Shown: positions 1 to 36,946 of the stretch, one piece after another
Numbering within the stretch: position 1 is the first letter of the stretch
How the letters are laid out: every line of letters begins with the position of its first letter
Origin: an uncultured Alphaproteobacteria bacterium
Lineage (GTDB): Bacteria; Pseudomonadota; Alphaproteobacteria; Parvibaculales; Parvibaculaceae
Length of the DNA stretch: 36,946 nt
Assembly (NCBI GenBank): GCA_903889655.1
Contig: CAISYL010000035.1
Span: 1-36,946, forward strand
Reading direction: 5' to 3'
Notes under the pieces: generated by a model
Seen by the model: only the letters and a program-made list of their open reading frames with translations
Told to the model about the DNA's origin: nothing
Databases searched by the model: none
Made by a program: the position numbers and the translations under genes

Positions 1-158
1 CCCTGTCTGTGTGGGGACTTAAAAACCGGCGGGATGGCTTGCGGGCAACAATTGGACGGGTCTAGAAACCCGCATCGGCCTCGTCCCTCAACGTCCAGCC
101 GGTCTTTCGGCCCCAAAAGGCGCCGAGAGGCGTTGGATGATTGTCTCCGGTGTCCAGA

Positions 159-1619
159 ATGGCCTCGACTATGCCTGAAGCCGCCCGCACACGGCAGTTC
201 CTCGTTCCCCTGATTGTCGCCTGTGCGCTCTTCATGGAAAACCTGGACTCGACCGTCATCGCCACGTCGCTGCCGGCTATTGCGCGGTCTTTCCACGAGG
301 ACCCGCTTCGCCTCAATCTCGCGATCACGTCGTACCTGCTCAGCCTCGGCATCTTCATCCCGCTATCCGGCTGGATGGCCGACCGCTTCGGCGCGCGCAC
401 GATCTTCTGCTCCGCCATTGTCGTCTTTACGCTGGGTTCGATCGGCTGCTCCGCCGTCAACAGCCTGCCGGAACTGGTGCTTGCCCGCATCCTGCAGGGC
501 GTCGGCGGCGCGATGATGGTGCCCGTCGGACGTCTCGTGATCCTGCGGACGATCCCAAAATCCGATCTCGTCAACGCGATGGCCTGGCTCACCGTGCCGG
601 CTCTGCTCGGCCCGGTGCTCGGCCCACCCATCGGCGGCTTCATCGCGACCTTTGGAAGCTGGCGCTGGATTTTCCTGATCAACATCCCGATCGGCATTCT
701 CGGCGTCGCGCTGGCACTCACCTTCATCGAGAACACGAAAGAAGAGCGCGCGGAAACCTTCGACACCTATGGCTTCGTCATCGTCAGCCTCGGCGTCGCC
801 GCAACCATGTTCGGCTTCGAAAATGTCGGACGCGGTATTCTGCCCCTGCCGGCGATTACGGCGCTGCTCGTCGTCGGCATCGTCTTGCTGGCCCTCTATT
901 ACCGTCACGCACGGGCGGTCGCATCGCCGATCATCGATATTTCGCTGCTGCGGGTACAGACCTTCGGTGCAAGCGTCACTGGCGGATTCCTGTTCCGCAT
1001 GGGCATCGGCGCCCTGCCCTTCCTCACCCCGATGATGCTGCAACTCGGTTTCGGCCTGACGCCCTTCGCGTCGGGCATGATCACCTTTGCCGGTGCGGCG
1101 GGCGCGATGACGATGAAATTCACCGCCGGCCCGATCATCCGCCGTTTCGGCTATCGCCCGGTGCTGCTGACGAACACGTTCATCTGCGCCTTCTTCATGG
1201 CGCTCTACGGCTTCTTCACGCCGGAGACGCCGCATCTTGTCATCATCGGAACGCTGCTCGTCGGCGGCTTCTTCCGCTCGCTGCAATTCACCAGTCTCAA
1301 CACCATTGCCTATGCCGACATCCAGACGCCGTCGATGAGCCGGGCGACGACGCTGTCGAGCGTTGCGCAGCAGCTCTCGCTGAGCTTCGGCGTGGGCGTC
1401 GGCGCACTGCTTCTGCACATGACCCTCGTCATGAGCGGCAAGCCCGTCCTGACGGCGAGCGACTTCAGCCCGGCCTATTTCATCATCGCGGCCATCGGGT
1501 TGACCTCGGTTCTCTTCTTCTGGCCGTTGCCGCCCAATGCGGGCGACGAGGTCAGCGGTCGTCTGCCCGCGGCGCCTGTCCCAAAGCCCGGTATCGAGGT
1601 GCCTCATACGGCAGATTGA
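159..1619 (+). CDS. MFS efflux transporter, DHA2 (EmrB/QacA-like) family
   Basis: Inner-membrane proton-driven drug/solute exporter by family. The protein is about 486 residues and almost wholly hydrophobic, the length expected of 14-helix DHA2 members. Helix 1 carries LDSTVIATSLPAI, close to the DHA2 signature LDxTVVNVALPxI, and the loop after helix 2 has GWMADRFGAR, the MFS motif A. The C-terminal 30 residues are polar and cytoplasmic. Start is unclear: in-frame TTG 141, ATG 159 and ATG 171 all precede helix 1; GAGAGG at 125-130 would suit TTG 141. No membrane-fusion (EmrA) partner follows, so it may act alone or with a distant partner. Substrate cannot be read from sequence. Confidence 0.9.
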   Translation: MASTMPEAARTRQFLVPLIVACALFMENLDSTVIATSLPAIARSFHEDPLRLNLAITSYLLSLGIFIPLSGWMADRFGARTIFCSAIVVFTLGSIGCSAVNSLPELVLARILQGVGGAMMVPVGRLVILRTIPKSDLVNAMAWLTVPALLGPVLGPPIGGFIATFGSWRWIFLINIPIGILGVALALTFIENTKEERAETFDTYGFVIVSLGVAATMFGFENVGRGILPLPAITALLVVGIVLLALYYRHARAVASPIIDISLLRVQTFGASVTGGFLFRMGIGALPFLTPMMLQLGFGLTPFASGMITFAGAAGAMTMKFTAGPIIRRFGYRPVLLTNTFICAFFMALYGFFTPETPHLVIIGTLLVGGFFRSLQFTSLNTIAYADIQTPSMSRATTLSSVAQQLSLSFGVGVGALLLHMTLVMSGKPVLTASDFSPAYFIIAAIGLTSVLFFWPLPPNAGDEVSGRLPAAPVPKPGIEVPHTAD

Positions 1620-1650
1620 AGGCCGACCTCGGCGGCGCGCCATTTCCCTG

Positions 1651-1679
1651 TTGAGTCGGCCGCCCGGAGCGGCTAATCC
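1651..1679 (+). promoter_or_regulatory. Candidate weak promoter for tRNA-Ser
   Basis: TTGAGT at 1651-1656 and TAATCC at 1674-1679 are separated by 17 bases and lie just upstream of the tRNA 5' end at 1689, the right place for a sigma-70-type promoter. The -35 matches well at TTGA; the -10 match is poor. This is an inference from position more than from sequence quality. Confidence 0.25.
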
Positions 1680-1688
1680 CTTGAAACC

Positions 1689-1778
1689 GGATGGGTGGCC
1701 GAGTGGTTTAAGGCACCGGTCTTGAAAACCGGCGTGGGTTCACGCCCACCGTGGGTTCGAATCCCACCCCATCCGCCA
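1689..1778 (+). tRNA. tRNA-Ser(UGA): tRNA-Ser(UGA)
   Basis: A complete 90-nt class II tRNA. Acceptor stem GGATGGG (1689-1695) pairs with CCCATCC (1768-1774), followed by discriminator G and an encoded CCA (1776-1778). Anticodon stem CCGGT (1716-1720) pairs with ACCGG (1728-1732) around loop CTTGAAA, giving anticodon TGA at 1723-1725, which reads UCA and other UCN serine codons. A long variable arm (roughly 1733-1750, with GTGGG/CCCAC-type pairing) is the serine hallmark. The T arm is GTGGG-TTCGAAT-CCCAC (1751-1767). It sits right at the edge of the glycan region. Confidence 0.97.
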
Positions 1779-1991
1779 TTCGCCTGTGTTCCGCGATGCC
1801 TTTTGATCCGCCCCCGGATGAATGGTTGCGGGTGCGATGTTAACCATTGGATTTCGCTGCCGAATCCAGCCAATCGGGGACTGGTCCGGCGGCAGCATAT
1901 GGATTAGCCTTCCGGCTCCGCGTTTGCCCGATCGGGGTATCGCGGATGGCCGGGGTCTTCTCGCCGGATGGCGGGCCGAAGGGGATGCGCG

Positions 1992-3965
1992 ATGTCGAGA
2001 GTGCTTGTGACCGGGGGGGCGGGGTTTATCGGGTCCGCCGTCTGCCGGTTTCTGGTCCAGGAGACGATGGCGGAGGTCGTCAACGTCGACAAGCTGACCT
2101 ATGCGGCCAACCTGCACTCGCTCGATCCCATCGCGGGGCATGCGCGGTATCAGTTCGAACGGGCCGACATCTGCGACGCGGCCCGCATGGAAGAGATTTT
2201 CCAGCGTCATGAACCCGACGCCGTGATGCATCTCGCCGCGGAATCCCATGTCGATCGCTCGATCACCGGCTCGGGCGATTTCATTCAGACCAATATCGTC
2301 GGCACTCATGTGCTGCTCGAGACGGCCCGGCGTTACTGGGAAGGCCTGCCGCCTGAGCGGCGCGACGCCTTCCGCTTCCTGCACGTCTCGACCGATGAAG
2401 TCTATGGCACGCTCGGCGCCGACGGTCTCTTCGCCGAGACGACGCCCTACAGTCCCAACTCGCCCTATTCCGCGAGCAAGGCTTCGGCCGATCATCTCGT
2501 CAATGCGTGGCACCATACCTACGGCCTGCCCGTCATCATCACCAATTGCTCGAACAACTACGGGCCTTATCATTTTCCCGAGAAGCTGATCCCGCTGGTC
2601 ATTCTCAATGCGCTGGAAGGCAAGCCCCTGCCCGTCTATGGCAAGGGCGACAATGTACGCGACTGGCTCTATGTCGAGGATCATGCTCGCGCGCTCGAAC
2701 TCGTCCTGCGCGAAGGCCGCCCTGGTGAGAAATACAATGTCGGCGGGCGCAACGAGCGGACCAATCTCGGCGTCGTCGAAGCGATCTGTGACCATCTCGA
2801 CGAGCTCGTTCCGTCGAACCTGATCGGGCGGCGGCGCGATCTCATTACCTTCGTGACCGACCGGCCGGGGCACGACAAGCGCTATGCGATCGATGCGAGC
2901 AAACTCGAACAGGAACTGGGATGGCGAGCGCGGGAGACGTTCGATACCGGGTTGCGCAAGACGGTCGAGTGGTATCTCGACAACGAGCAATGGTGGAAAC
3001 CGTTGCGTGACAAGGTTTATAGCGGCGAACGCCTTGGGCTATTGCCGTTGAAGCGGAAACAGGGCGATGTCCGCCCGATCCTCGTCATCGGCAAGACGGG
3101 CCAGGTCGCAAGTGCGCTCGACGCGCGCGGTTTCGGCGATGTTCCTCATGTGGCGCTCGGGCGGGAGGATGCGGATCTCGCGTCGCCGGAGATGCTGAGT
3201 GCCGCCTTCGCCGCCCATCGTCCCTGCCTTGTCGTCAATGCCGGCGCCTATACGGCGGTCGACAAGGCCGAGAGCGAGCCGGCGCTTGCCTTTGCGATCA
3301 ATCGCGACGGCACTGCGCGGCTTGCCGAGCTCTGTGCTGTAGAGGGCGTTCCGCTCATCCATATCTCGACCGATTACGTCTTCGACGGCACGAAGCCGGC
3401 GCCCTATGTGGAGGACGATCCGATCGCACCGCTGAACGTCTATGGCGCATCGAAGGCCGAAGGCGAGATCGCTTTGCGCGAGCGGCTGCCGGCGCATGTC
3501 ATCCTGCGGACAAGCTGGGTCTATAGCAGCACCGGCGCCAACTTCGTGAAGACGATGCTTCGGCTTGGAGCAACACGGGACGAGCTCACCGTCGTCGCCG
3601 ATCAGATCGGTTCACCCACGGCGGCTGACGACATTGCCGAGGCCATCATCCTGATCGCGGGTCGGCTTCTTGCTGGCACCGGCGAATTCGGCACCTTCCA
3701 CATGACCGGTTCCGGCGAAACGAGCTGGTACGGCTTTGCGCAGGCGATTTTCGCGCAGGTCGCGGCAAACGGTCAGAAGGTGCCCGCCGTGAAACCAATT
3801 CCAGCGAAGGATTATCCGACACCGGCACGACGTCCCGCCAATTCCCGTCTCGACTGTTCGAAGCTCGAGCGGGCTTACGGGATCAGGCTGCCGCATTGGC
3901 AGACGAGCCTTGAGCGATGCCTCGCCGTGCTTCTGCGGACCACAACTTTGGCGCATGTTTCATGA
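1992..3965 (+). CDS. rmlB/rmlD: Fused dTDP-glucose 4,6-dehydratase / dTDP-4-dehydrorhamnose reductase (RmlB-RmlD)
   Basis: Two cytoplasmic dTDP-L-rhamnose enzymes in one 657-residue chain. Residues 1-350 are RmlB: the NAD-binding GGAGFIG near the N-terminus, [19 protein letters not shown], and the catalytic YSASKA. From about residue 361 comes RmlD: the VIGKTGQV nucleotide-binding start, [20 protein letters not shown] and the catalytic YGASKAEGE, then a full C-terminal half. Both halves have normal length for single enzymes, so this is a true fusion, not a truncation. Start ATG 1992 is chosen because AAGGGG lies just upstream and the Rossmann fold begins at once; an in-frame start at 1968 has no such support. 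The stop overlaps the rmlA start (ATGA), so the two are translationally coupled. rmlC (the 3,5-epimerase) is absent from the window. Confidence 0.95.
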
Positions 3966-4837
3966 AGGGCATCATTCTCGCCGGTGGGTCTGGCACCCGC
4001 CTCTATCCAGCGACCGTCGCGGTGAGCAAGCAACTCCTCCCGGTCTATGACAAGCCGATGATCTATTATCCGCTGTGCACGCTGATGCTCGCGGGGATCA
4101 GGGACATCCTCATCATCTCGACGCCGGTCGATCTGCCGCTCTTCGAGCGCCTTCTCGGTTCCGGCGCGCAATGGGGGCTCAACCTTTCTTATGCGGAGCA
4201 GCCGCGCCCGGAAGGCCTGGCGCAAGCCTTCGTTATCGGCGCGCCGTTCATCGGCGACGATTCCTGTGCGCTCATCCTCGGCGACAATCTCTTTTACGGC
4301 GATGGACTCGCGGCAAAACTGCGCCGGGCGGCGGCCGACGACGCGGGCGCCACGGTCTTCGCCTATCATGTGAGCGATCCCGAACGATATGGTGTCATCG
4401 AATTCGACAAGGCGTCGAACGTCCTGTCGATCGAGGAGAAGCCCAAGTCGCCGAAGTCGAACTGGGCGGTCACTGGTCTCTACTTCTACGATAACAGCGT
4501 CGTCGAAATCGCCAAGGCCGTGAAGCCGTCCGCGCGTGGAGAACTCGAGATCACCGACGTCAACGGAACCTATCTTGCGCAAGGCCGGCTCAAGGTCGAG
4601 CATCTCGGCCGCGGTTATGCGTGGCTCGACACAGGCACGCATGACTCGCTGCTCGAGGCAGGCGAGTTCATCAGAACGATCGAGCACAGGCAGGGCGTGA
4701 AAGTCGCCAGTCCCGAGGAGATCGCCTTTCAGCTCGGCTACATCTCGCCGGCGGAACTGCGGCGGCTCGGTGAAAAACTCGGGAAGTCCGCCTATGGGCG
4801 ATATCTGTTCCGCCTGCTCGACGAGGCCGATATGTGA
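3962..4837 (+). CDS. rmlA: Glucose-1-phosphate thymidylyltransferase RmlA
   Basis: Makes dTDP-glucose from glucose-1-phosphate and dTTP, the first step of dTDP-L-rhamnose synthesis. The 291-residue length is typical. The N-terminal [16 protein letters not shown] is the nucleotidyl-transferase signature; further on are [16 protein letters not shown], the [10 protein letters not shown] metal-binding stretch, [20 protein letters not shown] and [10 protein letters not shown], all diagnostic of the short RmlA family. The ATG overlaps the rmlB/rmlD stop by four bases. A longer in-frame ORF starts at 3917 but its first 15 residues do not belong to the family. It is convergent with the next gene, only 6 bp away, with no obvious terminator between them. 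Confidence 0.97.
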
Positions 4838-4843
4838 TCCCGC

Positions 4844-6997
4844 TCAATCTCCGGTGCGTGAGAGAGCCTTGGCGATACGGAAGAGAATGCGTGCCGAGCG
4901 ATAGACGATCGGCTTGTTCAGCAGCTTTTCGGCGATGCGTTCGATGCGCTCCGACAGCATTCGCGCGGCAAAGCCGGAATTGGTGATCGGTTGCGCCCTC
5001 ATTCCACGTTCCGAGGCGATGTCGCTGACGAACTGCACCGCCCTGACCCGCTCGACGATGCGCTCGTAAGTGACTCGTGAAAGAGCTTCTTCGATGCCGG
5101 CGCGGAGTTCGCGCGCAACGCGTGCGGCGCCGTTATCGGGCCTGGGCTGGCGCGTCGGCTCGACCCAAACAGGAACTGTTTTCAGGCGCTCGATCAGATC
5201 GGTCGTATTTTCGTAGAAATGAATATTGGGGTTGCGGCCGATTTCTTCCCACAGCTCCTCGAAGACCGGCAACCTGCGTATGAAAACCGGGCGCTTCGCC
5301 GCCAGCGCATTCAGGATCGGAATGCCGAAGCCTTCGTAATGTGATGGGAAGATCACGGCGCCGGCCTGCGAGTAGAGATTGGCGATTACGTCATCCGAAA
5401 GTTCGCCGGCCGGAACGGATTTCAAGTTCGGCATGTCCAGAAATCCGGACGGTGCGTATCGTCCCTCGTCAGGCGGTGGGGATGAAGCCTTATCGGCGCC
5501 CAGCGCAACGATGGTGCGCGCCGGATAGGCGACGCTCAATGCATTGGTGGTCGGCGCGACATATTTGTGTGGATAGTGGTTGCCGACGACGAAGAGATAA
5601 CCCGCTTCCGCGACAGGAGATTGCGACGCCGAACCGCTGTTCGTCAGCGCGTAGTCTGAAATATCCAGCGAATGCATAGATCGCGTACGGACCACAGAGG
5701 GACCATAGCTGAAGCGCCGCTCGAACTGGCCGGTGGTCTCGATGCTGTTGGTGCCGACGACATCGAACTGCGAAAGTGCGAATTGCCATATGTTGAAGAG
5801 ACGCGTCGAGTAGATTTGCCCGCAATCGACCGAAATGGTGTCGAGCATGAAGATGCCGATGCTTGTACCCTTGACGACCATTCTTTCGATCGAATTCCAG
5901 TCGTAGGGCTGCCCCATACGGAACATTGCGGCATATTGCTGGTCGTCATGGGCACCGTGGCGGGCGATGCCATATTCCGCATAGCCGTGAAAATCGTAGA
6001 CCTCGCGCGAGCAGATGACGTGGACATTGAATCTGTCGCGCCAGCTCTTCGCAGCCTCGCGAAGCAGGTGTTTGCCGACCTCATAAGTGCCGTTATGCGA
6101 CGGGCCGAATGTCGAGAAATCCAACGCCAGATCGATCTTGCCGTTCTTGTCGGGGATGAGCTTTCCTAAAAGGAGCTCGGCGACATATTGCGGCGAATGA
6201 AAATAGGCGTACGTCAGGCTCGCAAATTCGGGATAACGGCCCAGAAGGATTGCGCGGTTTCTTTCCTCGCGCTTCGACTTCGGGACGCCGCTCGTGCTGA
6301 AAGACTGCTCTCCTTCGTGCCATACATAGGCTCTGTTCGCGAGAACGGCGCGATAGCCGCAGCGCGAGGCCCGCATGACCAGATCGTTTTCTTCGTTGTA
6401 TCCGCCGCCGTAAATCTCGTCGAAAAAACCAAACTCGGAAATGATTTCCCAGCGTATCAGCATGCAGAAGCCGATCGCGGTCGGGACGTAACTCATCTCC
6501 GGTAGATACGAAGCGACCGCCTTGTAACCTGCATAGGCGGTTTGGGGATCGGCGGTCCTGTAGCTCGCCTGGTGGGGCAGCGACGCGAGCGTCGCATTGT
6601 TCGAGCGCGGGTTGACGAAACCGATCATCGGATCGAGCGTCGAAACACGCTTCATTTCGGACAGGGCGCCCGGAAAAACGACGGTGTCGGAATTCAGCAA
6701 AAGAACATCGAAGCGACGCGCGGCGGCTTCCCCGAATGCGGCGTTCATCGTGCCGACGAAGCCGAGATTGTGTGTATTGGTTTCGACCCGGCACGGGAAG
6801 GCGCGCGCCGCGGCGGGCAGAATTGCCGCAAGTGCTTCGCTCAGCGGCGCATGATCGGGAGAGTCGTTGTAGAGCACGATCTCGGCGCCCATGGCCGTGA
6901 TTTCACTCGCGCAATCCATCAGCGACGAGACCAGCCGCTGGACGAGATGCGGGTTCTTGTAGAAGGGAATGGCGATGAGCACCGGTCTATCAGACAT
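4844..6997 (-). CDS. Two-domain glycosyltransferase, GT2 fused to GT4
   Basis: Cytoplasmic glycosyltransferase with two catalytic modules in 717 residues. Residues 4-250 form a GT2 (GT-A fold) domain beginning LIAIPFYKNPHLV, with a DxD-like NSDT at 102-105 and the acceptor-side NEENDL at 201-206. Residues 288-640 form a GT4-like (GT-B) domain: YLFVVGNHYPHK near 468, then FPSHYEGFGIPILNAL near 550, which holds the donor-binding E-x7-E type motif. It could add two successive sugars, one of them perhaps rhamnose. Start is uncertain: ATG 6997 begins the GT2 fold directly; in-frame ATG 7096 and GTG 7126 are possible, and none has a convincing ribosome site. Divergent from the SGNH-like gene. Confidence 0.88.
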   Translation of the reverse strand: MSDRPVLIAIPFYKNPHLVQRLVSSLMDCASEITAMGAEIVLYNDSPDHAPLSEALAAILPAAARAFPCRVETNTHNLGFVGTMNAAFGEAAARRFDVLLLNSDTVVFPGALSEMKRVSTLDPMIGFVNPRSNNATLASLPHQASYRTADPQTAYAGYKAVASYLPEMSYVPTAIGFCMLIRWEIISEFGFFDEIYGGGYNEENDLVMRASRCGYRAVLANRAYVWHEGEQSFSTSGVPKSKREERNRAILLGRYPEFASLTYAYFHSPQYVAELLLGKLIPDKNGKIDLALDFSTFGPSHNGTYEVGKHLLREAAKSWRDRFNVHVICSREVYDFHGYAEYGIARHGAHDDQQYAAMFRMGQPYDWNSIERMVVKGTSIGIFMLDTISVDCGQIYSTRLFNIWQFALSQFDVVGTNSIETTGQFERRFSYGPSVVRTRSMHSLDISDYALTNSGSASQSPVAEAGYLFVVGNHYPHKYVAPTTNALSVAYPARTIVALGADKASSPPPDEGRYAPSGFLDMPNLKSVPAGELSDDVIANLYSQAGAVIFPSHYEGFGIPILNALAAKRPVFIRRLPVFEELWEEIGRNPNIHFYENTTDLIERLKTVPVWVEPTRQPRPDNGAARVARELRAGIEEALSRVTYERIVERVRAVQFVSDIASERGMRAQPITNSGFAARMLSERIERIAEKLLNKPIVYRSARILFRIAKALSRTGD

Positions 6998-7277
6998 ATC
7001 CGGGGCCGGCACTTCGTCCACAAGCCTTGCGGTGGCGATGCTTCCGGTCAGGGGTGCCCTGTCTCCACTCAAACTGTACCCCCTTGAACCTGTCATTCGA
7101 CGCAGGTTAACCCTGATCCCCAACACTCGCGCCGAAAAAGCCTCGAAGGCAGTCCGCTCCCACCGGATTCTCTCGCCGGATCGTGCTCTTCTCGTCCCCC
7201 GGCACGTTCAAGCAGGCTAGTCACGGCTACCGCGGGTGTCAATTCGGCGGTACTGTCCCCGTGGGGAATTCCATACC

Positions 7278-7284
7278 GGGAGGT
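7278..7284 (+). promoter_or_regulatory. Strong Shine-Dalgarno site before a non-canonical start
   Basis: GGGAGGT, a near-perfect anti-16S match, lies five bases before CTG 7289 and one or two bases before ATT 7286. No ATG, GTG or TTG exists in the downstream gene's frame between the upstream stop at 7085 and position 7514, so this site supports initiation at CTG 7289 (or ATT 7286). Confidence 0.6.
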
Positions 7285-7288
7285 CATT

Positions 7289-8035
7289 CTGAGCGTCGAT
7301 TTTCTTCAGCTGCGTCGCTCCGTCGGCCGTCTGATTTCCAGACCTCGGCCGCTCGTCTGCATTGGACACAGCCACACCCGCTCGGTCGCGGCGGCGGCGG
7401 CGGCGCAAGGCGTCGAACTGACCAAGATCGATTTCTGGGCGCATCCCAATCCGGTCGACCGGGAAAATGGCATCAGCCGATTTCGTACGGAGATCGATAG
7501 CAAGCTGGAGGGGGTGATCTTCTCGATGATCGGCGGCGTCGCCCACAACATGATGGGTCTCGCCGTGCATCCGCGACGTTTCGATTTCGTTTTGCCGGAC
7601 GCGCCCGACCTGCCTTTCGACGAACGGGCGGAGCTTGTGCCATATGAAGCGGTGCGTGCGAGTTTGCTCGCAATCACGCAACATTATCTCGACCTGATGG
7701 CGATCGTCGGAGCGACCGGACGGGGGCGTATTTTTCATATCGAGGCTCCCCCTCCCTATGCAGACGAGGCGCGGATGTTGATGGATGTGCCCTGGAACTA
7801 TTTCACGGGAATGCAACGGGAGGTCTCGCCGCGTTATCTGCGTTACAAGCTCTGGCGTCTTCATTCGGACATCGTCCGGCAGGCTTGCGCGCGCATGGGC
7901 ATTACCTTCATCGAGCGACCGATCGAAGCGGTCGATGTCGATGGGTTTCTCCGCGATGATTATTATCTGGACACGATGCATGTAAATGAAGGCTATGGCG
8001 CGCTCGTGCTTCGCCAGATGCAGGAGGTCGGATGA
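7289..8035 (+). CDS. SGNH/GDSL-hydrolase-like protein, probable CTG start
   Basis: A 248-residue protein if started at CTG 7289. Residues 23-30 read VCIGHSHT, resembling SGNH block I (GDS/GHS); GGVAHN at 82-87 resembles the block III Gly/Asn region; DTMH at 228-231 fits the block V D-x-x-H dyad. The family is used for esterase or acyl-transfer steps on polysaccharides; the substrate here is unknown. The first canonical start is GTG 7514, but that would remove block I, while the open frame upstream reads as good protein and carries GGGAGGT at the right spacing before CTG 7289. Six consecutive GCG alanine codons lie at 7388-7405. The stop overlaps the next gene's start (ATGA), so the two proteins are made together. 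Confidence 0.72.
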   Translation: MSVDFLQLRRSVGRLISRPRPLVCIGHSHTRSVAAAAAAQGVELTKIDFWAHPNPVDRENGISRFRTEIDSKLEGVIFSMIGGVAHNMMGLAVHPRRFDFVLPDAPDLPFDERAELVPYEAVRASLLAITQHYLDLMAIVGATGRGRIFHIEAPPPYADEARMLMDVPWNYFTGMQREVSPRYLRYKLWRLHSDIVRQACARMGITFIERPIEAVDVDGFLRDDYYLDTMHVNEGYGALVLRQMQEVG

Positions 8036-9084
8036 AGCACCCCTATGCTGATGCTCCGCCCTATCGACGCTGGAGCCGCGCCGTTGCTGCGGTTCCGCCG
8101 GGCGATGTCGATCCCGTGGTCTCGCTGCCCTTCAGGATTTCGACGTCAGATCGAATCGTCACGGCGGGAAGCTGCTTCGCGCAACACATCGCGCGGCACT
8201 TGCAGCAGAACGGTTTCGCCTTTCTCGTGACGGAACCCGCTCACCCGCTGGTTCCGGCCGATATGGTCGAGGCGATGAATTACGGCATCTACAGCGCACG
8301 TTACGGCAACATCTATACCGCGCGGCAATTGCTTCAGTTGCTTCGGCGGGCCTATGGACGGTTCACGCCGAGGGACGATGTCTGGGAGAAGGATGGCCGT
8401 TATTTCGATCCTTTCAGGCCGTCGATTCAGTCCGGCGGTTTTTCGTCGCTGCGCGAATACCGGCTCGACCGGGAGCAACATTTCGCGGCCGTCCGGCGCG
8501 CCTTCGAGGAGATGGATGTCTTCGTCTTCACGCTGGGCCTTACCGAATGCTGGGTGTCGCGGGACGATGGCGCCGCCTATCCGGTCTGTCCAGGCACCGT
8601 AGCCGGCGAGTTCGACGAAGCGCATCATGCCTTTGTGAATTTCTCGGTCGAAGACGTCGTTGCGGATATGACGGTGTTTTTTGCCGAGCTGAAGGAGGTC
8701 AATCCGCAGGTCAAAACGGTGTTGACCGTTTCGCCTGTGCCATTGGCAGCGACCGCCGAAGATCGTCACGTTCTGGTATCGACGACTTATTCGAAGTCGG
8801 TGCTGCGTGTCGCCGCCGATATGCTCGCGCGCCAGCCCAACATCTTCTATTTCCCGTCCTATGAAATCGTCACGGGAGCGTTTTCCCGGGGAGATTATTT
8901 TGCCGACGACCTGCGCTCGATCCGCGAAGATGGCGTGGAGCATGTGATGCGACTTTTCTTCCGTCATGCGACGGACCGGACGGACAAGCCGGTGGCGGCC
9001 GAAGCGGTCGCGGACCCGTTCCTCAACGACATGCGTAAGGTCGTCGACGCGATCTGCGACGAGGAAAAACTAGATCAGGACTGA
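8032..9084 (+). CDS. GSCFA domain protein (SGNH-like, glycan modification)
   Basis: A 350-residue member of the GSCFA family, named after the motif seen here as TAGSCFAQHIARHL (GSCFA at residues 46-50). The family is related to SGNH hydrolases and is usually found near polysaccharide genes; no biochemical role is firmly set. Other conserved-looking parts are MNYGIYSARYGNIYTARQL, FVFTLGLTECW and VLTVSPVPL, the last two matching the family's central strands. No signal peptide, so it is cytoplasmic. The ATG overlaps the stop of the SGNH-like gene by four bases, a strong sign that the two work in one step or complex. It is convergent with the coiled-coil/YPDVA gene. Confidence 0.88.
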   Translation: MKHPYADAPPYRRWSRAVAAVPPGDVDPVVSLPFRISTSDRIVTAGSCFAQHIARHLQQNGFAFLVTEPAHPLVPADMVEAMNYGIYSARYGNIYTARQLLQLLRRAYGRFTPRDDVWEKDGRYFDPFRPSIQSGGFSSLREYRLDREQHFAAVRRAFEEMDVFVFTLGLTECWVSRDDGAAYPVCPGTVAGEFDEAHHAFVNFSVEDVVADMTVFFAELKEVNPQVKTVLTVSPVPLAATAEDRHVLVSTTYSKSVLRVAADMLARQPNIFYFPSYEIVTGAFSRGDYFADDLRSIREDGVEHVMRLFFRHATDRTDKPVAAEAVADPFLNDMRKVVDAICDEEKLDQD

Positions 9085-9124
9085 TGAACCCGATGAACGG
9101 GGGCGGCCTGGCGGTTGTCGTTGC

Positions 9125-10231
9125 CTATGCCGATCGCTTCTCGCGTTCTTCCGCCTGGCCGTAGCGCAGATAGTGAACAAGAGGATTGAGGCCGGACTTC
9201 GCCACATCGGGATAGCGCGAAAGATAGTGGCTCGTTGAAAAATCGGGGCCCGGATCGCGGCCATCGGCGACGCCGTGTTCAAGATAATGCAGCGCCGGAT
9301 CGTGTCCGGCCGTGGCCACATCAGGATAAGTTCGCCTGTACCAGTCGGCATCGAGCAGACCGCTGGCACGGATCAGCGCAATCTCTTCCCGCTGCCGTGC
9401 AATGCCTTCGCGAATTTTCCTCCGTGTGGCGGGACGAAGGCGGTTGACGATCATGATGGCCCTGCCCGCCATGCGCATGGCGCGAGGAGACCGGTCAGCG
9501 ATATTCCGTAGACGTCGGAGCATCCGGCCTTCGATCGAGCGATTCCACGCATCGAGTTCAGTACGCAATGCATCTCTGACAGCGCCGGCCTCCGCGATTT
9601 CGCTCTGTTGCCGGCCAATGAGACGCTGTGCATCCGACAGGCGATTGCTGAGATCGGCCATCGCCGCCTGATTGTCACGCATGACACGGTCGTATCCCGC
9701 TGCGCGCTTGCGCGCCAAGCGGAGCTCGGTTGCTTGTGTTGCCGCAAGGTTGGCGACGATCGGGGCGAAAGTCATCTGCTCGATCAGTCCGCGGGTAGCC
9801 GGTTCGATAGGATCGTTCTTTCGATAGAGAACCGCGAGCCCGTCGAAGACGGGCAAGAATGCCGTCGCAAAGGCGCCGCTGCCGCGAGCGGCGAAGTTCT
9901 CGATTGTGTGCTTGATATCGCGGTCGCCACTGCCGAGCTGCAGATCGATCAGGGTGATCGGAAAGGCGCTTCCTACGGTCGATGCCTGTGCATCGAGCGC
10001 GGTGAGCACACGATTGACGACATCTGCCTGGCCAGCAAGCAGGACCAACCCCGCCGAAGGGAATGCGACCGATGTGACAGGCGATTCGGCCCATTGAACC
10101 ACCGGGCTCAGGGCTTCGGACCGCTTCCGAAGGGCGTCGACCTGCAGAGAGGTCAACCCTACAGCGAGGATCGAGCTGGGCCGGACGCTGCGCGCCAACG
10201 GTTCGATCACTTCATTCCAGAAACAGTCCAT
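9125..10231 (-). CDS. Coiled-coil protein with two C-terminal YPDVA/HYL repeats
   Basis: Function unknown. The N-terminal 170 residues look like a degenerate Rossmann-type fold (SILAVGLTSLQVDALR and an Asp-rich strand LIDLQLGSGD), perhaps a worn methyltransferase. A charged helical stretch follows (LRLARKRAAGYDRVMRDNQ and on to RQQSEIAEAGAVRDALRTEL), likely a coiled coil. The last 76 residues are two tandem repeats of the pattern YxxxYPDVAxxGxxPxxHYLxxG, a module often seen at the ends of glycosyltransferases and rhamnan-type synthesis proteins. Start ATG 10231 is preferred because the extra 35 residues from ATG 10336 look like translated non-coding DNA; neither has a good ribosome site. No membrane segment. 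Confidence 0.75.
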   Translation of the reverse strand: MDCFWNEVIEPLARSVRPSSILAVGLTSLQVDALRKRSEALSPVVQWAESPVTSVAFPSAGLVLLAGQADVVNRVLTALDAQASTVGSAFPITLIDLQLGSGDRDIKHTIENFAARGSGAFATAFLPVFDGLAVLYRKNDPIEPATRGLIEQMTFAPIVANLAATQATELRLARKRAAGYDRVMRDNQAAMADLSNRLSDAQRLIGRQQSEIAEAGAVRDALRTELDAWNRSIEGRMLRRLRNIADRSPRAMRMAGRAIMIVNRLRPATRRKIREGIARQREEIALIRASGLLDADWYRRTYPDVATAGHDPALHYLEHGVADGRDPGPDFSTSHYLSRYPDVAKSGLNPLVHYLRYGQAEEREKRSA

Positions 10232-10374
10232 CGAAGGTTTGATTCCATTCCGTGAGCCGGCGGCGATGATGTCTTGCGTATCGGGGCGCGTCAAATTGCG
10301 TGGCTGCGCCCGATATGGGCGGCGCGCAAGATGCATTTGGTTAATCGGATACGGCTTGCCTCATCGTTCCGTGT

Positions 10375-10402
10375 GGCCCTAGTCTTCGCGCATCCTAGGG
10401 CC
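10375..10402. promoter_or_regulatory. Perfect 8-bp inverted repeat upstream of the PhyH gene
   Basis: GGCCCTAG (10375-10382) and CTAGGGCC (10395-10402) are perfect inverted copies with a 12-base spacer. They lie in the 214-bp region between the divergent coiled-coil and PhyH-type genes, 43 bases before the PhyH start. This could be a repressor operator or a 5'-leader hairpin. There is no T tract, so it is not a normal terminator. Confidence 0.4.
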
Positions 10403-10445
10403 TTGCGGCGCGATCGAGGCGGCACTTGGAGAGGGAGAGGACATT

Positions 10446-11531
10446 ATGTCGGCATGGCGGAATTTTGCCGCAGCTTCGGCCCGGTTGCTCGGTCTGCAAG
10501 ACCGCGGGGTCGCGGCGTCGGGCGGCGGCGCGAGTGCCGCGGATGCGCTCGCTTATGCCGAAGCGCTGGCGGCCGATGGGCGCATTCTCGATGCCATTGC
10601 CTATGCCACCGAACAGAACCGCCGCTTTCATGACGGAACGCTCGAATGGCGACTGGTGCAATGGCGCCGCGAGGCTTTTGCCTCTCTCGGGACGCCTGTA
10701 CCACGTCCCGATTGGCCGCCTGCCCTTCCGGATCCCTTCCCGGGCCTTCAGGGTTTGCCCGAGATCGCGGCCGATGAACTGACGGCCGAAATCATGGGTG
10801 GCAGCATTCTGCATCATGGCTGCCTCGTTGTGCGCGGATTGCTCACGAAGCCCGAGGCCGAGCATTTCGTCGAGGGCATAGACAAGGCTTTGGAAGCCTG
10901 TGCGGATTCACGCGCGGGTGCGTCGATGGAAGATACGCTGCCATGGTACGCGCAAACGCCGATCGGCGATGATCCTTCCCGTGACTTTCTTTATCCGCGC
11001 GGCGTTCTGACGGCCGAGTCCCCGCGGATGCTGTTCGAGCTGCTGGAACTGTTCCAGAAGCGTCGGATCATTCAGGTCATCGGTGAATATCTAGGCGAAC
11101 GGCCGGCGCTCTCCGTCAAGAAATGCACGTTGCGCAAAGTGCCCGTGATACCTGTGACAAGCTGGCACCAGGACGGCGCATTTCTCGGGTCCGAGACGCG
11201 CACCGTCAATGCCTGGGTTGCGCTGTCGCATTGCGGCGTCGATGCGCCGAGTCTCGACATAGTGCCCCGCCGTATCCCCTATGTCGTTCAAACGGGATCG
11301 CATGGGAGCTTTTTCGATTGGGCGGTCGGCGATAAAATGGTTGAGATCGCCGCCGAAGGAACCCCCGTCATCATGCCGGTGTTCGAGCCCGGAGATGCCG
11401 TATTGTTCGATCATCTCTTCCTGCATCGGACAGGCGTGCGACCCGACATGTCGACGCATCGCTATGCGATCGAGTCATGGTTCTTCGCACCCTCGACCTA
11501 TCCGCACGACCGCCTGCCGCTGGTGATCTGA
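10446..11531 (+). CDS. Phytanoyl-CoA dioxygenase (PhyH)-family Fe(II)/2-oxoglutarate oxygenase
   Basis: A 361-residue protein with a PhyH-type non-haem iron site: SWHQDGAF gives H241 and D243, FDHLFLHRTG gives the distal H327, and THRYAIESWFF gives R339, which should bind the 2-oxoglutarate carboxylate. Family members hydroxylate lipids, amino acids and other small molecules; some act on sugar or glycolipid parts. The N-terminal 100 residues are an extra helical region rich in Ala. The start ATG 10446 follows GGAGAGGGAGAGG. It abuts the TylF-type methyltransferase with no gap, so a two-step hydroxylation then O-methylation is a fair inference. The substrate is not shown by the sequence. Confidence 0.88.
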   Translation: MSAWRNFAAASARLLGLQDRGVAASGGGASAADALAYAEALAADGRILDAIAYATEQNRRFHDGTLEWRLVQWRREAFASLGTPVPRPDWPPALPDPFPGLQGLPEIAADELTAEIMGGSILHHGCLVVRGLLTKPEAEHFVEGIDKALEACADSRAGASMEDTLPWYAQTPIGDDPSRDFLYPRGVLTAESPRMLFELLELFQKRRIIQVIGEYLGERPALSVKKCTLRKVPVIPVTSWHQDGAFLGSETRTVNAWVALSHCGVDAPSLDIVPRRIPYVVQTGSHGSFFDWAVGDKMVEIAAEGTPVIMPVFEPGDAVLFDHLFLHRTGVRPDMSTHRYAIESWFFAPSTYPHDRLPLVI

Positions 11532-12341
11532 TTGTCGCCCGAACGGTACTTGAACCTTCTCGAAGTGATTTTAACCGGAACGCTTATCGAAGACGTTCCG
11601 ATTCAGACGGAAGCTTACAAGGGCTTTTTCAAAGGCATGGCGAAGAGCATCTTCGGGCTGGAAGATCCACCCGAGGGTGAATATGCCAAATTCCATCGTG
11701 GAATCCGGGAGCACGGATGGGACTGGCCTTCGCGCGCCTTTACAATGACCGGAATGAAACGTCTGCGGAATTTCCGCCATCTCATCGAACGCGTCATTGC
11801 TGACGGTATTCCGGGCGACATTATCGAGACCGGCGTGTGGCGCGGCGGCTCAACGATCATGGCCAGAGCGGTATTGGCCGCCTTCGATGTAAAGGATCGA
11901 AAGGTGATTGTCGCGGACTCGTTCGAAGGGTTACCTCCGCCGAATGAAGCCGCATTTCCGTGGGACAGGGGTTCGGTCCTTCATACCTTCGAGGAGCTCG
12001 CCGTTTCTCTCGAGCAGGTTCAGGAAAACTTTCGGAAGTTCGATCTTCTGGACGATCAGGTCGTGTTTCTGAAAGGGTGGTTCCGCGATACCATGCTGCG
12101 TGTGCCGTCGGAGAAATTGGCGGTCATTCGCCTCGACGGTGACATGTATGAATCCACCATCGATCCGCTGAAGCATCTTTATGACCGGCTGTCGGTCGGC
12201 GGCTGGGTTATCGTCGACGACTATGGAGTGGCGGCTTTTTGCAAGGCCGCGGTGCATGATTTTCTCGACGGGCGGTCGATCGCGGCGGATATCCATCCAA
12301 TCGATGGAAGCGGCGCCTATTTCCAGAAGACGTCTGCGTAA
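11532..12341 (+). CDS. TylF/MycF-family O-methyltransferase
   Basis: SAM- and metal-dependent sugar O-methyltransferase of the macrocin methyltransferase family. Of 269 residues, DIIETGVWRGGS (about 97-107) is the SAM-binding loop, VADSFEGLPPP (about 128-137) is the family signature, and the metal ligands are in LDGDMYES (D201, D203) and VDDYG (D228, D229). In TylF/MycF these bind Mg and the sugar hydroxyls. The start is TTG 11532, directly after the TGA of the PhyH-type gene; the frame has no better start before the family's N-terminal region. Translation is therefore probably coupled to the gene before. In this setting it may methylate rhamnose or a neighbouring sugar. Confidence 0.92.
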   Translation: MSPERYLNLLEVILTGTLIEDVPIQTEAYKGFFKGMAKSIFGLEDPPEGEYAKFHRGIREHGWDWPSRAFTMTGMKRLRNFRHLIERVIADGIPGDIIETGVWRGGSTIMARAVLAAFDVKDRKVIVADSFEGLPPPNEAAFPWDRGSVLHTFEELAVSLEQVQENFRKFDLLDDQVVFLKGWFRDTMLRVPSEKLAVIRLDGDMYESTIDPLKHLYDRLSVGGWVIVDDYGVAAFCKAAVHDFLDGRSIAADIHPIDGSGAYFQKTSA

Positions 12342-12365
12342 CAGCGTATAGCCAGGCCGTCTTGC

Positions 12366-13256
12366 TCAGACCGCGGCGCTCACCTCGGAAAGCTTTTTCT
12401 TCAATTCCTCGATCTCCGCTGCCTGTGCTGCAAGCAACTTGCGCGCCCGTTCGAGTGCTTCGGTGCGTTGCGTAAGTTTTGTCCGGTAGGCCATCAGTTC
12501 GACGCGGACCTTCATTCCATCGTCTTCGAGTGCAATGCAGGCGTCGAGCAGGGCTTCCGGCGAGAAAAATCCGTCGAGTGCGGATTTGAGAATCGGGGTC
12601 ATGCGTTCGGCCGGAACGAGAATGCCCAGACCGTTGAAGAAAGGCAGCCGATAGAATGTGATCTCCGTGGATGACCGGCTGGCGATGAAATCCTCGATCG
12701 CGGTCAGTACACCGTTCTGCGGGCCACCCTCGTGAAGCGCGTTGGCGAAATCCGCATTCAAACCATTATCGACCAGTTCGGATATGCCGGGATACATGGC
12801 GCGATAAGCATAAGGATGCCGCTGCACTGCCAGCAGACCGGTCGGATTGTAATACATGTCGCGCCGCGCATAGGGCCATGCGCAGTCATGGGCGATGATG
12901 ATCGGCGGCGGGGAGCCCATCTCGGACGCGCGCCCGTAGAGCATCGTCAATTCCGTATAGACGGTATGCCAGTTGTGGTCGCCGTCGACGAAGGCGATGT
13001 CGGGCGGCGCGACCTTATCCAGCACATCGACGCTCTTGCCGACGTGGAGGCTGTGATGTTCGGGAAAGTTCGCCAGGACGTTCTTCAGCGCGTCGAGCGG
13101 CACGGGATCGACGACGTCGAGGTGTGCGCCCTTCTCACGGCAGTATTCGAGAATTCTTTCCGTGTTCCAGCCAAACTCGGCGCCGATCTCCAACATCCGG
13201 CGAGGTGCCGCCGCTTCGACGACGGCCTTGGTGTAACGTTTCCAGAAGCGATGCAT
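12366..13256 (-). CDS. Class I SAM-dependent methyltransferase with C-terminal coiled coil
   Basis: A 296-residue protein. MLEIGAEFGWNTERI (about 21-35) is the SAM-binding motif I, VVDPV follows strand 2, and IAFVDGDHNWHTVYTEL (about 88-103) is typical of the Methyltransf_24 group, with H and D residues that may bind metal. The last 43 residues, rich in Glu, Lys, Leu and Ala, form a likely coiled coil. ATG 13256 is preferred over the in-frame TTG 13262 because GAGG sits seven bases before it. The gene follows the GT2-CmcI gene in the same direction with only a few bases between, so they form an operon. Likely a glycan methyltransferase; the acceptor is unknown. Confidence 0.85.
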   Translation of the reverse strand: MHRFWKRYTKAVVEAAAPRRMLEIGAEFGWNTERILEYCREKGAHLDVVDPVPLDALKNVLANFPEHHSLHVGKSVDVLDKVAPPDIAFVDGDHNWHTVYTELTMLYGRASEMGSPPPIIIAHDCAWPYARRDMYYNPTGLLAVQRHPYAYRAMYPGISELVDNGLNADFANALHEGGPQNGVLTAIEDFIASRSSTEITFYRLPFFNGLGILVPAERMTPILKSALDGFFSPEALLDACIALEDDGMKVRVELMAYRTKLTQRTEALERARKLLAAQAAEIEELKKKLSEVSAAV

Positions 13257-13265
13257 CGTCAAGCC

Positions 13266-15677
13266 TCACAAGTGGTCGAGCGTGTCGTCATAGTCCTCGA
13301 GCCGCAGGATGTCCTTGGCCTTTTTCAAAAATCCGGACGGACAGGACGTTATGAAGTGCTGCGTTCGTGTCTGGTCGATTACGAAGGGGCCTGCGCCGTT
13401 CACGAACCTGTTGATGACGGCGAGATGCCAGTATTTCGAATAGCCGAGCCAGGGTTGGCCGTGAGCGGTTCTCAAATAGATCAGATAGGAGCCGTGGGAG
13501 ACAAATTGTGCATAGGCGGAGAGCTGCGCCACGGGAACATAGTCAGTCGGCTGTGGTCCGAATAGAACCAGCGTTGTTTCCTCTGCGCCGATGGCCCGAT
13601 CGATAGCCGCGAGCGTTACCGATGCATAGGGGTCGCCGACAATGATTTCAATGCGGCTGTTGGCCGGGGTGCTGGCCGAAGTGCCGGTCATGCGGACGAT
13701 CTTCGTCTCGCGCAGATCGAGCGCGTCCAGCACCGAACACATGTAGGAGACAAGGCCGTCTTCCACGCCGGTGGCGACGATGCGCGTCGGTCGTTGTTCC
13801 CGAATGATATCCTGAATGCTGGTGAGATCAGAGGGCGCGAGGTCGATCGGTTGGCCGAGCCAGTTCGTGCTCTTGTACGCCCCGCATTCGGCATAGGCAG
13901 ATTGAAGATAGATTTGCGCGTCTTCGTCGAAATGCTGCGGAACGTAGCCCGGTCTGATGTGCTCTGTTATGCCGAGATTTCCCGGGAAGAGCGGGCGCTG
14001 TCGCGCGACGAGGGCATATTGGGATCTGATCGAACCGCGCAATTTGATTTGCTGCGGTGGAACATTCTCGAACGCTCCGCCGCGGAGATCGCTATAGGCT
14101 GCGGAATAGGCCCGCACACGTATTTCCTTTTCCTGGTCGGTGACGTTGGTCGTCATGCCGCCATGGTACTGATGCATCGTCGCCTCGCCGACGAGGCAAA
14201 TGACGGCAGAGGCCGCGTCTGCGGCCCGGCGCATCAGATCGAGATTTGCAAAACCGGCGCCCGGCTCGCTGAAAGCCTCGTCTATTCCGCCGATCCGTTC
14301 GTAGACATGCCCCGGAATGAAAAGGCAATTGCTCTCGCTCAGGCCACCGAACCAGTAGTTGGGGCTCTCCAGCAGAGGCGCACTGATTTCGAATAGTCCA
14401 TATCCATCGGCCGGCCAACCGATACGGGCAAACAGCGCGTCTTCCCGCTCGCGCGTATAGCCGACGGATGAGAGCCAGCGCTGATCGCCGCCGACGAACC
14501 AATGCCGCGCCGCGACGACGCAATCCGGATCGGCATCGAATGCGGCAATGGCTTCTCGAAAAATACCGGGCGTCAGCACATGTGCACCGTCGATCATGAC
14601 CGCCACATACCGGCCTTTAGCCTGTCGCGCCGCTTCGTTGATCGCCGCGCAGGGCGATGGCAGCAGAACACTCGGCTTGATCAGTCTGAATTCCGGTCCG
14701 AAACTTTCTACCCATTCCTTTTCGAGCGGCGGGTTCGATCCGTTGTCGATGCACAGCACTTCATACGGCATGTCGCCGATGTCGAGTTGATAGCCGCGTG
14801 TGAGGGAAGCCAGCGTCCGCTCAGCCTCGCGTTTCATGTTGTAGAAGTTGACGATGATCGAGAACTGGGTTTTTGCGCCCGCCCATCTGCTCTGCTTCGT
14901 CTCTTGCCCGCTGCCGGCATGTTCGACCGCAGGCGGGAAGGCGACGGCGGACGGCCGCGGTCGCTCTTCCAGGCGCAGATAGATGGGACGGGTAAGAGCT
15001 GATGATGTGGCGTCGTCTACGTAGATATCGAACTCATGAATTCTGCCGTCATGGAGTTCCTCGGGAATGCGGACTTCGAAACCGCAACGGCCGTCCCCCT
15101 GCCGCATTTCAGCGAGATCATTGCGCCAGCGATTTGCCACCGTCGTGAAGGCGGGCCGTCCGTTCTCATAGAAGGTCAGGTTAGCTATATGGCTGAAATC
15201 GTTCGGCCACGAAACCCAGCCCGCCAGGAGGTCGGCATTCACCTGCTCGACGAAACCAATGGTGTCCATCCCATCGACCAAACGGGCCGGAGCAAGATTC
15301 TCGGGGTGGTTCGCCTCGAAGACTACGTCGGAATCCCTTGCGCTCGGGGTCCGAACGAGGGAGACAGGACTGCCGCGCAACTCTTTCACGCCTTCTTCGG
15401 CATGGGCACGGATGGCGAGCGGCGTGCCCAGCGGAAAATGCTTCGAGATCAGAATCTCGAAGCCGCAGAAGCCATCCCTTTTTTGGGCATGTTCGGCTTC
15501 GGGTCGGTAGAGACTCGCAGTTGTCGCGGCCAATACGCGGTCTCCAGCGACGACATCGATGAGGACGGGTCGGTCCGGTGCTGAGGGAAACCACGCCCAG
15601 CCGGTCAGCCGGTCGCCCGAGCAGCCTTCAACGCGCCCTTCCAAAGATGCAAGCGTAAACGATGCAGCGATGTTCAT
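13266..15677 (-). CDS. Multidomain GT2 glycosyltransferase with C-terminal CmcI-like domain
   Basis: An 803-residue protein with at least four parts. Residues 14-77 and 140-222 are two copies of a module with the pattern GxVxG, LxGW and GxCGFEI, probably beta-rich and common at the ends of glycan enzymes. Residues 270-520 are a GT2 domain starting FSIIVNFYNMKREAERTL, with MIDGAHVLTPG holding the DxD-like site. Residues 600-795 resemble the cephalosporin hydroxylase (CmcI) family, which also includes rhamnosyl O-methyltransferases: YKSTNWLGQPIDLAPSDL, IEIIVGDPYASVTL, SHGSYLIYLR and HFITSCPSGFLKK. The usual Glu of the SAM loop is replaced (VATGVEDG), so activity is not certain. It may add a sugar and methylate it. 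Confidence 0.85.
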   Translation of the reverse strand: MNIAASFTLASLEGRVEGCSGDRLTGWAWFPSAPDRPVLIDVVAGDRVLAATTASLYRPEAEHAQKRDGFCGFEILISKHFPLGTPLAIRAHAEEGVKELRGSPVSLVRTPSARDSDVVFEANHPENLAPARLVDGMDTIGFVEQVNADLLAGWVSWPNDFSHIANLTFYENGRPAFTTVANRWRNDLAEMRQGDGRCGFEVRIPEELHDGRIHEFDIYVDDATSSALTRPIYLRLEERPRPSAVAFPPAVEHAGSGQETKQSRWAGAKTQFSIIVNFYNMKREAERTLASLTRGYQLDIGDMPYEVLCIDNGSNPPLEKEWVESFGPEFRLIKPSVLLPSPCAAINEAARQAKGRYVAVMIDGAHVLTPGIFREAIAAFDADPDCVVAARHWFVGGDQRWLSSVGYTREREDALFARIGWPADGYGLFEISAPLLESPNYWFGGLSESNCLFIPGHVYERIGGIDEAFSEPGAGFANLDLMRRAADAASAVICLVGEATMHQYHGGMTTNVTDQEKEIRVRAYSAAYSDLRGGAFENVPPQQIKLRGSIRSQYALVARQRPLFPGNLGITEHIRPGYVPQHFDEDAQIYLQSAYAECGAYKSTNWLGQPIDLAPSDLTSIQDIIREQRPTRIVATGVEDGLVSYMCSVLDALDLRETKIVRMTGTSASTPANSRIEIIVGDPYASVTLAAIDRAIGAEETTLVLFGPQPTDYVPVAQLSAYAQFVSHGSYLIYLRTAHGQPWLGYSKYWHLAVINRFVNGAGPFVIDQTRTQHFITSCPSGFLKKAKDILRLEDYDDTLDHL

Positions 15678-15861
15678 GTCCCCACGTCACCGGCGGCCGG
15701 AATTCTGGCGCAGATTAACGCCCCCTGCTCCTCCCCACCATGTCTATAGGGCCATGATTTGGGCGTCAAAGGGCAATGATCCTTATGGCTAATGCGCGGA
15801 CGTGCGGCCGCGCTAGGCGCTTGAGTCAAGCCGCCGTCCTCCCTAACCTGCTGCTCGAACG

Positions 15862-16968
15862 ATGGCGGAGCGGCAGTTGATCTATCTTCATATCGGGCGA
15901 AACAAGGTCGGCTCGACGACGTTGCAGGATTATTTCTATGCCCGACGCGACGAACTCGCGGCTCATGGCATCACCTATGCGATGTTCGGACATATGCGGG
16001 AATGGCATCCCGACCTTCCTGGCTTCGCTTCTGCCGACGACCTTGCCGCCTATGCGCGCGCTCATCCGGACAGATCGGTGCTGGTGTCCAACGAATTCAT
16101 GTTTCCCTGGCCGCGCAGCTATACCGAAGCCGTTGTAGCTGCGCTCAAAGGCGTTGACGCCAAAGTCATCGCTTACATCCGGCCTTATGCCGAGTGGATT
16201 TCCTCGAATTATTCCTGGGAAATTCACATGGGCGTCAGCAGTCTGGATTTTGACCACTTTTTCGAACAGATCCGCGATGGCGTTTCCTGTTGGCCGGCAC
16301 TCGAAGCCTGGGGCAACGGCATGGGATGGGAGAATATGCACATCCGCTCGCTCGACCCGCGCTCGCTCCGGGGCGGCAATCTCATCTCCGATTGTCTCTC
16401 GGCGCTTGGCGTGGACTCCGGCGTCGAAGAATCTGCCCGGCAATTGCGCAGCAATGCGTCGCCGAACTGGATGGTGCTCGAACTGGTCCGGTCGCTGATG
16501 GATCAGACCAAAGATGTCGCATGGGACGATCCCTATTTCCGCACACATGTGCATCCGCTCAAGGAACTCATGGATCAAGCCATCGCCGCCAGCCCGAATG
16601 GCGGGATGCGAGCCCGGTATCACACGGCGGCGCAGCTGAGGTTTCTCGGTGAGTTGTATAATCGGGACATCAGTGCGATCGGCGAGAAGACAGGCGTCGA
16701 AATTCCGGCCATTCCGCTCAATCGAATAGAGGAGCGGCCCTTCCTGCCTTCGATCCGGATGATACCCAAGGATATTATGGCCGATTTTGCCGCCCGTGCG
16801 TCAGCACCGGCATTCCGGGAGAGATGGCCCGATGCCGCAGGGATAGCCCATATTGCGCTGGACGCCGTCGTTTTGCCCGCCTCCACGCGAAGCTGGGCAA
16901 AAATCAAAAGGTTCCTCGTGCCGGGGACCGTTCCGGACGAAGCTCCCTCCATTTCATCAGCGGGCTGA
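15862..16968 (+). CDS. Sulfotransferase-like protein
   Basis: A 368-residue protein with the two PAPS-binding elements of sulfotransferases: YLHIGRNKVGSTTLQ (residues 8-22), the 5'-phosphosulfate loop in its HIGxxKxGSTxLQ form, and VIAYIRPYAEWISSNY (102-117), the 3'-phosphate motif with R107 and S114/S115. The C-terminal 150 residues are not assigned. It would move sulfate from PAPS to a hydroxyl, most simply on the glycan made by the genes before it. ATG 15862 places the PAPS loop in its normal position, although no clear ribosome site precedes it. It is divergent from the GT2-CmcI gene across 184 bp and convergent with the thioesterase. Confidence 0.82.
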   Translation: MAERQLIYLHIGRNKVGSTTLQDYFYARRDELAAHGITYAMFGHMREWHPDLPGFASADDLAAYARAHPDRSVLVSNEFMFPWPRSYTEAVVAALKGVDAKVIAYIRPYAEWISSNYSWEIHMGVSSLDFDHFFEQIRDGVSCWPALEAWGNGMGWENMHIRSLDPRSLRGGNLISDCLSALGVDSGVEESARQLRSNASPNWMVLELVRSLMDQTKDVAWDDPYFRTHVHPLKELMDQAIAASPNGGMRARYHTAAQLRFLGELYNRDISAIGEKTGVEIPAIPLNRIEERPFLPSIRMIPKDIMADFAARASAPAFRERWPDAAGIAHIALDAVVLPASTRSWAKIKRFLVPGTVPDEAPSISSAG

Positions 16969-16982
16969 CTTCTATCCGTCGC

Positions 16983-17396
16983 TTATGTGCCGATCTTGAA
17001 GGTCGCGCTCGCCTTGGCCACGAGTTCGCCCTTCTCGTCCCGTAACTCGCCTTCCGCGAAGGCGATGGACTTGCCGCGATGGCGGACCCAGCCTTCGCCG
17101 ATCAGCGTCCCCTTGTCAGCCCGTCCGACGAAGCTCGTCTTGAGTTCGAGCGTCACCTGAGGTGTGCCGGGCACCTGGTGGGTGAGCCGGACCGCATGGC
17201 CGCAAAGACCGTCCAGCATGGCGGCGAGAAAGCCGCCGAAAATCCGACCGCCGCGATTGACGAAGTTATCGCCGGCATAGAAGGATGCCCGGATGTAGCC
17301 GCGTGCGGCGTCCGTCTCCAGCACCTTCTTGCCAAGCGATACCGCGGCCGGGGATTCCCACTCCGGGTCGAGGGCATTGGGGTCGGTCGCAGTCAC
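16983..17396 (-). CDS. PaaI-family hotdog thioesterase
   Basis: A 137-residue hotdog-fold protein, probably an acyl-CoA thioesterase that acts as a homo-oligomer in the cytoplasm. FVNRGGRIFGGFLAAMLDGLCGHAV holds the family's N/G-x-x-x-G-G helix with the catalytic Asp; TLELKTSFVGRADKGTLIGEGWVRHRGKSIAFAEGEL is the central strand set. GTG 17396 is chosen: AAAGGA lies eight bases before it, it gives the usual family length, and it avoids overlapping the gene before. A longer reading from ATG 17489 adds 31 residues that look non-coding. Its substrate is not evident. Confidence 0.85.
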   Translation of the reverse strand: MTATDPNALDPEWESPAAVSLGKKVLETDAARGYIRASFYAGDNFVNRGGRIFGGFLAAMLDGLCGHAVRLTHQVPGTPQVTLELKTSFVGRADKGTLIGEGWVRHRGKSIAFAEGELRDEKGELVAKASATFKIGT

Positions 17397-17436
17397 ATGT
17401 CCGTCCTTTGAATGCCCTCGGGAAACGCTGTTTCCT

Positions 17437-17823
17437 TCAGGGGAATGGCTGGGCGGCTGTCTTTTTATACTTTTCCTTACAGGCTGCAAATTCCTCGGAC
17501 ATGATGTCCATGCCCTTGCCCTCGCAGGACTGGCTCGCGCGGGATTCGATCACGCCCTTGTTCGTGCATTCCTTAAGGTCCGGATCGAAGAGCGCGATGC
17601 AGGTCATGGGGATGTAGCGTTCCTTGCAGGGCAGCTCGCGAATATATTTCTGCTGCTCGGGAGAGCGCTTGTCCCACCATTCCTGAAGCCTGCCTTCGGG
17701 CAGGCCGCGTGTATCGCTCTGCATGCAATCAGGCGCCTTGTCGGCATGGGCCGCCTGCGGAAACGACGTCCACGCCATCACGCCGAAGCCGAGCCCGAGC
17801 ACGGCCTGTACAAAAATCTTCAT
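17437..17823 (-). CDS. Secreted six-cysteine protein, paralogue A
   Basis: Function unknown. A 128-residue protein with a signal peptide (about residues 1-27, hydrophobic run then AAHA-D), so it is likely periplasmic. The mature part has six cysteines at conserved places: PDC, LPCKERYI, TCIALFDPDL, CTNKGV, SC and AC. That suits three disulfides. It shares the order of WW-x-KRS, LPCxERYI, TCI, DPDLxxCTNKGV, MS-x-E and the PPFP/QPFP tail with the next gene upstream, so the two arose by tandem duplication. Spacing is 60 bp and both face the same way. The small size and Cys pattern resemble small periplasmic helical proteins, but I do not recognise the family. Confidence 0.82.
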   Translation of the reverse strand: MKIFVQAVLGLGFGVMAWTSFPQAAHADKAPDCMQSDTRGLPEGRLQEWWDKRSPEQQKYIRELPCKERYIPMTCIALFDPDLKECTNKGVIESRASQSCEGKGMDIMSEEFAACKEKYKKTAAQPFP

Positions 17824-17852
17824 GTCTCCCCTTCTCCCATTCTGTGTTGTTT

Positions 17853-17870
17853 CCCCGATCCTTGTCGGGG
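17853..17870. other. Short hairpin between the two six-cysteine genes
   Basis: CCCCGA (17853-17858) and TCGGGG (17865-17870) form a 6-bp stem with a six-base loop in the 60-bp gap between the paralogues. There is no T tract on the minus strand, so full termination is unlikely; it could weaken read-through or protect the upstream part of the message. Confidence 0.35.
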
Positions 17871-17883
17871 TTCATTCCTGGTC

Positions 17884-18294
17884 CTAGCTCGATGTGCCCG
17901 GAAATGGCGGCTTGAACGTCTTCTTGTATTCCTCGGTACAGTCCGCAAGTTCCTGCGACATCAACTCATAGCCCTTTGCCTGGCAGGCGTCGGTCGCGCG
18001 CTTCTGCGCGACGCCCTTGTTGGTGCAGCCGATCAGGTCCGGGTCGTAGAGAAAAATGCAGGTCAGCGCGATGTAGCGCTCGCTGCAAGGGAGCGAGACG
18101 ATGATGCGCTGTTCTTCCGCCGACCGGCGCTTCCACCAGGCACGGGCGCCATCCAGATTTTTGACGCGATCCGAACTCAGGCAGGCAGCAACGGCTTCGT
18201 CATTGTCCGCCGCCTTGGCGCGGCTTTGCTGCAGCCCCACGGCGAAGACCGCCGCAAGGACGAACAGGAATATGAATCGCACCGGAAATGTCAT
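17884..18294 (-). CDS. Secreted six-cysteine protein, paralogue B
   Basis: Function unknown. A 136-residue protein with a signal peptide (about 1-28, ending AKA-AD). The six cysteines sit where they do in the 17437-17823 protein: AAC, LPCSERYI, TCIFLYDPDL, CTNKGV, AC and DC, with the same WW-x-RRS and MSQE surroundings and a KPPFP tail. The core pattern LPC-x-ERYI-x-x-TCI is nearly invariant between the two. It is the first gene of the pair. Conserved cysteines and a shared charged surface argue for a common fold held by disulfides. Start ATG 18294 follows GGTAGGAGAT-like sequence on the minus strand, a fair ribosome site. Confidence 0.82.
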   Translation of the reverse strand: MTFPVRFIFLFVLAAVFAVGLQQSRAKAADNDEAVAACLSSDRVKNLDGARAWWKRRSAEEQRIIVSLPCSERYIALTCIFLYDPDLIGCTNKGVAQKRATDACQAKGYELMSQELADCTEEYKKTFKPPFPGTSS

Positions 18295-18390
18295 CTCCTA
18301 CCCTCCCAAATAGTAACTGACATTTACTACCCTAGCCGTTTCTCCGGCCGAGTGGAAGCGGCGGCGCCGTAGATGTGAGCGCATTTCAAC

Positions 18391-18419
18391 AAAAAACCGG
18401 CCCCTTGAAGGGGCCGGTT
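18391..18419 (-). terminator. Rho-independent terminator of the GST gene
   Basis: AACCGGCCCC (18395-18404) and GGGGCCGGTT (18410-18419) form a 10-bp perfect stem with a five-base loop. On the minus strand it ends in a run of T (A run at 18391-18396 on the plus strand), 30 bases after the GST stop. A textbook intrinsic terminator. Confidence 0.9.
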
Positions 18420-18449
18420 CGTCCGTCTGGCCTTATTGGCGACCGGCTA

Positions 18450-19067
18450 TCAGGCGGTTGCCGCTGCGCTCGGCAGGGCTTTCATCCGCTCGTACCAAGC
18501 AGCGACGTTCTTGTTCTCCGGATTGACGGGCTGACCGACCGCGACGCCGAAATCGAGGAAGCTGAACAGCAGAATGTCGGCGAGGGTCAGCCGCTTGCCG
18601 GCGATGTATTCCCGGCCCGCCAGCTGCTTGTCGAGCCAGGCAAGCCCGTCCTGCGCGATGGCCTTCAGACCGTCGGCGGCTTCCGGCAGGCAGCGCATAC
18701 GGTCCTTGAAAAGGCCGAGGCCCTGAGAGTAGCGGAAACCCGACGTCAGCGGTTCGCAGATCTTCAGGTCGACGCGGCGCGTCCACATGCGCGTCTCGGC
18801 ACGTTCTTCCGGCGTCGTGCCGATGAGCGGCTTTGCCGGGAATTTCTCGTCGAGATATTCGCAGATCGAGGTGATTTCCGCGAGCACGTCGCCATTGTCC
18901 AGTTCGAGCGCCGGCATCTGACCGGACGGATTCTTCGACAGATAGGGCTCGCGGCGATTGTCGCCCTTCAGCAGATCAACTTCCTCGAACGGTATTTCGA
19001 TGCCCTTCTCCTTCATGAACATCTTCACGACACGCGGATTGGGGCCGATGGAATTGTAGAACTTCAT
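18450..19067 (-). CDS. Glutathione S-transferase family protein
   Basis: A 205-residue cytoplasmic GST. The thioredoxin-like N-terminal domain starts MKFYNSIGPNPRVVKMFMKEKG and includes NPSGQMPALEL, with the cis-Pro, and then the glutathione-binding E-x-S type helix LAEITSICEYLDEKF. The C-terminal all-helical domain has REYIAGKRLTLADILLFSFLDF, matching the GST N-capping box (T-x-A-D). ATG 19067 is preferred over the longer ORF from 19172 because GGGAG lies right before it and the domain begins at the first residue. It ends at a strong terminator and is divergent from the carbonic-anhydrase-like gene. The exact substrate class is not evident. Confidence 0.92.
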   Translation of the reverse strand: MKFYNSIGPNPRVVKMFMKEKGIEIPFEEVDLLKGDNRREPYLSKNPSGQMPALELDNGDVLAEITSICEYLDEKFPAKPLIGTTPEERAETRMWTRRVDLKICEPLTSGFRYSQGLGLFKDRMRCLPEAADGLKAIAQDGLAWLDKQLAGREYIAGKRLTLADILLFSFLDFGVAVGQPVNPENKNVAAWYERMKALPSAAATA

Positions 19068-19271
19068 GTCTCGTCTCCCTGTCTGGTTCGGTCTTGATGC
19101 CGATCCCGGAATCCTTAGCCGATCGCAACGATCCGCGCCAGCACCACGGCGACGGCGGATTGAGCCTTGCACGGCAAGGCCGGCCGCATGACTATCTGGC
19201 GCCCGCGGAGACGGGAAGGATCGTCAAAAAATCCATATGAAATGGACGATATCGCTGGAGGACATTACGCC

Positions 19272-19850
19272 ATGACTGAAACGCCGAAGAGATTTGGTCC
19301 GGGCGTCATGCTCGACAAGCCTGCCTTCATCCATGAGACGGCGCTCGTCTATGGACATGTGCATATCGGCGAAGGCGCGTCGCTCTGGCCCTATGTCGTG
19401 GTCCGCAGCGAAATGCATGAGGTGCGCATCGGTGCGCGCACCAATATCCAGGATTTCGTGATGATCCATGTCGGCAACACGACACCGACGATCATCGGCG
19501 TGAACTGTTCCATCACGCATCACTGCACGATCCACGGCGCGGAGATCGGCGACAATTGTCTCATCGGCATCAACGCGACGCTGATGGACGGCGTGAAGAT
19601 CGGTGCGAATTCGATCGTCGCCGGCCATTCGATCGTGACCGAGGGAACCGTGATTCCGGAAAACTCCATTGTCGCCGGCTCGCCGGCCAAGGTCATCAAG
19701 ACGCGCGACAACCGGGTCGCGAACATCATGAACGCGGCGTTCTACTTCGAGAATGCCAAGGCCTATGCGCGAGGCGATCATCGCGTCACAGACCGCGAGG
19801 AGTTCCGGCAAGCCATGACGGCCGAATTGAAAGCGCTCACGGCGGGCTGA
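19272..19850 (+). CDS. Gamma-carbonic-anhydrase-like hexapeptide-repeat protein
   Basis: A 192-residue left-handed beta-helix trimer-forming protein. Hexapeptide turns run through the whole chain (IGEGASLWPYVVV, IGDNCLIGINATLMDGV, IGANSIVAGHSIVTEG). The three zinc ligands of the gamma-CA/YrdA family fit H66 (MIHVGN), H83 or H84 (ITHHC) and H88 (IHG); the last two have the family's five-residue spacing. Whether it is active as a carbonic anhydrase is not certain, as many relatives are not. ATG 19272 is chosen because GGAGGA lies just before it; a longer ORF from 19167 adds residues unlike the family. It ends in a helical tail with NAAFYFENAKAYARGDHRV. Confidence 0.9.
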   Translation: MTETPKRFGPGVMLDKPAFIHETALVYGHVHIGEGASLWPYVVVRSEMHEVRIGARTNIQDFVMIHVGNTTPTIIGVNCSITHHCTIHGAEIGDNCLIGINATLMDGVKIGANSIVAGHSIVTEGTVIPENSIVAGSPAKVIKTRDNRVANIMNAAFYFENAKAYARGDHRVTDREEFRQAMTAELKALTAG

Positions 19851-19951
19851 AATTAGGGTGCGCGCCGATTTCCCTTGCCCGGCGCGGACGAATGATTAAT
19901 TAAGCCCGGTCGACGCTGCGTATCCGCGTCGTTCAATCGCCGGAGAGATGG

Positions 19952-21262
19952 ATGAGCACGGCTCAGACCGAGGGGCCCCCAATTCCCATTGAAGAGTTGG
20001 GGCCACCAGAAGAGCCGGACCGCCCGAAAGGCGGTCTTTTCTACGGCTGGTATGTCGTTGCCACCGTCTTCTTCGTTCAGACGGTCGCCTGCGGCCTCGG
20101 CTTCTACAATCTCTCGGTTTTCCTGAAGGCTTTCGTCAGCGATGGCGGGTTCTCCGTAACCGCCGTGTCGTCGGCCAATGCGGCGTTCTTCCTCTCGAAC
20201 GGCGTCGCCGGCCTCGCCGTCGGCTGGGCGCTCGACCGCTACGACCCGCGCATTCTCATCACCATCGGCGCCATCGCCTGCTCGGCCGCCCTCGCCTTTG
20301 CCGGACATGTCGGCAGCCTCGCCGAGCTCTACCTTTTTTACGTTCTCTTCGGGGCCGGCTACGCGGCAACCGCCGTCATTCCGGGCACGACCATCGTCGC
20401 GCGCTGGTTCAGCCGGCAGCGCTCGAAGGCAATCGCCTATGCCTCGACGGGCCTCTCGCTCGGCGGCATCATCTTCACGCCGATCTCGGTGACGCTGATC
20501 CAGACACTTGGCCTTCAGCACGCGGCCTACTGGCTCGCCTTCATGTTCATCATCGGATCTATCCCGGTAACGTGGTTTTTCCTGCGTGCGCGACCATCCG
20601 ATATGGGCCTCGCGCCGGATGGCGATCCGGTCGTGGAGAGGCACGAGCATGGCGGGCATCTGAGCGACGGCGTCGGCTTCGACATCGCGATCCGCAGCCG
20701 CTTCTTCATCTTTTGCACGATTGCTTTCGTCTTCTCGATGATGGCGCAGGTCGGTGCGCTGGCGCATCAGTTCAGGCTCATCGCCGAGCGCACGGACAAT
20801 GACCACATGGCGGCGCTTGCCGTATCGCTCATGGCTGCAGGCAGCATCAGCGGCCGCCTCATCGGCGGATGGGCGCTCTCGCGCGTCGAGTCGAAGAATT
20901 ATCTCGTCGGCGTGATGGTTTTGCAGACATTCGCCTACGCGCTCTTCGCCATCACCTATGGTTCGATCCCGCTCGTCGTCGTCTCGATCATGTTCGGCAC
21001 GACGGTCGGCAACATGCAGATGATGTTGCCTCTCATCATGGCGGAGGCCTTCGGCCTCAGGGCCTATGCGCGCATCCTCTCGCTCGCCCAGATGCTCATC
21101 ACCTGCGCCAATGCCTTCGGGCCCATGGTTGTCGGCGTGCTTTACGAGCGAGGCGGCGGTTATGGCGTTCCCTTCGCCTTCCTTGTCTGTATGTCAGCCT
21201 TTGGCCTCATTGCCATGATCGCGGCAGGCCCTGCCGGCGTGCCGACCCGGAAACTCGGCTAA
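19952..21262 (+). CDS. MFS transporter, OFA/monocarboxylate-like
   Basis: A 436-residue inner-membrane protein with about 12 helices. The N-terminal 25 residues are Pro-rich and cytoplasmic, then GGLFYGWYVVATVFFVQTVACGLGFYNLSVF opens helix 1, a pattern typical of the oxalate/formate- and monocarboxylate-like MFS group. GWALDRYDPR is motif A after helix 2, and an RQRSKAIAY stretch leads to helix 5. A charged central loop near 220-235 joins the two halves. ATG 19952 follows GGAGAG. The next gene on the same strand, 70 bp away, is a CitE/HpcH-type lyase, so it may carry an organic acid linked to that enzyme; this link is inferred only from position. Confidence 0.85.
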   Translation: MSTAQTEGPPIPIEELGPPEEPDRPKGGLFYGWYVVATVFFVQTVACGLGFYNLSVFLKAFVSDGGFSVTAVSSANAAFFLSNGVAGLAVGWALDRYDPRILITIGAIACSAALAFAGHVGSLAELYLFYVLFGAGYAATAVIPGTTIVARWFSRQRSKAIAYASTGLSLGGIIFTPISVTLIQTLGLQHAAYWLAFMFIIGSIPVTWFFLRARPSDMGLAPDGDPVVERHEHGGHLSDGVGFDIAIRSRFFIFCTIAFVFSMMAQVGALAHQFRLIAERTDNDHMAALAVSLMAAGSISGRLIGGWALSRVESKNYLVGVMVLQTFAYALFAITYGSIPLVVVSIMFGTTVGNMQMMLPLIMAEAFGLRAYARILSLAQMLITCANAFGPMVVGVLYERGGGYGVPFAFLVCMSAFGLIAMIAAGPAGVPTRKLG

Positions 21263-21332
21263 ATCCTGCATGGATTCGGGGCTTTGCGGCGGCTAGACTG
21301 CGCCGACATTCCTTCCCACACGCGGAATCCCC

Positions 21333-22376
21333 ATGAAGCTGCCTACGAATTTCTACAAGCCTCTCGCCATCGGTGCGCCGGAGCCTTATCGCGAACTTCC
21401 CGTCGCGCTGGAGCGGATGATCCATTTCTTCCCCGGGCACAATGAGAAGGTACGGGCGCGCATCGGCGAGATGATCCCGCAGGTCGATGTGCTGCTCGGC
21501 AATCTCGAAGACGCGATTCCGGCGGATGCAAAGGAAGCGGCACGGCGCGGCTTCATCGAAACGGCTAAGGCGCATGATTTCGGCCAGACCGGTCTCTGGA
21601 CGCGTATCAATCCGCTGAACAGCCCCTGGATGCTCGACGATGTGACGGAGATTGTCGCGGAAGTCGGCAACAAGCTCGACGTTGTGATGCTGCCCAAGGT
21701 CGAAGGCCCGTGGGACATCCATTACCTCGATCAGTTGCTGGCGCAGCTTGAGGCGAAGCACGGCGTCAGGAAGCCGATCCTGATCCACGCCATTCTGGAG
21801 ACCGCGCAGGGCGTCAAGAATGTCGAAGAGATCGCTAGCGCCAGTCCGCGCATGCATGGCATGAGCCTCGGGCCCGCCGATCTCGCGGCCTCGCGCAAGA
21901 TGAAAACCACGCGCGTCGGCGGCGGTCATCCTTTCTATCGCGTGCTCGAAGACCCGCATGCAGATGGCGGTGCGCGGGCTTCGGCGCAGCAGGATCTCTG
22001 GCATTACACGTTTGCGAAGATGGTCGATGCCTGCGTCGCCAACGACATCAGGCCGTTCTACGGTCCTTTTGGCGACATTCAGGATCTCGATGCCTGCGAG
22101 CAGCAGTTCCGCAATGCCTTCCTGATGGGTTGCGTCGGTGCATGGTCGCTGCACCCCAATCAGGTCGCGATCGCCAAGCGCGTCTTCAGTCCGGAGCCGA
22201 GCGAGGTTCTCTTCGCGAAGAAGATTCTCGCCGCCATGCCGGACGGTACCGGCGTCGCGATGATCGACGGCAAGATGCAGGATGACGCAACCTGGAAGCA
22301 GGCGAAGGTCATCGTCGATCTGGCAAAAAAGGTCGCGGCGCGCGATCCGGATCTCGCGCAGGCCTACGGGCTCTGA
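21333..22376 (+). CDS. CitE/HpcH-family C-C lyase (malyl-CoA-lyase-like)
   Basis: A 347-residue TIM-barrel protein of the HpcH/HpaI/CitE group. [17 protein letters not shown] matches the family's LEDAVxxxxKxxAR; [30 protein letters not shown] (the metal-binding loop) and [13 protein letters not shown] follow. Relatives cleave or form malyl-CoA, beta-methylmalyl-CoA or citramalyl-CoA, or hydrolyse malyl-CoA. The exact substrate cannot be settled here; an N-terminal segment of 25 residues ([16 protein letters not shown]) and the late [15 protein letters not shown] look like a distinct subgroup. It is 70 bp after the MFS gene. It ends just before a dispersed palindrome. Confidence 0.85.
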
Positions 22377-22403
22377 ACGAAAGCGACCCGCTCACACCAC
22401 AAT

Positions 22404-22485
22404 CGTCACCCCGGCCTTAAGCCGGGGTCCATCTTTACAGGATGGATGCCGGCCTCCTTAAGTCAAAGGAGGGTTCGGCATGACG
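22404..22485. repeat. Dispersed palindromic repeat element
   Basis: An 82-bp structured element in the space between two convergent genes. It begins CGTCA (22404-22408) and ends TGACG (22481-22485), an outer inverted pair. Inside are two hairpins: CCCCGGC-CTTAA-GCCGGGG (22409-22427) and an imperfect one from ATGCCGGCCTCCTT (22446-22459) to AAGGAGGGTTCGGCAT (22466-22481). This layout (CGTCACCCCGGC then GCCGGGG, a gap, then GGCATGACG) is known to me as a dispersed intergenic repeat of alphaproteobacteria. The first hairpin could also act as a weak bidirectional terminator. Confidence 0.75.
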
Positions 22486-22506
22486 AAGATGTTTGCCTTG
22501 GCGACC

Positions 22507-23610
22507 TTACGACAATGTCGCCAGCGCCGCCGGGTTGAACGGCTCCAGCGCGTCGTAACGCTCCGCATGGATTTTCCGCGCCCAGGCGGGATCGACCAGC
22601 AGCGCACGGCCAACGGCGACGAGATCGAACTCGTCGCGTTCGAGACGGGCCAGCAGATCGTCGATGCCCGTCGGGGTGGAGGATTCGCCGCCGAAGGCTG
22701 CGATGAACTCGCCCGACAGGCTGACGCTGCCGACGGTGATGGTTGGCTTGCCGGTGAGCTTCTTCGTCCAGCCGGCGAGGTTGAGGTCCGAGCCTTCGAA
22801 TTCCGGCTCCCAGAAGCGGCGCTGCGAGCAGTGGAAGACGTCGACTCCCGCCTCCGACAACGGCTTCAGGAACTCGCCCAGAAGTTCCGGCGTCGGCGCG
22901 AGACGCGCGGTGTAGTCCTGCTGTTTCCACTGCGAGAAGCGCAGGATGACCGGATAGTCCTTGCCGACCTCGCGGCGCACCGCTTCGACGATCTCGATGC
23001 CGAAGCGTTCGCGCTTCAGCATGCTGCCGCCGAATTCGTCGTCCCGCTGGTTGAGCCCTTCCCAGAAGAACTGGTCGATCAGATAGCCATGCGCGCCGTG
23101 CAGTTCGACGCCGTCGAAACCGATCTCGCGCGCATCGGCGGCGGCGCGGGCGAAGGCGTCGATCACATGCTGGATATGCTGTTTGGTCATGGGCTCGGCG
23201 ACCTGCTTGCCGGGCTTCGAGAGACCCGACGGACCGGCGCTCGGCAGCTCGGGATGCGCCACATTGCCCTTCTGGTTCCGCGCCATGCCGACATGCCAGA
23301 GCTGCGGCATGATCTTGCCGCCGACGTCGTGCACTTCCTCCACGACATGCTTCCAGCCCTTCAGCGCGTCGCCGAAGAAGTTCGGCACGTTGACGTCCAT
23401 CGACGAGACCGGGTCGTTGATGGTCGTGCCTTCGGTAATGATGAGACCGGTTTCATTCTCGGCGCGGCGGCGGTAATAAGCTGCGACCTCCGGTCCCGGG
23501 ATTCCGCCCGGCGACTTCGAACGGGTCATGGGTGCCATGACGACGCGGTTGGGCAGCGTAAGGCCCTTCATCGTGAAGGGACGGAACAGCGGGGCGACAG
23601 ATCGGCTCAT
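22507..23610 (-). CDS. NADH:flavin oxidoreductase, Old Yellow Enzyme family
   Basis: A 367-residue FMN-containing TIM-barrel ene-reductase, soluble. Signs are LFRPFTMKGLTLPNRVVMAPMTRSKS at the N-terminus, IITEGTTIND, QLWHVGMA, the catalytic/substrate pair in VELHGAHGYLIDQFFWEGLNQR (His-Ala-His here, where others have His-Ala-Asn), a FMN-binding RFSQWKQ and VGSVSLSG. The C-terminal FDLVAVGRALLVDPAW binds FMN phosphate. Reduces C=C bonds in enones or similar compounds with NAD(P)H; the true substrate is unknown. ATG 23610 is preferred because GGAG lies just before it; a start at 23661 would add 17 residues that look non-coding. It is divergent from the YdjC-type gene. Confidence 0.93.
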   Translation of the reverse strand: MSRSVAPLFRPFTMKGLTLPNRVVMAPMTRSKSPGGIPGPEVAAYYRRRAENETGLIITEGTTINDPVSSMDVNVPNFFGDALKGWKHVVEEVHDVGGKIMPQLWHVGMARNQKGNVAHPELPSAGPSGLSKPGKQVAEPMTKQHIQHVIDAFARAAADAREIGFDGVELHGAHGYLIDQFFWEGLNQRDDEFGGSMLKRERFGIEIVEAVRREVGKDYPVILRFSQWKQQDYTARLAPTPELLGEFLKPLSEAGVDVFHCSQRRFWEPEFEGSDLNLAGWTKKLTGKPTITVGSVSLSGEFIAAFGGESSTPTGIDDLLARLERDEFDLVAVGRALLVDPAWARKIHAERYDALEPFNPAALATLS

Positions 23611-23749
23611 TAAGTTCTCCAATATTATGCCGTAGAACATTAGAATTCCCGGCAAATTCATGTTGAGCGCATATTGGCCTTCCGGCGCGGAAGGTCAAAT
23701 GGGCAAGACGGCGCGGTCCATCACAAAAAAATGAGTTAGGGGACGGGAC

Positions 23750-24649
23750 ATGGAAGCAAATCCGGTATTGGCGCGGCTGGGGCTCGGAGAAGCCGACCGG
23801 GTTGCCATTCTGCATGTTGATGACGTCGGTATGTGCGGAGCGTCTCTGGACGCCTTCAGCGACCTCTGGGAGGCTCGTGAGGTCACCTGCGGCTCCGTGA
23901 TGGTGCCCTGCCCCTGGTTCCGCGCCACGGCCGCATGGGCCCGCGAGCACCCCGACGCGGATCTCGGCGTCCACGCGACGCTGACCAGCGAATGGAGCGG
24001 CTATCGCTGGGGGCCGGTCTCGACACGCGACCCGGCCAGCGGCCTCATGGATGAGGAACGCTGCTTCCCGCGAACATCCACCGAAGTTGCGGCCCGCGCT
24101 GTCCCTGCGGCGGCCGGGGCCGAACTCAGGCTCCAGATCGCAATGGCCCGTGATGCCGGCATCGTGCCGACGCATCTCGATACGCATATGGGCTCGGTCA
24201 TGAGTGCCCGGCTCTATGGTGAATTCGTCGCCTCCGCCGTCGAGGCGGGTGTGCCGCCCTTCGGCCTGCGGTTGGCGGCCGAGCAATGGAAAAAGGGCGG
24301 CTACGATCCGGAAACCGCGGCGATGCTCGCCGATACGGTGAAGGGGCTTGAAGCACGCGGCATTCCGATGCTCGACCGCATCCTGCAGCTCTCGCTGTCG
24401 ATTGACGATGACCGGCTCGGCCGGACGCTCGACATGGTCAAGCGGATCGAGCCGGGTCAGGTCGGCTATGTCGTCTTCCATCCGGCCCTCGACACGGCGG
24501 AACTGCGTGCGATCTGTCCGGACTGGCATTCCCGCGTCGGCGATCATGAATTGCTGCGGTCCGGTCGGATTCGCTCGGCGCTGGCGGATCAGGGCGTCGT
24601 ACTCATCGGTTGCCGCGAATTGCAGCAACTCATGCCCATCGGCCACTGA
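23750..24649 (+). CDS. ChbG/YdjC-family carbohydrate deacetylase-like protein
   Basis: A 299-residue member of the YdjC family, metal-dependent deacetylases of N-acetylated sugars such as chito-oligosaccharides. The metal site is visible as AILHVDDVGM (D24, D25), GVHATLTSEW and PTHLDTHMG, the three family motifs in the right order. The C-terminal part has YVVFHPALDT, also typical. ATG 23750 follows GGGGACGGGAC, a usable ribosome site. No signal peptide, so it is cytoplasmic. It stands alone before hspQ, with 75 bp between them. Family is secure; the substrate is not. Confidence 0.88.
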   Translation: MEANPVLARLGLGEADRVAILHVDDVGMCGASLDAFSDLWEAREVTCGSVMVPCPWFRATAAWAREHPDADLGVHATLTSEWSGYRWGPVSTRDPASGLMDEERCFPRTSTEVAARAVPAAAGAELRLQIAMARDAGIVPTHLDTHMGSVMSARLYGEFVASAVEAGVPPFGLRLAAEQWKKGGYDPETAAMLADTVKGLEARGIPMLDRILQLSLSIDDDRLGRTLDMVKRIEPGQVGYVVFHPALDTAELRAICPDWHSRVGDHELLRSGRIRSALADQGVVLIGCRELQQLMPIGH

Positions 24650-24724
24650 GGTTTTGCGGGCTTTCCGGCAGGCGTCGGCACCTGCTATCCTTGCCCCTTG
24701 TGCTTGTGGAGTGAAGACGAAGTC

Positions 24725-25057
24725 ATGGAGATCAACCGGCAGGCGAAATTCCAGATCGGGCAGATCGTTCGCCACAGGTATTACCCCTTTCGGGGCGTCA
24801 TCTACGACGTCGATCCGACCTTCAACAACACCGAGGAATGGTGGTTGTCGATTCCGGAGGAAGTGCGCCCGCGCAAGGATCAACCCTTTTATCATCTGCT
24901 GGCGGAGAATGCCGACACCGAATATGTCGCCTATGTCTCCGAGCAGAATCTGCTGGCCGATGAAACGGGCGAGCCGGTACGCCATCCCCAGGTGAAAGAG
25001 CTGTTCGGTCCCATGCGCGATGGCGTCTATACCATCCGCCCGAAAAACGCCCATTAG
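24725..25057 (+). CDS. hspQ: Heat-shock protein HspQ (YccV family)
   Basis: A 110-residue protein with the YccV/HspQ domain: FQIGQIVRHRYYPFRGVIYDVDP opens it, then EEWWLSIPEEVRPRKDQPFYHLLAEN and AYVSEQNLLADETGEPVRHP close it. In Enterobacteria HspQ is a Lon protease substrate and enhancer that also binds hemimethylated DNA (DnaA level). ATG 24725 fits the usual length; an in-frame start at 24698 adds nine residues without family support. It is a cytoplasmic, monocistronic-looking gene. Confidence 0.93.
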   Translation: MEINRQAKFQIGQIVRHRYYPFRGVIYDVDPTFNNTEEWWLSIPEEVRPRKDQPFYHLLAENADTEYVAYVSEQNLLADETGEPVRHPQVKELFGPMRDGVYTIRPKNAH

Positions 25058-25104
25058 ATCCATCCGTATCCCCTGCCGAATTCGGGTGAGCAATCAGTCC
25101 GCTC

Positions 25105-25899
25105 ATGCTATCCGTCTGCCGGAGAGCGGGGATAAGTCCGGACGCGACGGTCCGGCAATATCGGGGAGCAAGTGAATTGCGGCGCGACAGGCGGCCATAT
25201 TTCATTCGTCGCCTGCAAGGCGCGTGGCTCCGCTTCTATACGGAGCATTTCCTGGTTCCGGCCTTCGACGAAGTCGGTCCGGGGCTCGCGGTCACCAGTC
25301 CGCGCGACATCGAAATCTGGGGCGGCAATATCCGCGTCGGCGCTTGCGCGCATATCCATGCCTCACGAGGCAACCCCACGCGCCTCTGCACCTGGACGAC
25401 GGATGGGCGCGAAGGCCGGCTCACGATCGGCGACTACGTGCTCATCAGCCCGGGTACGCAGATCATCGCCTCGGAGAGCATCAGCATCGGTTCGAACACC
25501 ATGTTCGCCAGCGGCTGCTATGTCTCCGATTCAGACTGGCACGACACTTACGACCGGACACGCGAACTCGACAAGCATGCGCCCATCGTCATCGGTGAGA
25601 ATTGCTGGCTCGGCGTGCGCGTGATCGTCGGCAAGGGGGTCACCATCGGCGACAACAGCATTATCGGTGCCGGATCCGTGGTGACCCGCGACATTCCCCC
25701 GAGCTGCATTGCGGCGGGTAATCCCGCCCGTGTTGTGCGTGAGCTCGACCCGACGCGGCCCATGCGAAAACGCTCGGAACTCTTCGCAGAGCCCGAGCGC
25801 GTCAATCGAGATATGGATCGTCTGATGCGTTACCTGCTTCGGGAGAACACGCTGGGAGGCTGGCTCCGCAGCGTATTCTTTCCGACGCGGGAAGATTAG
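25105..25899 (+). CDS. Hexapeptide acyltransferase (WbbJ/LacA-type)
   Basis: A 264-residue left-handed beta-helix acyltransferase. Repeats are seen in IEIWGGNIRVGACAHIH, LTIGDYVLISPGTQIIASESISIGSNTMFASGCYV and VIGENCWLGVRVIVGKGVTIGDNSIIGAGSVVTRDI; the catalytic His is likely in SDSDWHDTYDRT. GNPARVVREL is the usual C-terminal cap, followed by a 60-residue helical tail with MDRLMRYLLREN. An acyl-CoA- (often acetyl-CoA-) dependent transfer to a sugar is the common role; the substrate here is not known. ATG 25105 has only a weak ribosome site. Its stop overlaps by four bases the stop of the convergent IalB-family gene. Confidence 0.88.
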   Translation: MLSVCRRAGISPDATVRQYRGASELRRDRRPYFIRRLQGAWLRFYTEHFLVPAFDEVGPGLAVTSPRDIEIWGGNIRVGACAHIHASRGNPTRLCTWTTDGREGRLTIGDYVLISPGTQIIASESISIGSNTMFASGCYVSDSDWHDTYDRTRELDKHAPIVIGENCWLGVRVIVGKGVTIGDNSIIGAGSVVTRDIPPSCIAAGNPARVVRELDPTRPMRKRSELFAEPERVNRDMDRLMRYLLRENTLGGWLRSVFFPTRED

Positions 25900-26459
25900 G
25901 CCTTGGGCTTAGGCAGCGAGGCGATCGCGGCGCCGAAACCGTCGAGCTTCACAGGCGCCTTGATCTGGCCTTTCGCGGCGTGGATGAAAATGACGTCCAT
26001 TTCCTTGCCGGCCTTGAACGCTTTCAGACTCTCCGGCGGGAGCGGTCTTTCCGCCTGACAACCGGTCGGCACGCAGAAGACAAACGGAAGCACGAAGCGC
26101 GACTTTTCCGCATTGTCGACGGCGACACCCACGCCAGGCTGGAGGAGCGAGCCGAGTGGCGTCATCATGCCGATGAACATGCCGCCGTCCGTCTTTTTCG
26201 GAATGTAGCCGATGAAGATCGACAGGATAGGCTGCTTGGACTCCGCGATGCCGACATTGACGAAGGCCAGGCATTCCTGCTGCTTGGTATCTTTCGGATC
26301 CGTGATGCAGCGCGTGGCCCAAACCCCGAATTTCTTGACGACAGGCTTCGGTGCATCCGCTTCGGCGGGCGGCGTCGGGTCGGCCGCGAAAGCTGCCTGA
26401 GCCAAGGGCGCAGCCAGCGCCACGAGGACGGCGCCAAGCGCCAGACGACGGAAAAACAT
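25896..26459 (-). CDS. Invasion-associated locus B (IalB) family periplasmic protein
   Basis: A 187-residue secreted protein: signal peptide about 1-25 (LALGAVLVALAAPLAQAAFA), a Pro/Ala-rich linker, then the IalB domain with KKFGVWATRCITD, QQECLAFVNVG, and FVFCVPTGCQAERPL, including the family's paired cysteines. The name comes from a Bartonella invasion locus, but the family is widespread in non-pathogenic alphaproteobacteria, so no pathogen role is implied. It probably sits in the periplasm with disulfides. The gene is divergent from the YejA-like gene across 200 bp. Family assignment is firm, function unknown. Confidence 0.88.
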   Translation of the reverse strand: MFFRRLALGAVLVALAAPLAQAAFAADPTPPAEADAPKPVVKKFGVWATRCITDPKDTKQQECLAFVNVGIAESKQPILSIFIGYIPKKTDGGMFIGMMTPLGSLLQPGVGVAVDNAEKSRFVLPFVFCVPTGCQAERPLPPESLKAFKAGKEMDVIFIHAAKGQIKAPVKLDGFGAAIASLPKPKA

Positions 26460-26659
26460 GAAGATCAGTCCTTTCTGAGGCTATAAACAGCCTGAATTAT
26501 CCGGCTCGCCCTCCCGAGTCGCGCGCGATTATAGATATCCGTTCCATCTCCGATAGCCCGAAGTCACGCATAAATGGCGCATTAAATCCCCGTAACCTTA
26601 ATGTCCGGCGATAGTTCCACGACTGACTGAAGATTAGGCAAACCGCAAGGGAGGACAAG

Positions 26660-28471
26660 GTGGGAGGCAAGTTGGCGGTGTTTCTGGCGATCGTTGGGGG
26701 GGCTCTCTTTCCGCTGATCGCTCAGGCGGATCCCCGACCGGCAATCGCCATGCATGGCGAGCCTGCCTACCCGCCCGGCTTCACGGCCTTCCGCTATGTG
26801 AACCCTGACGCACCCAAGGGCGGCACGATCCGTTTCGGCGCGATCGGCAGCTTCGACAGCCTCAATCCCTTCATTGTGCGCGGTACGCCGGCGATCGGAT
26901 TGCGTGAGCATGTTTTCGAAAGCCTGATGGCACGGGGCTATGACGAGGCGTTTTCGCTTTACGGGCTTCTCGCCGAAACGATCGACGTACCGCCGGACCG
27001 GAGTTGGGTCACATTCCGATTGAGGCCGAATGCGTATTTTTCCGATGGCACGCCTGTCACCGTGGATGATGTGATCTTTTCGCTCCAGACACTGCGCGAC
27101 AAGGGGCGGCCGAACTACAAAAGCTATTATGGCAAGGTCGCCCGTATCGAGCGACCGGATGCGCTGAGCGTGAAGTTCATCTTCCGTCGCGATCCCGGTG
27201 AAGACAGTGCAGATCGCGAGATGCCGCTGATCCTCGGCCTCATGCCGATCCTGCCGAAGCACATCTATGAAAGACGCCGCTTCGATCAGTCGAGCCTCGA
27301 AAATCCGGTCGGCAGCGGGCCCTATATCGTCGGGGCGATGAAGCCCGGTAGCCAGATCGTCTATCGGCTCGATCCCCACTACTGGGGAGCGAAGCTCGTG
27401 GTGAACCGCGGCCAGAACAATATCGAGCGTCTCGTCTACGATTATTATCGCGACAGCAACGCCTCATTCGAAGCCTTCAAGGCCGGGCTCTACGATGCCC
27501 GACCCGAGGAAGATCCAGGCCGCTGGACGAGCGAGTATGATTTTCCGGCAGTGCGCGACGGACGGGTGCGCAAGATCGCCTTCGAAACGCAGATGCCGTC
27601 GGGCATGAAGGCGATGGTCTTCAACATTCGTCGGCCCGTCTTTGCAGATAGACGCGTACGCGTCGCTCTTACCTGTCTGTTCGATTTCGAGTGGGTCAAC
27701 CGAGCGCTCTATCACGGCGTCTACAAACGTACGCAGAGCTATTTCGACAATTCGGAACTCTCTTCGGCGAGGCGTCCCGCCAGTCCGCGCGAGCGCGCGC
27801 TGCTTGCCCCCTGGCCCGATGCCGTCACACCGGAGATCATGGCGCATGGCTACGAGGCGCCGGTAAGCGATGGGTCCGGGCAGAACCGCGCCAATCGTGC
27901 CAGAGCGCTCGACCTGCTTCAGCAGGCGGGTTACAGGATCGCCAATGGTCATATCGTCGACGGCAAGACGGGTGCCCCGCTAGGCTTCGAAATTCTTGTA
28001 GCGACGCCCTCGGACGAGCGCCTTGCTCTTGTCTACGCGAGCATGGCCCGCAGAGCCGGCGTCGATGTCCGCGTGCGTAACGTCGATTCGAGCCAGTATC
28101 AGGGGCGGCTCGACGCTTATGATTACGACATGATCTTCTTCGACTGGACGAGTTCGCTGTCGCCAGGCAATGAGCAGAGCTTTCGTTGGGGCTCGGAGGC
28201 GGCGGACGCACCGGGCAGCTATAATTTCATCGGCGTCAAAAGCAAAGCCGTCGATGCGACGATCTCGGCACTTCTTGCCGCGCAGACGGAGGAAGACTTC
28301 GTCAGCTCGGTCCGCGCGCTTGACCGGGTGCTTCTCTCCGGGAACTACGTCATTCCGCTTTTCTACTCGCCGTCGCAATGGGTCGCGTTATGGAGCCGTG
28401 TGAAGGTTCCTGAGCGGACGTCGCTTTATGGCTATCGTAGCGATAGCTGGTGGGCAGACCCGCAACAGTGA
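26660..28471 (+). CDS. YejA-like periplasmic peptide-binding protein (SBP family 5)
   Basis: A 603-residue extracellular solute-binding protein. The signal peptide is about residues 1-23 (VFLAIVGGALFPLIAQA-D). Typical YejA features follow: MHGEPAYPPGFTAFRYVNPDAPKGG, GSFDSLNPFI, DRSWVTFRLRPNAYFSDGTPVT, LPKHIYE, VGSGPYIV, VNRGQNNIERLVYDYYRD, YDFPAVRDGRV and SLSPGNEQS. In E. coli YejA works with YejBEF to import peptides including microcin C. No yejB, yejE or yejF is seen beside it, so its permease must be elsewhere. GTG 26660 follows GGGAGGA, a strong ribosome site at usual spacing. Confidence 0.9.
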   Translation: MGGKLAVFLAIVGGALFPLIAQADPRPAIAMHGEPAYPPGFTAFRYVNPDAPKGGTIRFGAIGSFDSLNPFIVRGTPAIGLREHVFESLMARGYDEAFSLYGLLAETIDVPPDRSWVTFRLRPNAYFSDGTPVTVDDVIFSLQTLRDKGRPNYKSYYGKVARIERPDALSVKFIFRRDPGEDSADREMPLILGLMPILPKHIYERRRFDQSSLENPVGSGPYIVGAMKPGSQIVYRLDPHYWGAKLVVNRGQNNIERLVYDYYRDSNASFEAFKAGLYDARPEEDPGRWTSEYDFPAVRDGRVRKIAFETQMPSGMKAMVFNIRRPVFADRRVRVALTCLFDFEWVNRALYHGVYKRTQSYFDNSELSSARRPASPRERALLAPWPDAVTPEIMAHGYEAPVSDGSGQNRANRARALDLLQQAGYRIANGHIVDGKTGAPLGFEILVATPSDERLALVYASMARRAGVDVRVRNVDSSQYQGRLDAYDYDMIFFDWTSSLSPGNEQSFRWGSEAADAPGSYNFIGVKSKAVDATISALLAAQTEEDFVSSVRALDRVLLSGNYVIPLFYSPSQWVALWSRVKVPERTSLYGYRSDSWWADPQQ

Positions 28472-28623
28472 TGCCGGAATCATCCCGCTCGCCAAGGCCG
28501 ACACTTGAATTGAGCCGGACGAGCTCTCAACTACCGGCGGAACCAATCGCGGTCTGAAAAGTTCAGGTCGACGAAGCGGGTTGTCTGGCCGCGTTAAGTC
28601 CTTGTTCAAAGTGCGGGATTTCA

Positions 28624-30006
28624 ATGAAAAAATCGGGTTGGAAACGCTGCGTGGCAGCGGGAAGTGCTGCCGCGATGATCCTTGCGGCGCATGATGCAGA
28701 GGCAGCTGGTTTCTCAGTTCACGAACAATCGACATCATCGCAGGGTATGGCCTATGCAGGATCGGCCGCAGGCGGTGAGGATGTCAGCGCCGCCTATTTC
28801 AATCCGGCGGCCATTGCTCTCTATCCTGGCGTCCAGATTGCCAGCGGCTTTGCGATTGTCACCGGCGATGTCGAATTTACACCGATCAGCGCCAGTACGA
28901 ACACGGGCGCCCCGGTCACCGGCGGCGACGGCGGCAATCTCATCCATACAGGCTATGTCCCGGCCTTCACGGCGACATGGCAATTCGCGCCGGACTGGTT
29001 TGCCGGTCTTTCCGTAAATGCGCCCTACGGGTTTACGACCGGCAGCGACGATCCAGGCTGGATCGGGCGTTATCAGGCTCTTGGTTCGCGTGTGCGTTCC
29101 GTCGATTTCAATCCGATGCTTGCATGGAAGCCGACACCCTGGCTGGCGGTCGGCGGCGGATTTCAGGCGATGTATTTCGATGCGCGCCTGTCCAATGCGC
29201 TCGATATCGGGACCATCGGGGCGACATCTCTCGGTGTTCCCCTGCCCGGTTACAATCCGGGTGACCCGACGCAGGATAGCTACGTTACGGTCAAAGGCTC
29301 GGACTGGGCTTATGGCTATACGTTTGGCGTCATGCTGTTGCCGCGGCCCGACACCAGGATCGGCATAGGTTATCGCTCCAAGATGGACGTCAATATCGGC
29401 GGCAACGCTTTGTTCAATTTGAGCCCGCAGGGACAGAATCTTGCTGCGCTTTCCGGGCTGATCGGACAACAGCAGCTCGTCGATACGGGCGGCCATGCCG
29501 CCATCACCACCCCCGAAACTGTGACCATGGGCATACAGCATGACCTCTCGCCGCAATGGACCATCTCGGGCGAGGCCGACTGGACCCGGTGGAGCCGGTT
29601 GCAATTCCTGACGATCACGTTCGACAATCCAAACCAGCAGCCGGTCGTCACGACGGAAAGCTGGCGCAACAGCTGGTTCTTGTCTCTGGGTGCTATCTAT
29701 CGACCGACGGAAAAGTGGACGTTGCGAGCGGGCGTCGCCTATGACGAAGGCGTCGATTCCCATGCCGAAATTCGAACGCCGCGCATTCCGGATTCCGATC
29801 GCTACTGGACCTCTATCGGCGCCGGTTACAAAATCACCGATGCGACAACGGTCAACGCAGCTTACACGCATATCTTTGCGCCGAAGACATCGATCCGACA
29901 GTCGAGCAATGACCCGAACAACGCAGACGCCTTCCGCGGCACTCTGTCGGGCACCGTCGATGCCTATGCCGATATCGTCAATGTCGGCTTCACAATGGCG
30001 TTCTGA
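28624..30006 (+). CDS. FadL/TodX-family outer-membrane transporter (OMPP1)
   Basis: A 460-residue outer-membrane beta-barrel for long-chain fatty acids or other hydrophobic compounds. Signal peptide about 1-27 (ending DAEA-AG); the mature start GFSVHEQSTSSQGMAYAGSAAGGEDVSAAYFNPAA is the FadL hatch region with its NPA motif. Alternating strands run to a terminal Phe (VNVGFTMAF), the usual barrel end signal. It is followed by a strong terminator. A gene for an acyl-CoA ligase and one for an alpha-methylacyl-CoA racemase lie 2.5-5 kb away, so fatty acid uptake is plausible. Cargo cannot be read from sequence. Confidence 0.93.
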   Translation: MKKSGWKRCVAAGSAAAMILAAHDAEAAGFSVHEQSTSSQGMAYAGSAAGGEDVSAAYFNPAAIALYPGVQIASGFAIVTGDVEFTPISASTNTGAPVTGGDGGNLIHTGYVPAFTATWQFAPDWFAGLSVNAPYGFTTGSDDPGWIGRYQALGSRVRSVDFNPMLAWKPTPWLAVGGGFQAMYFDARLSNALDIGTIGATSLGVPLPGYNPGDPTQDSYVTVKGSDWAYGYTFGVMLLPRPDTRIGIGYRSKMDVNIGGNALFNLSPQGQNLAALSGLIGQQQLVDTGGHAAITTPETVTMGIQHDLSPQWTISGEADWTRWSRLQFLTITFDNPNQQPVVTTESWRNSWFLSLGAIYRPTEKWTLRAGVAYDEGVDSHAEIRTPRIPDSDRYWTSIGAGYKITDATTVNAAYTHIFAPKTSIRQSSNDPNNADAFRGTLSGTVDAYADIVNVGFTMAF

Positions 30007-30030
30007 AAGCTCGACACCGAAGCATTCACA

Positions 30031-30063
30031 CGGCGGGTACGAAAGTGCCCGCCGTTGTTTTTT
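30031..30063 (+). terminator. Rho-independent terminator of the FadL-type gene
   Basis: CGGCGGGTAC (30031-30040) pairs with GTGCCCGCCG (30045-30054) over ten pairs, including one G-T pair, around a GAAA loop of the stable GNRA type. TTGTTTTTT follows (30055-30063). It lies 24 bases after the stop and isolates the gene from the one downstream. Confidence 0.95.
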
Positions 30064-30113
30064 GTAGTGGCCTTGTCGTAGGCTTCGATGGAGCAAGAGA
30101 TACAAGGGGCGCC

Positions 30114-31406
30114 ATGAGCCGGACGATCGCGTTTTTTCCCGAAGCGGCTTACGGGCCGGCCCTCAATTCCGTCGGCATCGCGCAAGCCGTTCAGGCCCTC
30201 GGCCACAAGGCGGTCTTTCTTTCCGACCCCGGCTTTCTCGATGTCTATCGCGGCTATGGTTTCGAGGCGCATGCGGTCAATCTCTCCGAGCCGATGCCGC
30301 CTGAGCAGATGGCGAAATTCTGGACCGATTTCATCAACGGGCACATTCCGAATTTCAACAAATCGCCTTATGAGCAGATCGACAACTACGTGCGCGACTG
30401 CTGGGAGGCGATCGTTGAGACGGCAAAATGGGCGCAGAAGGATTTACCCGGTGTACTTGCGAGCGTGAAACCGGATCTCATCTGCGTCGACAACGTGATC
30501 CTCTTCCCGGCGATAAAGCAGTTCGGCAAGCCGTGGGTCCGGATCATTTCCTGTTCGGAGAACGAGATCGAGGATCCAGACATTCCGCCGCATCTTTCGG
30601 GTTGCGGCGAGACGGACAAGGCTTGTCATGCGGCCTACCGCGCGCGGTTCGAGGAGGTCATCAAGCCGATCCATGATGACTTCAATGCTTTTCTTGCCGC
30701 GAACAACGAAACGCCTTATCCGCTCGGGCAGTTTTTTGAAACCTCGCCTTTCATGAACCTGCTGCTTTACCCCGAAGCGGTAAAATTTCACCGGCGCCAC
30801 CCGCTGCCGCCGGCGCGGTTCCAGTATCTCGAGGGCTGCGTCCGTACGGAGGTGCCTTACGAGGTTCCGGCTTTCGCCGCCAATGCCGACAAGCCGCTTC
30901 TCTATGTGAGCTTCGGCAGCCTCGGCTCAGGCGATACGGCGCTGCTGAAACGGTTGATCGCGACGATTGGCAAGCTGCCCTATCGCGCACTGGTCAATGT
31001 CGGCGAGTACAAGGGTCAGTATGAAGCCCTGCCGCCGAATGTGATCGTCGAGAGCTGGTTTCCCCAACCATCGGTCATTCCGCTGGTCGACGCGGTTATT
31101 CACCACGGTGGAAACAACTCGTTCACCGAGTGCCTTTATTTCGGCAAGCCCGCAATCATCATGCCCTATGTCTGGGACGGCCACGACAATGCAACGCGGG
31201 TCGACGAAACCGGTCACGGCTTCAAGCTGCATCGTCAGAACTGGACCGAGGACGAGCTTGCGGCGAAACTTCGCTCTTGCGTCGGCGACGCGGCGATGAA
31301 GGCGCGCCTCGCTGCCGCGAGCGCGCATATGCAGGCGCAGAACGGTCCGCAAAAGGCCGCGCGCATTCTCGATGGTCTGGTCAAAGGAGTTCACGCGGAT
31401 GTCTGA
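30114..31406 (+). CDS. GT1 (UGT/MGT-like) glycosyltransferase
   Basis: A 430-residue GT-B enzyme. The N-terminal domain starts RTIAFFPEAAYGPALNSVGIAQAVQALGHKAVFLSD, a glycan-acceptor fold. The C-terminal donor domain holds LLYVSFGSLGSGD, ESWFPQPSVIPLVDAVIHHGGNNSFTECLYFGKPAIIMPYVWDGHDNATR, which is the UGT/MGT signature. Members glycosylate lipids, sterols, macrolides and small molecules. ATG 30114 is chosen because AAGGGG lies before it and the longer reading from 30045 would start inside the terminator. Its stop overlaps the next gene's start by eight bases, so the cupin protein is co-translated. The acceptor is not clear. Confidence 0.88.
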   Translation: MSRTIAFFPEAAYGPALNSVGIAQAVQALGHKAVFLSDPGFLDVYRGYGFEAHAVNLSEPMPPEQMAKFWTDFINGHIPNFNKSPYEQIDNYVRDCWEAIVETAKWAQKDLPGVLASVKPDLICVDNVILFPAIKQFGKPWVRIISCSENEIEDPDIPPHLSGCGETDKACHAAYRARFEEVIKPIHDDFNAFLAANNETPYPLGQFFETSPFMNLLLYPEAVKFHRRHPLPPARFQYLEGCVRTEVPYEVPAFAANADKPLLYVSFGSLGSGDTALLKRLIATIGKLPYRALVNVGEYKGQYEALPPNVIVESWFPQPSVIPLVDAVIHHGGNNSFTECLYFGKPAIIMPYVWDGHDNATRVDETGHGFKLHRQNWTEDELAAKLRSCVGDAAMKARLAAASAHMQAQNGPQKAARILDGLVKGVHADV

Positions 31407-31761
31407 CACCCTCGCTGCCACCGCGCCGAGCCTGCGCGATGTCGCAACGCGCGACGATCTCGTCGACTGGGGCGTCATTCCGACCATGATCGAAGGGCAG
31501 TCGCGCACATCGGGCCGGGTCATCTACAAGGGACCGGAAGGCCGCTCGGAGTCCGGCATCTGGGTCTGCACGCCGGGCAAGTGGGAGTGTCACGTCACGC
31601 GCGACGAGTTCTGTCACTTCATGTCGGGCCGCTGCACCTATGTGCATGAGAGCGGCGACGTGATCGAGATCGTGCCGGGAACCGCAGCATTCTTTCCGCA
31701 GGACTGGAAAGGCGTCTGCACCGTTCACGAGACGGTGCGCAAGGTTTACATGATCCGCTGA
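31399..31761 (+). CDS. Cupin-domain protein (cupin_3-like)
   Basis: A 120-residue single-cupin protein. GIWVCTPGKWECHVTRDEFCHFMSGRCTYVHESGDVIEIVPGTAAFFPQDWKGVCTVHETVRKVYMI has the shape of the cupin_3 (DUF861) group: a strand with W-x-C-x-P-G-x-W, an E-x-x-x-x-x-x-G turn and F-P-x-D-W-K-G. The usual metal His set is incomplete, so it may be a binding or small enzyme. ATG 31399 has AAAGGAG eight bases before and overlaps the stop of the GT1 gene. Function unknown; co-translation ties it to the glycosyltransferase. Confidence 0.85.
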   Translation: MSDTLAATAPSLRDVATRDDLVDWGVIPTMIEGQSRTSGRVIYKGPEGRSESGIWVCTPGKWECHVTRDEFCHFMSGRCTYVHESGDVIEIVPGTAAFFPQDWKGVCTVHETVRKVYMIR

Positions 31762-31765
31762 GAAA

Positions 31766-32524
31766 TTAGCGCGGGTCCTTGGTGAAGATCGCCTCAAGAC
31801 TCGTCATGTTCATGCCGTGCTTGAAGTAATTGTAGGGCGTGACGTTGACGGCCTTGATAATGGCGCGCTGGATTTCGGTTCCAATGCTGCCATCCGCCTT
31901 CGGCACCATATCGAAATCGACGACATTGATGCAGGCCGGATCCTGCTCGAAGGCCTGCACGGCCTTGAGCCCGCTTCCCTTCGCGCCTAGGGCTGCCCAA
32001 CCGAGGATCAGCCGGTTTATGCCCTCATGCGCGGCGATGAGCATCGTGTGCCAGCCCGGCTCGGCGAGAAGGTGCTGCACGGCGTCGACGGCGCGGCGTT
32101 CGGCATCGGCGAAGACTTCGCCATGTTCGAGCATGGTCGCGCCGGGTTCACCCGCCAGTTCGAAGTGATAGGCCATCTTGGCCGCGAGTTCCGCGCGGCT
32201 CTTCACCTCGCCGAAATGACCACCGTGGATTTCGATGAGGTCCGCTTCGATCTCAAGCGTGGGGACCGCGCTCTCCGCCTGTCCGGCGAGGACGCGCTCG
32301 GCCGTCTGCTTCGTGCGCGGAACGCCCGAGCAAATCGCCCGGTCGAAGCGCACATGCGACAGGGCTCGGCCGGCAGCGTCCGCCTGCTCCTGGCCGAGCG
32401 GTGTCAGCGGCACGACCTTGGTGTCGCCGCTTGCGGCCTGAATCTCACGGCCGAAATAATCGACATGGCCGTGACGCATCAGATAGATGCGCCGCCGGCC
32501 CGTCGTTCCTGGCAATGCACTCAA
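31766..32524 (-). CDS. Histidine phosphatase (phosphoglycerate-mutase-like) protein
   Basis: A 252-residue member of the histidine phosphatase superfamily. [13 protein letters not shown] gives the RHG motif (R17, H18, G19) with the phospho-accepting His; [15 protein letters not shown] follows, and [13 protein letters not shown] has the second catalytic His. The middle and end are not diagnostic of phosphoglycerate mutase itself, so the substrate is open. The start is TTG 32524, which overlaps the TGA of the racemase gene (TTGA); the superfamily's N-terminal strand begins just after, so no other start suits. It is coupled to the racemase gene before it and is convergent with the cupin gene. 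Confidence 0.88.
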
Positions 32525-33651
32525 ATCGCTTCAGCCTTCTTCAGCGCGTCGACCTCGGTGGCGGCAAAGCCCCAGTCCTTCAGAACTTCGAGCGTATGCG
32601 CGCCGTTCTCGGCGATGGGACCCTGGATCTTCGAGACGGTGCGCGAGAAGCGGGGCGCGATATTCGGCTGGGCAACGCCGTCGATCTCGACGATCGTCTC
32701 GCGCGCTTTGTTATGCGGATGATCCTTGGCTTCGGCGATCGAGAGCACGGGCGCAAAGCAGATGTCGGTGCCTTCCATGATCGCGCACCACTCGTCGCGC
32801 GTTTTCGTCCTGAAGACCGCTTCGATCTTCGTCTTCATCTCTGGCCATTTCGAACGGTCCATCTGGTGGCTCCAGATGTCATCCGTGAGGCCCGCCTTCT
32901 CGCGCAGGATTGCGTAGAACTGCGGCTCGATCGAACCGATCGAAATCCATTTGCCGTCCTTCGTCTCGTAGGTGTCGTAGAAGTGGGCTCCGCCATCCAG
33001 CATGTTGGTGCCATGCGGTTCCTGCCAGATGCCGGCGGCGGTGAAACCGAAGAACATCGACATCAGCGAGGTTGCGCCGTCGGTCATCGCCGCGTCGACG
33101 ACCTGCCCCTTGCCGGACTTGTTTGCCTCGACCAGCGCCGCGAGCATGCCCATGGCGAGGTAGAGCGCGCCGCCGCCGAAATCGCCGACGAGGTTGAGCG
33201 GCGGAACGGGCTTCTCGCCCGGACGGCCGATCGCGTGAAGCGCGCCGGTCAGCGAGATGTAGTTGATGTCGTGACCGGCGGCCATCGCCATCGGGCCGGT
33301 CTGGCCCCACCCCGTCATGCGGCCATAGACGAGCTTCGGATTGCGCTTCAGGCAGATGTCGGGGCCAAGGCCCAGACGCTCCATGACGCCGGGGCGGAAG
33401 CCTTCCTGCAGAATGTCGGCCTTTTCGATCAGCTTCAGCGCCGTCTCGACGGCTTCGGGCTTCTTGAGGTCGAGCGCGATCGAGCGCTTGCCGCGGCTGG
33501 CGATCTCGTATTTGGAGCCGCCCCGCGCGCCCTTGCGGTCGATGCGCACCACGTCGGCGCCCATGTCCGCGAGCAGCATGCCGCAAAAGGGGCCCGGCCC
33601 GATGCCTGCGAATTCAACGATCTTCACGCCATTCAGCGGCCCGCTACCCAT
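32521..33651 (-). CDS. Alpha-methylacyl-CoA racemase (CaiB/BaiF family)
   Basis: A 376-residue CoA enzyme that interconverts (R)- and (S)-2-methylacyl-CoA, needed to beta-oxidise branched chains and bile-acid-like or isoprenoid acids. It has [32 protein letters not shown] at the start, [18 protein letters not shown] with H127, [10 protein letters not shown] with D157, and [14 protein letters not shown], which match the racemase's His, Asp and Glu set as known in the Mycobacterium MCR enzyme. Other CaiB members are CoA transferases, which have an Asp in a different setting, so racemase is favoured. ATG 33651 is directly before the fold. Operon with the histidine phosphatase; divergent from the acyl-CoA ligase. 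Confidence 0.92.
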
Positions 33652-33793
33652 GTCCCGGCTCCCTTGATTTGTCTCTTGTTGGGGGAGTCTTTTAGCGGCT
33701 GGCGGGACGTGCGTAAACGTCGCCGGTGATGACGTAGGGGCAGCCTTGTCGCTCGTACTTGCCTCGCCGCCACGCCGCCCCTACAAAGCTTCT

Positions 33794-35350
33794 ATGTCGC
33801 TTCTCGCTCCCAAAATCGCCCGCGGCTATTCCGGCGAGGCTTGCCCGGCGCGCTTCAACATGGCGCGCTATTGCCTTGCGCGTGCGGCGGTCGAGACGCC
33901 GGCCAAGACGGCGCTGATCGTCGTTTCCGACGCGGAGGCGCCACTGGCGGAGGCCGAGCACTGGAGCTATGGCGCGCTCGACGATGCGGTGCGGCGCATT
34001 GCGGCTGGACTTTTCGCGGAAGGGTTCAGGCCCGGCGAGCGGCTGATGATCCGTATGCCGAACACGAGCGATTATGCGCTGCTCTTCTTTGGCGCCATTG
34101 CGGCGGGGCTGGTGCCTTTGCCCTCCTCTTCGCAGCTCACGGAGACAGAAGCGGATTTCCTGCTGACGGATTCACATGCCGCCGCTGTCGCGATTGCGGG
34201 CGACATGGAAATCCATTCAGGCAAAGCGCGCGTCATAGATGCCGACATGCTTGCACGGCTGAAGGCGCATCCACCGCTTGGGGACTATGCGGATACGGAA
34301 GCCAACGATCCGGCGTTCCTCGTCTACACGTCGGGCACGAGCGGGAAGCCCAAGGGCGTTTTGCATGCGCAACGCAGCGCATGGGGACGGCAGCCGATGT
34401 ATCAGGGCTGGTACGGCATTGGACCGGACGACATCGTGCTGCATGCCGGCGCCTTCAACTGGACCTATACGCTCGGCGTCGGGCTGACGGACCCGTGGGC
34501 GAATGGCGCGACGACCGTTCTCTATATTGGGCCGAAGGATGTTCAGGTCTGGCCGACGCTCCTCGCGCGGACGCGGGCGACGCTCTTTGCCGCCGTGCCG
34601 ACGCTCTATCGGCAGATCCTCAAATATTGCGATCTCGGCCTGCACGATCTCTCCGCGCTGCGTCACGGGCTGACTGCCGGCGAAGCGCTGTCGCCTGCGC
34701 TGCTCGATCAGTGGCGTAGGGCGACCGGAAAGAATCTCTGCGAGGCGCTCGGCATGAGTGAATGCTCGACCTATGTCTCGACGGGTCCGCGCATGGATGT
34801 CAGGCCGGGCAGTCCCGGCAGGCCGCAGCCGGGCCGCTGCGTCGAGGTGCTGCCGGTTGACGGAGGCACCGAGCCTCTGCCCGTCGGCGAAACCGGACTT
34901 CTCGCTGTCCACCGTAGCGATCCCGGCCTGATGCTGGGTTACTGGCAGCGGCCGGAGGAAGAGACGGAGGTCTATCGCGGAGAATGGTTCATCGGCGGCG
35001 ACCTCGCTTCCTTCGATGAGGACGGTTATCTCTGGTACCACGGACGCGCCGACGATGTGATGAATGCGATGGGCTATCGCGTCTCGCCCGCCGAGGTTGA
35101 AGCGGCCCTGTCGGATCATCCAGACGTCGCCGAAGTCGCGGTGACGGAGCTGCATGTCCGGGAAGATGTCAGCATCATCGCCGCTTTCGTCGTGCCGAAG
35201 GATGGAGCGAAACCGGACGCGGCCTCCATCCTCGCCCATGCCGAAACACGGCTGGCGGCCTATAAACGTCCACGCGAAATCGTCTTTGTGGAAACATTAC
35301 CGCGCACAGCCAACGGCAAGGTGATGCGCCGGGCGCTCGCCGCCGGATAA
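33794..35350 (+). CDS. Acyl-CoA synthetase / AMP-dependent ligase
   Basis: A 518-residue ANL-family ligase that activates a carboxylic acid through an acyl-AMP. The P-loop YTSGTSGKPKG is at 178-188, followed by GEWFIGGDLASFDEDGYLWYHGRADDVMNAMGYRVSPAEVE and the catalytic Lys in PRTANGKVMRR (K509). The middle SSSQLTETEADFLLTDS is like the aromatic- and medium-chain acid group, but the acid is not decided. ATG 33794 is preferred over the TTG at 33746, since neither has a strong ribosome site and the N-terminal 16 extra residues look non-coding. Divergent from the racemase gene across about 140 bp, which fits a shared role in making CoA substrates. Confidence 0.9.
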   Translation: MSLLAPKIARGYSGEACPARFNMARYCLARAAVETPAKTALIVVSDAEAPLAEAEHWSYGALDDAVRRIAAGLFAEGFRPGERLMIRMPNTSDYALLFFGAIAAGLVPLPSSSQLTETEADFLLTDSHAAAVAIAGDMEIHSGKARVIDADMLARLKAHPPLGDYADTEANDPAFLVYTSGTSGKPKGVLHAQRSAWGRQPMYQGWYGIGPDDIVLHAGAFNWTYTLGVGLTDPWANGATTVLYIGPKDVQVWPTLLARTRATLFAAVPTLYRQILKYCDLGLHDLSALRHGLTAGEALSPALLDQWRRATGKNLCEALGMSECSTYVSTGPRMDVRPGSPGRPQPGRCVEVLPVDGGTEPLPVGETGLLAVHRSDPGLMLGYWQRPEEETEVYRGEWFIGGDLASFDEDGYLWYHGRADDVMNAMGYRVSPAEVEAALSDHPDVAEVAVTELHVREDVSIIAAFVVPKDGAKPDAASILAHAETRLAAYKRPREIVFVETLPRTANGKVMRRALAAG

Positions 35351-35581
35351 TCAGCGATAGGTATTCGCCTCGATCGGCGCGGGCGCCGCCGTGGGCATGA
35401 ATTGCTGCTGCTGCGTCGCGCGCGGCCGTACGGCGTCATAGGCCTGGTTCGCGGCGGCGCTCATTTCCTGCACATGCTCCAGCTTCGTCCAGAGAGCGTT
35501 GAAAGCATTGCCGGGCGTGGCGCCCACGGCCCACACACAAATCAAAAAACCAACAACGGCACCAATCACAAAGTTCGTCAT
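35351..35581 (-). CDS. Small membrane-anchored protein of unknown function
   Basis: A 76-residue protein with one N-terminal hydrophobic helix (FVIGAVVGFLICVWAVGATPG), then a helical stretch (LWTKLEHVQEMSAAANQAYDA) and a Gln/Pro-rich tail ending in NTYR. I do not recognise the family. Its stop directly abuts the stop of the ligase gene, so the two are convergent. ATG 35581 has no strong ribosome site. The protein may be inner-membrane with its tail in the cytoplasm or periplasm. Confidence 0.6.
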   Translation of the reverse strand: MTNFVIGAVVGFLICVWAVGATPGNAFNALWTKLEHVQEMSAAANQAYDAVRPRATQQQQFMPTAAPAPIEANTYR

Positions 35582-35734
35582 GTCGCTGCACCTGTCGGAC
35601 CCCTCCGGTCACGCTAATTTGCGGATCAAGTAGTGGAATGACAAGTGCGGGTTTTTACTCTCAGTAACTCTGCGTATCAGATCGGCACAACTTGCGGTTT
35701 TGTTTGGATGTAATTGGGAAAAGACCTCGAATTC

Positions 35735-36514
35735 TCACAGAGATTGGGCGTCATCGACCGTCATGAGTGAGCCGGTGATAAAGCGTGCGTGATCCGATGC
35801 GAGCAAAAGAAGCGTGCCGTCGAGATCCGATTCGAGGCCGAGACGACGACGCGGAAAGGTCTTGATCTGCTTCTGACCGCCTTCGCTCTGGAACCATTCG
35901 GAATTGAGTTCGGTCTCGATGAAGCCGGGGCACAACGCGTTGACGTTGATGCCCTTCCGCGCCCATTCCTTTGCGAGGGACTTGGTCATCATCGCGACGG
36001 CGGCTTTCGTCATGCAGTAGATCGTGAGGCCCGGCAACTGGGTGAAGGCGCCGATGGAGGCGATGTTGATGATGCGCCCGCCTGCCCCGCGCGCAATCAT
36101 CTGCCTGCCGACGGCCTGTGCCATGAAAAAGGCGCCGCGCACATTGGTGTCGAACATCGTGTCGAAGCCCTCCGGCGTCACCTCGTGAGGGAGGGCCTGG
36201 ACGTTCATGCCGGCATTGTTGACAAGAATGTCGATCGGGCCGAGCCCCTGCCCCGCAGCCTCAACGCAATGCGCGATGCTCGCCGGGTCGGTCACATCGA
36301 GGGCGACGGAAAGGGCCTTGCCACCGATCGCCTCGATTTCCTCCTTGAGCGATTGCAACCGGTCGACGCGGCGTCCCGTGATCGCGACCGAGGCGCCGGC
36401 CTTCGCGAGCACCAGCGAAAAGCGCCGGCCGAGGCCGCTGGTTGCGCCGGTCACGAGTGCGATCTTTCCGGTCAGGTCGAAGGACGGGAGGGCAATATCT
36501 ACGGCGTCGCTCAT
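35735..36514 (-). CDS. Short-chain dehydrogenase/reductase (SDR)
   Basis: A 259-residue classical SDR, NAD(P)(H)-dependent. The cofactor motif VTGATSGLGRR is at 21-31, DILVNNAGMN follows, and the catalytic set Ser (INIASIGAF), Tyr-x-x-x-Lys (IYCMTK) is intact. The ITGRRVDRL loop with Arg after strand 2 points to NADP. ATG 36514 gives the normal length; GGAAA lies before it. A much longer in-frame ORF (to 36871) covers the divergent gene and is a shadow. The substrate is unknown; the classic FabG/3-oxoacyl-ACP type and other roles are possible. It is divergent from the FrnE-like gene. Confidence 0.93.
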   Translation of the reverse strand: MSDAVDIALPSFDLTGKIALVTGATSGLGRRFSLVLAKAGASVAITGRRVDRLQSLKEEIEAIGGKALSVALDVTDPASIAHCVEAAGQGLGPIDILVNNAGMNVQALPHEVTPEGFDTMFDTNVRGAFFMAQAVGRQMIARGAGGRIINIASIGAFTQLPGLTIYCMTKAAVAMMTKSLAKEWARKGINVNALCPGFIETELNSEWFQSEGGQKQIKTFPRRRLGLESDLDGTLLLLASDHARFITGSLMTVDDAQSL

Positions 36515-36666
36515 TGGCGTTTCCAGTTGTTGCTTGAATGCAGCAGTTGCGAGGTGAGCGCATCCTAGAAGCCGGGGATGCCGGGTCAAGCGGCCCGCCC
36601 CGCTTGCCTCGCCGATTGCGGGGCGCATAATCGGGCCAACAAGAATGCAGAGCGGAGGACAGGCCC

Positions 36667-36946
36667 ATGCAGCTCGACGTCGTATCCGATACGGTTTGCC
36701 CCTGGTGCTATATCGGCAAGAAGCGGCTCGACGAGGCTCTGGCCATCCGGGGCTCCGACGGGATTGCATTGCGCTGGCGGCCCTTCCAGCTCGACGCCTC
36801 GATCCCCGATGGCGGTGTCGACCGCAAAGCCTATATGCAGAAGAAGTTCGGCGCCGATCCGGACCGTGCAAAGGCCGTCGGCAATTCCATCAAAGAGTAT
36901 GGCGAGGCGCTCGGTATCGCCTTCAATTTCGACAAGATCGAGAAGG
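36667..36946 (+). CDS. DsbA/FrnE-family thiol oxidoreductase (partial)
   Basis: The first 93 residues of a thioredoxin-fold protein, cut by the end of the window. The N-terminal strand is followed by CPWC (C11, C14), the redox pair, then YIGKKRLDEAL and WRPFQLDASIPDGGVDRKAYMQKKFG, typical of the FrnE branch of DsbA-like proteins. No signal peptide, so it is cytoplasmic, as FrnE members are. ATG 36667 has GGAGGA seven bases before it. FrnE-type proteins serve as disulfide isomerases or 2-hydroxychromene-carboxylate isomerase relatives; the missing half leaves this open. Confidence 0.9.
   Translation, partial: MQLDVVSDTVCPWCYIGKKRLDEALAIRGSDGIALRWRPFQLDASIPDGGVDRKAYMQKKFGADPDRAKAVGNSIKEYGEALGIAFNFDKIEK

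Follow-up and report, generated by a model that had tools for sequence, protein, structure and literature searches.

The stretch analysed here (the window, 36,946 nt) holds a glycan gene set that spans positions 1998–16968, with its genes on alternating strands in short coupled pairs, as the initial annotation had described. The couplings were measured as overlaps at 3962/3965 and 8032/8035, an abutment at 11531/11532 and a 3-bp gap from 13262 to 13266. All of the genes that had been named were recovered, by Pfam and TIGR matches and by a structure model for the sulfotransferase, the SGNH-like gene being recognised by motifs only. The PhyH and TylF genes, which had been called joined, are adjacent but separate genes and not a fusion. 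The features are as follows:

141–1619, MFS protein, named by reading
1689–1778, plus strand, tRNA-Ser (anticodon tga; ARAGORN), left border of the variable interval
1998–3965, plus strand, RmlB-RmlD fusion (dTDP-glucose 4,6-dehydratase and dTDP-4-dehydrorhamnose reductase), 655 aa; TIGR01181 and TIGR01214 over cut-off
3962–4837, plus strand, RmlA glucose-1-phosphate thymidylyltransferase; TIGR01207 over cut-off
4844–7126, minus strand, two-module glycosyltransferase GT2-GT1, 760 aa; Pfam
7289–8035, plus strand, SGNH-motif protein (GHSH ... DxxH); probable CTG start behind GGGAGG at 7278–7283
8032–9084, plus strand, GSCFA-family protein (SGNH clan), 350 aa; Pfam PF08885, E 5e-55
9125–10336, minus strand, eroded Methyltransf_24-like protein with a helical segment and two C-terminal YPDVA-type repeats; start possibly 10231 by alignment
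10446–11531, plus strand, PhyH-type Fe(II)/2-oxoglutarate oxygenase; Pfam E 1.4e-6, HxD...H intact
11532–12341, plus strand, TylF/NovP/MycF-type sugar O-methyltransferase; Pfam E 8e-93
12366–13262, minus strand, Methyltransf_24 protein (Pfam); intact SAM-loop motif and charged helical tail by alignment
13266–15677, minus strand, 803-aa protein with GT2 and a C-terminal CmcI-like domain (Pfam); two N-terminal GWxW-type stretches
15862–16968, plus strand, PAPS-type sulfotransferase fold, 368 aa; structure model and fold matches

In agreement with the earlier statement that export genes are absent, none of the window ORFs covered by Pfam scans or by reading is a polysaccharide exporter, the MFS protein being assigned by reading only.

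Borders and recurrence of the gene unit

The same tRNA-Ser is present near the same flank genes in relatives, and comparison with them showed that the content beside it is variable and that the locus fills this interval in the window. Site-specific integration at the tRNA was considered and rejected, as nowhere else does the window repeat more than 11 bases of the tRNA 3′ region exactly, and no integrase is found among the ORFs scanned with Pfam or read. In seven genomes the tRNA and PaaI are only ∼58–72 bp apart; because the tRNA there has the opposite orientation relative to PaaI, these genomes are not simple empty sites. The three divergent gaps of the locus (7127–7288, 10232–10445 and 15678–15861) have no 7- to 14-mer in common at 0–3 mismatches that would point to a shared control element, and promoter- and terminator-like sites in them were not above shuffles. 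The GT2 protein of locus L034 and the frame at 18319–18348 agree in 9 of 10 residues over one short stretch, which at an E-value of 0.37 was taken as chance.

Most of the set recurs in two genomes (MAGs) of another genus in the family, and in these homologous loci (L018 and L019) the genes form two blocks with internal order and strands as in the window. Protein identity between the window and these copies is ∼43–69%, one eroded gene apart, with values of 52–53% for the GT2-GT1 protein, 42% for the sulfotransferase-fold protein and 69% for the GSCFA protein, the motifs of which are kept; the TylF gene has no match in L018 or L019. Scattering of the genes in relatives, which had been named as an outcome that would refute the initial reading, was thus not observed, and this recurrence outside the genus shows the locus to be a genuine gene unit and not a chance assembly. 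It is also rare, an unusual recipe of a familiar kind: of 40 family genomes, three have a full-length GT2-CmcI protein, and among 385 genomes sampled from the class it was found in the window's own only.

Three dTDP-rhamnose activities had been reported for the locus, and RmlA, RmlB and RmlD of the dTDP-L-rhamnose pathway all pass their equivalog cut-offs (TIGR01207, TIGR01181 and TIGR01214), with RmlB and RmlD as the halves of one 655-aa protein. They are also fused in genomes of the same genus, at 73% identity. RmlC is absent from the window; its own genome has one match over the cut-off (G000:C271:2581-3093) and a second, below the cut-off, on contig C161, while in L018 RmlC lies inside the rml set.

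Predicted enzymes of decoration and altered methyltransferase domains

The proposed methyl decoration is supported by the TylF and Methyltransf_24 proteins, but not by the CmcI-like domain or the eroded protein at 9125–10336. The DGD/DDY acidic motif of TylF/MycF methyltransferases has a metal role, and the TylF protein keeps DGD and DDY in a full-length match; it matches NovP 2wk1 (E 3.9e-68, residues 53–267 of 269) and MycF. In CmcI, an ETGxxxGGS-type loop and acidic residues serve in SAM and metal binding. Rhodobacter, Tistrella and S. meliloti retain these motifs, as do two comparators from the family; three further family loci were left out of the count, two for lack of a frame and one for a wrong frame. 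The CmcI domain of the 803-aa protein is over the Pfam cut-off (PF04989), yet its cofactor motifs are lost in the copies of all three genomes that have it, and therefore the GT2-CmcI protein, which the initial annotation had placed among the methyl-adding activities, is not to be counted as such an enzyme. A PDB search with this protein found nothing. Identity of the protein at 9125–10336 to its intact partners in L018 and L019 is 35% and 31%, and alignment with these partners showed that its SAM-loop and GDHNW motifs are lost. In WbdD-type capped systems the terminating enzyme sits on a long coiled coil; heptad-like periodicity is present in the tails of window proteins (shuffle p-values of 0.007 and 0.003) but not in the L018 tails (0.30 and 0.18).

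This erosion, the location of RmlC and the exporter elsewhere in the genome and the variable content of the tRNA-Ser interval are what would be expected if the set had been acquired horizontally and were decaying in the window genome, with the full glycan no longer made. However, the frames of the set are open, the motifs of the GSCFA, PhyH, TylF and Methyltransf_24 proteins are kept, and the CmcI motif loss is common to all three genomes and therefore not recent decay, so that we regard this possibility as very unlikely.

For the PhyH protein, the iron motif (H241, D243 and H327) is invariant in all three aligned sequences, and a PDB search found nothing. GHSH and DxxH are likewise invariant in five of five sequences of the SGNH-motif protein, which had no Pfam, PDB or GSCFA-profile match. 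The acyl decoration that had been proposed follows from membership of the GSCFA family, with the SGNH partner recognised at motif level; an acyl role of the pair is a prediction from sequence. According to a 2022 review (PMC9487903), the GSCFA family had no member of known function, and the locus couples such a protein to a probable SGNH partner, which adds to its interest.

The sulfotransferase, and with it the sulfate decoration, is supported by fold in the second of two models only. Pfam found nothing beyond chance in the protein and its two close relatives, and weak Sulfotransfer_1 matches below cut-off were present in two of four distant homologues. A PDB profile search listed three sequences up to E 1, and the best of them, a designed barrel (E 3.8e-5), was discounted because no stretch of it passes on its own. 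The first model, from three sequences, had a mean pLDDT of 50 and no structural match at E 0.001 or better. The second, from seven sequences with the distant homologue L077 left out for want of an open frame, is of moderate confidence (mean pLDDT 64, with values <50 at residues 14–17, 188–216, 239–252 and most from 290 on). Of the 50 matches listed by VIA-align for this model, 49 were sulfotransferases (best Z 12.5, rmsd 4.4, 232 aligned), counting Teg12 and Teg14, which we take to be sulfotransferases. In Foldseek, 3rnl alone reached E ≤ 0.001 (9.8e-4), and the rows that followed included other P-loop proteins. The protein thus resembles heparan sulfate N- and 3-O-sulfotransferases and bacterial 3rnl in fold over residues ∼2–290 (Z up to 12.5) and in its N-terminal loop, HIGRNKxGSTTLQ, and it differs from them in sequence, with ∼10–16% identity in the best rows, below Pfam thresholds.

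Export setting and probable product

The initial annotation had advised a search for wzm/wzt nearby. In one relative (G002), the rml genes follow directly on Wzm (PF01061), Wzt (PF00005) and a GT2 protein, but this 1832-bp exporter cassette is a recent copy (99.5%) of one located next to another glycan cluster, so the adjacency may be one recent event. In the window's own genome, Wzm/Wzt are beside GT1 and GT2 genes on a contig (C242) separate from the locus. A second relative (G001, 68% complete) has its sole detected Wzm in a context like that of the other glycan cluster of G002, and its contig with the homologous locus ends in rmlA. Among 27 genomes of the genus, three have a Wzm homologue, and that of the window genome is the best match. 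Behind the locus in G002 there are HldD, HldE, CysN with APS kinase, CysD and KdsD at ∼6–14 kb, named by Pfam domains and reading, and a GT9 heptosyltransferase lies ∼3 kb before the rml genes. Such LPS-core-type neighbours were seen in G002 only; the window has none, and the contig of G001 does not reach far enough to show them.

The set had been read as a modification set for a rhamnose glycan with methyl and sulfate decoration. Gene content supports the rhamnose, methyl and sulfate parts, and decoration stands, but with the sugar-nucleotide genes, two glycosyltransferase proteins and, in one relative, an adjoining ABC exporter, the locus is better read as the synthesis part of an exported glycan. 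We consider it somewhat probable that it serves to build and decorate a rhamnose-containing surface glycan of an environmental bacterium, exported by an ABC transporter and most likely an LPS O-antigen. RmlA and RmlB-D, with RmlC from another contig, would make dTDP-L-rhamnose, and glycosyl transfer on the cytoplasmic side would fall to the GT2-GT1 protein and to the GT2 module of GT2-CmcI. O-methylation of sugars may be the task of TylF and the Methyltransf_24 protein, PhyH may hydroxylate some position, the sulfotransferase would transfer sulfate from PAPS and the GSCFA/SGNH pair might add or remove an acyl group, each on presumed substrates and in a presumed order. Non-catalytic roles, perhaps in partner recruitment, are proposed for the CmcI-like domain and for the eroded protein at 9125–10336, and the Wzm/Wzt pair of the genome, if it is the partner of this locus, would export the finished product, presumably on an LPS carrier.

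The same genes could instead build a different exported glycan, a capsule or exopolysaccharide, with either this ABC exporter or a Wzx/Wzy system encoded elsewhere as its exit route. G002 has, ∼15–25 kb behind the locus, a sugar transferase together with a Wza-type export protein and Wzz, a Rhodobacter plasmid has Wzz and tyrosine-kinase genes as well as an intact-motif GT2-CmcI protein beside rfbABCD, and rhamnose operon, biofilm, plasmid and Rhodobacteraceae co-occur as topics in the literature. However, the export genes nearest to the homologous locus are Wzm/Wzt, with LPS-core-type genes on both sides in G002, and we therefore hold this alternative to be possible and rather less likely than an O-antigen. 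Enzymes of these families also occur in protein-glycosylation sets, and a cytoplasmic set acting on flagellin, pilin or S-layer protein would need no exporter; none is seen in the window. This is improbable, since no flagellar, pilin or S-layer gene was found among the scanned or read genes of the window, L018, L034 and L035, and an exporter adjoins the locus of the relative.

Returning to the ABC-exported O-antigen, Wzt_C (PF14524), the C-terminal carbohydrate-binding domain that Wzt has in capped systems, was found in none of 40 family genomes, and the two Wzt proteins (253 and 257 aa) have the ABC ATPase alone in Pfam. Hence WbdD-type capping was rejected as a family label, although a similar way of working is possible. 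It is conceivable, as a long shot, that the dead methyltransferase domains (the GT-fused one and the free one with helical segment and YPDVA repeats) act as rulers of chain length or as scaffolds by which decorating enzymes are kept together; if so, they would stand in for the capping enzyme and for the sugar-binding domain that Wzt has in known capped ABC systems.

Relation to known systems

Among the closest known systems are ABC-transporter-dependent O-polysaccharide clusters with rhamnose and methyl groups, such as that of Klebsiella pneumoniae O7 (PMC11231755), with which the locus shares rml genes, wzm/wzt, multi-module proteins containing GT2 modules and a methyltransferase linked to a helical segment. 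The present set differs in a Wzt without carbohydrate-binding domain, no Pfam-recognised kinase domain, additional PhyH, TylF, sulfotransferase and GSCFA/SGNH genes, alternating strands, and an exporter that is unlinked in the window genome. In Rhodobacter sp. CZR27, a rhamnose locus on a plasmid (NZ_CP023550.1) has rfbABCD beside a GT2-CmcI protein and other methyltransferases; it differs in that the CmcI motifs are intact, and PhyH, TylF, GSCFA and sulfotransferase are absent among the 22 features that the plasmid's incomplete gene tables list for that stretch. Known TylF/NovP/MycF methyltransferases (PDB 2wk1, 4x7u) act on antibiotic sugars, and the window protein is alike in sequence but set in a glycan locus.

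No description of the locus was found among the matches listed for literature on Parvibaculum O-antigen/LPS, GSCFA, WbdD, sulfated O-polysaccharide, rhamnose operons and RmlB-RmlD fusion; searches joining sulfotransferase, O-antigen, rhamnose, methyltransferase and Alphaproteobacteria found none, and those joining the GSCFA domain with glycosyltransferase found nothing relevant. Surface-glycan loci are highly diverse, and one more is not surprising by itself. Here unlike decorations (methyl, hydroxyl, sulfate and possibly acyl) are grouped in a unit conserved across two genera, and the locus offers a clean and genetically testable example of glycan assembly in which methyltransferase domains lack their cofactor motifs.

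Gene content and motifs of the set

ORFs and Pfam and TIGR family matches bear out the gene list given for the rhamnose-glycan set in the initial annotation, although that list had not recorded that RmlB and RmlD are a single fused protein. The features needed here are:

141-1619: MFS gene (named by reading), left flank
1689..1778 (+): tRNA-Ser
1998-3965: RmlB-RmlD fusion
9125..10336 (-): eroded Methyltransf_24-like protein
13266..15677 (-): GT2-CmcI, 803 aa

The fusion is common to the same-genus contigs G014:C19, G014:C10, G017:C11 and G030:C117 (73% identity; the G030:C117 copy is cut off at the contig end), and in G018, G024, G027, G033 and G037 the RmlB and RmlD parts lie in one frame with an internal stop (55-57% identity), so that these genomes possibly form a series from separate to fused. 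RmlC lies outside the window, on contig C271 of the same genome. The SGNH-motif gene probably starts with the CTG at 7289, 5 bases after GGGAGG (7278-7300 region). Because this seems to be the true start, the ORF finder, restricted to ATG, GTG and TTG, began the gene at 7514, 225 bases too far downstream, and so misses the GHSH motif.

TylF matches NovP and MycF, PhyH retains HxD...H, the GSCFA protein retains its GSCFA motif and Methyltransf_24 retains GAEFGWNT and GDHNW. In CmcI, the ETGxxxGGS-type loop and acidic residues take part in binding SAM and metal. Within the 803-aa protein, the CmcI-like domain can be aligned with CmcI proteins; the loop, DSxH and the acidic strand end are replaced by other residues in all three GT2-CmcI copies (window and homologous loci L018 and L019), whereas the CmcI motifs are kept in the GT2-CmcI protein of Rhodobacter sp. 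CZR27, which matches CmcI 2br3 (E 7.5e-11). The eroded protein aligns with an intact second methyltransferase of L018/L019, compared with which it has lost the SAM-type loop, VDP and GDHNW. It contains two YPDVA-type repeats, which occur in other alphaproteobacterial glycan enzymes. Two features make the set unusual, the methyltransferase domains that lack their cofactor motifs and the pairing of GSCFA with SGNH; we put both forward as points worth testing, not as claims. By reading, a frame in another genome of the class (L078 1495-3642, open for 921 aa) joins a sulfotransferase-like domain, a helical segment, looser YPDVA-like repeats and a further domain.

The sulfotransferase model was built with 7 sequences and has a mean pLDDT of 64 (ten-residue means of 63-90 over residues 21-180). 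Foldseek ranked sulfotransferase 3rnl first (9.8e-4), and no other match reached E <= 0.001; the rows after it mix sulfotransferases with other P-loop proteins. VIA-align gave Z 12.5 to heparan sulfate N-sulfotransferase (rmsd 4.4, 232 aligned, 10% identity), and sulfotransferases were 49 of 50 among the matches listed. On this model the assignment would be one of shared fold, from which the acceptor does not follow.

Conservation in another genus

A peptide-pattern scan of 84,980 species genomes, which detects close relatives only, found two loci, L018 (genome G002) and L019 (G001), from another genus of the family. Both hold RmlB, RmlA, GSCFA, two SGNH-motif genes, GT2-GT1, sulfotransferase, GT2-CmcI, Methyltransf_24 and PhyH, with a second Methyltransf_24 gene at the position of the eroded protein. 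The contig of L019 breaks off within rmlA, which is why RmlC and RmlD were seen in L018 alone; neither locus gave a match to TylF.

Protein identity between the window and L018/L019 (RmlA and RmlD, L018)
GSCFA: 69%
RmlA: 62%
First SGNH: 57-60%
RmlB: 57-58%
PhyH: 55-56%
Methyltransf_24: 54-56%
GT2-GT1: 52-53%
RmlD: 50%
GT2-CmcI: 48%
Second SGNH: 44-45%
Sulfotransferase: 43-44%
Eroded protein 9125-10336: 25% (31-35% in a second alignment)

Gene order in relatives had been proposed as a check, and two blocks proved to be conserved together in L018 and L019. Taken on a single strand, GSCFA, SGNH and GT2-GT1 form one; sulfotransferase, GT2-CmcI, Methyltransf_24, PhyH and the second methyltransferase-like gene form the other. 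Order and strands within each are alike in all three loci, and the blocks are in swapped position in the window relative to L018/L019. The latter count nearly as one observation, because they share 84.6% DNA identity over 19.6 kb.

Among 40 family genomes, the gene-order search found three, and GT2-CmcI is full length in three; at E 1e-3 it has matches in 15, 12 of them partial only. In a 385-genome class sample, which evidently did not include G001 and G002, GT2-CmcI was found in the own genome alone, and the sulfotransferase profile (E 1e-8) matched five genomes; apart from the own genome, the four matches were distant and partial. Among 72,556 plasmids, 45 records match part of GT2-CmcI and none covers 80% of it.

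Export genes

Our best reading, towards which we lean with slightly better than even confidence, is that the set would make a rhamnose glycan that resembles an O-antigen, bears methyl, hydroxyl and sulfate groups and is exported by an ABC transporter. The search for wzm/wzt suggested earlier succeeded in G002, where the pair adjoins the locus, but in the own genome the one Wzm/Wzt pair (identity 38-41% and 51%) lies on another contig, C242, beside a GT1 gene and a GT2 gene (the latter by reading). In G002 (stretch L034), the genes that adjoin rml upstream of the locus encode a permease of the ABC-2 type, the ATPase belonging to it and a GT2 protein of 694 aa; a GT9 heptosyltransferase precedes the permease by about 3 kb. 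On the other side of the locus, at a distance of about 6-14 kb, are HldD, HldE, CysN with APS kinase, CysD and KdsD (named by Pfam domains and reading), and beyond them a sugar transferase together with one Wza-type and one Wzz protein. The adjacency of exporter and locus should not be over-read, because the Wzm/Wzt cassette is a 99.5% duplicate (L034 15806-17637 vs L051 9094-10925, the second copy at C3:972 kb) and the G001 copy has a context resembling that of the second; the two G002 cassettes adjoin different glycan clusters. Wzm homologues occur in 10/40 family genomes and 3/27 of the genus. The Wzt_C domain was found in 0/40 family genomes; according to PMC11231755, all terminated examples have it.

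The tRNA-Ser/PaaI interval

The window is the whole of contig C35 (36,946 bases) in a draft genome that comprises 4.36 Mb in 294 contigs (completeness 100, contamination 3.67). This contig is native, not contamination, because its flanks are kept in same-genus genomes: the MFS at 73-85% identity in four further genomes and PaaI at 71-86% in 25 of 26. The set is bounded by tRNA-Ser and the PaaI gene, 15.2 kb apart. We compared 16 stretches from 15 same-genus genomes, of which 15 were tRNA-scanned (all but L067), and 13 of these contain both markers.

Distance from tRNA-Ser to PaaI in same-genus genomes
G031: about 10.4 kb
G012: about 10.2 kb
G014: about 3.2 kb
G024, G033: about 2.7 kb
G036: about 2.3 kb
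G013, G015, G017, G019, G023, G026, G028: about 58-72 bp

Since the distances differ and the six longer intervals have unrelated gene content (read by eye), the interval is variable. In the seven short-distance genomes tRNA-Ser has the opposite orientation relative to PaaI. No integrase was found among the window ORFs scanned with Pfam or read, and no exact repeat of the tRNA-Ser end longer than 11 bases was seen in the window. GC is 60.0% in the set, 63.3% and 61.9% in the sequence to either side and 59.5% further on, a contrast that would lend weak support at best to a foreign origin of the set.

Two relatives seem to have glycan genes at the same tRNA-Ser site: between tRNA-Ser and MFS, GT25 glycosyltransferase-like (two ORFs) and FkbM methyltransferase-like genes were noted by eye (L053 5729-6526; L065 4921-5754). 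Adjoining PaaI in the window, tandem related small secreted-looking proteins are encoded at 17437-17823 and 17884-18294, and their matches adjoin PaaI in the same-genus stretches that contain it.
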